Assembly: GCF_004121075.1 (NCBI RefSeq)
Contig: NZ_RHLN01000004.1
Coordinates: forward strand, 62,001-126,000
DNA from: Lutibacter sp. HS1-25
GTDB lineage: Bacteria > Bacteroidota > Bacteroidia > Flavobacteriales > Flavobacteriaceae
Direction of reading: 5' to 3'
Length of the DNA: 64,000 nt
Part shown: positions 1 to 64,000 of the stretch, one piece after another
Numbering within the stretch: position 1 is the first letter of the stretch
Layout: every line of letters begins with the position of its first letter
Translations under genes and position numbers: made by a program
Notes under the pieces: generated by a model
Databases searched by the model: none
What the model saw: only the letters and a program-made list of their open reading frames with translations
Told to the model about the DNA's origin: nothing

Positions 1-309
1 CCAAATTTACAATGGAATCATCCTTCTTTTACTTCCTATGGCGAAAAATATGCTTCAATAAGAAATGAGCGTTATCGCTATTTAAATTACCCCGATGGTA
101 CCGAAGAATTATATGATTTATTAAATGACCCTTATGAATGGACCAATATTGCTAATGATAAAAATGTTGAAAAAATTAAGGAAGAATTAAAAAAACAAAT
201 GCCAGAAAAATGGGCTCCTACCTTAGGGGGTAGATTAGAAGTGCCACGAGATTATAAGAAAGTGATGCGTCCAGGTATGTTAAATGCTCCTAAAGCAAAT
301 GGATCTTAA
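1..309 (+). CDS. S1-family sulfatase, C-terminal end (partial)
   Basis: The reading frame is open from the first base to a TAA stop, giving 102 residues. It holds the typical end of an S1 sulfatase: an ELYDLLNDPYEWTNI stretch matching the family pattern LYDL..DP.E..N, then a short basic tail. The catalytic Cys/Ser and metal-binding residues lie outside the window, so subfamily and substrate cannot be judged. Its last 144 bp are nearly duplicated at 3735-3878 (see the pseudogene entry). As a family, these enzymes remove sulfate esters from algal glycans in the periplasm or at the cell surface. Assignment to S1 is fairly sure from the tail motif and from the sulfatase-rich context. Confidence 0.8.
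   Translation, partial: PNLQWNHPSFTSYGEKYASIRNERYRYLNYPDGTEELYDLLNDPYEWTNIANDKNVEKIKEELKKQMPEKWAPTLGGRLEVPRDYKKVMRPGMLNAPKANGS
166..309 (+). repeat. Direct repeat copy 1 (sulfatase 3' end)
   Basis: This 144-bp segment recurs in the same orientation at 3735-3878 with seven substitutions and no indel, about 95 percent identity. The two copies flank the LytTR and DUF5916 genes. Confidence 0.95.
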
Positions 310-440
310 TTTTATAAAACTAAAAATTAAAAATTAGTTGGATGAATTCATGTTTGAAATGAAATTCGAATTAAATTTAAGTAACAATTTAAATATCAAA
401 ATGTTAAAGTGTAGCATTATTGTATTGATGAATTTGAATT

Positions 441-1205
441 ATGTATAAACAAATAATTTTAATAGGTGTTTTTGTATTTTTAAATTTGATTTTTGGACGA
501 ATGTTTCAAAACACTATTAATTCGTTGTGCTATGCAGAACTAGGTGTATTTGCTTTTTCAAGTTTTTTATTTTGGAATTTTACTGCAAAAATTATTAAAA
601 CTTGGAACATTAAATGGTATATTTTTCAAGATATTAAAATGGTGGGTATACATGCTGGTTTGGCAATAATGACTTCTTTAATGAATGTGCTTATTGGTCA
701 ATGGTTCATTTTTGTATATGGATATTTTATGTACGAAGGATACGAATCCTTTAACTATTATTTTTTAAATGCTAGTCATACCAATCATATTGCGGTTAAC
801 TTATTATGTTATTTTTCATTGGTTTTCTATTTTCTGAATAATTCTAAAAAAGAAGAACAGTTTGTAGATGAAAAAGATGACTTTAATATTTATGATAAAA
901 TTTTGGTATCTAAATCCGGAACAAAATATTTAATTAATCTAGAAGATTTAATTTATGTAGAAAGTTCGAATAACTGTATTGTTCTTCATACAGAAAAAGG
1001 AAAGTTTGTAAAATATCAAAGTTTAAAATCATTTCAAGATATTCTTCCTGAGAGACAGTTTATTAGAACTCATCGTTCATTTATAGTAAATGTGAATTAT
1101 ATTGCATGTATTTTAAAAAATAAAAATGGTGATGGGATCCTAAAATTAATTAGTGGAGATGAACTTAAATTTAGCCGAACGTATCAACATTTAATTATCC
1201 AATAA
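441..1205 (+). CDS. Membrane-anchored LytTR-family transcriptional regulator
   Basis: The protein has 254 residues. The first 135 or so contain about four hydrophobic segments (near 4-20, 33-50, 65-85 and 112-133), so it is probably an inner-membrane protein. Residues 150-254 form a LytTR DNA-binding domain, with the family-typical LEDLIYVES segment, a Phe-Ile-Arg-Thr-His-Arg-Ser-Phe stretch and a following VNVNYI. There is no receiver or kinase domain, so any signal would enter through the membrane part or a partner. It lies between a sulfatase and a DUF5916 gene, and a 21-bp-spaced direct repeat typical of LytTR operators lies just downstream (1214-1247). A local regulatory role is inferred from this. 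Confidence 0.85.
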   Translation: MYKQIILIGVFVFLNLIFGRMFQNTINSLCYAELGVFAFSSFLFWNFTAKIIKTWNIKWYIFQDIKMVGIHAGLAIMTSLMNVLIGQWFIFVYGYFMYEGYESFNYYFLNASHTNHIAVNLLCYFSLVFYFLNNSKKEEQFVDEKDDFNIYDKILVSKSGTKYLINLEDLIYVESSNNCIVLHTEKGKFVKYQSLKSFQDILPERQFIRTHRSFIVNVNYIACILKNKNGDGILKLISGDELKFSRTYQHLIIQ

Positions 1206-1213
1206 TTTAGGTT

Positions 1214-1247
1214 GCTACTTACCATTAAAACACCGCAACTTGCCACT
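1214..1247 (+). promoter_or_regulatory. Candidate LytTR operator: two direct repeats 21 bp apart
   Basis: The 13-mers GCTACTTACCATT (1214-1226) and GCAACTTGCCACT (1235-1247) match at 10 of 13 positions and start 21 bp apart, two helical turns. LytTR regulators typically bind imperfect direct repeats with this spacing. The site lies between the LytTR gene and the DUF5916 gene, about 30 bp before a -7-like TAGTTTCG (1277-1284). Confidence 0.5.
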
Positions 1248-1302
1248 GTTTTATTTTTTGTTTGTATAGGTTCCTTTAGTTTCGCTGAAAAAAATTATTT
1301 CA

Positions 1303-3534
1303 ATGAAACATTTTATTTCTATATACTTTATATACTTAATGGTGCATAATGGTTTTTCTCAAAGCTATTTAGATACTGTTGAGGACATTTATAAAACAGA
1401 TAAGTTAGTTACTCTGGATGGTAATTTGGATGATGAGGTTTGGAAAGATTTAAAGCCATTTCATTTTACTGAATATAGCCCAAGTTGGGGGCAAACAGAT
1501 GTTTTAACATCTTTATACGTTACGTTTGATGACAATTATCTTTATGTAGGTTTCGATGCAAAAGATCCAAATCCAGAAAAAATAATAAAAAGAACTCTTG
1601 TTAGGGATGGGTATTATGGAGATGATTATAGTACCATTTACATAGACCCTAACCAAACAGGAAAAAATGCTTTTATGTTTAGTGTATATCCTTCGGGAGC
1701 TCGATTGGATCATGCTATTTATAATGATAATGTTTCGTTGGGAAGGTCTTCCGATGGTCCTACATATGATATGATTTGGGAAGGTAAATCTCAAATAAAT
1801 GCAGATGGATGGCAATCGGAATTTCGTATTCCTTTGTCGGTACTTAGGTTCGAAATAAGAAATGGGCAAGTGTTGGGTGGTATTTCGGCAGTTAGGACTA
1901 TAAATTATGATAACAAACTTTTGGTATATCCAAAATTACCACAAGAAATTTCGGGTGCAATTGCCCAACCCTCCCTCAAAAAACCAGTGCGTTTTATTGG
2001 TTTGCTGCCAAAAAAGGATTTACAAATAACACCTTATATTTTAGGGTCAAATAATAATGAATATCATATTGACCCTAAGAATTCAACATTCAATAAAGTA
2101 TCAAAATCTAAATTGAACGCTGGTTTGGATGTTCGCATTGGTGTGACCCCAAATCTTACGTTGGATCTCACGTTAAATACCGATTTCTCACAAGTTGATA
2201 TTGATAATCAGATTGTTAATTTGGATAGATCTTCCATTTTTCTTCCTGAGCGGAGAAAGTTTTTTTTACAGCAAGCAGGTCTATTTATTTTTAATACCGG
2301 TCTGCAATCTCAATTATTTTATAGCAGAACCATAGGTATAAACAACGGACAGTTAACACCTATTATTGGAGGAGCTAAATTAACGGGGGAATTAGGAAAT
2401 TGGGATGTAGGTTTTATTACTCTGCAAACAGAAGGTATTAAGATAAACCAAAATGCAATAGACTCTGAAAATTTTAGTGTGTTAAGATTGAGGAGAAAAG
2501 TTTTTAATAACCGTTCGTTTATAGGTTTTATGGCTACAAATAGGGTTAGGAATGATTATTTTAATTCGGCTATAGGATTGGATGGTGTTTTTGATTTGGG
2601 TCATGAAAACTTATTGATTGGTTCCATATCGAGTACTTTTGAAGGTAAAAATTATGGCAATACATCCTTTAATTTACTTGATAATTCAAGGTTAGCACTT
2701 CAGTTTAATCAAAGAAAACAAGAGGGTTGGTTTATGAAAGGAGCCTACGAATATTCAGGAGATTTATATAATCCAGCCATGGGTTTTGTAAAACGAAATA
2801 AGCATCACAATATTCATGGTGAGCTTGAAAATGGAAAGTTTAATAGAACGAAAGTAGATGGTATTTTTAATTATAGAAAGCTAACGTTAGTAAATTCGGA
2901 TGTGTTTTATACGCCAGATTTATCAAAAGTGCTTACTTGGTATAACAGTACAGGCTATATGGGTAGATTTTTTACGGGTGAAGAAGTGTCACTTTCAGGA
3001 ACCATGCAATATGAGTTTTTAGAGCAACCCCTTAAGTTTTCGGATGACATTAGCATTCCTAAAGGACAATATTTTTTTAAATTTTTAAAAGGTCAATTTA
3101 CTAGTGCTAAAAGAAGTGCATTAAAAGCAACTACTTCAATTCAATATGGAGAATTTTTTGACGGTAATAATTTAGAGTTTCAATTTTCGCCAGAATGGAA
3201 TATTAATGAGCATGTTTCCTTAATTGGTTCTTGGAGGCTTAACCATTTGAATTTTAAAACCCGACAGATTGATGAATGGATTAACATTCCGCAAATGCGA
3301 ATAATTTGGGCCTATAATTTGCATCTATCAGGTAGTATCACGGCACAATATAATTCACTCACAAATAAATTTTTTACTAGTGCAAGATTACGTTATAACT
3401 TTAAAGATGGACATGATTTTTATTTAGCTTACAATAAAGGCTATAATACAATACGAGATTTTAGCACGTTTCAATTACCTTATTATAATAACCAAGTAAT
3501 TGTTGCAAAATACACCATTACCTTTATGAAATAA
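1303..3534 (+). CDS. DUF5916 outer-membrane protein with CBM9-like N-terminal domain
   Basis: The 743-residue protein starts with a signal peptide ending near residue 20 (NGFSQ/S). Residues 30-225 resemble a carbohydrate-binding family 9 fold, seen in DGNLDDEVWKD, a tryptophan-rich face and the FRIPLSVLRF segment. Residues 230-743 have the alternating pattern and aromatic-rich strands of the DUF5916 domain, probably an outer-membrane beta-barrel; the last residues FMK fit a barrel end. Proteins of this type are common in marine Bacteroidota, and their biochemical role is unknown. It is probably transcribed with or controlled by the LytTR gene 97 bp upstream. Together the two genes form the cargo between the two sulfatase-tail repeats. 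Confidence 0.8.
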   Translation: MKHFISIYFIYLMVHNGFSQSYLDTVEDIYKTDKLVTLDGNLDDEVWKDLKPFHFTEYSPSWGQTDVLTSLYVTFDDNYLYVGFDAKDPNPEKIIKRTLVRDGYYGDDYSTIYIDPNQTGKNAFMFSVYPSGARLDHAIYNDNVSLGRSSDGPTYDMIWEGKSQINADGWQSEFRIPLSVLRFEIRNGQVLGGISAVRTINYDNKLLVYPKLPQEISGAIAQPSLKKPVRFIGLLPKKDLQITPYILGSNNNEYHIDPKNSTFNKVSKSKLNAGLDVRIGVTPNLTLDLTLNTDFSQVDIDNQIVNLDRSSIFLPERRKFFLQQAGLFIFNTGLQSQLFYSRTIGINNGQLTPIIGGAKLTGELGNWDVGFITLQTEGIKINQNAIDSENFSVLRLRRKVFNNRSFIGFMATNRVRNDYFNSAIGLDGVFDLGHENLLIGSISSTFEGKNYGNTSFNLLDNSRLALQFNQRKQEGWFMKGAYEYSGDLYNPAMGFVKRNKHHNIHGELENGKFNRTKVDGIFNYRKLTLVNSDVFYTPDLSKVLTWYNSTGYMGRFFTGEEVSLSGTMQYEFLEQPLKFSDDISIPKGQYFFKFLKGQFTSAKRSALKATTSIQYGEFFDGNNLEFQFSPEWNINEHVSLIGSWRLNHLNFKTRQIDEWINIPQMRIIWAYNLHLSGSITAQYNSLTNKFFTSARLRYNFKDGHDFYLAYNKGYNTIRDFSTFQLPYYNNQVIVAKYTITFMK

Positions 3535-3734
3535 AAATTCAAAAAATCACAATTTTAAAAGGTCAATAAATTAATTAAATGAAAATTGTCTTTTTAAAAT
3601 AACAATTATCAAAAATATTTTTAGTTTCAATTGAACTAAATAGCTAAAAAATTGAATAAATGAGATATTAATTTCATGTATTGTATATTATGTTTGATTC
3701 TTTTCAACATGCCAATATTCTTATTGAGAAATAA
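3535..3734. other. Intergenic stretch with eroded sulfatase sequence
   Basis: This AT-rich stretch has no convincing gene. From about 3681 it can be read, in the frame of the downstream repeat, as a diverged sulfatase tail: LY..FDSFQHANI against LYDLLNDPYEWTNI in the 5' gene. Homology therefore probably continues upstream of the well-conserved 144 bp at much lower identity. Confidence 0.5.
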
Positions 3735-3878
3735 GTTGAAAAAATTAAGGAAGAATTAAAAAAACAAATACCAGAAAAATAGGTTCCGACCTTAGGGGGT
3801 AGATTAGAAGTGCCACGAGATTATAAGAAAGTGATGCGTCCAGGTATGTTAAATGCTCCTAAAGCTAATGAATCATAA
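3735..3878 (+). pseudogene. Truncated sulfatase 3' end (direct repeat copy 2)
   Basis: This is a near-identical 144-bp copy of the end of the sulfatase at 1-309, including its TAA stop. Seven bases differ. One changes a TGG Trp codon to TAG (about 3780-3782), another removes a Met codon, and an in-frame TAA lies directly upstream (3732-3734). It therefore cannot encode a sulfatase. It lies 12 bp before the GH43-type gene at 3891 in the same orientation. Its position suggests the sulfatase once ran directly into that GH43 gene. The LytTR/DUF5916 block would then have been placed between two sulfatase copies, one of which decayed. Confidence 0.9.
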
Positions 3879-3890
3879 ATTATAAAAAAA

Positions 3891-4961
3891 ATGAAAACAA
3901 CGATTTTAAATCTACTTTTTTTTAGTCTTGTAAGCATAGTTTCTCAAGCTCAAATTCAAGACGAATTAGAAGTTTATTCAAAAAACAAGGACTCTATTTC
4001 TATAGATGATTTAATTGTACACGACCCTTGTATTTTAGCCGATAAAAACTCCAAATCATATTTTATTTACGAAAAGTTTGCGCCAGATAGATTCCCAGGC
4101 TTGGTTGAAGGTGCTCCAGAAGGAAAAGCGGGTGTTTTTTATCAAGAAAGTAAAGATTTAAAAATGTGGTCTAGACCAAAAGCAGCTTTTGTTATTCCTG
4201 ATGATTTTTGGGCAGATGATGATTCTGGACCTTGGGCACCTGAAGTTCATTGTCACAAGGGTAAATACTATATGTTTACTACGTTTAATGCGTGGAATAA
4301 AATTATGGATACGCGAGAAGGTAGACCGCCATTAACTTGGAGAGCTTCGCAAATATTAGTGGCCGATTCACCAAAAGGGCCTTTCATACCTTTTGAAAAT
4401 AAGCCAGCAACTCCGGAGGGGGAAATGACACTTGATGCCACATTCTATTTTGAAGATGGGCAACCTTGGATGATTTATTGTCACGAGTGGGTTCAATTGG
4501 GTAACGGATTGATAAAAGCGATTAAACTTTCTGAGGATTTATCGAAAACTATAGGTGATCCTATAGTGCTTCTTGATGCAGGTGATGCTAAATGGGCAAA
4601 GAAAAACATCAATTATAAAGGTACTTTATATCCCGGAGCAGTAACAGATGGCGCTTATTTTTATAGAACAAAAGCCGGAAAATTAGTGATGATTTGGTCA
4701 AGTTGGTCTGAAAATAATTTATATGCAACCGCTACTGCGATATCAGAAAGCGATAAAATAACAGGTCCTTGGAAAATGGATGACACGCCTATACTTTGGG
4801 ATGATAGAGGACACGGAATGATTTTCGAAGATTTTCAAGGTCGTTTATTATTATGTGTTCATCGCTATTTTCATTATCCAAAAACAAGGGTACAGTTATA
4901 TGAATTAGAAGATATTGGCGAAACTATTAAAGTTAAAAAACAAATTTTAGGGAGTGAGTGA
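3891..4961 (+). CDS. GH43-type five-bladed propeller glycosidase, secreted
   Basis: The 356-residue protein has a signal peptide (cleavage near SQAQ, 21). The propeller pattern includes HDPCILAD (Asp45, candidate general base), WAPEVH near 115-120, TLDATFYFEDG (Asp182, candidate pKa modulator) and VTDGAYFYRT (around Asp253) where classical GH43 enzymes have EGP. Glu199 in CHEW is another possible acid. It is a paralogue of the protein at 28991-29980, which has the same replacements. It follows a sulfatase remnant by 12 bp, suggesting an older sulfatase-GH43 operon. It is probably an exo-acting enzyme on a (de)sulfated algal oligosaccharide; its specificity is unknown. Confidence 0.75.
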   Translation: MKTTILNLLFFSLVSIVSQAQIQDELEVYSKNKDSISIDDLIVHDPCILADKNSKSYFIYEKFAPDRFPGLVEGAPEGKAGVFYQESKDLKMWSRPKAAFVIPDDFWADDDSGPWAPEVHCHKGKYYMFTTFNAWNKIMDTREGRPPLTWRASQILVADSPKGPFIPFENKPATPEGEMTLDATFYFEDGQPWMIYCHEWVQLGNGLIKAIKLSEDLSKTIGDPIVLLDAGDAKWAKKNINYKGTLYPGAVTDGAYFYRTKAGKLVMIWSSWSENNLYATATAISESDKITGPWKMDDTPILWDDRGHGMIFEDFQGRLLLCVHRYFHYPKTRVQLYELEDIGETIKVKKQILGSE

Positions 4962-5284
4962 TACCTTATAAAAAATTAGTTAACAGATCTTGAAGAAAAG
5001 GATAAATGAATGATATTTTCAATTTGATTACAATATCAGATAAGAAAAAATTAAACAGAATATGAAAAATATTATTGTAACATATATGGTTTTGTTTTTT
5101 GAGTATTCAAATTCAAGCTCAAGAAACCTAATAAATTTTAAAATCCCAATTATCCTGGGTTTTATACAGACCCTTCAATTACTAGAGAGGGAGACATATT
5201 GTATTGTTATTTAAAGATATAAACATGTGATGTTGAGGTTTGTTTAAGGGTGTAAGTCAAGTCAAGTTAGTTAAAAAATAAAAA
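4962..5284. other. Intergenic stretch with GH43 gene remnant
   Basis: There is no intact gene in this 323-bp stretch. The first 100 bp are AT-rich with nothing recognisable. From 5062 it contains the eroded 5' end of a GH43 gene (separate entry), then about 60 bp leading to the next start codon. Confidence 0.7.
5062..5222 (+). pseudogene. Remnant of a GH43 gene 5' end, frameshifted
   Basis: Starting at an ATG there is a hydrophobic leader, then FKIPIILGF, and after a one-base shift YTDPSITREGD. The intact GH43 gene at 7206 reads FQNPIIPGFHPDPSITRVGD at the same place. At DNA level the runs agaaacct, cctgg-ttttat and ccttcaattac-agag are shared with 7206-7340. The remnant covers only the signal peptide and the first propeller strand with the catalytic Asp, then hits a stop and is cut off before the gene at 5285. 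It is best explained as the leftover of a duplicated or interrupted GH43 gene. Confidence 0.8.
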
Positions 5285-7114
5285 ATGTTTAATAAAGTAC
5301 CATTATATATTGTAATACTTTTATGTTCTTTAAAATCCCAATCACAAACAGGTTTTTGTAGAGATGGATATGGCAATAAGAGCGATCCAATTTTTATAGA
5401 AAACTTTGGCATTGGCGAAACAGTAGAATTGTCACAAGGAACCAGCCCTTATACCTATGAACAAGGTAAGCTTACAACTGCGGGTAGTTACCATGTGTCT
5501 AGTGTAAGTGAATGGTTTAATGAGGATAATACACTCGATGATAATGGTCGAGCTTTAATTATGAGAATTGGTAAAAACCCAGGTATACCTTATAGTTTAA
5601 AAATAGAAAATCTTTGTCCTAATACAACTTATACTTTAGAGTTTTATTATAATATTTTTTCTCCAACAGTATGTAAAATTGATCAGGGCATTACTTTTAA
5701 TACAGATTTTAATATTGATAATTCTATTAGCAATGGTTTTTATTATGGTATTTTTTCTACTGGGTGGGGAAAGAGTTCAATAAGGTTTACAACAGTAACT
5801 CAAAATTCTGTAACATTTTATATTGAACTTAAATCTGGAACAGAGTGTACTTATTACCTAGCCATAGATGATATTACTTTAAAAGCATGTGGTGAAAAAG
5901 TGTTATTAAGTGATAGAACCGGAAGAAACAGTGTTAAAATTTGTCAGAGTGATTTTCCTTTTTCAACTACGCTAAATGCTTCCCCTAACTATAGTGGAGC
6001 TAAGCAACATAATTATCAATGGCAATCAAGTTCTGATGGTATTAATTGGGGCAATATTGTGGGCGAAACACGAAGTGATTTTACAACACCATCAATAAGC
6101 GAAACAACTTATTTTAGAGCCATAGTGAACCATGGCAATATTTTATGTGGTAATAATAATTTAGAATATCAATATCCATCTGAAATTTATGCTGTAAGCG
6201 TAATTGATTCAATAACGCCTCCTATTCCAAAAGGAGATTTGACGTTTTGTGAGGGAGACTCAAAAACTGTTTCTGTAACTGTTGATAATGGCTTAACTGT
6301 AGACTGGTACGATGCCCCCACAGGTGGTAATTTATTGCTCGCTAACAGCAATGAGTTTGACCCAAAAGGAGTTTCAGGAACCTATTATGCAGAGGCAAGG
6401 CTTTATTATAGTAATAATTGTTCTTCATCAAGAACAGCTGTAAAAGTAGATTATATAAAACCACCTGAAATTAAAGATGAAACTATCGTATTATGTGAGA
6501 ACACAAATAGTACAATTCATGCAGGTGTTACCGCCAATAACTATTTGTGGAGTAACGGAGAAACAACTGAAGGGATTACGGTAAATGAACCAGGAATATA
6601 TTCGGTCGACATAAATTTTAATGGGTGTGTAATAAAAAAAGTAATAACAGTTACTTCTTCTAATTTTAGTTTTGAAAGTGTTATCTCAGACAGGAAAAAT
6701 ATAGTGGTTACAACAAACATACCTGGAAACTTTCTATATTCTATAGATGGTAATATTTTTCAATCTAGCAATGTTTTTACAAACATTGAAGGAGGTTTGT
6801 ATACAATTTATGTTAAAGATAGAAATTGCAATGAGCCTGTAACAACACAATTTATACATTTTTATATACCGTCATTTTTTACACCAAATGGAGATGGTAT
6901 CAATGATTTTTTTGAATTAAATGGTCTTGAACTTTTTAAAACATCACAAGTTTTAATTTTCGATCGGTTTGGAAAACTATTAAAAAGTTCCAAAAACGCC
7001 CCGTTTTTATGGGACGGTACCTATTTAGGTCATAAATTACCATCAGACGATTATTGGTGTGTTGTTATTGCTGATGACAGAAAATTCACTGGCCATTTTA
7101 CGCTCAAACGGTAG
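5285..7114 (+). CDS. Cell-surface protein with Ig-like domains and T9SS type-B sorting domain
   Basis: The 609-residue protein has a signal peptide ending near residue 20. Residues 30-205 look like a jelly-roll domain (IENLCPNTTYTLEFYYN; YYLAIDDITLKAC). Residues 215-305 and 315-395 look like Ig-type folds (YQWQSSSDGINW; WYDAPTGG). A short cysteine-containing repeat follows. Residues 525-609 form the gliding-motility-type C-terminal domain, with FFTPNGDGIND, IFDRFGKLL and a WDGTY turn, which sends proteins to the surface through T9SS. No catalytic motif is visible, so an adhesion or glycan-binding role is likely. It sits between a GH43 remnant and an intact GH43 gene, as if inserted there. Confidence 0.8.
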   Translation: MFNKVPLYIVILLCSLKSQSQTGFCRDGYGNKSDPIFIENFGIGETVELSQGTSPYTYEQGKLTTAGSYHVSSVSEWFNEDNTLDDNGRALIMRIGKNPGIPYSLKIENLCPNTTYTLEFYYNIFSPTVCKIDQGITFNTDFNIDNSISNGFYYGIFSTGWGKSSIRFTTVTQNSVTFYIELKSGTECTYYLAIDDITLKACGEKVLLSDRTGRNSVKICQSDFPFSTTLNASPNYSGAKQHNYQWQSSSDGINWGNIVGETRSDFTTPSISETTYFRAIVNHGNILCGNNNLEYQYPSEIYAVSVIDSITPPIPKGDLTFCEGDSKTVSVTVDNGLTVDWYDAPTGGNLLLANSNEFDPKGVSGTYYAEARLYYSNNCSSSRTAVKVDYIKPPEIKDETIVLCENTNSTIHAGVTANNYLWSNGETTEGITVNEPGIYSVDINFNGCVIKKVITVTSSNFSFESVISDRKNIVVTTNIPGNFLYSIDGNIFQSSNVFTNIEGGLYTIYVKDRNCNEPVTTQFIHFYIPSFFTPNGDGINDFFELNGLELFKTSQVLIFDRFGKLLKSSKNAPFLWDGTYLGHKLPSDDYWCVVIADDRKFTGHFTLKR

Positions 7115-7205
7115 TGTTTTTTTATTTTAAAAGATGAACAAAATAACAATTATGCAGATTTAGATAGGTTTAGTTATCAAACTCAAAATAAAAATTAATA
7201 ATATA

Positions 7206-8834
7206 ATGAAAAGATTAAACTTAATTATAGTTGCCATAGTAATGGTCTCTATAATACATGCGCAAAACGCACCAGAAACCTTTCAAAACCCAATCATTCC
7301 TGGTTTTCATCCAGATCCTTCAATTACGAGAGTTGGAGACGACTATTATTTGGTGAATTCATCATTTAATATGTTTCCTGGGATTCCTATTTTTCATAGT
7401 AAAGACTTGGTAAACTGGCAACAAATAGGAAATGTATTAGATAGACCAGAGCAATTGTTGATGAAAACGCCGGGAAATGGTGGTGGTATTTGGGCGCCAA
7501 CCATAAGGTATCATGACGGTTTGTATTATGTTATTGTAACTTGTAAACAATGTATTAATGATTGTGGCTGTGGTGACAATTTTTATGTGACAGCTAAAGA
7601 TCCTAAAGGCCCGTGGTCCAATCCAATTTGGGTAGATACTTCTCATGGCATTGATCCTACAATTTTTTGGGATGATGATGGTAAAACATATTATGTAGGT
7701 TCTACACATGACATTGGCGGCCCTCAAGAATGGGATTCGCAAGACAGAATTTACATTAGTGAAATTGATTTAAAAACAGGTAAATTAATTTCTGAACCCA
7801 TTTTATTAACAACAGGTCATGCAACCAATGCCAAATTTGCTGAAGGGCCTCATATTTATAAAATAAAAAATAAATATTTGTTAATGATTTCTGAAGGTGG
7901 TACTTGGAATAACCACGCCATTACAACTTTTGAAGCCGATAAGGTAACTGGACCTTATAAACCAACACAAGTAAATCCGGTTTTAACACATAGGCATTTA
8001 GGTAATAATTTTCCAATTACCACAGTTGGACACGCCGATTTGGTTCAAACGCAAAATGGAGATTGGTGGTCGGTAATGTTGGCTTGCAGACCAATTGAAG
8101 GTAAGTATTATTTAGGTCGAGAAACTTTTTTAACACCGGTTAAATTTGAAGGTGTCATACCAATTTTTAATGAAGGAATTGGTCAAGTACTATTAGAAGA
8201 TAAGCGTCCAGATTTAACTTGGCATCCTTTTAATAAAAAGACAATAGATGACTTTGAAGATGAAAAATTAGGCTTTGAATGGAATTTTATTAGAACGCCT
8301 CTTGACAAATGGTACAACTTAAAAAAAGGAAATCTTGAAATAAAACTTCGACCTGAAAAAATAACAGATAAAAACAATCCTTCTTTTATTGGTCGCAGAT
8401 TAGAATATCTTAAAAGTAGTGCCATTACAAAAATGAATTTTAAAACTTCTAAAGAAAATGAAGTGGCAGGATTGGTAACCCTTCAAAATGAAAATTTTCA
8501 ATATCAATTGCTAAAAACAAATAAAACCATTGAGTTAATTAAAGTGTATAATGCTGATAGAAAAATACAAACGATTCAAAAAATAGCCGTTATTCCTTAT
8601 AAAAAAGAGACGGTGGTTTTAAAAGTTGAAAACGATTTAATGACCCTTCGTTTTTATGCTGGTGAAACTGAAAATAGTTTGGTTCAAGTAGGTGCAGACC
8701 AAGATGCTTCAGTAATATCATCAAGTGTTGCAGGTGGTTTTATTGGTGCTTATATAGGAATGTATGCATCAAGTAACAGTAAAAAATCAACAAATAAAGC
8801 TAGTTTTGATTGCTTTGAATACAAGCCTTTTTAA
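7206..8834 (+). CDS. GH43 beta-xylosidase/arabinofuranosidase-like enzyme, secreted
   Basis: The 542-residue protein has a signal peptide ending at about residue 20 (HAQ). The catalytic GH43 propeller spans about 25-330. All three expected acidic residues are present: Asp37 in HPDPS (base), Asp150 in GIDPT (pKa modulator) and Glu213 in AEGPH (acid). Residues 345-542 form the C-terminal concanavalin-like domain usual for xylosidase-type GH43 (the WNFIRTP start and GAYIGMYASS near the end). The domain order fits the subfamilies active on xylosides and arabinosides, though specificity cannot be read from sequence. The DUF1080 gene follows after 11 bp, so both are probably one operon. A decayed copy of its 5' end lies at 5062-5222. 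Confidence 0.85.
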   Translation: MKRLNLIIVAIVMVSIIHAQNAPETFQNPIIPGFHPDPSITRVGDDYYLVNSSFNMFPGIPIFHSKDLVNWQQIGNVLDRPEQLLMKTPGNGGGIWAPTIRYHDGLYYVIVTCKQCINDCGCGDNFYVTAKDPKGPWSNPIWVDTSHGIDPTIFWDDDGKTYYVGSTHDIGGPQEWDSQDRIYISEIDLKTGKLISEPILLTTGHATNAKFAEGPHIYKIKNKYLLMISEGGTWNNHAITTFEADKVTGPYKPTQVNPVLTHRHLGNNFPITTVGHADLVQTQNGDWWSVMLACRPIEGKYYLGRETFLTPVKFEGVIPIFNEGIGQVLLEDKRPDLTWHPFNKKTIDDFEDEKLGFEWNFIRTPLDKWYNLKKGNLEIKLRPEKITDKNNPSFIGRRLEYLKSSAITKMNFKTSKENEVAGLVTLQNENFQYQLLKTNKTIELIKVYNADRKIQTIQKIAVIPYKKETVVLKVENDLMTLRFYAGETENSLVQVGADQDASVISSSVAGGFIGAYIGMYASSNSKKSTNKASFDCFEYKPF

Positions 8835-8845
8835 TTTACTAAATT

Positions 8846-9652
8846 ATGAGAAGTTTAAAGAAAATCATATTTGTATTTTTAATAATAGTTACAAGTTCAT
8901 GTAAAGATAAGGTTGAAACGGCAATTAATGTTAGTAATGATTTAACTGAAGATATAATAGATTTTAAAGGAATTCCACTATTCAATGGAGAAAATTTAGA
9001 CACTTGGTATTTGGTTGTAAAAGATTCATCGTTTTCTGGTGAAAAAGAAGATTTATTTGCAATTGAAGATGGTACAATTCACGTGTATCCAACACAAGAA
9101 CATAATTCAATTCAAACCTATGCAGGGTTAATGACCAATAAAGTATATAGCAATTACAAGCTTACTTTACAGTACAAGTGGGGCGTTAAAAAGTTTGCAC
9201 CTCGTGATAATTTTGTGAGAGATGCGGGTGTCATTTTTCATCAATTTGGACCCGATGTTATTTGGCCAACTGGTGTTGAATGTCAAATTCAAGAAGGTGA
9301 TACAGGTGATATTTGGGCTATTGGAGCCAAAGTTACTTCAAAAGTAAGTAGAGTCATTAGAAATTACGATCCAAATGGAGAATTGGTAACGCGCGGAACT
9401 CCAAAAGAAAAATTTCAACGTTTTCATAGATCGTACGATTGGGAAATTCCGGGATGGAATACCTTGGAAATTGAAGTGAAAGGCGATTGTGCTAAATACA
9501 CATTAAATGGTCATGTAGTTAATGAAGTTATTGACATGCAAAAGTATAATGAAGAATTAGGGATTTACGAGCCGTTAACTTCGGGTAAAATATTAATTCA
9601 GGCTGAAGGAGCAGAGCTTTATTATCGAAATATTTTTATTGAAGAGTTTTAA
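8846..9652 (+). CDS. DUF1080 (3-keto-disaccharide hydrolase-like) lipoprotein
   Basis: The 268-residue protein has a lipoprotein signal with the cysteine at 19 (TSSC), so it is probably membrane-anchored. Residues 40-268 show the DUF1080 concanavalin-like fold: PLFNGENLDTWY, a FVRDAGVIFH strand, VECQIQEGDTGD, WNTLEIEVKGD and a closing YYRNIFIEEF. Some members of this family cleave 3-keto-glycosides; others may only bind sugars. It directly follows GH43 (11 bp) and faces a convergent gene. A second DUF1080 gene at 29984 also sits beside GH43 genes, suggesting a recurring functional pair. Confidence 0.8.
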   Translation: MRSLKKIIFVFLIIVTSSCKDKVETAINVSNDLTEDIIDFKGIPLFNGENLDTWYLVVKDSSFSGEKEDLFAIEDGTIHVYPTQEHNSIQTYAGLMTNKVYSNYKLTLQYKWGVKKFAPRDNFVRDAGVIFHQFGPDVIWPTGVECQIQEGDTGDIWAIGAKVTSKVSRVIRNYDPNGELVTRGTPKEKFQRFHRSYDWEIPGWNTLEIEVKGDCAKYTLNGHVVNEVIDMQKYNEELGIYEPLTSGKILIQAEGAELYYRNIFIEEF

Positions 9653-9690
9653 AAACAATATTTGAAGTTCATTTTATGAATTTTTGATTT

Positions 9691-9730
9691 AAAAAATGGA
9701 AACCTTGAAATTTCAATGTTTCCATTTTTT
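9691..9730. terminator. Bidirectional intrinsic terminator between convergent genes
   Basis: AAAAAATGGAAAC (9691-9703) pairs perfectly with GTTTCCATTTTTT (9718-9730), and the inner ttgaaatttcaa can extend the stem. A- and T-runs on both sides make it usable by the DUF1080 gene (plus) and the GH49-like gene (minus). Confidence 0.85.
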
Positions 9731-9779
9731 GTTTGATAATTTATCAAGTTAAAGATGAGGTAATTCGTACACTAATGGT

Positions 9780-11912
9780 TTAATTTTTTACAAACTTGCC
9801 AATAGGGGAAGTATCAACTTTCATAAAATAGAGTCCCTTCTTTAGGTTCGAAACATTTATTTGATTACCTAAACCTGATAAAACTTTTCTTCCTAAAGTA
9901 TCGAATATTTCAAGTTTTACATCCGTAGAAACATTTGTAATATGAAGCAGATTTTTTACCGGGTTTGGATACAATTTTATTGTTGATTTATTTAAATTAG
10001 TATCATCTACTCCCAGAGTAGTTTGATTAAAATAATCGTCTCCTGCTTCAAAAGTAACAGCTATAGAATGATTATCAGATACTTGACTAAACCTTACAGA
10101 TTGCATTCTTGCTGTTTTTGTAGCACTTCCGTAAACATATTTTTCAACACCATCAATAGTAATGCTTTTTATTCTATAACCATTGTTTGGAACTATAGAT
10201 ATTGCTTGATCTTTTCCGCCAATACAAGCAATTTTACCATTGACTCCAGATGGGTGAACAGACCCGCCTGCACCAACTGTAGTAGCAATTTCATAGATGT
10301 TGCCCTCTGTACCAAAAGTAACATTACTTACATAATTATCATTGTCAAAATTACCACCATTAACTCCTTGTAAATTCATATTAAAATAATCTTGGTGATT
10401 GTCAAAAGTTAATAAAACACCATCAATAATAACGTTTATAAAATTCCATCCGTCAAGCCAGTTATTTGGCAATCCATTCATTCGTTGAATAGCTTTTTGT
10501 TTATTTGAAAGTCTGAACGGATATTCGGTGGTAATATTTTTAAAAGTAAAATTGTTTAAGTAACCAGCATCTAATGCGCCATTTTGACTAAGTGTTACAT
10601 TAACTAAATACGCATGGTCATCTTCAATTACCAAATCTTCAAGATAATTATTGGTAAGTTTTATACCGTCATCGGCTTGTGAGCCTATAATCCCGGTATT
10701 GTTTTTATTAAACGACTTGGTTTCACTATTTATATATGCCATGTTTTTATATTCAGCATATCCAGTACCTAAATTGTTCCATCCAATCATACCGCAAGCG
10801 CCATTATGGGTTGGCCAAAAAACCGAGTTTTGAACCACATGTGGATCTCGAGCATAATCATAATCATCTTGACTTTTAATAAATATCTGATCAGATAAAC
10901 CTCCGCTGCTTGGCCTAATTCCGTCTTGATTATAAGACCACCCAATAATTTTGATATTTTTATGTACCGTATTTTTTGAGGAGGGAATGGTATGGTGCGA
11001 AGGGTTTTCTATAATAATACCTTCAACATGTACATTATCACAACCTATAAAATTAATAAAGGCTGATTTTTTATCATTTTGGTCTCTAAACCAATGGTAT
11101 GGGTAATTTTGACCAGTAACTATAGCTCTACCTTTTAAAGTTATGTCATCATATCCTTTGCCATGAAATGCCCCTCTTATAAAGGTACCGGGCTCTAAAT
11201 AAATAGTTTGGTTGTTTTTTGTAAAAGGCATTTGACCGTCTTCACCATAAACGGCATTGTAGTAATCATGAATGTTATAATCGCCTTTTCTAAAGTAAAT
11301 AATATCTGCAGTTTCATAACCAGTATCTTCACCAAAAACTTTTACATTACTGTCGTTAGGGTTTGGAGCACCAGTTTCTGGTTTATCTGCAAAAATCATG
11401 ACACTGTTTTTTACGTGAAACCCATTGTTTGAATCGGAATCTAGATTGTCATCAGAAATAAAATCAACAGCTATATATTTTGCAATCGCACTCATATCAT
11501 GGTTAATATTAAAGCGTACTGTATTTCCATCAAAGCTTGTTGGATTTACACCAAATGATTTAGGTGCAATTTCAACTCTAGAAGCTGGTTGTCCATAAAG
11601 TTTTGTCACTTCAATGGTTATTTCTCCTTCAAAAGCAAATGTGCCAAAAGTCATAGTTCGATCTGTGATATAACCAATTAAACCATTGTTGTTTCCATCG
11701 CTTAAATCTCTATCTGGCCAGTAAAAATTAGATTCTTTATAAGGAGTTGATAGGTGAGGGTAAATATTATACGTTTGCCCATCTTGTGTGACCTTTATTT
11801 CATAAAGTGACGATTTTGGAGCCGTAGTTGGCCAATTGTAATTAATAACTTGTGCTTGTAAATTTAACATTGAGCAAATTGCAAATAACACTAGGTAGGT
11901 ATGGAACTTCAT
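9780..11912 (-). CDS. GH49-like right-handed beta-helix glycosidase with T9SS type-A domain
   Basis: The 710-residue protein has a signal peptide ending near residue 21 (LQAQ). Residues 22-190 are a beta-sandwich. Residues 200-540 form a beta-helix with the GH49 (dextranase/isopullulanase) pattern: NQTIYLEPGTFIRGAF, GRAIVTGQNY, Asp330 in NQDGI and the pair Asp349-Asp350 in SQDDYDY, equivalent to the three catalytic Asp of GH49. Residues 550-625 may be a further beta domain. Residues 640-710 form a T9SS sorting domain (LYPNPVKNLLHI, IFDTLGRKV, LKKGLYFMKV). It is related to the proteins at 14102 and 24469. An endo- or exo-acting role on an algal glycan is likely; dextran activity should not be assumed. 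Confidence 0.7.
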   Translation of the reverse strand: MKFHTYLVLFAICSMLNLQAQVINYNWPTTAPKSSLYEIKVTQDGQTYNIYPHLSTPYKESNFYWPDRDLSDGNNNGLIGYITDRTMTFGTFAFEGEITIEVTKLYGQPASRVEIAPKSFGVNPTSFDGNTVRFNINHDMSAIAKYIAVDFISDDNLDSDSNNGFHVKNSVMIFADKPETGAPNPNDSNVKVFGEDTGYETADIIYFRKGDYNIHDYYNAVYGEDGQMPFTKNNQTIYLEPGTFIRGAFHGKGYDDITLKGRAIVTGQNYPYHWFRDQNDKKSAFINFIGCDNVHVEGIIIENPSHHTIPSSKNTVHKNIKIIGWSYNQDGIRPSSGGLSDQIFIKSQDDYDYARDPHVVQNSVFWPTHNGACGMIGWNNLGTGYAEYKNMAYINSETKSFNKNNTGIIGSQADDGIKLTNNYLEDLVIEDDHAYLVNVTLSQNGALDAGYLNNFTFKNITTEYPFRLSNKQKAIQRMNGLPNNWLDGWNFINVIIDGVLLTFDNHQDYFNMNLQGVNGGNFDNDNYVSNVTFGTEGNIYEIATTVGAGGSVHPSGVNGKIACIGGKDQAISIVPNNGYRIKSITIDGVEKYVYGSATKTARMQSVRFSQVSDNHSIAVTFEAGDDYFNQTTLGVDDTNLNKSTIKLYPNPVKNLLHITNVSTDVKLEIFDTLGRKVLSGLGNQINVSNLKKGLYFMKVDTSPIGKFVKN

Positions 11913-12052
11913 TTTTTTTTGAATTTTTTAATAAAAGTTAAGCAGTTGTTTGAATTGTTTAAAAGGGGCTTTTAGTATTTAAAAGAACTTAATGCTTATA
12001 AAATTTGAAATTTTTAACTATTTGATTAGTTATTTAAACCAATTAATAATAG

Positions 12053-12088
12053 AAAAAACCAATACCATTCTCATGATATTGGTTTTTA
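12053..12088 (-). terminator. Intrinsic terminator
   Basis: AAAAACCAATA and TATTGGTTTTT form an 11-bp stem around a short loop, downstream of the minus-strand gene ending at 12121. The T-run reads correctly for minus-strand transcription. Confidence 0.8.
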
Positions 12089-12120
12089 AGTGTAAACTAT
12101 TTCTAATGTATTTGAGAATT

Positions 12121-13098
12121 TTATAATTTAATTAGTTTTTGTACACCTCTAACATTGTCTTCATTTGTGATTTCCAAGATGTAAACTCCAGAAATTAAAT
12201 CGCTAATATTGATTGTTTTTTCAACTTGAGTATTTACAGATTTAACAAGTTTACCAGTTACATTATAAATTTTATAAGAGAAATTACCAACTAAGTTGTT
12301 TATTGTAACATAAGATGTTGCAGGATTAGGAGCTATTGAAAATAAAGATTCGTCTATGTCTTTTGTTGACAATGTAGATGTTGGTTGAGGGTTAGATTGT
12401 GTAGGTAATTTAACGTTATCAACACCAAAATAGCTTGCTACAGGATTACCTGTTTGAGCAGTTCCAAAAACTTGCGCCCAAACAATTACAATGTATTTGT
12501 AAGTACCAGAAGCACCAAAGTCAACATTGATACTTCCAGAATTAGCCCAGCTATCTGAATGAGGTAAATGTGTATATGCTTTTAATTGTACAAAATCGAT
12601 ATCATTGTAATTAGCCGCATTGTTGTCACCAAAATCACCACTACCACTTGTCATAACAAAACTACCTGCTACTGTAGCATCAGTCATACCATAGATTTTG
12701 TACCCAAATCTATCATTTGTTGTAGAAGCATTGTCAAACGATGTATTGAAAAAGTAATCAAAATTTAAATCGTAAGCTCCTGATACAGAATTATCGCTGT
12801 TATTGTAAACATAAGCAAAAGCTCTGGCGAATTGGGTTTCACTAACTCTACTAACATATGCGCCAGAATTTCCGCCTGTAGTTTGAATATCAAAGTCTTT
12901 AGTGCCAAAACCTGCAATGCTAAACCACTTTCCATCACCAGCAGCAATAGCGCTTATATAACTATTATCTAACCCCGGATTTGATGCGTCTTGTGGTACA
13001 GTAACTAAAATTTCTGAAGAAAAATCTTCAGTAAAAGTTGATTGAGAATAAGCAACTAATGAAAATAAAGTTGCAATCATAAATGTAATTTTTTTCAT
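12121..13098 (-). CDS. Secreted jelly-roll-type module with T9SS type-A sorting domain
   Basis: The 325-residue protein has a signal peptide ending near residue 18 (AYSQ). Residues 20-235 form one domain of unknown family, and residues 255-325 are a T9SS sorting domain (FSIAPNPATSYVTI, YNVTGKLVKSV, ISGVYILEI). The first domain is clearly homologous to residues 575-745 of the GH49-like protein at 14102: DFDIQTTGGN against EFAIQSTGGN, ARAFAYVYNN against ARGFAYVYNN, GSGDFGDNNAANY against GSGAFGDNDATNY, and YFGVDNVKLP against IFGIDNVSIP. It lacks obvious catalytic residues, so a substrate-binding role is inferred. It is transcribed alone, from a promoter that shares an upstream element with the GH49-like and sulfatase/GH27 units. 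Confidence 0.7.
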   Translation of the reverse strand: MKKITFMIATLFSLVAYSQSTFTEDFSSEILVTVPQDASNPGLDNSYISAIAAGDGKWFSIAGFGTKDFDIQTTGGNSGAYVSRVSETQFARAFAYVYNNSDNSVSGAYDLNFDYFFNTSFDNASTTNDRFGYKIYGMTDATVAGSFVMTSGSGDFGDNNAANYNDIDFVQLKAYTHLPHSDSWANSGSINVDFGASGTYKYIVIVWAQVFGTAQTGNPVASYFGVDNVKLPTQSNPQPTSTLSTKDIDESLFSIAPNPATSYVTINNLVGNFSYKIYNVTGKLVKSVNTQVEKTINISDLISGVYILEITNEDNVRGVQKLIKL

Positions 13099-13129
13099 GT
13101 TTTAAAAGTTTTATAAATTATTAATGGTT

Positions 13130-13189
13130 TAAAATTATAGATGTAAGTATAGTTTGGTTGGTTAAAATGACCATTTTTATTGCTCATTT
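13130..13189 (-). promoter_or_regulatory. Promoter with AAATGAGCAA element (motif A)
   Basis: On the minus strand AAATGAGCAA (13189-13180) is followed, 52 nt from its first base, by TAATTTTA (13137-13130), one mismatch from TAnnTTTG. The gene starts at 13098. The same element and spacing occur before 17527 and 25966. Confidence 0.6.
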
Positions 13190-13306
13190 GATTTTATACA
13201 AGCTGATAAGAATCAACAGTTTGTTAATTGTATATAAGAGGTTTTAAAAAACAAATTAGGTTTGGAATTATTTGTGTTTTCTTTCAAAACATTTAGCTTT
13301 TACATG

Positions 13307-13334
13307 AAAAATGCACCTACTTAAGGTGCATTTT
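13307..13334 (-). terminator. Intrinsic terminator
   Basis: AAAATGCACCT (13307-13317) pairs perfectly with AGGTGCATTTT (13324-13334). It lies about 50 bp beyond the stop of the minus-strand lipoprotein gene at 13385 and ends the GH49-like/lipoprotein unit. Confidence 0.85.
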
Positions 13335-13384
13335 GTTAAATTATTATTTTGAAATGTAAAAAGTATAGTACGAAGTTTTTTTAT

Positions 13385-14089
13385 TTAATCAGTTTTGAAA
13401 TTCCAAACCTGACCAACAGTGACACCGCCTTTTCCGTCTTTTACAACAACTTTCCAGTAATAGTTTTTTGAGGCTTCTAAGGTTGCGTTATAAGTTTTAG
13501 CACTTTGATTTTCTAAAACTTTAGTGGTTGGTGGATTTTCTGTTCCAAGATATACATCATAAGTTAAAACATCATTTACATCTACATCACTGGCATTCCA
13601 TTCTAATGTAGTTGTTGCCGTTTTGATAACGCTTGATGTAATTGGCGCAATCAACTCAGGTGAAAAAGGGATATGGTTGACAGTCCCTGTTCCTTCAGTA
13701 TAAAAACTATAAGTTGAAGAATAATTGCCTGATAAATTTTTACTGTCAACAGCTTTAACCCTCCAATAATAAGCTACGCCTTTTTCTAATGCTATAGATT
13801 TGGTAGTAGATTCAGTTGAAGATGTTTCTTCTATTTTGGTAAATTGATTGTCTTTTGAAATCTGAATTTGATAGGTTATTTTATCCTTTTCAGGATCTGT
13901 TGCAACATCCCATTTAAAAGCAACCGTATTGTCTATGCATAATTTATTATTTGTTGGCTCTAATAATAATGGGGTTGATGGTTCTGTATTTAATTTTTCA
14001 TCTGGTTGTGGTGGCGTATCATCACTACCGCCTCCGCCACAAGAGCATAGCATAAAACTCATTAAAAACCCAGCTATATATTTTTTCAT
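13385..14089 (-). CDS. Surface lipoprotein with two fibronectin type III domains
   Basis: The 234-residue protein has a lipoprotein signal (cysteine 17 in LCSC) followed by a Gly/Asp/Pro-rich linker. Two Fn3-like repeats follow, at about 40-132 and 142-234. Each starts with P..L..P and ends with a YYWRVKAVD or YYWKVVVKD strand and an FYTEG or NFKTD edge. There is no catalytic signature. It starts 12 bp after the GH49-like gene, so it is cotranscribed with it. Glycan capture or scaffolding at the outer membrane is the best guess, similar in layout to SusE-type accessory lipoproteins. Confidence 0.75.
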   Translation of the reverse strand: MKKYIAGFLMSFMLCSCGGGGSDDTPPQPDEKLNTEPSTPLLLEPTNNKLCIDNTVAFKWDVATDPEKDKITYQIQISKDNQFTKIEETSSTESTTKSIALEKGVAYYWRVKAVDSKNLSGNYSSTYSFYTEGTGTVNHIPFSPELIAPITSSVIKTATTTLEWNASDVDVNDVLTYDVYLGTENPPTTKVLENQSAKTYNATLEASKNYYWKVVVKDGKGGVTVGQVWNFKTD

Positions 14090-14101
14090 AATTGAAGTAT
14101 G

Positions 14102-17100
14102 TTATTTAATAATTATTTTTTTAATTAAAATTTCATCAACAGTAATTACTTTTAAAAAGTAAACTCCTGAATTAATTCCAGTTACATTTATTGGTTTTTG
14201 TAACGATTCAACTTGTTGCGAATAAACATTTTTCCCTGTAGTGTTTATTAATTGTAAGGTCACTTTTTGGTTGATGTTTAAACCTTCAACAAATACATTG
14301 AAAATGCCATTGCTTGGGTTTGGATATACATAAATACCATTGGTTAGTTCAACAGATTTATTGAAAACTCCCTCGCAGGTTACGGCCGTTTTAATGTTTA
14401 TTTTATCTCCATTTTTGACGTCTAATTCGAAAGTAGTATTTTGAGTTGTTAATTTTAACTCATCGTTAATAAGTACTTCAAAAGGAGCCGTTCCTTGTTC
14501 CATATCAACATAAACTTTATTTCCTTTAACACTTGTTTTAGCAGCAATTGTATTTCCAGCATTTACAGTTATTATGTAGCATTGTTTATAAGTCTTACCA
14601 GTAATACCTATACATATATCATAATCTCCGGGAGCTAAGTCTGAAATTGTTAAGTTATTATCTGTGAAATTGTAATTTACATTATTTACAATTGCAACAT
14701 AATCATATGATTCTTTGGCAGAAATGGAAATTTTACCATTAGATTTTGAAGGACAGGTCTCACTTGTAGCTGTAATTGTAAAGTTAGAACTATCTATTTT
14801 AAAAATTGGACAACCTTTTTCGTCAACAGCTGTTCCAATAGGTGTGTCTGGACATTGATCTAAATCATTTTCTATACCATCTTTGTCATCATCAATGGTA
14901 GAAAATTTTACCCAGTTAAGATTTAAAGGTGTAGCAGAATTGGCTATTCTTAAGGTTTGAAGCCCTTTTGAGATCTCAATATCGGCTCTTACAGTTTCCC
15001 AATTTTGTAATCCTCCTGTACTTTCACCAGTAATTGTTTTAAGTACTTTTGAATTGCTCATGATATCAATAGACCAATTAGAAGCTGCAGCAATTCTAAA
15101 TTCAGTTTTGTAGGTGTCAGTATTTGAAACATAAACTTCGTAGTCAACCCAATTACTTGCTGCAGTAAAGTTTATATTTTTATCTCCATCCACATCAGCA
15201 GTTATCTCACTTGTTGTTTCGTTGTTTCCTGTAAAATCTTCCGCCTGAACTAAAGATGGAATTTGTATTTTATCATCATATATACTTGGGTTTGTTTTCG
15301 GAATACTCACATTGTCTATACCAAAAATAGTAGTTGGTGATGCTTGAATAGTACCAAATGCACCAGAAAATACGATTACAATATAATCAAAATTACTTGC
15401 GCTTATAGTGTATTCTATTTTTGTCCATTCTTCGGCAACACCTAATTCTGTTGACCCTGCTAATTGGGTACCATCAATGCCTTCTAAATAGTTTGTGGCA
15501 TCGTTATCACCAAAAGCACCAGAACCTCCTGTTAGTCTAACATAACCATCAATGCCATTTTGCTCAGGATCTTTAATACCCCAAACTCTATAGGAAATTC
15601 GGTCACCTGTTAGCGGAGACTTCCAAAAATAATCAAACGACATATTTAGTACCCCAAAGGCATCTTGGTTTTTATTGTTATAAACATAAGCAAACCCTCT
15701 GGCATACTGTACATCTGATGTTCTGACTACATGTTCATCTTGATTGCCTCCTGTTGATTGAATGGCAAATTCTCCCTCAGTCGAATAACCTGCAGCAAAC
15801 CATTGTCCACCACCTGGTTTTATATCTTTTATATCATTTTGAACGATTCCTTTATTTACCGATGTAAGCGCGTTTTGTGTTAGGTGCGTTATTTGAACAT
15901 TATTAGAAAATGTTTCAATTTCTATTTCCGAGTTATCTGCATCGCTACCTTTGTCAAAAACAATGTTTTCTGTAGTACTTGTCTCTATATCAAAATAAAT
16001 AGAGCTGTTTTTGTCGTTTAGTTTTGTACCGTCAATGGTAATATTTTTAAATGTAACATTTTTAGTAAAGAAAGTTTTGTTTCCTGTAATGGTTGCATTT
16101 TCTTTTCCTTTAATTCTGTTTTTGTCAAACTGCTTATTAATAGTTATATTTTCTAGAACTAAATCACCCAAGTAACCCAAACTTTCTTCAGTTACTGGCA
16201 AATCATCAATTACCCCGTTACTTGATGAACGTGGTTTTAAATTTACAATACCAGGTATACGACCTTCAATTCTAATGTTTTTTATAGTTGTTGTTGTGTA
16301 TCCTGCATTGTAACTATAAGGTTTAAAATCAAGTGCGTTTTGAGATGCAACCAAACCGTTGTTGTTTCCTAAACCTGTCCATTCCGGATTGATAATGTCA
16401 ATATTGTCAAGAGTTGAAGCTCCTGCATTATAGCTACCCCAACCATAAGTTAAAATAGCACCATTGTGACCAGCCCATAGTATACAATCATGAACATAAA
16501 CATTAAAATTGTAAAAGAAATCATCAACAGCTCTAATAAAACTATTTTTTATTTCACTTTCTGCTCCAACTCTAATGGCATCATTATTTGCGTGCCATCC
16601 TAAAAATTTTAAGTTTGTAATGGTCGCATTGTTAGGCGCTACAATGCCATGTTGAGGAGATTCCATAATCATAATTCCATTAACTTCAGCATATTTGCCA
16701 AGTTCAACAATGTTTCCATAAGGCTTGTTTCCATTAGCATCTTGCCATTCATATTGTCTGCCAGATAAAATGCCGCGACCGTAAATTTTTTGATAGGTAT
16801 TGTTGTAATCCTGACGGCCAACGCGCCCTTCAACAAAAGCACCACCAGCTAAATACATTTTTTGACCGTTTTTTAATGAAATTAATCCACTATCATCTAT
16901 GATTCCTGCGTATTGATAATTTTTTAAATTATGATAACCTGGCTCAAAATAGATAATACTGGCGTTGTCAAGTTCTGTTGGAGTTGTTGAATTTGAATAT
17001 ACTACAACACCTGGATCTGTTTTGTTTGGTGCGTTTTCTTCAGGTGGATCCACAAAAATAGTAAGCATGTGTTTTATCCAGTTTGAAGGAGATGTTTTAT

Positions 17101-17527
17101 TTTCAGCATCCACAAAATTTACTGAAATATATTTACCACTATCGTTTATGCTAAAACTAACTTCATTGCTAGAAATGGTTGGTGTAATACCATAGCTTTT
17201 AGGCGAAATCTCAATATCTGTAGTTGGATTTCCAAACTTTTTTACAACTCTAAAAGTTAAATTAGAACCGCTTAATTTATCAAATGAAACGGATGCGAAA
17301 GAAAATGTTCTGCCCATTAACTGATTTGCTTGGTGATCATTTTCGTAAATAGCATTAGACATTAAGACTTCCAGTTTAATTTCTTCATCATTTCCATTTT
17401 TTACAAATACATCGTACTTGTCTGAAATTAAAGCCTGACCGTCGGCATTTGGCCAATCGTAATGTGTAAGTTGACCAAAAATTGTTGTTGTGGCTATAAA
17501 AAGTAAAAAGAATAATTTATGTTTCAT
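14102..17527 (-). CDS. Multimodular GH49-like enzyme with CBM6-like, TSP3 and T9SS domains
   Basis: The 1141-residue protein has a signal peptide ending near residue 19. Residues 20-170 are an N-terminal beta-sandwich. Residues 190-560 form a GH49-like beta-helix (YLAGGAFVEGRV, RGILSGRQYE) with candidate catalytic Asp316 (NNDAI) and Asp335-Asp336 (VDDFF). Residues 575-745 are the module that also exists alone in the protein at 12121. Residues 755-880 resemble CBM6 (QAEDF, NWVDYEVYV, LNWVKF). A thrombospondin type-3 repeat follows (DDDKDGIENDLDQCPDT, 879-895), then Ig-like sequence to 1065 and a T9SS sorting domain at 1066-1141 (VYPNPSNGIFNV). It is the largest carbohydrate enzyme here and likely surface-exposed. 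The promoter carries motif A. Confidence 0.75.
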   Translation of the reverse strand: MKHKLFFLLFIATTTIFGQLTHYDWPNADGQALISDKYDVFVKNGNDEEIKLEVLMSNAIYENDHQANQLMGRTFSFASVSFDKLSGSNLTFRVVKKFGNPTTDIEISPKSYGITPTISSNEVSFSINDSGKYISVNFVDAENKTSPSNWIKHMLTIFVDPPEENAPNKTDPGVVVYSNSTTPTELDNASIIYFEPGYHNLKNYQYAGIIDDSGLISLKNGQKMYLAGGAFVEGRVGRQDYNNTYQKIYGRGILSGRQYEWQDANGNKPYGNIVELGKYAEVNGIMIMESPQHGIVAPNNATITNLKFLGWHANNDAIRVGAESEIKNSFIRAVDDFFYNFNVYVHDCILWAGHNGAILTYGWGSYNAGASTLDNIDIINPEWTGLGNNNGLVASQNALDFKPYSYNAGYTTTTIKNIRIEGRIPGIVNLKPRSSSNGVIDDLPVTEESLGYLGDLVLENITINKQFDKNRIKGKENATITGNKTFFTKNVTFKNITIDGTKLNDKNSSIYFDIETSTTENIVFDKGSDADNSEIEIETFSNNVQITHLTQNALTSVNKGIVQNDIKDIKPGGGQWFAAGYSTEGEFAIQSTGGNQDEHVVRTSDVQYARGFAYVYNNKNQDAFGVLNMSFDYFWKSPLTGDRISYRVWGIKDPEQNGIDGYVRLTGGSGAFGDNDATNYLEGIDGTQLAGSTELGVAEEWTKIEYTISASNFDYIVIVFSGAFGTIQASPTTIFGIDNVSIPKTNPSIYDDKIQIPSLVQAEDFTGNNETTSEITADVDGDKNINFTAASNWVDYEVYVSNTDTYKTEFRIAAASNWSIDIMSNSKVLKTITGESTGGLQNWETVRADIEISKGLQTLRIANSATPLNLNWVKFSTIDDDKDGIENDLDQCPDTPIGTAVDEKGCPIFKIDSSNFTITATSETCPSKSNGKISISAKESYDYVAIVNNVNYNFTDNNLTISDLAPGDYDICIGITGKTYKQCYIITVNAGNTIAAKTSVKGNKVYVDMEQGTAPFEVLINDELKLTTQNTTFELDVKNGDKINIKTAVTCEGVFNKSVELTNGIYVYPNPSNGIFNVFVEGLNINQKVTLQLINTTGKNVYSQQVESLQKPINVTGINSGVYFLKVITVDEILIKKIIIK

Positions 17528-17550
17528 GTTATCAAATATTTAAACTATTG

Positions 17551-17610
17551 CAAGTATACTTCACCTTTTCAACTACAAATAGCTATAATGTGCTTTTGTG
17601 TTGCTCATTT
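17551..17610 (-). promoter_or_regulatory. Promoter with AAATGAGCAA element (motif A)
   Basis: Minus-strand AAATGAGCAACACAAAAG starts at 17610, and TATACTTG (17558-17551), one mismatch from TAnnTTTG, lies 52 nt from its first base. The GH49-like gene starts at 17527. Confidence 0.65.
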
Positions 17611-17704
17611 GTTCTAACTAAATAATTTAACTTGTAATAGATATTTTATTCAAAGGGTTTAGTTCTTGTTTAATATGTTGATTGGTAGTTGGTTTATCTA
17701 AAAA

Positions 17705-17738
17705 AAAAGCCAAGTTTAAAATGATAAACTTGACTTTT
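17705..17738 (-). terminator. Intrinsic terminator
   Basis: AAAAGCCAAGTTTA (17705-17718) pairs with TAAACTTGACTTTT (17725-17738) with one wobble pair. A long A-run at 17701-17708 reads as T on the minus strand. It ends the four-gene operon whose last stop is at 17760. Confidence 0.85.
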
Positions 17739-17759
17739 ACATTCAAAACAACAAAAAAC

Positions 17760-19211
17760 TTATTTTGGTGAACCAGCAAATATTTTAACTGATTTTATGC
17801 TTGATTTTGTAGGTAATTCATCACTAAATTTTAAATAAATCGAGTGAGTTCCTTTTGCATTTCTTAATAATGTTTCAGTAAGTCCATCTTTTTTAATAAC
17901 AAAAGTTCCAACTAATGCTCCGTTTGGTTTGTCTAATCTAATTTCGCATTTTAAAGGTTCTTTAATCCCTTTCATTTCAATGGCAGCATAATAATATCCG
18001 GTTCCTAAATTGATATTTTCAAATTTTAAGGTTGAATTTGTTACTTCTGTATCTTTAAGAGCTAAGTTAATTTCAAAAGGTTGGTCTACTATTACGGGTT
18101 CTACACCGGTTAAAGTTTGTTGTACAGGTCTAATAATACCCGATTCATCATAGGAAATTTGATCTACACAAACAGAGCGTTGTGTCCAAGTTCCTGGGCC
18201 TTTAAATTCGTCTTGTCGCCAAGATGAGAGGGCAGAAGTATGGTAAAATAAATAATCGTTTCCGTGGTATTCAACTATTCCACCATGGTTTGATTGGTAC
18301 AAGCGCCAAGGAACATAATTTTTACCAGGTAATTTAGGTCCTTCATTTACATTTACACCCAGTTCGTAATTTAAAATTCCTTTATATTCAAAAGGACCAA
18401 GCGGATGATCGCTTACACCATAATCCAATCTCGATTTTTTACGGTGTAAATCATCAGGGTTTTCAGGATCTATTGGTTTGTCGTAATGAGAGTGATAAGA
18501 AAGGTAGTATTTATTGTCTTTTTTATCCATCCAAATAGCTTCCATAAAACGCTCATCATCTACTTCCATTTTAATTGGCTCACCATCCAATTCCATCATA
18601 TTATCTTTTAATTTTGCGCCGTAATGAGTTCCGTAGTATAAATATTTTTCTCCATCATCATCTATAAAAACAGCAGGATCTATACCTTGAGTGCCTTTAA
18701 TTTTAGGGTTAATTACTGTGAATTTTTTGTCTGGAGCGTCGCTAACAGCAACTCCGGTGTAAGCGATTGTTTTTCTGGTTTTTTCGTCGTAACCACCTTC
18801 TTTGTACAATATTCTTACAGGAAAATACAAATAGTATTTGCCTTCATAATAAACCATATCTGGAGCCCATAGCGCCCAATCTTCACCTTCTGGTTCAACA
18901 TTAGAGCCTATGACATCATAAATGTTTAAAACTTCTCCGTGATCGGTCCAGTTAACCATATCTTTTGAAGAAAATGTATGGTATTTATGCATAGTACTAT
19001 AGCCGCCTCCGTCTTCGTGGTCAACCGATGTTACCATCCAAACACGACCATCGGGCATTACGTGTGGTGAGGCATCAGCGGTGTACATATGTTTTATTAC
19101 TGGATTTCCATATGGATAAGGCTTTGTATTGATATTTGGCTTGATTTGAGAAAAAGCAGCAATTGAAATCAAGATACAAAAAATAGTGGATATTATTTTT
19201 GAATAACGCAT
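17760..19211 (-). CDS. GH43-type glycosidase with C-terminal beta-sandwich (tandem copy 2)
   Basis: The 483-residue protein has a signal peptide ending near residue 22. The propeller spans about 30-360, with Asp46 in TADASPH (base), WAPDMVY, Asp178 in QGIDPAVFIDDDG (modulator) and Glu224 in FMEAIWM (acid). Residues 370-483 form a small beta-sandwich resembling CBM6-type modules in this group. It is closely related along its whole length to the neighbour at 19233, and both end with an AGSPK tail. It starts 21 bp after that gene and is the last gene of the sulfatase operon. The enzyme is probably exo-acting; the sugar is not determinable from sequence. Confidence 0.8.
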   Translation of the reverse strand: MRYSKIISTIFCILISIAAFSQIKPNINTKPYPYGNPVIKHMYTADASPHVMPDGRVWMVTSVDHEDGGGYSTMHKYHTFSSKDMVNWTDHGEVLNIYDVIGSNVEPEGEDWALWAPDMVYYEGKYYLYFPVRILYKEGGYDEKTRKTIAYTGVAVSDAPDKKFTVINPKIKGTQGIDPAVFIDDDGEKYLYYGTHYGAKLKDNMMELDGEPIKMEVDDERFMEAIWMDKKDNKYYLSYHSHYDKPIDPENPDDLHRKKSRLDYGVSDHPLGPFEYKGILNYELGVNVNEGPKLPGKNYVPWRLYQSNHGGIVEYHGNDYLFYHTSALSSWRQDEFKGPGTWTQRSVCVDQISYDESGIIRPVQQTLTGVEPVIVDQPFEINLALKDTEVTNSTLKFENINLGTGYYYAAIEMKGIKEPLKCEIRLDKPNGALVGTFVIKKDGLTETLLRNAKGTHSIYLKFSDELPTKSSIKSVKIFAGSPK

Positions 19212-19232
19212 TTTGTTGTTTTTTTAAAGTTA

Positions 19233-20729
19233 TTATTGGTGTTCGATTTTTTTAGGTGAACCGGCTAAAAAATGAGGTTCGGAAATGATTGTTTGTTCAG
19301 AGTTTTCATTTATAAAGACTAATACAATATGATGTATGCCATTTGCTTCTCTTAAAAAAGTATCAGCATATCCTTTGTTTAATGTGCTGTTATTATTGTC
19401 TAAAAGTATGGTGCCCATTAAATAGCCATTTACACTATCTTTTCTAATTTCTATTTTTCCTTTTGAAGGAGTTTTTAATAATTTTACACCAAAATAATAA
19501 TAACCTGATCCTAAGTCGATATTTTTAAATGAAATGGAACTGGTGTTTTTAATTGAAATAATTTTTTCTTTTGAAGTTTTTAAGCCTTCAACATGAAAAG
19601 CTTTTTTTGGTTTAAGTTGAATGCTGAAAGGCTGATTGATAGTAATTTTTTTAACCCCTTCAATAGTTTGTTGAACAGGTATAATAGTTCCATCTTCATT
19701 GTAATTTAATGCATCAATACAAACCGATCTTTGTGTCCAAGTTCCTTCACCATTAAATTCATCTTGTCTCCATGATGATAGTGCTGAAGTATGGTAAAAA
19801 AGGTATTCTTGTCCGTGATACTCAACAACGCCTCCGTGGTTAGATTGTGTCAATCTCCAAGGAACATAATTATGATCTTTTAATTTTGGACCATTTACAA
19901 CATTAGAACCCAATTCAAAATTCATAGTTCCTTGATAGGTTAACGGACCTTTTGGTGAAGTACCAATGCTGTAATCAAGATTTGATTTTAAACGATTAGG
20001 ATCGTTAGGGTTTTCTGGAGAGACCACATTGTTATATTTTGTGTGGTAATTAAAGTAATACACACCTTTGCGTTTATGCATCCAAGCGGCTTCCATAAAA
20101 TTATTAGCACCAATATCAAGTTTAAACATGTTGCCTTTTATTTCGCGCATATTAGCTTCTAGAACACCCATTAATTGTTGGTTCCAATATAAATAGGCGA
20201 TACCATCATCATCAATAAAAACGGCAGGATCTAGACCAGCTTTTTCAACACCAGTCATACGAGGATTGGTAATTTTAAATCGTTTGTACATACTATCACT
20301 TTCTGCTACTGCAACATAGCGGTCTATGGAGCCGTCAGACAAAACATTGCGCATTGGAAAATATAAGTAATAAACACCATTTCTATAAACAATGTCTGGA
20401 GCCCATATAGCCCAATCTTCATTTTTAGGTACATCAAAATCATCAATTCCTAAAATTTCACCGTGATCTATCCAAGTAACCATATCGTCGGTTGAAAATG
20501 CATGTATAGCATGCATGGTTGCATAACCACCACCATTTTCATGGTCAACTGAAGTCACCATCCATAATCGCCCGTCGGGCATTACTTTTGGAGCCGCATC
20601 AGCAGTGTACATATGCGTAATCACAGGGTTTCCGTAAGGATAAGGTTTTGTGTTTGTATTTTTCTTTTGAGAAAAGGATACACTTACACAAAAAATGGAG
20701 AGGAAAAATATTAAAGTTAATTTATTCAT
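19233..20729 (-). CDS. GH43-type glycosidase with C-terminal beta-sandwich (tandem copy 1)
   Basis: The 498-residue protein has a signal peptide ending near residue 20. Candidate catalytic residues are Asp44 (TADAAPK), Asp167 (GLDPAVFIDDDG) and Glu213 (FMEAAWM). Strong matches to the neighbour at 17760 include PYPYGNPVI.HMYTADA, VPWRL.QSNHGG and FYHTSALSSWRQDEF. The C-terminal domain (about 375-498) is somewhat longer than in the neighbour. The start overlaps the stop of the upstream mutarotase-like gene by 4 bp (ATGA), so translation is probably coupled. The pair looks like a tandem duplication that diverged, perhaps to accept differently decorated sugars. Confidence 0.8.
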   Translation of the reverse strand: MNKLTLIFFLSIFCVSVSFSQKKNTNTKPYPYGNPVITHMYTADAAPKVMPDGRLWMVTSVDHENGGGYATMHAIHAFSTDDMVTWIDHGEILGIDDFDVPKNEDWAIWAPDIVYRNGVYYLYFPMRNVLSDGSIDRYVAVAESDSMYKRFKITNPRMTGVEKAGLDPAVFIDDDGIAYLYWNQQLMGVLEANMREIKGNMFKLDIGANNFMEAAWMHKRKGVYYFNYHTKYNNVVSPENPNDPNRLKSNLDYSIGTSPKGPLTYQGTMNFELGSNVVNGPKLKDHNYVPWRLTQSNHGGVVEYHGQEYLFYHTSALSSWRQDEFNGEGTWTQRSVCIDALNYNEDGTIIPVQQTIEGVKKITINQPFSIQLKPKKAFHVEGLKTSKEKIISIKNTSSISFKNIDLGSGYYYFGVKLLKTPSKGKIEIRKDSVNGYLMGTILLDNNNSTLNKGYADTFLREANGIHHIVLVFINENSEQTIISEPHFLAGSPKKIEHQ

Positions 20730-21706
20730 TTTAAGTTTTTAACAATTGTTTTTATGTTGTTTAAGTCTAATTTTTTATCTTTTGGATATGCATTTTTCAA
20801 AAGCCACCAATCTTCAGTAAAACTTACAATTTCTCCTGGCAAAATAGTTTCTATTGGGCCTATTGGTTCAATCTCACATTTTTCATTTTTATAATACCAA
20901 ATAGATACCTGATTGCTTAAAACATCTCCATAATTCACATTTTTATCAGCCTCAAATTTTTTAATAAAAAGCAAGTCATCGGTTGAATTATACGCCAACC
21001 AACCTTGGTTGCTATCCATTACAAATTTTGGCTGACTAGGAGTTCCCAACATTTCTAAAATACCATCACGAACTCTTAAATTTTCTTCTTCTTTTGGGTT
21101 GAAATCTATAAATGTTGTTTGGTGTTGATACATTGCATAACCTTTTGGCAATCTGCTATTAGGGTTTAATGGTACCAAACAAATACCACCACCTTTGGCA
21201 AAAGTTCTGCTCCAGTGGGCGTATGTCTGAATTGTTTTACTTGTGTTTTTTATATGTTGAATACATTTTAAATGTGAAGAATCTTCAGCTAAAATAAAAT
21301 CTCTAATTAATTGCACTTCCAATAAAGTATCTATCTGACTTGTTAATCTAGCTGAATTTTTACCCGTGATTTCACCATTCCATTTATTGTGAAAACTGTT
21401 TCTGTTGGGTGTTGTTTGAGCAGGGCCAATGTCAAATCGGCCACCACTTACTTCAAACTTATCCATTCCAGGTTCCCAAGTTATACCATTTAATAAAGGG
21501 TTTTCAAACAAAATATTTTTGCCATTTAATTCATAACTTAAAATTCTACCTCCAACATTTGGGTCTAAAATAACTTTTACAATTGGGTTGCTTAATTCAA
21601 TACAATTGTTGTAGCCAAAGGCATTTACTTTTTTAATTACAACTTGTGAAAAACCGATGTTACATGTAAGAAATACGATGAATATGAAGGTTAAATATTT
21701 TTTCAT
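20726..21706 (-). CDS. Secreted DUF4380-like / galactose-mutarotase-fold protein
   Basis: The 326-residue protein has a signal peptide ending near residue 20 (GFSQ). The rest has an aldose-epimerase-like beta pattern: ELSNPIVKVILDPNVGGRILSYELNGKNIL at the start, then ISGRFDIGP-like, HIKNTSKTIQTYAHWSRT and a late VSFTEDWWLL. This fits DUF4380-type mutarotase-fold proteins. Its activity is unknown; converting anomers of released sugars or binding them are both possible. It lies between a sulfatase (3 bp) and a GH43 gene (4-bp overlap), and this tight coupling implies a shared pathway. Confidence 0.6.
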   Translation of the reverse strand: MKKYLTFIFIVFLTCNIGFSQVVIKKVNAFGYNNCIELSNPIVKVILDPNVGGRILSYELNGKNILFENPLLNGITWEPGMDKFEVSGGRFDIGPAQTTPNRNSFHNKWNGEITGKNSARLTSQIDTLLEVQLIRDFILAEDSSHLKCIQHIKNTSKTIQTYAHWSRTFAKGGGICLVPLNPNSRLPKGYAMYQHQTTFIDFNPKEEENLRVRDGILEMLGTPSQPKFVMDSNQGWLAYNSTDDLLFIKKFEADKNVNYGDVLSNQVSIWYYKNEKCEIEPIGPIETILPGEIVSFTEDWWLLKNAYPKDKKLDLNNIKTIVKNLK

Positions 21707-21709
21707 TTT

Positions 21710-23218
21710 TTACTTTTTAATAGCAACCTTTGGAGCATTGTGAATTTCCATATTTTTAACCGTATCAAATTCTTCATTTACACAACGTTCTCCCCAACGT
21801 TCATACATAAACTTTAATGAATATATGTTTTGTGGTTCACTTCCTTTATCACCATAGGTTTCTGCCCAATTGTTTAATATGGTTCGTAGTTTATTTATTT
21901 CAGAGCTATAATTAGCATCGTACGCTAAGTTGTTGATTTCAAACGGATCGTTTTCTAAATCGTACAATTCTTCTTCGGGTTTTGTTGGTAACCAGTATTT
22001 TGCCTGAACGTCATTTAATTTCCCTTCATCAAACATTTTTTTAATATCTACAAATTCAGCTCTCCTGTCTCTATAAGCAGGCTGCGTGTAAGAGCGGTTT
22101 GGCATATAATTTTTAATGTATTTGTATTTATCAGTTCTTACAGCTCTAATTCGGTCTATAGAAAAATCACAACGGTCGCGGGTAGCAATAATAAAATCCC
22201 TTTTAAAATTGCTGTCAAACATATTTTGACCTTCCATATATTTAGGAATATTTATACCAGCCAAGGCCAATGACGAGGTGCCAATATCAATACCACTTAC
22301 CAAATCTTCACGAACTGTTTGTTGTTTAATTTGAGAATCTTCACCAAAATAGGCAACAATTAAAGGAATTTGAATACCGCCATCATATAAAAATTGTTTG
22401 TGACGAATGCCTTTGTAACCGTGATCAGCAAAAAAGAACACATAGGTATTGTTTAGCAATCCTTTTTCTTTAAGTTGATTTATAATTTCTTCAACTTCAA
22501 GATCTGTTGCGCGTGCAGCATCATAATGACGAGCAAAATCTTCGTGAACTGAAGGAATATTTGGATAATATGGAGGTAATTGAACCAAACTTCTATCTAT
22601 TGGTGTGATTTTATCTTTAATTTTATCATAAACCTGTATCAATCCTAATTTACCTCCTTCGAGTTGAATTTGTCCAAAAAATGGCTGGTCTGGTGATAAT
22701 TTTCCTAACCAATCACCTGTTCCTGAAAAAGTATACCAAAAATCAGTTTGGATATCGTCTTCATATAATTTTTTGCGGTCGTAAATAAAATTGTAATCAT
22801 CTTTACCATGGTTAAAAGTTTGATAACCATTTTCTTTAAAAACTTCAGGAATGGTTTTTACACCCTCAGGTAAAAAAATGGCATCTTCAACGGTTCTTGA
22901 TGAATGGTGATTGTGAAGGCCAAAAGTAGTAGGCATAGTGCTGGTAATAAATGCTGAACGGGCAGCGGAGCAAACAGGGGCTGGGGTGTAAGCATTTTTA
23001 AACAAAACACCACTTTTAGCCAAATTGTCTAAAGTTGGAGTAGGGTTGATAGTTTCTCCATAACAGCTAAAAACAGGATTTAAATCTTCAACAACAATCC
23101 ATAAAATGTTTGGTTGTTTAGATTTGTTTTCAACTGTTTTAACGTTTTTATTTGCGTTGCTACAGCCTACAATGTTAATTATTAAAATAATTAATGCGGT
23201 TTTATATAAATTGTTCAT
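21710..23218 (-). CDS. S1-family sulfatase lipoprotein
   Basis: The 502-residue protein has a lipoprotein signal with cysteine 19 (IVGC). Metal-site residues lie in VEDLNP (Glu44-Asp45, where many sulfatases have Asp-Asp) and in FFADHGYKG. The formylglycine motif is Cys83-Ser-Ala-Ala-Arg87. The C-terminal ELYDLENDPFEINNL is intact. The VEDL start resembles the heparan N-sulfatase-like subfamily group, but the substrate here is presumably an algal sulfate ester. It is the first gene of a minus-strand operon (sulfatase, mutarotase-like, GH43, GH43) with 3-21 bp spacing or overlap. Confidence 0.9.
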   Translation of the reverse strand: MNNLYKTALIILIINIVGCSNANKNVKTVENKSKQPNILWIVVEDLNPVFSCYGETINPTPTLDNLAKSGVLFKNAYTPAPVCSAARSAFITSTMPTTFGLHNHHSSRTVEDAIFLPEGVKTIPEVFKENGYQTFNHGKDDYNFIYDRKKLYEDDIQTDFWYTFSGTGDWLGKLSPDQPFFGQIQLEGGKLGLIQVYDKIKDKITPIDRSLVQLPPYYPNIPSVHEDFARHYDAARATDLEVEEIINQLKEKGLLNNTYVFFFADHGYKGIRHKQFLYDGGIQIPLIVAYFGEDSQIKQQTVREDLVSGIDIGTSSLALAGINIPKYMEGQNMFDSNFKRDFIIATRDRCDFSIDRIRAVRTDKYKYIKNYMPNRSYTQPAYRDRRAEFVDIKKMFDEGKLNDVQAKYWLPTKPEEELYDLENDPFEINNLAYDANYSSEINKLRTILNNWAETYGDKGSEPQNIYSLKFMYERWGERCVNEEFDTVKNMEIHNAPKVAIKK

Positions 23219-23240
23219 CTTAAAAAATAATTAGTACATC

Positions 23241-23248
23241 AAAATTAG
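23241..23248 (-). promoter_or_regulatory. Promoter -7 element for the sulfatase operon
   Basis: TAATTTTG on the minus strand is a perfect TAnnTTTG, 23 bp before the sulfatase start at 23218. No clear -33 TTTG lies upstream, so activation by a regulator is possible. Confidence 0.5.
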
Positions 23249-23283
23249 TTCTACAACTGTTTTTGAAGTTGCTTAAATGGGTA

Positions 23284-23291
23284 TAGTTTTG
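23284..23291 (+). promoter_or_regulatory. Possible promoter -7 element for plus-strand genes
   Basis: TAGTTTTG matches TAnnTTTG, with TTTG at 23263-23266 17 bp upstream. The start codon of the GH43-like gene is about 130 bp further on, so the leader would be long. Confidence 0.3.
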
Positions 23292-23420
23292 GTTTTTTTG
23301 TAAAATTCTAGTACTGTTTGGTTGTAATTAATAGCAAAATGTACTTTTTAGCTAAGAGTTTGCATTAAAAAGCAATGGGTTCTTGTAAGTGTTTATTTTT
23401 TTTGTAAAAACATCTTTTGC

Positions 23421-24476
23421 ATGAATAAAAGACTGATAACATTGTTGAGGCCTTTGCTTGTTTTGAGCATTTTTTTAGCCTGTGACACCAAGCAAAAATC
23501 CGTTTCAGAATTAAAATGGGTAAATCCAATTTCTAATGGCATAAATAAATATGGGATGAAAGATTTCTTTATTTTTTATGAAGATGAAACCTTTTATTTA
23601 GTAGGTACAGAATATGCTGATCCTTTTAAAGGATATTTAGGGCCAAATTTATATAAATCAGATAATTTAAGTAGTTGGAGTACAGATTTTAAACTAATAA
23701 ATACAAATCTAATTCCCGAAAATGCCTGGTATAAAGATGGTTGGTTTGCCCCAGAAATAGTGAAAATAAAAAACAAGTATTATTTTACATTTAATAACAG
23801 AAATAACGCCGAAAACCCATATCAAAAATTAGGTTTTGGAATTGCAGTTAGCGATTCGTTAAAGGGAGAATATGATATAATAAATAAAAATGCGCCTATA
23901 GTTTTAAGTAATCACGGGAGTTTGGTTGTTGGTGAAAACGAAGATGAAGTTTTTGTTGTGTACGAAATGGATAGTCGATTTTATATAGCTGAAGTTGATT
24001 TGGAACAAGGAAATTTAAAAAGCAAACCAATAGAGTTTTTAGGGCCAGAAACACTTCAGGATAACTTTAAATATTTAGATGCACCTCAAATTACAAAAAT
24101 AGGCGATACCTATCATTTGATGTTTTCTCAATTTTATGGTGGGTATGTAGTGAAAATATATCATATGACAGCCAAGCACCCTACTGAGACTTGGCATTGG
24201 GATACAAATAATCCGATCTATACATTTTTAGAAGAGGAAGCTGATGAGGTGGTGAAAAATAAATATCCAACACCTCACGGTTATGCTCCGCCTACACAGG
24301 TGGTTTTTAGTAATCAGTTATTTAAAGGGGAGTTTGGACAGTATTTTATTGCGTATCACAGTTCTGAAAAATATTCAGAGCCTTATTTATGTGTTGAACC
24401 TGTTTCAATTGAAAATGAAAAATTGTTGATTCCAACAGCAAAAGATATACAACAAAAAATAAGTTTAAATGATTAG
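23421..24476 (+). CDS. GH43-like propeller lipoprotein
   Basis: The 351-residue protein has a lipoprotein signal with cysteine 21 (FLAC). Propeller strands are visible in MKDFFIFYEDETFYLVGTE, WFAPEIVKIKNKYYFTF and YHLMFSQFYGG. Asp48 could be the base, but there is no DP motif, no GIDP and no EGP in the usual places. It is thus a remote GH43/GH32/GH117-fold protein that may be inactive or may use other residues. It overlaps the following GH49-like gene by 8 bp, so the two are translated together. It diverges from the sulfatase operon across a 202-bp promoter region. Confidence 0.6.
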   Translation: MNKRLITLLRPLLVLSIFLACDTKQKSVSELKWVNPISNGINKYGMKDFFIFYEDETFYLVGTEYADPFKGYLGPNLYKSDNLSSWSTDFKLINTNLIPENAWYKDGWFAPEIVKIKNKYYFTFNNRNNAENPYQKLGFGIAVSDSLKGEYDIINKNAPIVLSNHGSLVVGENEDEVFVVYEMDSRFYIAEVDLEQGNLKSKPIEFLGPETLQDNFKYLDAPQITKIGDTYHLMFSQFYGGYVVKIYHMTAKHPTETWHWDTNNPIYTFLEEEADEVVKNKYPTPHGYAPPTQVVFSNQLFKGEFGQYFIAYHSSEKYSEPYLCVEPVSIENEKLLIPTAKDIQQKISLND

Positions 24477-25851
24477 AGTTTTAATTTTTTTGGTAATAAT
24501 TCTAAGGTGTTTTTTTGTAAATGCTCAAATAGTCACTTATCAACCAAGTTCAAATATAAGTAATGATAATCCCTATATATTTTCTTCACCATATTATAAA
24601 GTTCAAATAAGTCAGAATAATGAAATTAAAGATGTTTTTGTGTATGCAATGAATGCAATGCATATTACAAATAATTCTAAATCAACTTCTTGGGTTAATT
24701 TTTCTTTTGAAGGAACCATAAAAGTAAAAGTTACGGTTTTGAAAAAAAATGTTGATTTTGCACAAGTATTGCCGAGAAAGGCAAATATCAGCGTTGCTAT
24801 TATTGGAGAAAATTCAATTGAATTTGAAATTTCAAAAGATGGATATTATTCGGTTGAATTTGAAAAAGGAATTTTTATAGAACACCCCTTGCTCATTTTT
24901 GCAAATCCTTTAGAAAAGGATGTTCCCAAAAAAAATGATCCCAACGTTATTTATTTTGAAGCTGGATATCACGAAATAGGAGATAAATATATGATTCCTT
25001 CAAATAAAACAGTCTATTTAGAAGGAGGTGCCTATTTAAAAGGACAATTTTTTGCTGAGAATGCTGAAAACATCAAAATCAAAGGACGTGGAATTTTATC
25101 GGGCGAAGCTTATAAAGCAAGAACTCACAATCACATGATTCGTGTTGATGATTCTGAAAATATTGAAATTGAAGGGGTTACAATTATCCATGCGCCAAGA
25201 TATATGATTTCTTCTAGTGGAATAAAACATCACTTTCATCATATAAAAATGATGGGTTGGTGGTTTAGTACAGATGGTATTTCATCAGGTGAAAATAGTT
25301 TAATTGAAAATTGTTTTTTTAAAGTAAATGATGATGCTGTTAAGTTATACAGAAACAATATGGAGGTGAAAAATTGTGTTATTTGGCAATTAGAAAATGG
25401 AGCGGCTTTTATGATAAGCTGGAATGGAAGTGCCAATTTTGGTAATGTTAAAGTGCAAAATATTGATATTATTAGGGTTGAACATCATTGGGATAACGAA
25501 AATTTAGCGGTGTTTGCAGCCATACATGGAAGTAAAGCACATATTAGTAATTTTTTAGTAAAAGATGTAAGAATAGACAATGCTAATTGGCGCATGTTTC
25601 ATTTAGTAACGCGTCCAAATAGGTGGGGTAAATGGGATCAAAATTTAGGTTCTCTTTCCAATTTTACATTTAAAAATATAACATATTATGGTGAGCAAAA
25701 GATACCAAGCTTACTAATGGGACACGATGTAAAGCATCCTGTTTATAATATAACTTTTGAAAATATTACAATAAATGGCAAAAAGATGTTGATTGAAAAT
25801 GACTTTTTAATTGTAGACAAAAAAACAACGTCAAACATTAAAATAAAGTAG
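24469..25851 (+). CDS. GH49-like beta-helix glycosidase (single-domain form)
   Basis: The 460-residue protein has a signal peptide ending near residue 20 (VNAQ). Of the three relatives in the window this one is closest to the classical GH49 pattern: HPLLIFANPLE, FEAGYH, VYLEGGAYLKGQF, GRGILSGEAY, WWFSTDG (Asp269), VNDDAVKLY (Asp288-Asp289) and IWQLENG. All three Asp equivalent to the dextranase catalytic residues are present. Unlike its relatives it has no T9SS domain, so it is probably periplasmic, which suggests work on imported oligosaccharides. The start lies inside the end of the GH43-like gene. Confidence 0.75.
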   Translation: MIRVLIFLVIILRCFFVNAQIVTYQPSSNISNDNPYIFSSPYYKVQISQNNEIKDVFVYAMNAMHITNNSKSTSWVNFSFEGTIKVKVTVLKKNVDFAQVLPRKANISVAIIGENSIEFEISKDGYYSVEFEKGIFIEHPLLIFANPLEKDVPKKNDPNVIYFEAGYHEIGDKYMIPSNKTVYLEGGAYLKGQFFAENAENIKIKGRGILSGEAYKARTHNHMIRVDDSENIEIEGVTIIHAPRYMISSSGIKHHFHHIKMMGWWFSTDGISSGENSLIENCFFKVNDDAVKLYRNNMEVKNCVIWQLENGAAFMISWNGSANFGNVKVQNIDIIRVEHHWDNENLAVFAAIHGSKAHISNFLVKDVRIDNANWRMFHLVTRPNRWGKWDQNLGSLSNFTFKNITYYGEQKIPSLLMGHDVKHPVYNITFENITINGKKMLIENDFLIVDKKTTSNIKIK

Positions 25852-25880
25852 AATTGAGCATTTTTCTGTTGATTTTATAT

Positions 25881-25940
25881 AAATGAGCAACAATAAAGAA
25901 CAAATCAGAAGTTTTTTTGCGCAAGCAATCTTTATTTTTG
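25881..25940 (+). promoter_or_regulatory. Promoter with AAATGAGCAA element (motif A)
   Basis: AAATGAGCAACAATAAAG starts at 25881, and a perfect -7 box TATTTTTG lies at 25933-25940, 52 nt from the first base. The sulfatase start is at 25966. Confidence 0.65.
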
Positions 25941-25965
25941 AAACAAAATTAAGAATCCATTAAAT

Positions 25966-27453
25966 ATGAAATATCAAAATTTTATGAAAGCAGCCGTTAT
26001 TGTACTTTTAGTATTGGTAGGTTGTAAAGAAAATCCAAAGAAAGAAGTTGCTTTAAAAGAAGCTGCTAATGAAAAACCAAATATCGTTTTTATTCTTGTA
26101 GATGATATGGGGTATGGTGATTTAGGTTGTTATGGTCAAGAAACACTAACAACTCCAAATATTGATAAGCTAGCGGCTGAAGGAATGCGGTTTACACAGC
26201 ATTATGCCGGATCTACAGTTTGTGCTCCATCTAGAGCGTCATTGTTAACAGGAAAACATACAGGACATACTTCTGTAAGAGGAAATGAGCCTGAAGGACA
26301 ATTGTTAGAAGATGATGAAATAACAATTGCAAAAATGTTGAATACAGAAGGTTATAAAAGTGCTGTAATTGGAAAATGGGGTGTTGGAAATCATCCAGAA
26401 CCAAATGATCCTGCTCGTAATGGTTTTGAACATGCTTATGGTTATGTTAATATGTGGCATGCGCACAATTTCTATCCTGAATTTTTATATAGAGATGGTG
26501 TAAAAGAAATTCTAAAAGGAAATAAAACAGACTGGTCTTATGATTACGAAAAAGGTATGAAAGAAGGTACTGGTGTAGCTAAAGTTAAAGAAACCTATGC
26601 AATTGATAAATTGCAAGAAGATGCATTAAAATTTATAGCAGATAATAAAAGCAATCCTTTCTTTTTATATTACTGTTTAAATATACCACACGCAAATAAT
26701 GAAGCAGGATATTTTACAGGAGATGGTATGGAAGTACCTAGTTATGGTGAGTTCGAAAGCAAAGATTGGCCAAATCCAGAAAAAGGTTTTGCTTCAACCA
26801 TTAGAATAATTGATAATAGTGTTGCCGAAATTGAAGCTAAATTAAATGAATTGGGTATTGCAGAAAATACAATTGTTGTTTTTGTAAGTGATAATGGTCC
26901 TCACAATGAAGGTGGCCATGTATCTAAATTCTTTGATAGTAACGGAATATATCGTGGTGATAAAAGAGATTTATACGAAGGAGGAATTAGAGTGCCTTTA
27001 ATTGTAAAATGGCCTGGAAAAATTAAACCAGGAAGTGTTGCTAATAATCCGGTAGCTACATGGGATTTTATGTCAACTTTTGCTGAAGTTGTTGGTTTAG
27101 ATACACCTGAAAATACAGATGGAGTTTCATTTTTACCTACCCTGTTAGGAAATACTGAAGAGCAAAAAGAACATGAGTACCTATATTGGGCATTCTATGA
27201 GCAAGGAGGAAGACAGGCAATTAGAGTTGGTGATTGGAAGTATATTAAATTAAATGTAAGAGACCATACAGTTGATGTTGTTGAAGAATTATACAATATA
27301 AAATTAGATCCTTCAGAAACTAATAATGTTATTAAGGAAAATCCTGAAAAAGTTACAGAATTAAGTAGAGCTATGGAAAATGCTCATACAGAACATCGTA
27401 TGTTGTCTCTTTTTTCTGATGAGATCAGTGCCGAATCAAAATTTCAAGAATAA
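25966..27453 (+). CDS. S1-family arylsulfatase-type lipoprotein
   Basis: The 495-residue protein has a lipoprotein signal with cysteine 20 (LVGC). Metal ligands are in ILVDDMGYGD (Asp46-Asp47) and FVSDNGPH. The formylglycine motif is Cys86-Ala-Pro-Ser-Arg90, followed by ASLLTGKHTG. The C-terminal ELYNIKLDPSETNNV is intact. It is a complete, canonical arylsulfatase-A-like enzyme. The stop overlaps the start of the GH27 gene by one base (TAATG), so sulfate removal and alpha-galactoside cleavage are probably coupled steps. Confidence 0.92.
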   Translation: MKYQNFMKAAVIVLLVLVGCKENPKKEVALKEAANEKPNIVFILVDDMGYGDLGCYGQETLTTPNIDKLAAEGMRFTQHYAGSTVCAPSRASLLTGKHTGHTSVRGNEPEGQLLEDDEITIAKMLNTEGYKSAVIGKWGVGNHPEPNDPARNGFEHAYGYVNMWHAHNFYPEFLYRDGVKEILKGNKTDWSYDYEKGMKEGTGVAKVKETYAIDKLQEDALKFIADNKSNPFFLYYCLNIPHANNEAGYFTGDGMEVPSYGEFESKDWPNPEKGFASTIRIIDNSVAEIEAKLNELGIAENTIVVFVSDNGPHNEGGHVSKFFDSNGIYRGDKRDLYEGGIRVPLIVKWPGKIKPGSVANNPVATWDFMSTFAEVVGLDTPENTDGVSFLPTLLGNTEEQKEHEYLYWAFYEQGGRQAIRVGDWKYIKLNVRDHTVDVVEELYNIKLDPSETNNVIKENPEKVTELSRAMENAHTEHRMLSLFSDEISAESKFQE

Positions 27454-28892
27454 TGAAAATAGCTAAAATAATACATGCTTTTGTATGCTTAACTGTTATA
27501 TCCTGTAATACAAAGCCAAGTCAAGCAGAATCAAGTACTGTAAAAGTCGATGAGCAAAATGTTCTTGAACTAGTAGCGCAAACACCACCAATGGGTTGGA
27601 ATAGTTTTGATGCTTATGATTGCAGAATTAATGAGCAAGAATTTAAGGCTACAGTTGATTATATGGCAGAAAATCTGTTAGAGTACGGTTGGGAATATGC
27701 AGTAATAGATTATATATGGTGGCATCCAGAGCCTGGAAATTGGGATACCCCACGAAGAAAAGGACACCCAAATATTAGATTTAATGAAGACGGTAGTCCA
27801 TTATATCCAGAATATACAACTATGGATGAATATGGTCGTTTATTGCCTTCGGTTGAGCGTTTCCCTTCTGCAGCAGGGGGGAAAGGATTCAAACCTATTT
27901 CTGACTATGTACATGCAAAAGGATTGAAATTCGGGATTCATATTATGCGTGGAATACATAGAGTAGCAACTTTTAATGATACTAAAATTATGGGAAGTAC
28001 AGCTACAGCAAAAGACATTGCAGAACCTTTTGATACTTGTGGCTGGTGCAATCATATGTATGGAGTTGATGCAACAAAAGACGGTGCACAAGAATATTAT
28101 AATTCACTATTCAATTTATATGCTCAATGGGGAGTGGATTTTATAAAAGCTGATGATACAATGTTTCACCCGTACCATGCAGGTGAAATTGAAATGATTC
28201 ACAAAGCAATAGCACAGTGTGGTAGACCTATGGTCTTAAGTTTGTCTTGTGGAGAAGCACCATTGTCAAGAGCAGATCATTTGGTTGAAAATTCAAATAT
28301 GTGGAGAGTTTCGGGAGATTTTTGGGATAATTGGGAATCTTTAGAACATAATTTCGACTTATTAAATTCTTGGTCTCCTTTTATTGGTAAAGGTCATTGG
28401 CCAGATGGCGATATGCTACCTATTGGGAAAATTTCACTTCAAGACAGGCCGCATGGTGTTGAAAGAATGTCAAATTTTACAGTTCCAGAACACTACACAT
28501 TAATGAGTTTATGGTCAATTGCAAAATCACCTTTAATGATGGGGGGTGATTTATTAACAACTCCTGAAAGTACTATGCAGTTTTTAAAAAATGAAGAAGT
28601 ACTTTATGTAAATCAACAAAGTGTAGATAATAGACAAGTAAAGAAAGAAAATGGACAGGCAATATGGATTGCTACAGACCCTGCAAATGGAGATAAATTT
28701 GTAGCTCTTTTTAATTTAAGTGAAAAAGAGCGCGATGTAAAATTTCGATTAGAAGATGAAGCATTAAGAGGTAGTTTTAAAGTCCGTGATTTATGGGAGA
28801 AAAAAGATGTTGGTGTTGTAAAAGATGAACTTTCTGCAAAAATCGAAAGTCATGGAGCAAAAATATTTCGCCTAACCAGTATAATAGAATAG
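27453..28892 (+). CDS. GH27 alpha-galactosidase-like lipoprotein
   Basis: The 479-residue protein has a lipoprotein signal with cysteine 18 (VISC). Residues 44-390 are a GH27 TIM barrel: TPPMGWNSFDAY at the start, VIDYIWW, GLKFGIHIMRG, the nucleophile region WGVDFIKADD (Asp234) and the acid/base region WRVSGDFWDNW (Asp289). Residues 395-479 are the C-terminal antiparallel domain (WIATDPANGDKFVALFNL). GH27 enzymes release alpha-galactose or alpha-N-acetylgalactosamine, and some act on beta-L-arabinopyranosides. Together with the sulfatase this suggests a sulfated galactose-type terminal unit. A strong terminator follows. Confidence 0.9.
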   Translation: MKIAKIIHAFVCLTVISCNTKPSQAESSTVKVDEQNVLELVAQTPPMGWNSFDAYDCRINEQEFKATVDYMAENLLEYGWEYAVIDYIWWHPEPGNWDTPRRKGHPNIRFNEDGSPLYPEYTTMDEYGRLLPSVERFPSAAGGKGFKPISDYVHAKGLKFGIHIMRGIHRVATFNDTKIMGSTATAKDIAEPFDTCGWCNHMYGVDATKDGAQEYYNSLFNLYAQWGVDFIKADDTMFHPYHAGEIEMIHKAIAQCGRPMVLSLSCGEAPLSRADHLVENSNMWRVSGDFWDNWESLEHNFDLLNSWSPFIGKGHWPDGDMLPIGKISLQDRPHGVERMSNFTVPEHYTLMSLWSIAKSPLMMGGDLLTTPESTMQFLKNEEVLYVNQQSVDNRQVKKENGQAIWIATDPANGDKFVALFNLSEKERDVKFRLEDEALRGSFKVRDLWEKKDVGVVKDELSAKIESHGAKIFRLTSIIE

Positions 28893-28932
28893 TTTGTGTT
28901 TTAAGTTAATAAATGTAGTTTGATTTTCAGTT

Positions 28933-28975
28933 AAAAGCCCGTTAGTTTATTGTATTTATAGCTTACGGGTTTTTT
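28933..28975 (+). terminator. Intrinsic terminator
   Basis: AAAAGCCCGT and ACGGGTTTTTT pair as a stem with one wobble and a loop of about 20 nt, then a T-run. It separates the sulfatase-GH27 operon from the following GH43 unit. Confidence 0.75.
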
Positions 28976-28990
28976 ATTCATAAAGACATT

Positions 28991-29980
28991 ATGAAAAAAT
29001 ATTTTTACCTATATCTAGTAGTTTTAAGTGTAACCATTTCGTGTAAAGCACAGAGTAAATTTTTAGATGAAATTAGAGTTAGAGATCCCTATATTTTAGC
29101 TGATGTAAATGCCAAAAAGTATTATTTATATGTGCAAACAGCAAATAGATTAGATGATAATGATACTATTAAAGGTGTTGAAGTTTATGAAAGTAAAAAT
29201 TTAAAGGATTGGACGGGGCCAAAAACAGTTTTTTCAGCATCAGAAAATCATTGGGGTAAGCGAATGATTTGGGCTCCCGAAGTTCATTATTACAACAATA
29301 AGTATTATTTGTTTGTAACTTTTACAGGTGATGAAATGCAGGAAAAAGAAGCAAATAAACCAGAACAATATCAAAGAGGAACTCAAATTTTAGTTGCTAA
29401 CAATCCAGAAGGACCTTTTGAACCATTTTCAAATAAACCAACTACACCCGGTAATTGGATGAGTTTAGATGGAACATTATGGGTTGAAGAGGGAATTCCA
29501 TATATGATATTTTGCCATGAATGGGCACAAATAGAAGACGGCACAATGGAAATTATTGAACTAAAAAATGACTTGTCTGAATCAGTTGGAGAACCACAAA
29601 CTCTTTTTAATGCTACCGATGCAAAATGGGTAAAAAGTTTATCTTCAACTGGATTTAAATACCACGGGTATGTAACCGATGGGTGTTTTATATACAAAAC
29701 CAATACTGGAAAATTATTAATGATTTGGTCTAGCTTTGGAGAAAATGGTTATGGATTAGGTCAATTAATTTCAGAATCTGGAAGTGTAAAAGGGCCGTGG
29801 AAACAAATAGATAAACTCATTTTTAAAGAAAATGGCGGGCACGGAATGATTTTTAAAACTTTTGAAGGAAAATTAATGATAGCCTTACATCAACCTAATA
29901 ATGGCCAAAAAGAAAGAACGCAACTTTATGAGTTATTAGATAGAGGAAACTATTTAGAATTGGGAGATTTACAAAATTAA
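28991..29980 (+). CDS. GH43-type propeller lipoprotein
   Basis: The 329-residue protein probably has a lipoprotein signal (cysteine 18 in TISC), although a KAQ cleavage site two residues later is also possible. Asp32 in VRDPYILAD is the candidate base and Asp160 in SLDGTLW the modulator. VTDGCFIYKT (Asp230) stands where EGP is usual, and CHEW (Glu177) is a further candidate acid. It matches the protein at 3891-4961 over its whole length. The DUF1080 gene starts 3 bp after its stop. Confidence 0.75.
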   Translation: MKKYFYLYLVVLSVTISCKAQSKFLDEIRVRDPYILADVNAKKYYLYVQTANRLDDNDTIKGVEVYESKNLKDWTGPKTVFSASENHWGKRMIWAPEVHYYNNKYYLFVTFTGDEMQEKEANKPEQYQRGTQILVANNPEGPFEPFSNKPTTPGNWMSLDGTLWVEEGIPYMIFCHEWAQIEDGTMEIIELKNDLSESVGEPQTLFNATDAKWVKSLSSTGFKYHGYVTDGCFIYKTNTGKLLMIWSSFGENGYGLGQLISESGSVKGPWKQIDKLIFKENGGHGMIFKTFEGKLMIALHQPNNGQKERTQLYELLDRGNYLELGDLQN

Positions 29981-29983
29981 TTT

Positions 29984-30727
29984 ATGAGCAGATATTTTTT
30001 ATTGATTTTGGTAGTTGTTGGGTTCAATAAAGTAATTGTTGGACAAAGTGTTAAGAGGGTTTACTTTAAAGATAGTATTCATAGTTTGGAGCGGGTGAAA
30101 CCAAAAAAAATAACGACTAAAAGTTGTATTTCAATTGATCCACCATCAGATGCAATAGTGCTATTTAATGGTACTAATCTTGATGCTTGGGAAGGTGATT
30201 TTAGGTTAGATAATAATCATATTGTTGTTCAAAAAGGAGGGCTTACTTCAAAAGAAAAATTTAGAGATATTCAGTTGCATTTAGAGTGGAAAATAAACGA
30301 TACGTTAATTGCTAACGGTCAAAAAGGTGTTAATAGTGGCGTTTTTTTAATGAATTTGTATGAAATTCAAATTTTAGAAAGTCATTTAAATGAAACTTAT
30401 GCCGATGGGCAGGCTGGTGCAATTTATGGTCAATTTCCACCCTTAGTAAATGCTTCTCTGCCTCAAGGACAATGGAATAGTTACGACATTATTTTTAAAG
30501 CACCAGTTTACATTAAAGGTACTTTAATTGAGAAAGCTTCAGCTACAGTTTTACACAATGGTATTGTTGTTCAAAATAATCAGGAATTTGAGGGGCCAAC
30601 TAAATATAAAGAAGTTACGTCTTACCCAAATGAACATCCAGAAAAAGGACCAATTTTTTTACAATATCACGGAGATCCAATAGAATATCGAAATATTTGG
30701 GTTCGTAAATTGGATGGAAATCCATAA
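29984..30727 (+). CDS. Secreted DUF1080 (3-keto-disaccharide hydrolase-like) protein
   Basis: The 247-residue protein has a signal peptide ending near residue 20 (VGQ). From residue 50 it carries the DUF1080 fold: IVLFNGTNLDAWEG, DIQLHLEWKIND, a NSGVFLMNLYEIQILES strand pair, AGAIYGQFPP and the closing HGDPIEYRNIWVRKL. The YEIQIL and GAIYG motifs are typical of the canonical family and are clearer here than in the other copy at 8846. It starts 3 bp after a GH43 stop and is followed after 63 bp by another GH43. Confidence 0.85.
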   Translation: MSRYFLLILVVVGFNKVIVGQSVKRVYFKDSIHSLERVKPKKITTKSCISIDPPSDAIVLFNGTNLDAWEGDFRLDNNHIVVQKGGLTSKEKFRDIQLHLEWKINDTLIANGQKGVNSGVFLMNLYEIQILESHLNETYADGQAGAIYGQFPPLVNASLPQGQWNSYDIIFKAPVYIKGTLIEKASATVLHNGIVVQNNQEFEGPTKYKEVTSYPNEHPEKGPIFLQYHGDPIEYRNIWVRKLDGNP

Positions 30728-30790
30728 GAAATCATCGTTTTTTTTATTTAAAAATTTATAAATACATTCAATTTAAATTCATTTCAATAA

Positions 30791-31804
30791 ATGAAAAATC
30801 TTAATTATATCTCAATATTCTTATGTGTCATACAAATCACTTTTGTTTGCGCTCAAACCAAAAATGAAATTAATAAAATAACTTACCCTTATATTTTCAA
30901 GGCTGAAAGTAACCCAATTTTTACACACATACGAACTGCTGACCCAGATTGTCATGTTTGGAAAGATGGAAAACTTTGGGTATATACCTCGCAAGATCAC
31001 GATTCTGATCCAGAGACCAAAGCTAAGGTAGGTCACGGTTATTCTAAAATGGATGGATACCATGTGTTTTCAACTGAAAATATGGTTGATTGGACCGATT
31101 ATGGTGAGATTTTACACTCTAAGGATGTGCCTTGGGGATGTGATGATGGAGGTTGGATGTGGGCACCTGGCGCTACATATAAAAACGGAATTTACTATTT
31201 ATATTTTCCAAGTATGAATAAAGAAATGGTTTGGAAAATTGGAGTCGCTACAAGTAAAAATCCGCAAGGTCCTTTTGTTGCAGAACCAACTTATATGGAA
31301 GGTACAAGTGGCATAGACCCTATGTGTTTTATTGATGATGACGGACAGGCATATTTGTATTTTGGAGATGCCCTGGTTGCCAAACTCTCTGATGATATGT
31401 TAACATTAGCCGAAGAGCCACGTAAAATTGATTATGGACATGACAATTTTAGAGAAGGACCTTATATGCATAAAAGAGAGGACGTTTATTACTATTCTTG
31501 GACCGACTGGAAAGATAAAGTAGATCAAGGTTATTATGCTATGGGTAATAGCCCATATGGGCCTTTTAAATACAAAGGGGCTGTGAATGCTAAAGCTCCT
31601 GGAGCTCAGGATCATCATTCAATTATTGAATTTAAAAATCAATGGTATTATTTTTATCACGTTGGAGATTACACAAATAAATTAGGTGAAGAAGGGCGAG
31701 GTTATAGACGGAATGTTTGTGTTGATTACTTGTATTACAATAATGACGGTACTATGAAAAAGGTCATTCAAACAGAAAATGGTGTACAGGAATTAATAAA
31801 ATAA
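30791..31804 (+). CDS. GH43 glycosidase, secreted, single domain
   Basis: The 337-residue protein has a signal peptide ending near residue 21 (VCAQ). The propeller is complete, with Asp51 in RTADPDCHV (base), Asp176 in SGIDPMCFIDDDG (modulator) and Glu222 in REGPYMHK (acid). HSIIEFKNQWYYFYH is a typical late strand. It lacks the C-terminal beta-sandwich of the tandem pair at 17760/19233 but is similar to them in the first half. It is the last carbohydrate gene of this locus and ends before a hairpin. Confidence 0.88.
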   Translation: MKNLNYISIFLCVIQITFVCAQTKNEINKITYPYIFKAESNPIFTHIRTADPDCHVWKDGKLWVYTSQDHDSDPETKAKVGHGYSKMDGYHVFSTENMVDWTDYGEILHSKDVPWGCDDGGWMWAPGATYKNGIYYLYFPSMNKEMVWKIGVATSKNPQGPFVAEPTYMEGTSGIDPMCFIDDDGQAYLYFGDALVAKLSDDMLTLAEEPRKIDYGHDNFREGPYMHKREDVYYYSWTDWKDKVDQGYYAMGNSPYGPFKYKGAVNAKAPGAQDHHSIIEFKNQWYYFYHVGDYTNKLGEEGRGYRRNVCVDYLYYNNDGTMKKVIQTENGVQELIK

Positions 31805-31849
31805 AAAACACTAAGAAATTTATTGATTTATAAAATTCATTTTAATAAG

Positions 31850-31884
31850 TATGAGATTTTGGATAATCAAACTCATAATTTTTT
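31850..31884 (+). terminator. Probable intrinsic terminator
   Basis: TATGAG (31850-31855) and CTCATA (31872-31877) form a stem extended by ATTT/AAA, followed by a T-run, after the GH43 stop at 31804 and overlapping the stop of the convergent gene. Confidence 0.6.
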
Positions 31885-32248
31885 AACCCTTTGTGTTTGT
31901 TTTTAACAACTGTTCTATTAATGAAACCCAATCTTCAGAATAATTTAAACTAAATACGTTTTCTTTATTTTTACCAACAATTGTAAGTTTATCTTTAATT
32001 GAAAAAATGTGTTTGTTGGATTTTACCAGTTCAATTTCATCCAATTCTAATGAAATGTCTTCTCTGTTTTTAGCTGAAAAAACAATGCGTTTATTTGTAA
32101 TTGTTAATTCGCCTTTTATCTTATTTTCTCCATCACAAAGTTTGGCTTCAGCACAGGTGATATCATACTCTTCCTTATTCAAATCATCAGATGAAATTGA
32201 ATTAGAGTTTATTATATTCCTTATTATTTTTAAATTATCCCAAGACAT
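31883..32248 (-). CDS. Small PH/GRAM-like cytoplasmic protein
   Basis: The 121-residue protein has no signal peptide or membrane segment. Residues 28-118 read as a PH/GRAM-type beta-barrel: KIKGELTITNKRIVFSAK, LELDEIELVKSNKHIF, KLTIVGKNKENVFSL and a closing helix WVSLIEQLLK. Such domains bind lipids or peptides in other systems; its role here is unknown. It stands alone between two saccharolytic or proteolytic loci of opposite orientation and is the only plainly cytoplasmic, non-regulatory product in the window. Confidence 0.6.
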   Translation of the reverse strand: MSWDNLKIIRNIINSNSISSDDLNKEEYDITCAEAKLCDGENKIKGELTITNKRIVFSAKNREDISLELDEIELVKSNKHIFSIKDKLTIVGKNKENVFSLNYSEDWVSLIEQLLKTNTKG

Positions 32249-32314
32249 AAATTAGATACGGTTTGATGTGTTGTTAATTGTTTGTTGAAAATTTAATTCC
32301 TAATTTTTAGAAAT

Positions 32315-32339
32315 GCCAGCGCTTTTATATTGCGCTGGC
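32315..32339 (-). terminator. Stem-loop terminator after the S8 protease operon
   Basis: GCCAGCGC (32315-32322) and GCGCTGGC (32332-32339) form a perfect 8-bp GC-rich stem, 17 bp past the stop of the protease gene. The following T-run on the minus strand is interrupted. Confidence 0.7.
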
Positions 32340-32355
32340 TATCTATTTTACCACA

Positions 32356-35300
32356 TTATTTTACAATTATTTTAAAACTTTTATATGGTTTGTCATCTAC
32401 GTTTAAAACACAGATATAAAAGCCTGGTATCATTTGCTCAAACGACAATTCTTCAACATGTTCACCTGCTTTTACATTAGACTTGCTTGTTGTAAATTGT
32501 AATTGACCAAATGAATTGAATATTTGAATATTAACATTCGCTTGCTCCTCTATTTTGTAATATAGTTTTGCCGAATTATTTACAACAGGGTTAGGTGCAA
32601 ATATTGCTGGTACTTCAGCATCATCGAATTTAATTTTATTGAAAAATCCATTTGGAACCCCGCTTGCAGTTTCTGAATCGTCTATAACATTTACATAAAC
32701 TAGATATATTACAAAACCATCTTCTTTACCATCATCGGCTCCAAAAACTAACTGACCAGTTCCTACTTTTAGCGGATTGATATTGATATAATTGCTACCC
32801 AATGCCATATCTACAATTTCAGGATTGTAATTACCTGCCAATACTTGTATTGCATCACCATCTGGATCATTAAACATGTCAAACGGGTCAATGGTTACAG
32901 TACTATTAGAGGAAGCCATATTAAGTGTAATTACTTCGTATTTTGTATTAAATACAGGCGCTCTATTTTTATTAAGCACTTTAATGGCAATGGTATCGTT
33001 AGTAATATTTCCAACAGCATCTTTAAGCGCTACCGGAATTTTATAAAAACCTTCACTTTCATAATCTGTATTTACCGAAACTTGCGCTGTATTTTTTCCA
33101 ATTTGAGTTAACTCGTATTCAATACCCTTTATATTTTCTTCTATTGAAATCGTTATTTCATCACCTTCAATATCTTCAAATAAATAATTGAAAACTTTAG
33201 ATTCGGTTTCAACAATATTTAAAGTATCATTATAAATATTAGGATAAAACTTAAATTCTGGAGCTCCATTTACGTTTAAAGTTATTGCAACTTCTTCTTT
33301 TGAATTGTTGATGTCGTTTGATTTTGCAATAATCTTTCCAATATGCGTTCCTTTTCCTGCAATTTCAGGATTGATAGTTGCATTTACAGCTACAGTAGCA
33401 CCTGCTGGTATTACACCTTCTAATGAGTCTAGCGTTAACCATTGGTTTTTGCCCGAAGCTGTTAATGGTCGTATTTTCCATATCATAAATTCACTTTGCG
33501 TATAGCCTGGGTACCAGTAGTAATTACCGTTACCGGTATAAACACCACTAAAACAGTTTTTTAAAATATTTTCATCATATGAATTATCAAAACCTAAATA
33601 TTTATTAGTAACAGGATGTGTTATGATGATATAGAAATCTTCTCCTTCAGGAATAAAAAATGGTTTTTCTAAAGGAAAATAAATCCACTCTTCATCTACT
33701 TTTTTGTTTATTACAAATTGTTGCTCATAAACTTTTTCTCCATCTTGAGGCAGTTCACCACCTTTATAAACCATAATGGTTATTATTTCTTCTTTTTTAT
33801 CAAAATACGAATAGCTTTTAATATGGGTAAGGCTAAAACCTCCTGCTGGTGCAGTAAATTTATTTGAAAAAGCCAAATCAGTTCCTGAAGTCCAAGGTGT
33901 AAAAACACCATCGCCTATATTTTTAGTATCTAATGCTAGTGAATCTACAGTAACTCTATCTTCAAATTCGTACTCTCCAACCTTATCTGAAATATAAACA
34001 GGTGCTGGTGTAGGATCTATATAAGGTACTGTTGCAGGTGCTAAAGTATAACGTAGATTTGTTTCGCCTTTGTTTTCAATATTAAAAGTATAAACTTCTT
34101 TTTCAATATTTGTTAAAGTATATTCTTGATTTTGTGCATCCCAACTAAAAACTGGAGAATCTACAATTGTAGCCTCAACAACAGTTTTAATACTTTGGAA
34201 ATTTCCAATAAAGTTTATTACACCGTTTTGATTTTTATTTTCAGAAACAGTTATTTCGGCATAAATAGTATATGTATCCCAAGGATCAATACTTATTTTA
34301 CTTAGCAATACACCCGAGCTGTTACGTATAATTTTATTTCCAGCTTCATCAAATAACGTTAAACTTTCTAATCCTTCAGCATTGATAGTTGCTATTTGTA
34401 AATTAGCATACCCTTTGTTTGATAAACTAATTTTTTCTCTTAGTTTTAAATTAGTTCTAAAAACAATTTCATTCCAAGCTATTGTGTCGGTAGCAACTAA
34501 AACAGGTGTGCCAGTAACATTTAATTCAACAGGAATTTCTAATGTTTTTTGATTTTTACTGTTGGTAACAAGCATTAAAGTATCTTGATATTTACCTGGA
34601 TAAAAAATATCTTCAGCAGAAAGCGTTAAATTAAAAGCCGTTTTTTTTGTGGTCTCAATATTTCCATGTTGCGGTGGTGCTATTATAATTGAGGTATTAT
34701 TTTTAATATTTGCCCACATCATTATATTAGCCTTTTGCTCTTCAATAAACTCGGTTCCATCTGGACTTTTAATACCATATTTTATCAAGCCGCCCCAAGT
34801 TTCAATGTCTCCGTAATGAAATTTAATATAACCATCTGCATCAATTTCAACCTGAAATGATAAAGTTCCAGGTTCTGAACTTGAATTTTGTCCTTTCATT
34901 TCATACCATTGAACAATCAATTTATTGTCTTTTATCTCATAGTTAATACCATCTCCATTGTCGTTGGTTTTTATACTTGACCATAAAGGAGCTATAACGC
35001 CATAAAATTTATCATCTACCCTAAATTCAAATTCTAAAGGTTCATTTTTTGGTTCTATTACTGAAATATATCCTTTTGAAGAAATCCAAATGGTATTGTA
35101 AGACTTGCCGTAATAAGGAAACTCAAATGGTAATTTAACAGAAGTGTATTTGTTTTGCGCTAACTCTAATCTGCCTTCTTCTAAATTTAAAACCTCCCAT
35201 TTGTGAAATATTTTTAAAGCATCACTAAGTGACCAAGTGTAGCCATAATTATCAATGGCTTTTTTGTTGTTTTCTCCAATAGCTAAGCCAAATTCATTAT

Positions 35301-38300
35301 TTGAAGCTGCAATGTGTTTGCTATTTTTAAAAACATATTCTAAGCCAACAGTATTACTTGTATTGGTTATGTTAAACGGAATTGTTGTTTTTTCTCCACC
35401 AGCTAAATTTACAGCAATTGGCAACGTTAAATCAAGCGTATATTTAGCATCTTCTAAACCTTTTGCAGTAACAATTGCTTTGTAAAGTGATCCATCTTGA
35501 AAAACAACAGAAATTTGACCAAGTAATTCATTGGAAGCAGTAGGTGTAAATTTTACAGGAATCATAACATTAGATATGCCTTTTACCGCTATTGGAAACA
35601 AAGAATTATCTACGGTAAATTGTGATAAATTCACTGAAGCTGAAGTTAAATTAATAGTCTCTGCACCTTTATTTTCAATTTTTAAATACCTTGTTTCAGA
35701 TTGTCCAATAAATACAGGTTCTTTAAAGTTTAAAGAATCTTTAACTGTAATTTCAGAAGATCCTAAAACATTGATAGTTAATGGGATGCTTTTTGATTTG
35801 CTTATTGTATTGTTGTAAACCAAAATAGTGTCTTTATAAGTTCCTGCTGTAAAACCAAATGATTTAGGGTCAATATTTAATTTAACCGTTTCAGCATTGT
35901 TACTTAAAATAATACCATTTAATTTACTTGCTTCGCTAATCATAGAAATAGAACGATCTGGTGTAAATCTCACAACAAATCCATTGTTTATTTGAAGGGC
36001 GTCACCATAATCTCTAAAAATAAGACTATCCGCAGTTTCAATACCTTGCATAAAGATTTTGTAATCTTTTCCATTGGCTAAAACATTGACATCTTTATAA
36101 CGATATTCTACAGTTCCATCTTTAAATAAAACCACCTGATATTTTACACTTTCGCCATAGGTAGCAAAGCCTTTTGAGCCAGATTTATAAAGATCACAAT
36201 TAAAAGTAAACACCATTCTATCTCCAAAAGTATGATAGGTAAGTTCTTTTACGTTTAAAGGCTCTCCTTGTATAATAAGCGGTGTCATTGCTCTATAACC
36301 ATACAATTCAATATTACCCAGTAAATCAATATTTAAAGATGCTATTAGCTGGTTGAAAAAAGGAAATTTCATTCCAAGTTGAATGGTGTTTCCTAAAGAT
36401 TCTCTAGAGATTGTAGTTCCAAATGTTGAAATATCTTCCCAAGCATTTGCAATTGGTCCACCTAGATCTAAAGAAGAACTAATTGTGTAATTTATTTTTT
36501 TAGGAAGCAGTCCAGTTCCTTTGTTAACCAAACTATAATGATTTAGGTTATAGTTTAAAGCAGCACCATCAGTATTGTTAGCAATGGTTAAAGTAACAGG
36601 GATTTTATCGCCATAATTTACAGTTATATTTGCTGAAGATAAACTTAGGTCCATACTAGGACTTTTTTCACTAATAATACGCAGTGAAAATGGTAAATCG
36701 CCAATATTGGTATTTAGTACAACCTTATCATTTAAAGTTCCTTCAGTACTTGGAGTATATTTAAATGGAATATTTCCAAAATCTGTAGGTTTTACAACTA
36801 AGGTATCTGTGTATATTTCTGTATTACCAGCATTTAAAACAGTGTATCCATAAACTTCAAAGTTTGCCAATCCTGTATTTTTAACTGCCAATTCTAAGTT
36901 ATTTTCTTCATTTGCAAATGCATCAAATTCGGTTAAAGTGGTATTATCTACAACAGCAATTTGTCCTTCAACCTTTAATTTTAATTCAATATTTACAACT
37001 GGTTTATGAATATCGTTAGTAACAATACCTATTGAAGCCAAATGATTTCCGTTTGTTAAATTATTTGCATCAACAGTTATATTTACATTTTGATTTGATT
37101 TTTCGGGAATTTCACCATTATTAGGATCTAAAAAAGCATAAGAACCATCTTCTCCAGTACTAAAAGCTCTAAGCATTGGAACAACAGATCTAAGTGCTAA
37201 ATTTACAGCTTGTTCATAGCTTCTTCCGTTGTCTCTTGACATGATAAACCTATCATTAAATTCACCGCTATCAAATTGCATCAACAAAGGTGTTTGCATT
37301 TCTTTAGGAAAATGCAGTACGACCCAAAAAGATTCGTTATCCAGAAATTTTTGAGGTTTGTAAACTGGAATTCTATAATATTTTAATTGATTAATTGTAT
37401 CAGGATAATACTCTTGAAAATAAACCGTTTCGGCTTTTAGCATATCATTTCTAGAACCCTTTTTAACTTCAATTGTAATATGAAATTCTTTTGTTTCAGG
37501 CAACAATGCAACTTCAAGATGCGTTAAATTAAATGAATAATCGTAAGGAATGTCAAATCTAGTCGCAAAGATTAATCCAGCGTTAGAGTTACCAGTACCA
37601 GCTAAAAATGCAGGAACTGTTTCATTTTCATAAGATAAACCAGCTACATATTCGGTAGTGTCATTTTCCCAATGTTCATTAGCCAATATTGAGCTTCCGG
37701 CCAATTCAGCATCTGTTAAATATCTAACCGCTTCAAAAGGAGTACCTAAATCGGTATTGTTTGAAGGTGTTTCAGGATTTAATGATTTGTAATCTAATTT
37801 TGCAACGGTTGAAGTTGCTTCAAGCTCTCTATAGTAGGTTTCGTTTGAAATTAAACTTTCCCAGTAAATAATCCCTTCTGAAATATTTGAAAATGTTACA
37901 GGAACATTGGCTAACGGATTGTCATTTACATTGATTGTTAACTCAATACTTCTAGTTGATTCCATAAAATGAGGTTCTTTAGAAGTGGTTACAGCAAGCA
38001 CATTAGAAATATCTGAAACATTTTCGAACTGATCTAAAGATTTAACTGCAAACCAATAATTGGTTTCTTTTATTAAGCCACCAATATTAATTTTAAAAGT
38101 TTCGCCAGTTTCTACGTTATTATCAATTAAAAATAATCCTTGATTTTCAAAATTTGATGCAGTTATAGGTTCTTCACCTATGGCCAAATAATAGCTACTT
38201 GGGCTAAAACCATCTTCATCATTTGGTACTGTCCATGCCAAGCGAATTTCATTATGAAAATTTTCACTAGCTCTTAAATCGGTTACAGCATCTGGCGGAA

Positions 38301-39834
38301 TTCGGTTGTCATCAATAAGTGCTTTTTCAGCATTTAAAATACCTTTACCATATTTGCTATTGTGTATAAATCTAAAAGGTGTTGTAGAGTTTAAAATGAT
38401 TCTTCTTAAATCATCTGGAGTAAGGTTTTCATTTCCAATTTTAGAAAGAATTAAAGCTGCAACCCCAGAAACATGCGGACAAGCCATTGAAGTTCCTTCC
38501 ATATAACCATACTGATTGTCTGTAAGCGTACTTAAAATTCCGCCTTCTTCTCCAAAGTTTGTCATATCACCACCCGGAGCAGCAATATCTACCCAATCTC
38601 CAAAATTGGTGTAAGGTGCAGGTAAACCTGTAGGGCCAGTTGAAGATACCGCAATAACTTCTTCAAAAGCACCTGGGTAACGAGTTGATTCTATACCATC
38701 ATTTCCAGTAGCAAAAAAAAGTATTCCACCTTTCATAGGGCTACCAGGATATTGACCAGCTTCTTTTATAAAATATCTAATTGCATCAAGTACTTCAGGC
38801 TCATAGTAATTATCTCTATTGTATCCCCAAGAGTTTTGAGAGATTACGGCACCATTATCTGCGCCATAAACAATAGCTTCGGCAAAATTTAATCCACCAC
38901 TACTTCTATAATCAAATACCTGAGTAGACATTAATTTAACGCCATTTCCTGAACCATCACCACCAGCAACACCCGAAACACCTATGCCGTTATTACCAAC
39001 AGCACCAACGGTACCTGCAACGTGCGTACCGTGATCTCCAGGAGTAAGTGGACCTGGAACATTGAAATTTGTTCCGTAAAAATCGTCTATATAGCCATTT
39101 TGATCATCATCAACACCTTCTTCACCGTTAATTTCAGCATCGTTAGTCCACATATTGGCTTTTAAATCTTCGTGGTTAAAATCGATACCTTGATCTACAA
39201 CTGCAACAATAATATTTGAACTTCCTGTTGTTGTTTCCCAAGCTTCAAATAAATTGATGTCAGAACTAAATTCTCCAAAACGGTCGTTACTCTCATAATG
39301 CCATTGATCTTTTAAATAAGGATCATCTGTTTCTAAAAGGGTTTGACTATTATTTACACTGTTTTTTTTAGGTTCAGGTTTAAAAATAACGGGTTTTTTA
39401 TTGCCGTCTATTCTTGTTTTTTTGTAAATAGGTTTTATGATTTCTATTTCATTTAAACCTTCATACTGACGCATAACTTCGTTTGCAGATTTGGTGCTGT
39501 CAAACTCTACTTCATACCATAAATGAAGTCCATATTTTCTATGTTTTGCTTCAAATTTAGGAGAAAAAGGAAATACCCTTTTTATTTTATAAATACCAAT
39601 TTGATTGCTAACTTTATCTACATTTTGCAACCCAACTTCTTTGGTTTCAGTTTTACCTTCAACAACTTTTACACCTTTGGCTTTGATAAGAGATTCTTGC
39701 TTAAATTTAAGTCTTATTTTACCTTTAACAAAATCATCTTCAGGGTTATCTGTAACTTGGGCATTTAAAATACCAAAGTGAAGAATTCCCACCAAAAGAA
39801 ACATGTATATTTTTATTTTTTTCATTTTTGTCAT
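32356..39834 (-). CDS. Giant subtilisin-like (S8) protease with T9SS type-A domain
   Basis: The 2492-residue protein has a signal peptide ending near residue 26 (LNAQ). Residues 30-140 look like a propeptide. Residues 200-510 are an S8 domain with Asp214 (VVDQGID), His268 (DHGTHVAGT), the oxyanion Asn378 (ATGNDG) and Ser449 (GTSMACPH). An Fn3-type domain follows (about 520-620). Next come many Ig-like/choice-of-anchor repeats, several with NIGGDLPF- or LYNNTI-like strands, then cadherin-like segments (LNKNRAPVFNTKY, IDPFDMFNDPDGD). A T9SS sorting domain ends the protein (FAPNPVVNNSAKLYY, IFNSFGQLQF). It is the last gene of a SusC-SusD-FISUMP-protease operon, so it likely feeds peptides to that transporter. 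A start at Met4 is equally possible. Confidence 0.88.
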   Translation of the reverse strand: MTKMKKIKIYMFLLVGILHFGILNAQVTDNPEDDFVKGKIRLKFKQESLIKAKGVKVVEGKTETKEVGLQNVDKVSNQIGIYKIKRVFPFSPKFEAKHRKYGLHLWYEVEFDSTKSANEVMRQYEGLNEIEIIKPIYKKTRIDGNKKPVIFKPEPKKNSVNNSQTLLETDDPYLKDQWHYESNDRFGEFSSDINLFEAWETTTGSSNIIVAVVDQGIDFNHEDLKANMWTNDAEINGEEGVDDDQNGYIDDFYGTNFNVPGPLTPGDHGTHVAGTVGAVGNNGIGVSGVAGGDGSGNGVKLMSTQVFDYRSSGGLNFAEAIVYGADNGAVISQNSWGYNRDNYYEPEVLDAIRYFIKEAGQYPGSPMKGGILFFATGNDGIESTRYPGAFEEVIAVSSTGPTGLPAPYTNFGDWVDIAAPGGDMTNFGEEGGILSTLTDNQYGYMEGTSMACPHVSGVAALILSKIGNENLTPDDLRRIILNSTTPFRFIHNSKYGKGILNAEKALIDDNRIPPDAVTDLRASENFHNEIRLAWTVPNDEDGFSPSSYYLAIGEEPITASNFENQGLFLIDNNVETGETFKINIGGLIKETNYWFAVKSLDQFENVSDISNVLAVTTSKEPHFMESTRSIELTINVNDNPLANVPVTFSNISEGIIYWESLISNETYYRELEATSTVAKLDYKSLNPETPSNNTDLGTPFEAVRYLTDAELAGSSILANEHWENDTTEYVAGLSYENETVPAFLAGTGNSNAGLIFATRFDIPYDYSFNLTHLEVALLPETKEFHITIEVKKGSRNDMLKAETVYFQEYYPDTINQLKYYRIPVYKPQKFLDNESFWVVLHFPKEMQTPLLMQFDSGEFNDRFIMSRDNGRSYEQAVNLALRSVVPMLRAFSTGEDGSYAFLDPNNGEIPEKSNQNVNITVDANNLTNGNHLASIGIVTNDIHKPVVNIELKLKVEGQIAVVDNTTLTEFDAFANEENNLELAVKNTGLANFEVYGYTVLNAGNTEIYTDTLVVKPTDFGNIPFKYTPSTEGTLNDKVVLNTNIGDLPFSLRIISEKSPSMDLSLSSANITVNYGDKIPVTLTIANNTDGAALNYNLNHYSLVNKGTGLLPKKINYTISSSLDLGGPIANAWEDISTFGTTISRESLGNTIQLGMKFPFFNQLIASLNIDLLGNIELYGYRAMTPLIIQGEPLNVKELTYHTFGDRMVFTFNCDLYKSGSKGFATYGESVKYQVVLFKDGTVEYRYKDVNVLANGKDYKIFMQGIETADSLIFRDYGDALQINNGFVVRFTPDRSISMISEASKLNGIILSNNAETVKLNIDPKSFGFTAGTYKDTILVYNNTISKSKSIPLTINVLGSSEITVKDSLNFKEPVFIGQSETRYLKIENKGAETINLTSASVNLSQFTVDNSLFPIAVKGISNVMIPVKFTPTASNELLGQISVVFQDGSLYKAIVTAKGLEDAKYTLDLTLPIAVNLAGGEKTTIPFNITNTSNTVGLEYVFKNSKHIAASNNEFGLAIGENNKKAIDNYGYTWSLSDALKIFHKWEVLNLEEGRLELAQNKYTSVKLPFEFPYYGKSYNTIWISSKGYISVIEPKNEPLEFEFRVDDKFYGVIAPLWSSIKTNDNGDGINYEIKDNKLIVQWYEMKGQNSSSEPGTLSFQVEIDADGYIKFHYGDIETWGGLIKYGIKSPDGTEFIEEQKANIMMWANIKNNTSIIIAPPQHGNIETTKKTAFNLTLSAEDIFYPGKYQDTLMLVTNSKNQKTLEIPVELNVTGTPVLVATDTIAWNEIVFRTNLKLREKISLSNKGYANLQIATINAEGLESLTLFDEAGNKIIRNSSGVLLSKISIDPWDTYTIYAEITVSENKNQNGVINFIGNFQSIKTVVEATIVDSPVFSWDAQNQEYTLTNIEKEVYTFNIENKGETNLRYTLAPATVPYIDPTPAPVYISDKVGEYEFEDRVTVDSLALDTKNIGDGVFTPWTSGTDLAFSNKFTAPAGGFSLTHIKSYSYFDKKEEIITIMVYKGGELPQDGEKVYEQQFVINKKVDEEWIYFPLEKPFFIPEGEDFYIIITHPVTNKYLGFDNSYDENILKNCFSGVYTGNGNYYWYPGYTQSEFMIWKIRPLTASGKNQWLTLDSLEGVIPAGATVAVNATINPEIAGKGTHIGKIIAKSNDINNSKEEVAITLNVNGAPEFKFYPNIYNDTLNIVETESKVFNYLFEDIEGDEITISIEENIKGIEYELTQIGKNTAQVSVNTDYESEGFYKIPVALKDAVGNITNDTIAIKVLNKNRAPVFNTKYEVITLNMASSNSTVTIDPFDMFNDPDGDAIQVLAGNYNPEIVDMALGSNYININPLKVGTGQLVFGADDGKEDGFVIYLVYVNVIDDSETASGVPNGFFNKIKFDDAEVPAIFAPNPVVNNSAKLYYKIEEQANVNIQIFNSFGQLQFTTSKSNVKAGEHVEELSFEQMIPGFYICVLNVDDKPYKSFKIIVK

Positions 39835-39866
39835 TTTTTTAATCTAGCATCACACAAATTGAAATA

Positions 39867-41348
39867 TTACTTTTGAATTGCTCTAACATAACGTACAGGT
39901 AATGCGTAGTAACTTGAAAATAAAACAATTAAGTCTATAGACTCGCCATTTGCAGATGCTACATATGCTATACTACCATCATTTGATGGATTATAATCGC
40001 TTGTCCAGTATTGAGCTGTTATATCTTGCCCTCTAAAAACATTTCTGAAAGCAGGATCTGAACCACTTGAAAATTCTAAATATCCCGGAAAACTAAGGTC
40101 AAACCCTGTTTTTCCACCAGTTGTTAATTTATCTTTTGCATACAATGAACCACCCTGTGAAATAATTAAATCATAGACTTCGTTGCTTGTAGGTAATCTC
40201 CATCCTTCTGGAGCATAATTTGCTGCAGTTTGTTGGGTATAAACACGCCCATATTTTTTGCGATCTTCAGCAGTTTCTAAAGGATAACCATCTTCAATAA
40301 TACTTCTATAAGCACTTCCATAATACCATGAACCATCTCCTGGAGCTTCAGCATAGTTGTAATTTTCAGACATCCATTCCAATCCATTCATTTCAGTAAA
40401 CTTATACGTTTGGTTGTCTCTGCTATCTTTCCAAACACCCCATTTACCTCTAAATCTAATGTCTACACTATCTGTTGAAGTATAATCATCTAAAACAACT
40501 TTCCATGTAAGGGTATAAGTGGTATCTTCAATTCCTTTTATTAATGAATTAGGGTTGTTATTGTCGTAAATAGTTGCTGAAGATTGATTTGCCACAACTT
40601 CCCATTTTGCAGAAGCTCCAGCAGGTAAATAAGCTTCTAAAGTAAAGTATTTATCTACTGTTTCTTTTTGATTTTTCACATCCAATTGATCTGGACCAGC
40701 ATCAGCATTTAAAACATCCGTAACAAATGAAATTTCTTTAAAAACAGCTTTTGAGCCATATTTAAGTGTCCAACGTAATTTGTATTCCGATTTTTCTTTA
40801 CCTATAAATTCGGCTTTAAAATTGTCGCTATTTTCAATTCTACCGTTGTTTCCACTCACAATTTCCCATTTACCTGTTGCGCCAAATTTTGGTTTTACAG
40901 CTTTTAGGTATGCTGATACATTTTTTTTTAAGGTATCTACGGCAGCAGTAGGTGCTACTATTATTGGATTAAGAGGTATGAAAGAAACCGTGATACTTGC
41001 TGCACCATAATCTTTACCATTGCCAATTTCCCAACCTAAAGTATAAGTTTCTCCAGGTTCACCATAAAATTTTGTTTTTGGGTCATTTATATTTTCAAAA
41101 GAACCATTTTCGCCATTATAAATTCGCCAAGTTCCAATAAGCGGAGCCTTAACAGGAACTGCATTTAATTGCACCACATAACCATCGTTCTCAATATCTA
41201 TAAAACTAGGTCCGGCATTGGGGAATAACTTCAATGGCTCATCCTCGTCTTTTGAGCAGGCTTGCGCAAGAAATAACACAACCAAAAGCAGCATTCCCCA
41301 GTTTGGTATTTCTTTAGTTATTTTATATTTTATTATATTTTTTAGCAT
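39867..41348 (-). CDS. FISUMP-domain lipoprotein with Ig/PKD-like repeats
   Basis: The 493-residue protein has a lipoprotein signal with cysteine 31 (AQAC). Residues 40-300 hold three PKD/Ig-like repeats (GTWRIYNGENGSFENI, GKWEIVSGNNGRIEN and AKWEVVANQSSATIYD all begin the same strand). Residues 305-493 form a FISUMP (Fibrobacter major paralogous) domain: WGVWKDSRDNQTYKF, LEWMSENYNYA, GRVYTQQTAANYAPEGWRLPT and a final PVRYVRAIQK. FISUMP domains occur in surface proteins of Bacteroidota, with unknown function. It sits 13 bp after SusD and 32 bp before the S8 protease, so a substrate-binding role beside SusD is likely. Confidence 0.8.
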   Translation of the reverse strand: MLKNIIKYKITKEIPNWGMLLLVVLFLAQACSKDEDEPLKLFPNAGPSFIDIENDGYVVQLNAVPVKAPLIGTWRIYNGENGSFENINDPKTKFYGEPGETYTLGWEIGNGKDYGAASITVSFIPLNPIIVAPTAAVDTLKKNVSAYLKAVKPKFGATGKWEIVSGNNGRIENSDNFKAEFIGKEKSEYKLRWTLKYGSKAVFKEISFVTDVLNADAGPDQLDVKNQKETVDKYFTLEAYLPAGASAKWEVVANQSSATIYDNNNPNSLIKGIEDTTYTLTWKVVLDDYTSTDSVDIRFRGKWGVWKDSRDNQTYKFTEMNGLEWMSENYNYAEAPGDGSWYYGSAYRSIIEDGYPLETAEDRKKYGRVYTQQTAANYAPEGWRLPTSNEVYDLIISQGGSLYAKDKLTTGGKTGFDLSFPGYLEFSSGSDPAFRNVFRGQDITAQYWTSDYNPSNDGSIAYVASANGESIDLIVLFSSYYALPVRYVRAIQK

Positions 41349-41361
41349 TTTCTAATATGTA

Positions 41362-42795
41362 TTAGTACCCAATATTTTGATCTGAATTAGTTAATGCAGG
41401 GTTTGCATCAATTTCAGATTGTGGTATAGGAAATGTTAATCTAAAATAATCTGGATCTTGAGCAGTAAACGAAAACTTTACCCAGTGATCTCCATTTCTA
41501 ACAAAAGGCAATTGTCTTCTTTTAATATCTTGCCATCTAAAGCCTTCGCCAAATAGCTCTTTTCTTCTTTCAAGTAAAACTTCATTGATTAATGCCTGAT
41601 CTGTAGCAGTACTTTTAGAAGCACCTGGATTTGCTCTTTTTTGAATTAAATATAATGCATCTTGCGCTTCAGTATAATTTCCTAATTCAGCTTCACATTC
41701 AGCTTCAATTAAAACCATTTCAGAAGCACGAATACAAATTCTTTCAGCGTTTCCTACTGCGTTATTATGTCCAAATTTTACAATAAGGTAGCGGTCTTTA
41801 TCTATTTCATCTAATTTTAGAAAAAGGGATTTTCTTGCATCTGATCTTGAAAATTTATTTACAAAATCTTTATCTGCACGCATTGAACTATAACCACCAA
41901 CAGGCCAGTAAAATGAAGGTAATGATAAGTATGTATTGTTATCTTCTTGCGTATATGCAATGGCATAAATAGTCTCAGAATTTCTTGTGCTAAAACCTGT
42001 AAACAAACCATTTACATCCATAAGAGTTATGTCTTTTGCTGCTAATTTTGCGTGGTCTCTTGCCAATTCCCATTTACCCATATTTAAATACAATCTGGCT
42101 AAAAGTGCATTTGCAGAGCGGCTGTCAAAAAAACCTTTATCGTCATTTTCTTTAAGCTGACTTGCAGCTGCAATTAAATCACTTTCAATTTGCGCATACA
42201 CTTCCGATAATTTTGCACGTTTATAACCCGAATCTAGGTCTAAATTATCAGAATCTGTATTTAATAAAATGGAAGGCGCTTCAGGATTTTTAGCATAAGC
42301 AGGACTGTACATTTCTGCCAATTTTAACATAGCATAAGCACGTAATACTTGAGCTTGTCCTACTAAATTAGTAATTTGTTCAGGTGTTGCGTCTGGTATA
42401 TAAATTGAGTTGTTGATGATTTTGTTTGCATCATAAATTAATTTGTATCCAGCCCACCAAGGAGAGTCAATATATGTGTAATTTGGCAATACATTCATTT
42501 GGTAAACAGGAATAAACCAATTCCAGTTATTAACTGAATTAATCATGACATCTTCTCCCATAATATCAGCCATAATTGGGTTGTAAAGTCCACCAAAACT
42601 AAAACTACTTAGTTGGTCGTAAGCACCCATTAATGCCGAATTAGCAGTTACATAAGAACCGAAAACTTCGTCTTCAGAAATAGAATCTGTTGGTTCTAGG
42701 TCTAAAAAGTCTTTACTACATCCTGCTAAAACCAATACTAGAAAAGCAGCGTTTATTAGATTTATTAATTTTGTCTTCATTTCAAATATTTTCAT
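41362..42795 (-). CDS. SusD/RagB-type outer-membrane lipoprotein
   Basis: The 477-residue protein has a lipoprotein signal with cysteine 26 (LAGC), followed by the typical SKDFLDLEPTDSISEDEVF start. TPR-like helices follow (QAQVLRAYAMLKLAEMY, ALLARLYLNMGKWELARDHA), then the late motif LLERRKELFGEGFRWQDIKRR and a C-terminus of IPQSEIDANPALTNSDQN. SusD proteins form the lid of SusC transporters and bind substrate. It starts 4 bp past the SusC stop. A second start at Met6 would give the more usual length of signal peptide. Confidence 0.93.
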   Translation of the reverse strand: MKIFEMKTKLINLINAAFLVLVLAGCSKDFLDLEPTDSISEDEVFGSYVTANSALMGAYDQLSSFSFGGLYNPIMADIMGEDVMINSVNNWNWFIPVYQMNVLPNYTYIDSPWWAGYKLIYDANKIINNSIYIPDATPEQITNLVGQAQVLRAYAMLKLAEMYSPAYAKNPEAPSILLNTDSDNLDLDSGYKRAKLSEVYAQIESDLIAAASQLKENDDKGFFDSRSANALLARLYLNMGKWELARDHAKLAAKDITLMDVNGLFTGFSTRNSETIYAIAYTQEDNNTYLSLPSFYWPVGGYSSMRADKDFVNKFSRSDARKSLFLKLDEIDKDRYLIVKFGHNNAVGNAERICIRASEMVLIEAECEAELGNYTEAQDALYLIQKRANPGASKSTATDQALINEVLLERRKELFGEGFRWQDIKRRQLPFVRNGDHWVKFSFTAQDPDYFRLTFPIPQSEIDANPALTNSDQNIGY

Positions 42796-42799
42796 TTTT

Positions 42800-45700
42800 C
42801 TATAACTCTATTTTAAATCCTACTGTTACAACTTTAACACCTGGAATGTTGTTATTTGTTGTTCCGTTGATAGCTACTTCAGGATCAAATCCTTTGAACT
42901 TTGTAAATGTTAATATGTTTTCTGCAGAAACATAGGCTCTAAGGCTACTTAATTTCCATGAATCACATATGTTTTGTGGTAACTGATAAGAAAAGTTGAT
43001 ATTTTTCAATCTTATATATGAAGCATCTTCAATAAATCTTGAAGACATTTGTTCAGACTGATCTGTGTTGTTTATTACATATCTTGGCACATCTGTATAC
43101 CTGTTGTTTGGAGTCCAAGCATTTGCTGCATCTACAGCTAAGTTAGTTCCAGACTGTGTTCCGTCGTGCATATTTGCAACATAATCACCGTTGTATGCTT
43201 TACCACCATAACTGTAATATAAATAAAAGTTAAGGTCAAAATCTTTATAGCTTAAATCATAGTTAAGTCCACCATAAACTTTAGGAAGCGAGTTTCCTAA
43301 TCGTTTTCTTTCAGCATCAGTATATTCACTGGTAACTTGTTTTCCAGAACCTAAAGGATCTTCAAAAGCCGAATCAGGTAATGTATTTTCATCTTTATCG
43401 TCTGAGTCTGCATTTACAAACCACATTGGTTTACCATTATCTGGATTTACACCAGCCCATTCGCGCATATAAAATTGATAAATACTGCTTCCTTCTTCTA
43501 ATAATTTGGTTCCAGATACAATTTTTTCGGTTGTTAATTTTAAAATTCTATTTGAATTGGTAGAAATATTCAATCCTATTGAACTGTAGAAGTTATCATT
43601 ATCAATTAAATTATATTTAAATGAAGCTTCAATACCCATGTTTTTCATCGCTCCTAGGTTAGATAAAATTGTGCCAATTCCTGTACCTGCTGATAAAGGT
43701 CTTGCAAATAGCAAACCATCAGAATTGCGGTTATAAAATTCAAATGAAGTTGTTAATTTTGAAAAAAGTGTCAAATCTAAACCAATGTTTGAACTTTGAA
43801 TTTTTTCCCAACTTAAATCTTCATTGGCTAATTGAACAGGTGTAAGACCTGGAAACCCACCGTAGTTTGCACCACTTCCGTACAAACCTAAAGAAGCATA
43901 ATTTCCAATATTATTATTACCAGATGTACCATAACTAGCTCTTAACTTTGCGTTGTTAAGCCAAGACCATTGTGGCATCCAGCTTTCGCTTGATAATTTC
44001 CATCCGGCACCAACAGAATAAAACAAACCATATTTGTTGTTTTTTCCAAAACGTGAACTACCGTCTAAACGTGCACTTGCAGATAAATAAATACGACTAT
44101 CATAATCGTATTTTATTTGTGATAAGTAAGATGCCATATTCCATGAAGAAATAAGACTTCCTGGTTGTTCTGGTTTTGCTCCCCATACCAATTCTGGTTT
44201 ACCTGGAACAGAAAAATCTGTTACACCTGCAGACAATACCGAATAATCTGAACCTAAAGCTTCTTGTCCAACTAAAACTTCAAATAATGATATGTCATTT
44301 GAATGAGAATAAGTTAAAATATTTGAAATATTCCAAGCTAAATTGTCTGATCTTGAGGCAGAACTACGCCCGTTAACACCAGCACCATTTCCATGGTCTG
44401 GATTGTAATAATTCAATCCTTCATCAAAACTATCATCAATACCTGCTGATGTGCGGAATTTAAAAGATGGAGAAATATCCACATCTAAATAAATATTTAC
44501 GACGGCTCTTTTAGTTTTATAAATATATTTATCTAAAGCAGCCAAACCTACTGGGTTAAAGTCAAAAATAGCTTTGTTACCCCAATCGTAATTTCCTGCA
44601 CCGTCATAAACTGGAGATGCTGCGTTAATTACTTCAGCAGATCTTACCGGATTGGCACCACCTGAACCACCTGGAGGTGCGTTTGTTTTTGAATAAGATA
44701 AATGAGAATTGATACCTGCGTTTAAAAAGTTGTTTATTTTATGAGATACATTTATTTTGTTTGTAATTCTCGAGAAATCAGATCCTAATGTAGTTCCTGA
44801 GTCGTTAAAATAACCTAAAGACATAAATACTTTGGTAGATTCTGAACCTCCAGAAATATTTAAATTGTAAGTTTGAATGATACCAGTTTTGTAGATTTCA
44901 TCTCTCCAGTCTGTATTTGTAACCACCTGAGTGCCTGGTATTAATTTACCATTGCTGTCTAAAGGGTTTTCAACACCAAACGGATTGTAACCTACAACTT
45001 CTTTAACTGATTCGTGCGCATAATCTTGCGCTTGATTTACTGTTTTACCATCTAGGATTGCTTGATTGTAAAGTCCCATCCAAGATTGTTCATAAAATTG
45101 GGTTGAATTCATTAAATCATACCCTTTTGAAATTCTTTGGGAAACTCCCAATTGGCTACTAAAACTAATTTTAGTAAAGCCCGTTTTTCCTTGTTTTGTA
45201 GTAATAAGGATCACACCATTGGCTGCTCTAGAACCATATAGTGATGATGCGGCTGCATCTTTTAGAACTGTAACACTTTCAATATCATTTGGATTGATAT
45301 CTGAAATTGATCCTGACATTGGTACTCCGTCAAGAACATATAAAGGTGCACTTCCTGCACTTAAAGAACCAATTCCTCTAATTCTTACCGTAGCTTCAGC
45401 ACCTGGTTGCCCAGAACTGTTTGATACCATAAGTCCCGGAGTTGTACCTTGTAACGCTTTTTCAAACGAACTAACTGGTCGGTCTTCAATAATTTCATTA
45501 TCTACAATGGCAGCAGCTCCTGTGTAAGCTTCTTTTGTTGTAGTACCGTAAGCAACAATCATAACGGTTTCTAATTGCTCTAAATTTTCTCGTAATACAG
45601 CATTTACAACCAACTTATTGTTAATTGGCACTGTTAGCGTTTGCATTCCGATATACGAAAAGACAAGCTTTGCATTTCCGCTAGGTGCAGAAATTGTATA

Positions 45701-45877
45701 GTAACCATTAAAATCTGTTAATGATCCCTGGCTAGTTCCTGCTACAACAATTGTTACCCCTGGTAATGGTTGTCCGTTTTCATCATTCACATTGCCTTCT
45801 ACCGTTATTGACTGGGCAAAGGTGAAATTTACCCCCATAAGGAACAATAAAATAAGGCAGCCTTTTAGTCTTTTCAT
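42800..45877 (-). CDS. SusC/RagA-type TonB-dependent transporter
   Basis: The 1025-residue protein has a signal peptide ending near residue 22 (TFAQ). Residues 25-105 are a carboxypeptidase-regulatory-like domain (VEGNVNDENGQPLPGVTIVV). The plug domain follows (PVSSFEKALQGTTPGLMVSNSSGQPGAE in part, then SVTVLKDAAASSLYGSRAANGVILITTK), and then a 22-strand-type barrel ending in GVKVVTVGFKIEL. It is the first gene of the SusC-SusD-FISUMP-S8 protease operon, with spacings of 4, 13 and 32 bp. The presence of a protease and absence of glycosidases suggest uptake of peptides or glycopeptides rather than a plain polysaccharide. Confidence 0.93.
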   Translation of the reverse strand: MKRLKGCLILLFLMGVNFTFAQSITVEGNVNDENGQPLPGVTIVVAGTSQGSLTDFNGYYTISAPSGNAKLVFSYIGMQTLTVPINNKLVVNAVLRENLEQLETVMIVAYGTTTKEAYTGAAAIVDNEIIEDRPVSSFEKALQGTTPGLMVSNSSGQPGAEATVRIRGIGSLSAGSAPLYVLDGVPMSGSISDINPNDIESVTVLKDAAASSLYGSRAANGVILITTKQGKTGFTKISFSSQLGVSQRISKGYDLMNSTQFYEQSWMGLYNQAILDGKTVNQAQDYAHESVKEVVGYNPFGVENPLDSNGKLIPGTQVVTNTDWRDEIYKTGIIQTYNLNISGGSESTKVFMSLGYFNDSGTTLGSDFSRITNKINVSHKINNFLNAGINSHLSYSKTNAPPGGSGGANPVRSAEVINAASPVYDGAGNYDWGNKAIFDFNPVGLAALDKYIYKTKRAVVNIYLDVDISPSFKFRTSAGIDDSFDEGLNYYNPDHGNGAGVNGRSSASRSDNLAWNISNILTYSHSNDISLFEVLVGQEALGSDYSVLSAGVTDFSVPGKPELVWGAKPEQPGSLISSWNMASYLSQIKYDYDSRIYLSASARLDGSSRFGKNNKYGLFYSVGAGWKLSSESWMPQWSWLNNAKLRASYGTSGNNNIGNYASLGLYGSGANYGGFPGLTPVQLANEDLSWEKIQSSNIGLDLTLFSKLTTSFEFYNRNSDGLLFARPLSAGTGIGTILSNLGAMKNMGIEASFKYNLIDNDNFYSSIGLNISTNSNRILKLTTEKIVSGTKLLEEGSSIYQFYMREWAGVNPDNGKPMWFVNADSDDKDENTLPDSAFEDPLGSGKQVTSEYTDAERKRLGNSLPKVYGGLNYDLSYKDFDLNFYLYYSYGGKAYNGDYVANMHDGTQSGTNLAVDAANAWTPNNRYTDVPRYVINNTDQSEQMSSRFIEDASYIRLKNINFSYQLPQNICDSWKLSSLRAYVSAENILTFTKFKGFDPEVAINGTTNNNIPGVKVVTVGFKIEL

Positions 45878-45918
45878 TCTTTATTGAATTAATATAATGT
45901 TATAATTGTGTTGGATTA

Positions 45919-45978
45919 CCTTCTAATTATGAAGGCATAAGTGTAATTAATTTTTCAGCACCCCATAATAGGGGTGCT
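45919..45978 (-). promoter_or_regulatory. Two hairpins in the leader region of the SusC operon
   Basis: AGCACCCC (45957-45964) pairs with GGGGTGCT (45971-45978), and flanking A/T runs lengthen the stem. A smaller CCTTC (45919-45923) / GAAGG (45931-45935) hairpin lies nearer the SusC start. The first could end transcription of the 46021 gene; the second lies in the SusC leader. No strong T-run follows either on the minus strand. Confidence 0.5.
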
Positions 45979-46020
45979 AAAAAATTGATTTTTATAAATC
46001 TATTTTAATTAGATTTTAAA

Positions 46021-47760
46021 TTATACTGCACAAGGAGCAAGTAATTGATCAACAGCAGTATCTCTATCTACTTCTACAGGGCTAGAAAATCCCCATTCAT
46101 TAGGTACCATTTCTTCAAACTTCACTGGTTTATTATCAAAATTTCCACCTGTTTTAACTTTTGTTAAAAATGCAGCCATTGAACACAAACCTACACCATT
46201 AACAGGCATTTGAATATATAAACCTTCTTGCCAGTCTGTAAAATTTGTATAAGATGCAAAAGCACTAAAATCTGTTACGTCTTCTAAACGTAATTGAAGC
46301 GTATATGATTGAGTTAATTTACCAAAACCTTCTAATTTCACAACATCACCTAAAGTACTAGCAGCTGAATTTGTTGAAGACCACCCTCCAAAACCACCAT
46401 CATCTGTTGATAGCGTGTTAATTTCAACATTAACATTGTTCAATTGTGTTACTTCTCCAAACCCATTAAACCAATTGGTTTTAACACTTAAATTAACTGA
46501 GGCATAGTTGTAATTGTGATAAACATTGGTTAAAGCATTTAAGATAGTCATACTTTCAAAATTTCCGTTTCCAGTAATATTAATCATATTACCAGTAATT
46601 TCAGTAACAGCATTAAAAGAGTCTGCAGAAGTTAAATCACTATTACTTTGAATAGTAAGATCTCCTCCAATATATTTTAAAGCTGAGAAAGAAGGTAAAA
46701 CTGTTAATGAAGTAAATCCTGCAAAAGAATCACCAACATTTCCAGAAATATCTATACCACCTTCAATTCTAGTTAAGTTAGGCGTTTCAATAGTTTGCAA
46801 TTTGGCATTGTATTGTACTGTAAAGTCATCTCCAATAGACTCACCATTTATAGAAATGTTTTTTATATATGTATATGTTAATGTAAAGCCACCTTTGATA
46901 TTTCCTAAAGAAAGCATATCAACATCACCTACACGAGTCATAAATACATCGCCATTAACATTTGCACCAGATAAATTTAATGTAGTTAACTTTCCTATAT
47001 TTGTATAATTTGGATCATTAGCTAAAAATTCATCAATATTAATTTCACTTACCTGGTCTAGTTTAGCAAAACTTAAAGTAGCTAAAGTTGAATTTTCTTT
47101 AGTACTTAAACCTCCACCTATTAACAATAGCTCATTAGCTATAAATTCGGTAAGTCCTTCATTATTCATAACTTTTACATCTCCACCAATTGAAGCTAAT
47201 GAAGCTAAGTTTAGAGTAGCAGTAGAGCTTAAATCTGAAACCATTAAGTTTTCACCAACACTTTTTAAAGCAGGGAAAGTAATTGTAGAACCACCTTTAA
47301 TTTCAAGGCTTTTACCAATTAATTTAATGTTAGCAAGTGCAGAAACATGTGCGTTACCACTAACAACAACTCTACCAGTAATAATAGTAGCACCTTCTTG
47401 TGCAGCAAACGCAGTATAATCTGCTTCAGTTATTACGTTACCATAATAAACAGTATTTGCATTGTTTTTTACTTCTTGATCTAACATACCCAAATCTGCA
47501 AATAAAGCATCGTAATCAGCTCCTAAACCACCTAAATCAGTTTCTAAATCACCTAAACTAGCTTCTAAGCCTGCTAAGTCTGCTTCTAAATTAGCAATTG
47601 CTGCTAATAAAGCTTCTTGTTGTGTTTTTTTAAGGGCTTCTACTGTAGAATTCAAGTTGTCTATTTGATCTTGTAATTCGTCAATATCTCCATTGTTAAC
47701 ACAACTACTAAAAGTTAACATCCCTGCTAACATTAAACCGGATAAGGTTTTAATTCTCAT
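46021..47760 (-). CDS. Lipoprotein with coiled-coil stalk and leucine-rich/beta-solenoid head
   Basis: The 579-residue protein has a lipoprotein signal with cysteine 20 (FSSC). Residues 24-110 are an alanine/leucine heptad-rich coiled coil (IDELQDQIDNLNSTVEALKK onward). From about 115 to 540 a repeated unit of roughly 20-25 residues appears: GNVITEADY, LIGKSLEIKGGSTITFPAL, VGENLMVSDLSSTATL, IGGDVKVMNNEGLTEF and further ones. It resembles receptor-L-domain or BspA-like leucine-rich solenoids. No enzyme motif is seen. It sits directly upstream of the SusC operon in the same direction, 143 bp away, so it may be a surface capture protein held out on a stalk. Family assignment is uncertain. Confidence 0.65.
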   Translation of the reverse strand: MRIKTLSGLMLAGMLTFSSCVNNGDIDELQDQIDNLNSTVEALKKTQQEALLAAIANLEADLAGLEASLGDLETDLGGLGADYDALFADLGMLDQEVKNNANTVYYGNVITEADYTAFAAQEGATIITGRVVVSGNAHVSALANIKLIGKSLEIKGGSTITFPALKSVGENLMVSDLSSTATLNLASLASIGGDVKVMNNEGLTEFIANELLLIGGGLSTKENSTLATLSFAKLDQVSEINIDEFLANDPNYTNIGKLTTLNLSGANVNGDVFMTRVGDVDMLSLGNIKGGFTLTYTYIKNISINGESIGDDFTVQYNAKLQTIETPNLTRIEGGIDISGNVGDSFAGFTSLTVLPSFSALKYIGGDLTIQSNSDLTSADSFNAVTEITGNMINITGNGNFESMTILNALTNVYHNYNYASVNLSVKTNWFNGFGEVTQLNNVNVEINTLSTDDGGFGGWSSTNSAASTLGDVVKLEGFGKLTQSYTLQLRLEDVTDFSAFASYTNFTDWQEGLYIQMPVNGVGLCSMAAFLTKVKTGGNFDNKPVKFEEMVPNEWGFSSPVEVDRDTAVDQLLAPCAV

Positions 47761-48129
47761 AATTTCTAAGATTTAAGTTAATTATTATTTAATTTTTTGT
47801 TAAAAATATTATTCGCTTCTGCATAATTAATTATTTACTTAAATTTTAAAGTACCGTTAAGTATTTATAGGTATCATTGCATGTATTGATACGAAGTTCT
47901 TAATGAAAGAACCGTAACAATGAATTGAATGATAGAGACTTAAAGAATGTTTGGGTTATTTGTAAGAAAAAGGCGTTTTGATTAAAAAAAATGAAATTAG
48001 ATAGGGTTTGTAATTGGGCTGTTATAGGTAAATATGAATTTAATGAAACCCAAATTAGAAAACATTTAATTGAAATTATATGTAAAAACGATATATATAA
48101 AATGAAAAATAAAAAGCAGGTACTATATT
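47761..48129. other. Intergenic region between solenoid lipoprotein and AraC-type gene
   Basis: These 369 bp hold no supported gene. They contain two adjacent inverted repeats: GTATCA-N10-TGATAC (47871-47892) and GTTCTT-N5-AAGAAC (47896-47912). Both lie 110-155 bp upstream of the lipoprotein start, in position to act as operators or as leader-RNA hairpins. The rest is AT-rich. Confidence 0.55.
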
Positions 48130-49275
48130 TTAGATTGAAGTTTCATCTAAATCTTTGATATAATCACTTGGAGTTTGGTCGGTATATTTTTTAAAAATTC
48201 TATTAAAAGTCGTTTTAGAATTGAATCCTGCTTTTTCGGCTAAATGACTTATGGTATACTCTCTATGAAATCCGTTATTAATTAAAACCTTGGCTTCTTC
48301 CAATCTGTATTCATTCATAACTTCATAAAAGGTCTTGTTGAAATTTTTGTTGAAGACTTCTGAAATTCTTTTGTAAGTGATACCTGTTGAATCTACAAGA
48401 TCTTGCATTTTAAGATCATTTTTTAAATATGGTTTTTCGCGTTCAATAAACTGAGATATAATTTCAAAATCTTCATTATTTTGATCGGATATGGTTTTTT
48501 GTTCTGGTGTTTTGTTAAAGCGAACCAAGTTGATAATGTCTTCAGATTCTGAAAATAACTCTGGTCTTTTTATTGTAAAAATTGCAAGTACAATTGTAAA
48601 CAAACTTAAACCTGCATAAAATATTTTAAAAAGGTCTATAAATAAGCTAATTCCCATTAAATCTAAAATAGCTCCGGTTGTACCAAACATCCAAAGAATT
48701 ACATTTATAAAAACAAATGTTCTTAACCACACAAGCGTAGATAATTGAAATTTTGAAAGATGCTTTTTGCGAAAATATTGAAAACGGTGAATGGTACTTA
48801 AACAAAAAATACTGTAAAATACCCCTTGAAGAATAATTATAATATTAAAAACAGATTGTGTAACTCTATACCATAACGGAAAACCATCTTGTATCATTTT
48901 AAGTTTTACATCTCCAGACTTGATAAAAAATGGAGTTAATACTAATAAGTATAGTATTGCTGGTATAAAATGTAAAAACTGCCGTGCTGGATTTTTAATA
49001 TCTCGGTATAGGTAATTTCTTAAATACAAATACATCAACGGAAAAAAAGTGAGGGTAAAAACATCGAGCACTGCATATAAATGCACATACTTTGTATAAA
49101 AATCTGTTGAATAAAGTATAAAAACAAAAACTGTAATGGTCCATGATAATACCAAAGCGCCTAAAATTCTATTCGGAAAAAAATTCCCAGGGTAAAAAAT
49201 CAGATACATAGACAGTAAAAAGGATAAAACCCCTGCCATAAGTAAAATCAATTCAAAATAACTTTCAATAACCAT
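48130..49275 (-). CDS. Membrane-bound AraC-family transcriptional regulator
   Basis: The 381-residue protein has about seven hydrophobic helices in residues 5-235. Residues 275-378 form an AraC-type pair of helix-turn-helix motifs: LKMQDLVDSTGITYKRISEVFNK and YTISHLAEKAGFNSKTTFNRIFKKYTDQTPSDYIK, the second a near-perfect family signature. There is no receiver or kinase part. Such 7TM-AraC proteins sense membrane or periplasmic signals. It lies between the protease-type SusCD locus and the ulvan-type locus and is transcribed away from the latter, so it could control either. A 14-bp palindrome lies about 50 bp upstream of its start. Confidence 0.88.
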   Translation of the reverse strand: MVIESYFELILLMAGVLSFLLSMYLIFYPGNFFPNRILGALVLSWTITVFVFILYSTDFYTKYVHLYAVLDVFTLTFFPLMYLYLRNYLYRDIKNPARQFLHFIPAILYLLVLTPFFIKSGDVKLKMIQDGFPLWYRVTQSVFNIIIILQGVFYSIFCLSTIHRFQYFRKKHLSKFQLSTLVWLRTFVFINVILWMFGTTGAILDLMGISLFIDLFKIFYAGLSLFTIVLAIFTIKRPELFSESEDIINLVRFNKTPEQKTISDQNNEDFEIISQFIEREKPYLKNDLKMQDLVDSTGITYKRISEVFNKNFNKTFYEVMNEYRLEEAKVLINNGFHREYTISHLAEKAGFNSKTTFNRIFKKYTDQTPSDYIKDLDETSI

Positions 49276-49325
49276 TTAGATATTTTTCAGTTGTAATTGT
49301 GTGTTATTTTATGTACACTTTTAAT

Positions 49326-49339
49326 AACTAACGTTAGTT
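49326..49339. promoter_or_regulatory. 14-bp perfect palindrome upstream of the AraC-type gene
   Basis: AACTAACGTTAGTT equals its own reverse complement. It lies about 50 bp before the regulator start (49275, minus strand), a usual place for an operator. Confidence 0.45.
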
Positions 49340-50188
49340 GATCCTAAAAAAGATAATTTTAACAAGGTTGAATAGGTGTGTTTTTGTGTTTTAAAATACT
49401 GTATTGCAACTGTTTAAATAATATTTTAGCTTTTAACGGATTCTTCCAAATTTACTGAAATATTTTGTTCTTTAGATAAATACTAAAAATAATTGTTCTT
49501 TTTTGGTGAAAAAGTCTGATTTCTAAGGTGAAATTTACTGGAAAATAAAAAGTCTATTCAGAAGGTTTCTTAAAATGGATAATGTTGCATCTGTAATTGT
49601 ATATTTTTTTATTAAAGTTATGTAGCTTTTTTTAAATTGAAATTAGCAATCCTCCCTTTTTTATCAATCTTAATTTTAAGAATCATGAATTTCATGAGCA
49701 ACACAAGTAGTTGATTTTTTAAAATTCAATAATTTTTAGCATTAACTTTTTTGTTTTTTGTGATCATTTAACGGACTAGGATGTTAAATTTAATTTATAC
49801 GAATGAATTTTTCACATAATAATTGCATCTGTTTTTCCAAATTCAGATCAAATTTTAATTTTAATTTATGCTTTGTAAGTTATTTTAAGAGGTGTTAATT
49901 TTTGTTTTAAGCTCATTGTTAAAAACATAAATTTTGCATTAAAATCAAGTTAAAATGTAAATGGATATCTTTTTTAAAATTATTATTAGAATATTCAATT
50001 TTTAGTTAGCAATTGTATATTTTTTTTTCAAAATTCAGAAAATAAATATAGCGTCTAAAATCAAGTTTTTGCCTGTTGTTTTGTAAAAAAAATAAAAAAC
50101 TTAATATCTTGAATTACAGCGTTTTAATTACCTTATTCTTCCTTTTAATGTTATGATTATAAGAAATATTATGTTTTCAAATAAAATG

Positions 50189-50254
50189 CAGTATTGTGCA
50201 GGATACTGAGATTTTTTTTATGTCGTAAAGTTGTTATCATATTACTAATATTTG
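50189..50254 (+). promoter_or_regulatory. Promoter with CAGKATTGTRCARGAT element (motif B)
   Basis: CAGTATTGTGCAGGAT (50189-50204) is followed by a -7-like AATATTTG (50247-50254), one mismatch from TAnnTTTG, 58 nt from the motif start. The SusC start is at 50342. Two further motif copies lie at 55918 and 56098. Confidence 0.6.
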
Positions 50255-50341
50255 GTTCTAATGTTTTCAAAATTGCTCTAAGTTTGAAAAGCTATAGAAT
50301 TTTTTTTTTAGTAGTATCAAACGAACTTAAAATTAATTTAT

Positions 50342-53300
50342 ATGTTAAAATTAAAACTCAAGATGAAACAAAAATTTGAAAGAAAAGGCACTTTCTCAGG
50401 AATGGTGTTAATACTGGCAATTCTGTTTTCTAGTTTTACAGCTATGAATGCTCAAGAAACGATTACAGGAGTAGTATCTGGTACAGATGGGGTTCCATTA
50501 CCTGGTGTATCTGTGTTGCAAAAAGGAACAAGTAAAGGGGCGGTTACCGATTTTGATGGTAACTATGCAATTACGTTAACTTCAGGTCAAAAAAACTTGG
50601 TGTTTTCTTATGTAGGATTTAAAACAAAAGAAATCGCGGTTAATAAGCAAACTAAAATCAATGTGGTTTTAGATGTTGATGTTGAAAGTTTACAAGAAGT
50701 AGTGGTTATTGGTTATGCACCAGTCGCTAGAGAGAAAGTATTGGGTGCAATGGCAACAGTAAAATCTGATGCACTTGAGCAAGCGACACCAACTAGTGCT
50801 CTTGATGGTATTCAAGGTAAAATGTCGGGTGTTCAGATTTTAACAAACGGTGGTCCTGGTGGAGGATTTGATATTAGAGTTAGAGGGGTGTCAACTTTTG
50901 GTGGTGGAACAGCGCCATTATATGTTGTTGATGGTCAACAATTAGATGATATTGACAACTTAGATCCTAATGACATTGAATCTATGGAGGTTTTAAAAGA
51001 TGGTGCTACTGCAGCTATCTATGGTTCTAAAGCAGCAAATGGTGTTGTTTTAATTACTACTAAATCTGGTAAAGCAGGAGAGCTTAAGGTTGATGTTAGT
51101 AGCGTTACAGGTTATACATCGCTTGTTGGTGATTTACGTGTAGCAAATACACGTCAAAGAATTTTATACGAAAAATTGCGTCAAGATAATACAGGTAACT
51201 TAACGGCTCAAGAAAGAGATTCTTTGAGTTTACTTAATAAAAACTCGTATGATTTACAAGATTTAATCACAAAAAGTGGTATAAGACAGCAAATAAACTT
51301 ATCACTTAGTGGTGGTGGAGAAAAAGGTAACTTTTACTGGAATACTGGATATTTTGATGAAAGTGGTCTTGTTTTAAATAGTAGTTATAAGAGATTTAAC
51401 TCGTTGCTTAAAATTGATGCTAAATTTTCTAAAAAATTTACTGCAGGAACCAAATTGAATGCAACTTTTGAAGATCAAAGAGGATTAAGTGAATCTCAGG
51501 TTTTTCAACAGTTGGTAGAACGTATACCATATTATCCTGCTTTTGAGCCTAATGGAGATTATTCTCCAGAGTATGGTGGAAGACAAAATCCATTAGCAGA
51601 AACAACAGCTACACGCAAAACTAGAGATTACAGAGCACAATCATTTAGTTATCTTCAGTTTGAGATAGTACCTAAGCTTACAATTAAAGCTACATTAGGT
51701 GTTAACTTTAGATTAAATAAATACAACGAGTTTAACCCAAAAATTACTGTAAATCCAAGTAGTGGTCCAACAGGACGTGAAAGATTTACATTGTCGTATG
51801 ATATTCAACAAGAAACTTTCATGAACTATGCAAATACTTGGGGAGACCATACTTTTGCAGCGTTTGGAGGTATGCAAGTTCAAAAATACGATGATGAAAG
51901 ATTTGATTCAAGAGCCGATTTTGTTTCTGATGATATTCATACTTTTAACAATATTGATCCAACTACTTTAATTATTGTAAACGGTACAAATAGCTCAAAT
52001 TCATTATTTTCATTATTTGGTGGTTTTAACTACGATTATAAAAATAAATATTTGGTAGGAGGTACTATGCGTAGAGATGGTTCATCAAGATTTGGTGAAA
52101 ATAACAAATACGGATATTTTCCATCTGCAACTATTGGGTGGAGAATGAGTAATGAATCATTTTTAGAGAACAGCCAATTAGTTAACAACTTATTAATTAG
52201 AGCAAGTTACGGTGTAACAGGTAATGAACGTATTGGTGATTATGATTTTACTGGTGCTTTCTTACCTGGTGCTGTTTATAATGGTGTAAATGGTGTGTAT
52301 CCAGTTCGTTTAGGAAACCCAGATTTAAGTTGGGAAAATACAGCTTCAGCAAATATTGGTATAGATGTATCTATGTTTGAACGTAGATTAAATGTAAATA
52401 TAGATGCTTGGCAAAAAACAACTACAGATCTTTTGGCAAATGTACCATTACCTGAAGAATCTGGTTTTGGAAGCATTCGTAAAAATGTAGGGTCTGTAGA
52501 TAATAAAGGTCTTGATGTTTCAGTTAGTGGAACAATTCTTAAAGCTAAAGATTTCTCTTGGAACAGTAGTTTTAATATCTCTTTCTTAAAAAATAAAGTT
52601 ACAAAATTAGATGGTCATACACCATTTGAATCAGGTCCATATTATATTGAAGAAGGACAACCAATTGGTAACATATATGGATTTAAAAATTTAGGAATTT
52701 ACCAATATGATGAGTCAAATGCATATTCAAATGAAGGGGTTAGATTAACACCTAATTTTGAAGAAGGAACTTTTGTAAATTATACATTAAACGGTGCAGA
52801 ATATACAGGTACTGTTAATAAAATGAAAAATGCCGGACAAACACTACAAGGTGGTGATATTATTTGGGAAGATGTAGATGGTAACTTTGATATTACTGCT
52901 GTTGATAGACAAGTTATTGGTAATGGTCTTGCTAAATACTTTGGTGGTTTTTCTAACGATTTTAGATATAAGAATTTTAGATTAGGTTTACTTTTTGACT
53001 ATAACTTTGGAAATGATTTATATAGAAGATGGGATGAAAGTAGAAATGATTTAAACTCATCAGGTGAAACTCCAGGTCCAGACCGTATTGAAGGTGCATG
53101 GAAAAACCCAGGTGATATTACAGTTTATCCAAGATTAACAAGAGTTACTCAAAATAGAGAAGCGCCTAATAGTTTCTATGTTACATCGGGTGATTATATC
53201 AAATTAAGATATATTAAACTAGACTATAGCTTACCTAAAGATGTTATTGCTAGTGTAAAAGGTTTAGAGAAAGTTTCTTTAAGTTTAGCTGTTAACAATG

Positions 53301-53437
53301 TATTAACTTGGACAAACTACATTGGTTACAATCCAGAGTTAGGTAATAGAGGTAATCCTTTAAATCCAGGTCTTGATGATTTAAGATATCCTAATGACCG
53401 TGAAATTATTCTTGGGTTAAAAGTACAATTTCAATAA
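50342..53437 (+). CDS. SusC-type TonB-dependent transporter of the ulvan-type locus
   Basis: The 1031-residue protein has a signal peptide ending near residue 38 if the first ATG is used. The ATG at 50363 (Met8) gives a more normal leader and is equally likely. Residues 40-120 are the carboxypeptidase-regulatory-like domain (GVPLPGVSVLQKGTSKGAVTD in part), followed by a plug (LDGIQGKMSGVQILTNGGPGG in part; SMEVLKDGATAAIYGSKAANGV) and a barrel ending in IILGLKVQFQ. It would import oligosaccharides with the SusD partner that starts 21 bp after its stop. Linkage to sulfatase-GH78 and two ulvan-lyase-type genes downstream points to ulvan fragments as cargo. Confidence 0.93.
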   Translation: MLKLKLKMKQKFERKGTFSGMVLILAILFSSFTAMNAQETITGVVSGTDGVPLPGVSVLQKGTSKGAVTDFDGNYAITLTSGQKNLVFSYVGFKTKEIAVNKQTKINVVLDVDVESLQEVVVIGYAPVAREKVLGAMATVKSDALEQATPTSALDGIQGKMSGVQILTNGGPGGGFDIRVRGVSTFGGGTAPLYVVDGQQLDDIDNLDPNDIESMEVLKDGATAAIYGSKAANGVVLITTKSGKAGELKVDVSSVTGYTSLVGDLRVANTRQRILYEKLRQDNTGNLTAQERDSLSLLNKNSYDLQDLITKSGIRQQINLSLSGGGEKGNFYWNTGYFDESGLVLNSSYKRFNSLLKIDAKFSKKFTAGTKLNATFEDQRGLSESQVFQQLVERIPYYPAFEPNGDYSPEYGGRQNPLAETTATRKTRDYRAQSFSYLQFEIVPKLTIKATLGVNFRLNKYNEFNPKITVNPSSGPTGRERFTLSYDIQQETFMNYANTWGDHTFAAFGGMQVQKYDDERFDSRADFVSDDIHTFNNIDPTTLIIVNGTNSSNSLFSLFGGFNYDYKNKYLVGGTMRRDGSSRFGENNKYGYFPSATIGWRMSNESFLENSQLVNNLLIRASYGVTGNERIGDYDFTGAFLPGAVYNGVNGVYPVRLGNPDLSWENTASANIGIDVSMFERRLNVNIDAWQKTTTDLLANVPLPEESGFGSIRKNVGSVDNKGLDVSVSGTILKAKDFSWNSSFNISFLKNKVTKLDGHTPFESGPYYIEEGQPIGNIYGFKNLGIYQYDESNAYSNEGVRLTPNFEEGTFVNYTLNGAEYTGTVNKMKNAGQTLQGGDIIWEDVDGNFDITAVDRQVIGNGLAKYFGGFSNDFRYKNFRLGLLFDYNFGNDLYRRWDESRNDLNSSGETPGPDRIEGAWKNPGDITVYPRLTRVTQNREAPNSFYVTSGDYIKLRYIKLDYSLPKDVIASVKGLEKVSLSLAVNNVLTWTNYIGYNPELGNRGNPLNPGLDDLRYPNDREIILGLKVQFQ

Positions 53438-53457
53438 TAATTTAAAAAAATAATAAA

Positions 53458-55059
53458 ATGATAAAATATATTAATAATAAAATTGTTAAAATAAGTGCTT
53501 TAATGCTATCAATAGTAGTGTTAAGTGTATCTTGTGATGATTTTTTAGATCAACAGCCTATAAGTGAGATAGGACCAAAAAACTTTTGGAAAAATAACAC
53601 AGACGCAGCTTCTGGTGTTGCAGCTATATATGATGGTATGCAAGCAACTTATGGAGATCAGTATTTCTTATGGGGTGAGTTTAGAGCAGATAATTTTATT
53701 CAAAGTTCAGCAGCTTCTGCAACTCAAAATCTTTCAGAATTGGTTTTGCAAAATCTTAGTGATGGTAATAATTCAGCATTAAGATGGAATAATCTTTATA
53801 ATATGATTAATAGAGCAAACCAAGCTATTAAAAATATTCCAAATATTACAGCGTATGATAAAAATTTATTAGCTGAAGCTTATGCATTGAGAGCCTTTGC
53901 TTATTTTGATGCAGTTCGTGTATGGGGTTCAGTACCTTTATTTATAGAACCAACAGAAGGAACTCAAGGTATTCAAAAACCTAGAACTGATGGAACTACT
54001 ATTATGAATGAAGTTATAATTCCAGATATGTTAAAAGCTGAACAGCTTATGTCAAATTTTTCTAGTGATTTTAGATTTTCTAAAGCAAGTATACTTTGTA
54101 TGCAAGCAGAGGTTTATATGTGGCTAAAAGATTATGCTAAAGCAAAAAAAGCAATAGATAAAATGATTGCTTTAGGTGAACATAGTTTGGTGAAAACAGT
54201 TAAAGATTGGGAAAATTTATTTTACAACAATCTACAAGTTGCTGCAGTGCCAGATGGTCAAGGTAAAATACAAGTTGGTCCAGAATTAATATTTTCTATT
54301 CGTTATGATTTAGGCGAAGAAAGAGACAATCCAGGTCAGACTTTTGCAAATAGATCTGGTATTATGGGACTGTTTTTTGCAGGTATACCATCTTTTTACA
54401 TTTCTCCGGTATTAGAAAGAAAATGGCAAGATAAATTCCCAATAGATTCGTTAGGTTGGGTAACAAAATACCCTGGTGTAGCACCTGCAGTTAATAAAAC
54501 GGTTACTTATACTGATGAAAATGGCCAATTAAAAGATTCATTGGCTCCGGTATATGGAGACTGGCGTTATTTTTCTTGTAGAGAAGGAGGATACCAAAGT
54601 TTTGGAAGTAGAGGTATTGGAGAAGCGCGTATGCAAAAATGGAATCAAACCAATTATAACAGAAATTACGATGATACGGATATTGTAATTTATCGTTATG
54701 CAGGTATGTTGTTATTATTGGCAGAAGCAGAAAATCAATTGGGTAATTCAAGTGTAGCGTTAAATTTGGTTAATCAGGTAAGAGCAGCAAGACAATTGCC
54801 TCTTGTAAAATCAGCTGAATTTGGAGCAACTATTGATGCTCGTGAAGATTATATTTTGGAAGAAAGACAATTAGAACTTTTGGGAGAAGGCAAAAGATGG
54901 TGGGATTTACGTAGAACAGATAAGGCATTAGAAGTCTTAAACCCTATTCTAGACACTATAGTTGGCGCAACCCAATTAACCAATGAAAGATTATTATTCC
55001 CTGTGTTTATTGATCATTTAATTGAAAATCCATTGTTAGAACAAAATTCAGGTTATTAA
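53458..55059 (+). CDS. SusD-type lipoprotein of the ulvan-type locus
   Basis: The 533-residue protein has a lipoprotein signal with cysteine 26 (SVSC) and the usual DDFLDQQPISEIGPKNFW start. TPR-like helices (LLAEAYALRAFAYFDAVRVWGSVPLF in part; ASILCMQAEVYMWLKDYAKA in part) and the late ILEERQLELLGEGKRWWDLRR motif confirm the family. It would bind glycan at the cell surface and close over the SusC barrel. The FAS1-like lipoprotein begins 8 bp after its stop. Confidence 0.93.
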   Translation: MIKYINNKIVKISALMLSIVVLSVSCDDFLDQQPISEIGPKNFWKNNTDAASGVAAIYDGMQATYGDQYFLWGEFRADNFIQSSAASATQNLSELVLQNLSDGNNSALRWNNLYNMINRANQAIKNIPNITAYDKNLLAEAYALRAFAYFDAVRVWGSVPLFIEPTEGTQGIQKPRTDGTTIMNEVIIPDMLKAEQLMSNFSSDFRFSKASILCMQAEVYMWLKDYAKAKKAIDKMIALGEHSLVKTVKDWENLFYNNLQVAAVPDGQGKIQVGPELIFSIRYDLGEERDNPGQTFANRSGIMGLFFAGIPSFYISPVLERKWQDKFPIDSLGWVTKYPGVAPAVNKTVTYTDENGQLKDSLAPVYGDWRYFSCREGGYQSFGSRGIGEARMQKWNQTNYNRNYDDTDIVIYRYAGMLLLLAEAENQLGNSSVALNLVNQVRAARQLPLVKSAEFGATIDAREDYILEERQLELLGEGKRWWDLRRTDKALEVLNPILDTIVGATQLTNERLLFPVFIDHLIENPLLEQNSGY

Positions 55060-55067
55060 TTAAAAAA

Positions 55068-55769
55068 ATGAAAAAAATGAAATTTATAAAATTAAAAACG
55101 CTAAGAATAGTTGGGATGATATCTTTGATATTATCACTAACAGCATGTGATCTTGGTTTACAAGAATCATTTGATTTTGATCCTGAAGTAGATTTAAGCG
55201 ACCCTCTAGATAAATTTACTGCTTGGGAATGGATCCAAACTAAAGATCAGTTAACTACTGATGGTAAATTTGATGGTGAGCAATTTAACTATTTTATTGC
55301 TGCAATAAAAGCAGCTGGTATGGAGGCTGAGTATAGTGGTGCCAATAAAAACAGAACTTATTTGTTGTTAAATAACAATGCTTTTACAGGTACTGGAGAT
55401 ATCATACATATTGTAACAGGTAAATCTAGTGTGCCAGCAGGTGAAACTCCTGATCAAACAATGGCTAGAGCAGATATTGAAAAATTGAGAACCATTTTAA
55501 AATATCATATTGTAACAACTTATATTGCGCAGGTTCCAACTTTAGAAGAAAGAGATGTTGATTACTTATTTCAAACTATGATTCCTGGAGAAGATGGTTT
55601 GATTGCTTTTAGAAGAGATGTTTTATATAGAGTTACTATTAACAGAGAGCCAGCACCGCTTCCTGATGTGGCTACAAAAGAGTGGGAAGCTGTTAGATCT
55701 CACAATTATGTATTTAATAATGGAGTAGGGCATGTAATTGCCGATCCTGTAAGAAACAAACCTTACTAA
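55068..55769 (+). CDS. Fasciclin (FAS1)-like lipoprotein
   Basis: The 233-residue protein has a lipoprotein signal with cysteine 27 (LTAC). Residues 65-225 follow the FAS1 fold: FNYFIAAIKAAGME, TYLLLNNNAFTG, a central KLRTILKYHIV strand-helix unit and the closing YVFNNGVGHVIADP. FAS1 domains mediate adhesion, and such proteins often stand third after SusC and SusD in marine Bacteroidota, presumably as extra surface glycan-binding proteins. A perfect 15-bp terminator hairpin follows, so SusC-SusD-FAS1 is a closed operon. A start at Met4 is possible. Confidence 0.75.
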   Translation: MKKMKFIKLKTLRIVGMISLILSLTACDLGLQESFDFDPEVDLSDPLDKFTAWEWIQTKDQLTTDGKFDGEQFNYFIAAIKAAGMEAEYSGANKNRTYLLLNNNAFTGTGDIIHIVTGKSSVPAGETPDQTMARADIEKLRTILKYHIVTTYIAQVPTLEERDVDYLFQTMIPGEDGLIAFRRDVLYRVTINREPAPLPDVATKEWEAVRSHNYVFNNGVGHVIADPVRNKPY

Positions 55770-55800
55770 GGTAATTGTATTTCAATTAGGTTATAATTTT

Positions 55801-55834
55801 AAACCCTCTATGTTACAAATAACATAGAGGGTTT
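55801..55834 (+). terminator. Intrinsic terminator after SusC-SusD-FAS1
   Basis: AAACCCTCTATGTTA (55801-55815) pairs perfectly over 15 bp with TAACATAGAGGGTTT (55820-55834) around a 4-nt loop. Confidence 0.92.
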
Positions 55835-55917
55835 ATTCATATATATAGATATGTTGTAGAGTATATATTTGTACCAAATCGTTTACGTAATAATTATTTA
55901 AAAAAATGTAATAAATT

Positions 55918-55982
55918 CAGGATTGTACAAGATAGTTTCTTGGAGTTTAATCACTTATTTTGTAGTGTGTTTATAAAATTTG
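55918..55982 (+). promoter_or_regulatory. Motif B copy 2 with -7-like box
   Basis: CAGGATTGTACAAGAT (55918-55933) is followed 57 nt from its start by AAAATTTG (55975-55982), one mismatch from TAnnTTTG, nearly the same spacing as at SusC. No gene follows before the next terminator. Confidence 0.55.
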
Positions 55983-55988
55983 GTTTTT

Positions 55989-56082
55989 TTATAAATATTT
56001 GAAATTAATAATTTCATAAGTAAGTTTGTTTGGATTTGGTTTAAAACCTTCAGAAAATTTAATTTTTCTGAAGGTTTTTTTT
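55989..56082 (+). ncRNA. Candidate small RNA
   Basis: A promoter-like unit (motif B plus -7-like box) at 55918-55982 is followed by about 90 nt without an ORF and then a strong terminator. The start is estimated from the -7 box and is not certain. The RNA is inferred from layout only. Confidence 0.35.
56043..56082 (+). terminator. Strong intrinsic terminator with no gene before it
   Basis: AAAACCTTCAGAAAA (56043-56057) pairs perfectly over 15 bp with TTTTCTGAAGGTTTT (56064-56078), followed by more T to 56082. Confidence 0.92.
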
Positions 56083-56097
56083 GTGCTATAGCTATTT

Positions 56098-56159
56098 CAG
56101 GATTGTGCAGGATGGAATTTTTTTAGTTTAATTTTAAATTTATGGCTTATTTATATTTA
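56098..56159 (+). promoter_or_regulatory. Promoter with motif B for the sulfatase-GH78 gene
   Basis: CAGGATTGTGCAGGAT (56098-56113) is followed 54 nt from its start by TATATTTA (56152-56159), one mismatch from TAnnTTTG. The start codon is at 56191. Confidence 0.55.
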
Positions 56160-56190
56160 TATTAAATCGCAAATAATAACATAGTATTTT

Positions 56191-59100
56191 ATGCAAAAAT
56201 TCAATTTTTTATTAGGAATTTTATTATCACTAACTTGTTTTAAAAATGTTTTAGCTCAAGAAAAACAAGTTAATAATGATAAGCCAAACATTATTTTTAT
56301 ATTAACAGATGATCAAAGGTTTGACGCTATTGGTTATGCCGGTAATAAATTTGTGCAAACACCACAAATGGATGATTTGGCAAAATCAGGAACTTATTTT
56401 AACCATGCAATTGTAACCACACCTATTTGTGCTGCTAGTAGAGCCTCAATCTGGACAGGTTTACACGAGCGTTCGCATAACTATAATTTTCAAACAGGAA
56501 ATATTAGAGATGAATATATGGCCAACGCATATCCTACGGTATTAAAAAACAATGGGTATTATACTGGTTTTTATGGTAAGTTTGGTGTGAAATTTGACGA
56601 TTTTGAAAAACAATTTGATGAGCACGACGATTATGATAGAAACAATAGTTATCCAGATAGAAGAGGTTATTTTTATAAAACAATAGGTAAAGATACTGTT
56701 CATTTAACACGTTATACAGGGCAACAAGCCTTAGATTTTATTGATAAAAGATCTAACGATAAACCTTTTTTGCTGTCGTTAAGTTTTAGTGCACCACACG
56801 CTCATGATAGAGCAGAAGAGCAATACTTTTGGCAAAATACAACCGATAAATTATTGGTAGATACCACAATACCTGGTCCAGCTCTTGCTGATGATAAGTA
56901 TTTTATGGCACAACCTAAATTTGTTAGAGACGGTTTTAACAGATTGCGTTGGACTTGGCGTTATGATACACCTGAAAAATACCAACATAGTTTAAAAGGG
57001 TATTACCGTATGATTTCGGGTATAGATTTAGAAATTGCTAAAATCCGTGAAAAATTAAAAGAAAAAGGAATGGATAAAAATACTGTTATCATTGTAATGG
57101 GTGATAATGGATATTTCTTAGGTGAGCGTCAGTTGGCAGGTAAATGGTTAATGTATGATAATTCTGTACGTGTACCACTTATTATTTACGATCCAAGAGT
57201 TAACAATCACAATGATATTGATGATATGGTGTTAAATATCGATGTGACTTCAACAATTGCTGATATTGCAGGTGTAAAAGCGCCAGCTACTTGGCAAGGA
57301 AAAAGTTTGATGCCTTTGGTGAAAAGTGAAAAAACTTCAATAGAAAGAGATACAATTCTTATAGAGCATATTTGGGATTTTAGTGAAATTCCACCAAGTG
57401 AAGGTGTTCGTACTTCAGAATGGAAATATTTTAGATATGTAAATGATAAGTCTGTTGAGGAGTTATACAATTTGAAAAAAGATCCTCTTGAAACTAAAAA
57501 TCTTATTGGTAATAAAAAATACCAAAAAGTAGCTGCTGAGCTTAGAGCTAAATGTGACGAGTTAATTAAGAGAAATAGCAATGAATTTAGAAATCCTCCA
57601 ACAGATTTAACAATTGAATTGATTAGAGACCCTAGTGGAAATGTAAAAGTTTTAGATACCAAACCAGAATTTGGATGGACAGTGCCAATTGAATCTAAAT
57701 TTCAATCAGCTTACCAAATATTAGTAGCTTCTTCAAAAGCAATAATTGATGCAAATAATGGCGATGTTTGGGATAGTGGGCAAGTTCGTTCTGGAAAATC
57801 AACAGATGTTGAATACAATGGAAAACCACTTGAAATTGGAAAATCATACTACTGGAAAGTAAGAATCTGGGATGAAGAAAATCGTTTAGTAGATTATTCT
57901 GTTGCACAGAAGTTTACAATGGGTAAAGGTGATAATTATATGATTTCTACCGAAAATCAACACATTGGAACCAAAATTAAACCTGTTAAATTTGAAAACA
58001 GAGGAGATTTTTATTTTGTAGATTTTGGTAAAGCTGCTTTTGCAACACTTAATTTCAACTATAATGCAAAAACGCCACACACAATTACTGTGAGAATTAG
58101 TGAAATGTTAGATGATAAAGGAAACGTAAATAGAACTCCGCCTCAAAAGAGTCATATTCGTTATCAAGAAGTTAAAGTTGACGTAAAGCCTGGTAAAACG
58201 CAATATCAAATTGAGATAAAAGCTGACACCAGAAATACGCTACCAAATAAAGCAATTGCATTACCTAAAGATGTGCCAGTATTAATGCCATTTAGATATG
58301 CTGAAATTGAAGGAGCTCAAGAACCTGTTTCTGCTGATAACTTTGAGCAATTAGCATTTCATACTTATTGGGATGAAAACGCAAGTAGTTTTGATAGCAA
58401 CAACGATATTTTAAATCAAGTTTGGGATTTATGTAAATATTCTATCAAAGCAACAACATTTAATGGTTTGTATGTTGATGGAGATAGAGAACGTATTCCT
58501 TATGAAGCCGATGCGTATTTAAATCAATTAAGTCACTATACTACTGATAGAGAATATGCAATGGCAAGACGTACCATCGAATATTTTATGGAAAACCCAA
58601 CTTGGCCAACAGAATGGCAACAACATGTTGCGTTGTTAATTTATGCAGATTATATGTATACTGGTAATACGGAACTTATAGAACGTTATTACGAAGCCTT
58701 AAAACATAAAACATTGTATGAGTTATCTAATGAAGATGGTTTGATAACTTCAACAAAAGTAACTCCTGAATTTATGTATAAATTAGGATTCAAGGAAGGA
58801 TATAATAAACCATTGACTGATATTGTAGATTGGCCATTGGCAAATTTTAACGGTAGTAAAACCAAAGGAGAACACGATGGTTTTGTATTTAAACCATACA
58901 GTACTGTAATCAATTCTTTTTTCTACGAGAACATGAAAATTATGGCTCAATTTGCCAAACTTCTTGGGAAAACAGAAGAGGTTTTGGATTTTGAGTTTAG
59001 AGCTGCAAAAGTTAAAAAAGCAGTAAATGAACAAATGTTTGACAAAGAGCGCGGTATTTATGTTGATGGTATTGGTACAGACCATGCATCATTACACGCT

Positions 59101-59718
59101 AATATGATGCCACTTGCTTTTGGCTTGGTTCCTGAAGAACATTTTAAAACAGTTGTAGATTATGTTAAATCTCGCGGAATGGCTTGTAGCGTATATGGTT
59201 CTCAGTTTTTAATGGATGGACTATACAATGCAGGTGAAGCAGATTATGCTTTGGATTTATTAACTAGTAAAGATAAAAGAAGTTGGTACAACATGATTCG
59301 TGTTGGTTCTACCATTACTTTGGAAGCTTGGGATTTAGAGTATAAAAACAATTTAGACTGGAATCATGCTTGGGGTGCTGTACCTGCAAATGCCATACCA
59401 AGAGGTTTATGGGGAATTAAACCTAAAACTCCAGGATTTAGTATTGCAACTATCAAACCTCAAATGAGTAAATTAAAATCTAGTGCTATTGAAGTTCCTA
59501 CAGTTTTAGGTACTATAAAAGCATCTTATAAATATAGTGGAGCTAGATTGCAAACTTATGAAATTGAAATACCTGCAAATATGGTGGCAGAATTTTCGTT
59601 AAATTCTTTAGAAGGTAAAAACCTTATTCATAATGGTAAAAAAGTACCTTCTGCTTTTGATATTATTAGATTAGAACCAGGTAAACATATTATAAAATTA
59701 GTGATAAACTCTTTTTAA
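56191..59718 (+). CDS. Two-domain sulfatase / GH78 alpha-L-rhamnosidase
   Basis: The 1175-residue protein has a signal peptide ending near residue 22 (VLAQ). Residues 30-470 are a complete S1 sulfatase: Asp40-Asp41 in ILTDDQRFD, the formylglycine motif Cys80-Ala-Ala-Ser-Arg84, [13 protein letters not shown], and the [15 protein letters not shown] tail. Residues 490-1175 are a GH78 rhamnosidase: an Fn3-like entry ([12 protein letters not shown]), beta domains, then the alpha/alpha barrel with the acid region [12 protein letters not shown] (763-774) and late [22 protein letters not shown]. The same fusion is known from ulvan loci, where rhamnose 3-sulfate is the target. It can desulfate and release rhamnose in one protein. 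It has its own promoter with motif B. Confidence 0.92.
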
Positions 59719-59739
59719 TTTCAATTTAATCAAAAAAGG

Positions 59740-59773
59740 ATACCTCGTGGATTTTCCTCGAGGTATTTTTTTT
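59740..59773 (+). terminator. Intrinsic terminator
   Basis: ATACCTCG (59740-59747) pairs with CGAGGTAT (59759-59766), followed by a run of eight T, between the sulfatase-GH78 stop and the lyase start. Confidence 0.85.
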
Positions 59774-59789
59774 AAACAACATAAATAAT

Positions 59790-61859
59790 ATGAAAACTTT
59801 TTTTGCAATCATTTTTTCGGTATTTGTATTAAGTGCTGCTAATGCGCAGGACAAGATACTTTCGGTAAGTTTAATTGACAATTCAAAAATTGCAGAAGAT
59901 GGCTTGTATTTTAATGGAACAAGTGGCGTTGATTACCAATTTTCTCCACGTATCTCACCTCATGGTGATTGTATAGATGTTGTAAATGGTTATGTTTTTG
60001 TAACATGGTATAAAGGCGGCATGGATAAGCGTAATGTGATGTTGTCTAGAAAAAAATTAAACGACCCAGCAGCTAATTGGGTTACTATAGAATTTCCACA
60101 TCAACATGTTGGTTATCGTGGTACAGACCCAACCAAAGGAGATTCGCATAATACAATAGCTATTGGAGTAAGTACCATAGATGGTACCATTCATTTACTA
60201 TATGATATGCATGCTTATAATGAAACTTCTTTACCAAATGATTTTTTTAATTATTCAGTATCTTTAAAAAACAAAGCTTTTGTACCAGACTCAGAGTTTA
60301 ACTTAAGTATTTTTAAACCAAAGCAAAACTATTTAAAATTAGGTGAAGATTATAACCGTATTACGTATCCAATGCTTCACAGAGCAGATGACGGAAGTCT
60401 TTTGGTAAGGTATAGAGTAGGTGGTTCTGGTAATGGAGATATTGTTATGGCGCATTATAATGGTACAAGCTGGACTAATAATTGGTTATTTCATGATGGT
60501 ACTTTAAACTTACCAGATAGAAATAGCATGTATGGAGGAGAGCGTTTTTTAAATGGAAAGTTTTATTCAGGTTTTTCTATACGCTATGCAAATAACAATT
60601 CAGATACGCCAACCAATGGTTATTCATACAATAGTGGCTTGTATTATGCCTATACAAATGGTGTACCTAAAGATCAATCCACTCAGTGGTTTGATGTAAA
60701 TAATAACCCTATTACATTACCTATAATAAACAATTTAAATCCAAACCTAGATCCTGTTCAAATAGGACAGCCAGGAGATGATTATGGAACAACAACCAAC
60801 CCAAGAACTACAAGTGATCCTGCTTGGACAGTTACCGAAAACGGAGCCATACACTTTATTACTAGAGTAGATAATATAAATGTGCATTACTATAAAAAAG
60901 CTTCAGATGCTAATTTTTCTAGTAATTCGGGTGGTATAATTCCTAATTCAGAAGTTAGAGGTGAAATTTATAGTTATAAAAACCACGTATTTATGGTTGA
61001 ACTTTTAGCAGGAAAAGTAAATGTAAAAACAACTTTAGAAGGACAAAACGACTGGAAGATTGTATTTACAGATGAGGGAACAGAAAACTTCATGCATTTT
61101 GATGCTTTTGTTGAAGGAAATAAATTGTACGTTTATTTGATGGAAAATACCAGTGGAGATGCAAGACCTTTGCATTTAAAAGTGTTGAATCTATCTGAAG
61201 TGGATGCGCCGGTAGTGAAGCTTCCAGACTACAAACTCGAGGCAGAGAATTTTACCACGGCTTCCACTGATATTGTTATAGAAGACAATCCTGCAGCTTC
61301 AAATGCTAAAGTAATTGGTTCTTTTTCTAACAATCAGTTTTTAGAATATAGATTTCAAGTAACCACACCTGGACCTTATGATTTTATACTATTTGCAGCC
61401 AATAGAAATAGAGACGATTCTATTATGGATATCGAAATAAATGGTGTTTTGTATAATAGTGTTTTAATTACCCGTTCCTTTGATTGGGATGTGTTTTTAG
61501 AAACTAAAATTCCAAATATAAACCTTGTGCTTGGAGAAAATGTAATCAAACTAACTCAAAAAACATCGTTATCTAGTAGGCCTGATAAAATTGAGTTGTA
61601 CCTTAAATCAACTTTAGGTGTTGGTGATTTGGATCAAAATCAAATTGCTATTTATCCAAATCCAAGTAATGGTATATTCAATATTAGCACAAGTATTTTA
61701 AACCCAAATTATAGACTAATAACAATGTTAGGTCAGGTTTTAGAAGAAGGTGTTGTAAAGCATAATATGTTGAATTTATCAAATTATGCTGAAGGTATTT
61801 ATTTTCTTGAATTATCTTCAGAAGAAGGAAGATTGGTAAAAAAAATAATAATAAAATAA
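59790..61859 (+). CDS. BNR-propeller ulvan lyase (PL24/PL25 type) with CBM and T9SS domain
   Basis: The 689-residue protein has a signal peptide ending near residue 20 (ANAQ). Residues 35-470 are a BNR_4-type seven-bladed propeller. GDSHNTIAIG (His120) and IHLLYDMH (His141) are 21 residues apart, and an Arg-rich strand VRYRVGG (Arg207/Arg209) follows. This is the layout of catalytic residues in PL24 and PL25 ulvan lyases; which of the two it is cannot be decided here. Residues 480-608 are a CBM6-like sandwich (YKLEAENF). Residues 617-689 are a T9SS type-A domain (IYPNPSNGIFNI). It probably cuts ulvan chains outside the cell, making fragments for the SusCD pair upstream. Confidence 0.85.
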   Translation: MKTFFAIIFSVFVLSAANAQDKILSVSLIDNSKIAEDGLYFNGTSGVDYQFSPRISPHGDCIDVVNGYVFVTWYKGGMDKRNVMLSRKKLNDPAANWVTIEFPHQHVGYRGTDPTKGDSHNTIAIGVSTIDGTIHLLYDMHAYNETSLPNDFFNYSVSLKNKAFVPDSEFNLSIFKPKQNYLKLGEDYNRITYPMLHRADDGSLLVRYRVGGSGNGDIVMAHYNGTSWTNNWLFHDGTLNLPDRNSMYGGERFLNGKFYSGFSIRYANNNSDTPTNGYSYNSGLYYAYTNGVPKDQSTQWFDVNNNPITLPIINNLNPNLDPVQIGQPGDDYGTTTNPRTTSDPAWTVTENGAIHFITRVDNINVHYYKKASDANFSSNSGGIIPNSEVRGEIYSYKNHVFMVELLAGKVNVKTTLEGQNDWKIVFTDEGTENFMHFDAFVEGNKLYVYLMENTSGDARPLHLKVLNLSEVDAPVVKLPDYKLEAENFTTASTDIVIEDNPAASNAKVIGSFSNNQFLEYRFQVTTPGPYDFILFAANRNRDDSIMDIEINGVLYNSVLITRSFDWDVFLETKIPNINLVLGENVIKLTQKTSLSSRPDKIELYLKSTLGVGDLDQNQIAIYPNPSNGIFNISTSILNPNYRLITMLGQVLEEGVVKHNMLNLSNYAEGIYFLELSSEEGRLVKKIIIK

Positions 61860-61978
61860 AGGTTTTAGAACATAAAGTTAAAGCTGAACTAAAAAGGAAC
61901 CCAATATAATATTAGTTGAATCAGGTAAATTACCATCAGCTATATATAGAAAAAGGTTGTTCTGTAAAAAATAAAAAT

Positions 61979-64000
61979 ATGGCTAAATTATCAAAGTATA
62001 TAATTTGTTTTTTCTTTATTTTAAATAGCCTGAGTTTAATTGCTCAAAATAAACAACGTCCTTTTATTTGGGTTGAACAAAAAGATAGAACTGAAATTCT
62101 TGCTAAAATTCAGCACCAACCTTGGGCAAAAGCATATTATAAAGAATTTAAGGATAGATTAGATGATGATATTGCATTGTATAAAAAATCTCCTAAAGAA
62201 TTTATTGCAAAGTTACCTTTCGATTGGTCTAAACAAAAAAATGGAATAACACCTCCATTTAATACATATACAAATTTTGATGGATCAACAGACCAAGATC
62301 GATTTGTATTGAATAAATATCTGCAAATTGGTATAGATTGTGGTGTGCTTTATTTTTTAACGGAAGATGAAAGTTATGCGCAATGTGCCGCCGCTATTTT
62401 ACATGCTTTTGTTGAAGGTGTTTTACAACTAACACCATCAGAAGAAACAGGAAATGGTGGATGGATTTATCCAACAGATTATTTAAGGGAAGCACGCGTT
62501 TTTGGTGCGCAAGTTCCTGTAATTTATGACTTTATAGCAACGTATTTAGAAAAGAAGCATCAGGTGTATGATATTGGTAAAAATGGTTTTATCAATTTTT
62601 CAGAAGAAAATGCCCAAAAAGTTTTTTTAACTTATGCAAATTTAGCCGCTTATCACGGTCATACTGGTTCAAATTGGTCGGTTTTAATGTCGTTTAGTTT
62701 GGTTCAAAATGCTTTGGCTTTAAATAATTTAGAAGAACGAAAAAAATACCTCGATATTTATTTAACAAAAGGAACCGATAAGCAAGATGCATTGCCAGAT
62801 ATCTCAGCAAACTATATAAATGAAGGTGATGTATATCCTGAAACTTCTCAATATTCAAATGGAGTAGCTGCCTATACAACACGAATGATGCTTATTTTAA
62901 ACAAATACAATCCAAGTTTAAAATTGGGTCAAAAATATTATAAAATTCCTTTTTCGTTAGACAGGTGGAATAGTATTCGTTATCCAAATGATGAAATTGT
63001 GAGATTTGGAGATGGGCATAGAACATTTGAAGTGCCTTATGAGTCTTATGATATGGCTTATCTTTTAGGAAAACAAGATAGTGTAAATAAATTGACCGAT
63101 AAATTTGGGCCACTTTTAACTAAAAGTATCAACGATGGTAAATATTCTAGAGCAATAGTGGGTAAACGTTCATTTGGAGCTTCTGTTTATTATGAACCAA
63201 CTCAATTGCTGTGGCTTCAAACAACAAAAGCGTATTCTTTAGAAAGTACCAATTTACCTAGAACAGATCAATTTTCTCATGCAGGTGTTTTTTTACAGCG
63301 CAATTTAAGTTCAACAAATAAATCTGAAGACGGATTGATGTGTTTTGTTGGTGGTGCACATATGGTACACGGTCATGCGGGTGGAATGGATATGGAGTTA
63401 TACGGCTTGGGTGAAGTACTTGGAGTTGACCACGGACGTGGACAATATAGAACAGATTTACATGAAAACTATTCTAGATTATTTGCAGCGCACAATTCAG
63501 TAATTGTAAACGGAGCAAGTCAAGGTGAAGGTGATTGGGTGAATTTAGGTATGAATACTGTAGAATTAGTAACCATGGAACCAATGCCTTTAGAAAAGGC
63601 AATTTCACCAAATCATTCTTTTACAAGAACTCGTTTTTTAGATGATAAAGGAGGTAAAGCCGAAGCAACACAAGAAAGAACCATGGCGCTAATTAGAACC
63701 TCGCCAACCACTGGTTATTTTGTTGATGTTTTTCGTTCAAAATCTGCTTTGGCTAATGAGTATCATGATTATTTGTATCACAATATAGGAGATGAATTAA
63801 ACTTTTTGAACAAGGATTTATTTTTAAAGTCAGACGAAAATCGATATAATGAAAATGCAAATGCACCCTATTTTAATAATAAAAAATATAGAAATCCAGG
63901 GTGGCACTTTTTTAAAGATGTAAAATCATCAAGCATTTATGAAGCTGATATAAAAGCCCAGTTTGAGCTAAATAAACTCAGCAAAAAATCTTATATGAAT
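61979..64000 (+). CDS. Heparinase II/III-like lyase, PL40 ulvan-lyase type (partial)
   Basis: The frame is open from ATG at 61979 to the window end (674 codons), so the C-terminus is missing. A signal peptide ends near residue 23 (LIAQ). Residues 30-400 are the alpha/alpha toroid (SANYINEGDVYPETSQYSNG in part). From about 440 the beta domain begins, with the family motif around HGHAG (His464, His466), EVLGVDHGRG and AAHNSVIVNG (His505). Heparinase II/III-like lyases use Tyr/His/Asn for beta-elimination. Next to a PL24/PL25-type lyase and a sulfatase-GH78 it fits PL40, the ulvan-lyase family founded on a similar marine flavobacterial locus. The spacing of 119 bp from the previous gene holds nothing else recognisable. 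Confidence 0.8.
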   Translation, partial: MAKLSKYIICFFFILNSLSLIAQNKQRPFIWVEQKDRTEILAKIQHQPWAKAYYKEFKDRLDDDIALYKKSPKEFIAKLPFDWSKQKNGITPPFNTYTNFDGSTDQDRFVLNKYLQIGIDCGVLYFLTEDESYAQCAAAILHAFVEGVLQLTPSEETGNGGWIYPTDYLREARVFGAQVPVIYDFIATYLEKKHQVYDIGKNGFINFSEENAQKVFLTYANLAAYHGHTGSNWSVLMSFSLVQNALALNNLEERKKYLDIYLTKGTDKQDALPDISANYINEGDVYPETSQYSNGVAAYTTRMMLILNKYNPSLKLGQKYYKIPFSLDRWNSIRYPNDEIVRFGDGHRTFEVPYESYDMAYLLGKQDSVNKLTDKFGPLLTKSINDGKYSRAIVGKRSFGASVYYEPTQLLWLQTTKAYSLESTNLPRTDQFSHAGVFLQRNLSSTNKSEDGLMCFVGGAHMVHGHAGGMDMELYGLGEVLGVDHGRGQYRTDLHENYSRLFAAHNSVIVNGASQGEGDWVNLGMNTVELVTMEPMPLEKAISPNHSFTRTRFLDDKGGKAEATQERTMALIRTSPTTGYFVDVFRSKSALANEYHDYLYHNIGDELNFLNKDLFLKSDENRYNENANAPYFNNKKYRNPGWHFFKDVKSSSIYEADIKAQFELNKLSKKSYMN

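Follow-up and report, generated by a model that had tools for sequence, protein, structure and literature searches.

A direct-repeat operator at a fixed distance from the -7 box, most likely read by a hybrid two-component regulator, in a putative sulfated-glycan locus of Lutibacter sp. HS1-25

In Bacteroides thetaiotaomicron, the predicted motifs of hybrid two-component regulators (HTCS) are direct repeats with an average distance of 21 bp; the examples given are 12-16-bp sites found ahead of operons for SusC/D and glycan enzymes, close to the HTCS gene (Ravcheev et al. 2013, PMC3878776). One HTCS, BT0366, controls the arabinan locus, and AraR, of the NrtR family, acts on the arabinose genes alongside it; an araM promoter fragment was not shifted by BT0366 (PMC5061871, PMC4666351). 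TAnnTTTG is the -7 promoter consensus of Bacteroidota (PMC7366714). The locus described here resembles the B. thetaiotaomicron regulons, as the cited passages describe them, in its direct repeats of ~21 bp, its SusC/D and enzyme operons and the HTCS gene nearby. It differs from that account, which in those passages is confined to Bacteroides, in being flavobacterial and in having ~13 promoters with the -7 box 52 nt away. Its predicted boxes fit the TAnnTTTG consensus but, unlike those in the cited part of PMC7366714, are locked to an operator. This kind of regulon is already known; new here is this particular one, with its well-defined promoter geometry. No paper describing it was found, as judged by title or opening abstract.

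We analyzed a window of 64,000 nucleotides on contig C4 (NZ_RHLN01000004.1, positions 62,001 to 126,000). A sequence-only reading had pointed to a 10-mer, AAATGAGCAA, upstream of three units in the window, with a TAnnTTTG-like box that each time starts exactly 52 nt after the first letter of the 10-mer. Both elements were recovered: the 10-mer is located at 13189(-), 17610(-) and 25881(+), and the boxes TAATTTTA, TATACTTG and TATTTTTG all stand at 52 nt. The window holds four copies of the 10-mer (0.43 expected from shuffles); the fourth, at 24898(-), lies within an ORF, has no box and was set aside. Scans for sigma-70 promoters (67 matches versus 66.6 in shuffles) and terminators (8 versus 6.8) revealed no excess.

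The 4.18-Mb genome was scanned, a check proposed with that reading. By itself the 10-mer is unspecific, because the majority of its 48 copies (versus 2 of the reversed pattern) are coding: 40 lie in ORFs of 80 aa or more and 8 outside. Only 4 of the 48, however, have a box at +52 (at least 5 of 6 bases matching), namely the three window sites and C4:11108 (6/6), all on one contig. The composite of 10-mer, N42 and TAnnTTTG, with up to one mismatch, occurs genome-wide at these four places only, all on C4. C4:11201 was also set aside, either for being coding or for lacking a box at +52. Against a background of 113 boxes in 9597 positions in upstream regions of the contig, identical spacing is indeed hard to obtain by chance, as had been argued: p is ~1e-4 for three of three and ~1e-6 for four of four, taking any of 60 common offsets and assuming independence.

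The three sites head units of distinct content, and the gene calls made for them were upheld. The first putative operator (13159..13195, minus strand, 10-mer 13180-13189; C4:75189), with its box at 13130..13137 (TAATTTTA, minus), precedes a 325-aa secreted protein with a T9SS tail (12121..13098, minus). This protein is a free-standing relative of a module in the 1141-aa product of 14102..17527 (minus), sharing 39% identity with its residues 538-747. The 1141-aa protein is dextranase/isopullulanase-like, with a CBM6/35 and a T9SS tail; in PDB it matched a dextranase (E 6e-13) and an isopullulanase, both of which we take to be GH49, and no Pfam GH49 match was among the matches listed. Its operator lies at 17580..17616 (minus, 10-mer 17601-17610; C4:79610) and its box at 17551..17558 (TATACTTG, minus); the gene that follows in the same unit, 13385-14089, has Ig_Rha78A_N and SusE matches. 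On the plus strand, the operator at 25875..25911 (10-mer 25881-25890; C4:87881) and the box at 25933..25940 (TATTTTTG) precede a sulfatase (25966-27453) and a Melibiase_2 protein (27453-28892), presumably GH27. Within a sample of 397 genomes of the family, this GH27-type protein was found in its own genome and, as a 47% match, in one other (G321). The Pfam scan covered part of the C4 ORFs, with 18693-20207, 59906-62309, 123979-126534 and those after 130383 among the ones outside it.

The fixed geometry that had been ascribed to an activator site found support, with one correction: the specific object appears to be a longer direct repeat, of which the 10-mer is only a part. In the putative operator a half-site of ~14 bp, roughly GNNCAWWWNAGCAA, recurs as a 21-bp direct repeat, and the operator's 3' end lies 21 nt ahead of the -7 box. 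When a nine-site matrix was matched against itself, a shift of 21 was the sole positive among shifts 6-47; on this result the 21-bp repeat replaced a 13-bp one (AWGNNCA) that five sites had initially suggested. With each site left out in turn, -21 was the top non-zero offset in 9/9 C4 sites; outside C4 it tops in only 2/5, the exceptions being C12:5971 (-50), C12:11851 (-29) and Lp294760 (-13).

A five-site matrix covering operator and box placed four unseen sites at ranks 6-9 on C4, all intergenic, in the right orientation and with a start codon 73-91 nt downstream. Among 300 column-shuffled matrices, 277 placed none and 23 placed one of their top four in such positions. Under the five-site matrix three C4 sites, 37050, 85299 and 65637, score 14.3, 14.2 and 13.7, compared with shuffled-matrix tops of 15.0 on average and 23.5 at most, and they rest on position and box, not on matrix score. 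Two of these fall in the window. The operator at 23269..23305 (minus; C4:85299), with its box at 23240..23247 (TAATTTTG, minus), is 81 nt before unit 23218-17760, which encodes a sulfatase, a 326-aa protein and two GH43 enzymes. A weaker operator at 3631..3667 (plus; C4:65637) is 254 nt before the GH43 ORF 3891-4961, with a box at 3689..3696 (TATGTTTG, plus) at exactly +52; its score is 19.5, versus a maximum of 6.5 at 23 starts without a site. Units with sites run from 3891 to 28892 of the window, and a second SusC/D block (after ~32 kb) has none.

The total comes to 13 operators: 10 on C4, of which 5 are in the window, and 3 around an HTCS gene on contig C12. A nine-site model recovered its nine sites in this genome and nothing further under E 0.09. 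Twelve of the 13 have a spacing of 52 nt and one (C12:5971) has 53 nt, although five of the C4 sites had come from a matrix of which the box was a part. The strong sites outside C4 (three on C12, two in Leeuwenhoekiella parthenopeia) were found by operator score only, and in 5/5 the top-scoring box within the range +30 to +100 fell at 52 or 53. The predicted boxes match 5 or 6 of the 6 consensus bases, and the stretch between operator and box is little conserved.

Which protein reads these sites? C12:6124-10389 encodes an HTCS of 1421 aa; it alone among four HTCS-sized genes was given a full domain scan, which confirmed sensor, kinase, receiver and AraC HTH domains. By operator score alone, the top three hits around it are further upstream sites (21.4, 17.4 and 16.6), compared with top scores of 15.0, 14.2 and 11.8 around the other three genes. 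The candidate operators precede SusC/D and enzyme operons of one locus. Judged from sequence, this HTCS is most likely the reader, and it is a better candidate than the AraC or LytTR genes of the window. In a sample of 395 genomes of the order, at E 1e-230, the HTCS was matched in its own genome only.

Leeuwenhoekiella parthenopeia has a syntenic locus, in which 32 of 33 ORFs have their best match on C4 or C12 (40-76%, not all one-to-one) and which contains an HTCS ortholog (1117 bits versus 500 for the next). A 12-site model run over the whole L. parthenopeia genome placed its two best matches in this locus, before the orthologs of SusC (56% protein identity) and of sulfatase 25966 (68%); the third-best (E 0.04) lies outside it. 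No clear site was seen for the orthologs of 51151 and 85218, only a weak one for that of 14102-17527, and in three weaker candidates the best box is at +52/53 in one. We also ran the nine-site model on 60 genomes (its own, 36 congeners and 23 others of the order), and the 59 others gave five weak matches. One of them, in G044, has the box TATTTTTG at +52 and an E of 5e-4; it equals the Leeuwenhoekiella match in strength yet looks like a terminator hairpin, before an ORF; a single E-value of this size therefore proves little without position. The other four were discarded, their loci lacking a convincing operator and box. An uncultured Bacteroidetes genome (L127, SusC 43%) has no site. At the sequence level, the repeat, its spacing, its near-restriction to the locus and its presence in another genus together with locus and HTCS ortholog are established.

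A different AraC-type regulator might read the sites, above all the membrane AraC protein at 48130..49275 (minus), which has a hydrophobic N-terminal part. It is encoded on the same contig and has HTH_18 and HTH_AraC domains, AraC-type dimers are able to bind direct repeats, and a genome-wide search gave 15 HTH_18 matches, 14 of them above the cut-off. However, the units near its gene (42800-45877, 46021, its own start, 50342 and 56191) have no operator in the 300 nt upstream (scores <=4.7), it is the best match of no ORF in the syntenic Leeuwenhoekiella locus, unlike the HTCS, and it is the HTCS gene that operators flank. We consider such a reader unlikely. Alternatively, the conserved blocks could be remnants of one duplicated upstream region and not selected sites. 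The locus has repeated sulfatase, GH43 and GH27-type genes, which makes duplication with upstream DNA conceivable, but the likeness is limited to operator and box, with spacer and flanks unconserved, the genes downstream differ, and the site is kept in another genus, whose SusC and sulfatase proteins are 56% and 68% identical to those here; this makes duplication very improbable. A chance meeting of a common box and an A/T-rich 10-mer would suit the 48 mostly coding copies of the 10-mer, yet it is practically negligible given the specificity of the composite, the prediction of unseen sites, the shuffled-matrix control and the presence across genera.

Taken together, these results make it likely that the sites are activator operators of ~13 units, read by the HTCS at a fixed promoter distance. 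That the three units form one regulon, as the sequence-only reading held, is supported by the unseen sites, the sites flanking the HTCS gene and the conservation in another genus, but the regulon would comprise ~13 promoters and not three. Most likely, this is a regulon under HTCS control that serves a sulfated, arabinose-containing glycan, because the sites flank the HTCS gene, the L. parthenopeia locus agrees and direct repeats of ~21 bp are the published predicted form.

We infer that the HTCS binds and activates at these operators. A glycan breakdown product, the presumed inducer, would be sensed in the periplasm and lead to phosphorylation of the HTCS. A dimer of its AraC-type DNA-binding domain would read the 21-bp direct repeat, kept at 52 nt (occasionally 53 nt) from the Bacteroidota -7 box; at this fixed distance the second half of the operator would adjoin the -33 region, as expected of an activator contacting RNA polymerase. 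The ~13 units, in one locus of roughly 100 kb, would be switched on, providing SusC/D uptake and sulfatases together with GH43, GH27-type, GH49-like and GH2 enzymes. L-arabinose catabolism would also be switched on if contigs C12 and C4 join. Such a physical join is probable in this genome; the terminal transketolase gene of both contigs has two near-identical copies, so that two pairings are possible, of which C12-C4 is one.

The HTCS would then, like BT0366 in the cited passages, preside over an arabinose-polymer locus. Unlike the BT0366 and AraR pair described there, this genome has no NrtR_WHD protein, and a unit probably running into the arabinose genes has an HTCS-type site at its head. 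The search for NrtR_WHD gave 0 matches here and was positive in 4/14 control genomes, Bacteroides ihuae included. It is possible, if short of probable, that one HTCS directly switches on the breakdown of the glycan outside the cell and in the periplasm as well as the cytoplasmic L-arabinose pathway, via one rigid operator-promoter module shared by 13 promoters, where Bacteroides has two tiers, HTCS and AraR.

The finding makes operator and promoter geometry testable for an HTCS that is not from Bacteroides. With DNA as the only input, such operator sites also help to delimit a sulfated-glycan locus of very large size. The 13 promoters also form a natural series of one operator-promoter module, in which the way AraC-type activators may work with the Bacteroidota sigma factor can be studied.

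We examined the 10-mer that the sequence-only reading had placed before three transcription units of the window, those starting at 13098 and 17527 (minus strand) and 25966 (plus strand). Its copies lie at 13180–13189 (−), 17601–17610 (−) and 25881–25890 (+), and in all three a TAnnTTTG-like box begins 52 nt from the first base of the 10-mer, so that positions and spacing both agree with the claim. TAnnTTTG is the established −7 consensus of Bacteroidota, according to PMC7366714. A fourth copy in the window is coding. In the 4.18-Mb Lutibacter genome there are 48 copies, eight of them outside ORFs under our ORF rule, and four of the 48 are followed at +52 by a box matching 5 or more of 6 bases. 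The additional one is at C4:11108 (C4, contig NZ_RHLN01000004.1, of which the window is positions 62001–126000). Only these four places match the 10-mer plus box with at most one mismatch; 26 places have two mismatches, and C4:51060, 91 nt upstream of an ORF, is the sole one on C4. A second AAATGAGCAA occurs at C4:11201, 93 nt downstream of the first in one leader; its start codon lies 60 nt further on and it has no box at +52.

A further block, A16 x G18 xx C21 A22 xxxx A27 G28 (numbered from the first A; G28 in 4/5), is common to the four places and C4:51060. The five-site matrix, which included the box, next ranked C4 positions 23106, 40088, 37050 and 85299. All are intergenic and oriented, with an ORF start 73–91 nt downstream; that of 40088 is a SusC gene (C4:40179). 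Oriented positions that are intergenic and 60–160 nt before a start make up 2360 of 276200, and of 300 column-shuffled matrices 277 put none and 23 put one of their top four matches in such places. Taken by themselves, the five-site scores of 37050 and 85299 do not stand out (the best scores from shuffled matrices averaged 15.0, maximum 23.5), and by operator-only scoring 23106 and 40088 were the only ones of the four among the top 25. C8, A10 and A22 occur in all 12 sites compared, C21 and A27 in 11.

When the second half of the nine-site matrix was slid upstream by 6 to 47 positions, shift 21 scored +2.95 and every other shift −4.5 or less. With left-one-out half-site matrices, −21 was the best non-zero offset in 9/9 sites. 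The operator is thus a 21-bp direct repeat, and the 10-mer corresponds to the end of half-site 1 (A-R-C-x-A) together with a portion of its core. For hybrid two-component regulators (HTCS) of Bacteroides, PMC3878776 gives predicted sites in the form of direct repeats, on average 21 bp apart.

On C4, 33 starts look like starts of units (the ORF is preceded by a gap of at least 70 nt; four come from overlapping neighbours and are artefactual). With the 12-site matrix ten score at least 19.5, nine of which were used to build it, and 23 score 6.5 or less. The tenth, C4:65637 (window 3637), has the box TATGTTTG exactly at +52; the genome-wide models rate it weakly (E 5 with nine sites, 0.08 with 12). 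A genome search with the nine-site model found no place below E 0.09 other than its nine sites. Upstream scoring of C4 starts gave no site of their own to window units 5285, 7206, 9780 and 23421, nor any to the second SusC/D block, beyond about 32 kb of the window. A subtilase-like protein of 2492 aa (32356–39834) adjoins that block. Between units of the locus lies a LytTR protein (441–1205) whose N-terminal part is hydrophobic and whose own start has no operator.

SusC relatives were found, one in Leeuwenhoekiella parthenopeia (56%) and one in an uncultured bacterium (43%), the latter with no site. In the L. parthenopeia locus (C1:258–313 kb), which contains the ortholog of the C12 HTCS described below, 32/33 ORFs have their best match, at 40–76%, on C4 or on C12, another Lutibacter contig. 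Across that whole genome the top two matches to the 12-site model, 267951 (E 3.3e-4, box at 52) and 294760 (E 0.006, box at 53), lie upstream of the orthologs of window sulfatase 25966 and of SusC, respectively; the third (E 0.04) is outside the locus and the fourth (312959, E 0.43) within it. A clear site is kept before some, not all, orthologous units. Because the nine-site model gave one match of E 5e-4 in 59 other genomes, and this was a hairpin, the weight of the two L. parthenopeia matches rests on their position. At C1:267951–267972 a third half-site precedes the repeat by 21 bp, suggesting a triple array.

Which protein reads the operator? Four of the 15 HTH_18 matches in the Lutibacter genome fall in open frames above 1300 aa. 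One, C12:6124–10389, encodes a 1421-aa HTCS with Reg_prop, Y_Y_Y, HisKA, HATPase, receiver and HTH_18 domains. In its 18-kb region the top three operator-only scores are at 11916 (+), upstream of a GH2 gene (box at 52); 5971 (−), upstream of a unit for a 510-aa protein, SSF, a GH27-type enzyme and transketolase (box at 53); and 11851 (−), upstream of an aldose epimerase gene (box at 52). Around the other three candidates the highest scores are 15.0, 14.2 and 11.8. An activator site of direct-repeat form that is read by the C12 HTCS is the most likely explanation. It counts slightly against this that −21 was the best second offset in only 2/5 sites outside C4 (C12:11916 and L. parthenopeia 267951), ranking second or third in the other three. 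That another AraC-type regulator, in particular window 48130–49275 (−), reads the operator is improbable. A weak operator-like stretch at C12:10517 (−), 128 nt upstream of the HTCS gene, has TACATTTG at +52, two mismatches to 10-mer plus box and an operator score of 6.2; autoregulation of the HTCS is possible.

Both C12 and C4 break off within a transketolase gene. Since C27 and C139 carry fragments of a near-identical copy, a C12–C4 join is one of two pairings; we regard it as likely. The assembly is broken at these four contig ends by the two near-identical genes.

According to PMC5061871 and PMC4666351, AraR of B. theta, a member of the NrtR family, acts on the arabinose (araM) promoter, which the arabinan HTCS did not bind; a search of the Lutibacter genome found no NrtR-type protein. 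One window protein (56191–59718, 1175 aa) joins sulfatase and rhamnosidase (Bac_rhamnosid6H) parts. At its start C4 encodes transketolase, transaldolase, an FGGY kinase, a class II aldolase, an SSF carrier and arabinose isomerase; many sulfatases and GH43 and GH27-type enzymes come after them. We infer that the substrate would be a sulfated, arabinose-containing glycan.
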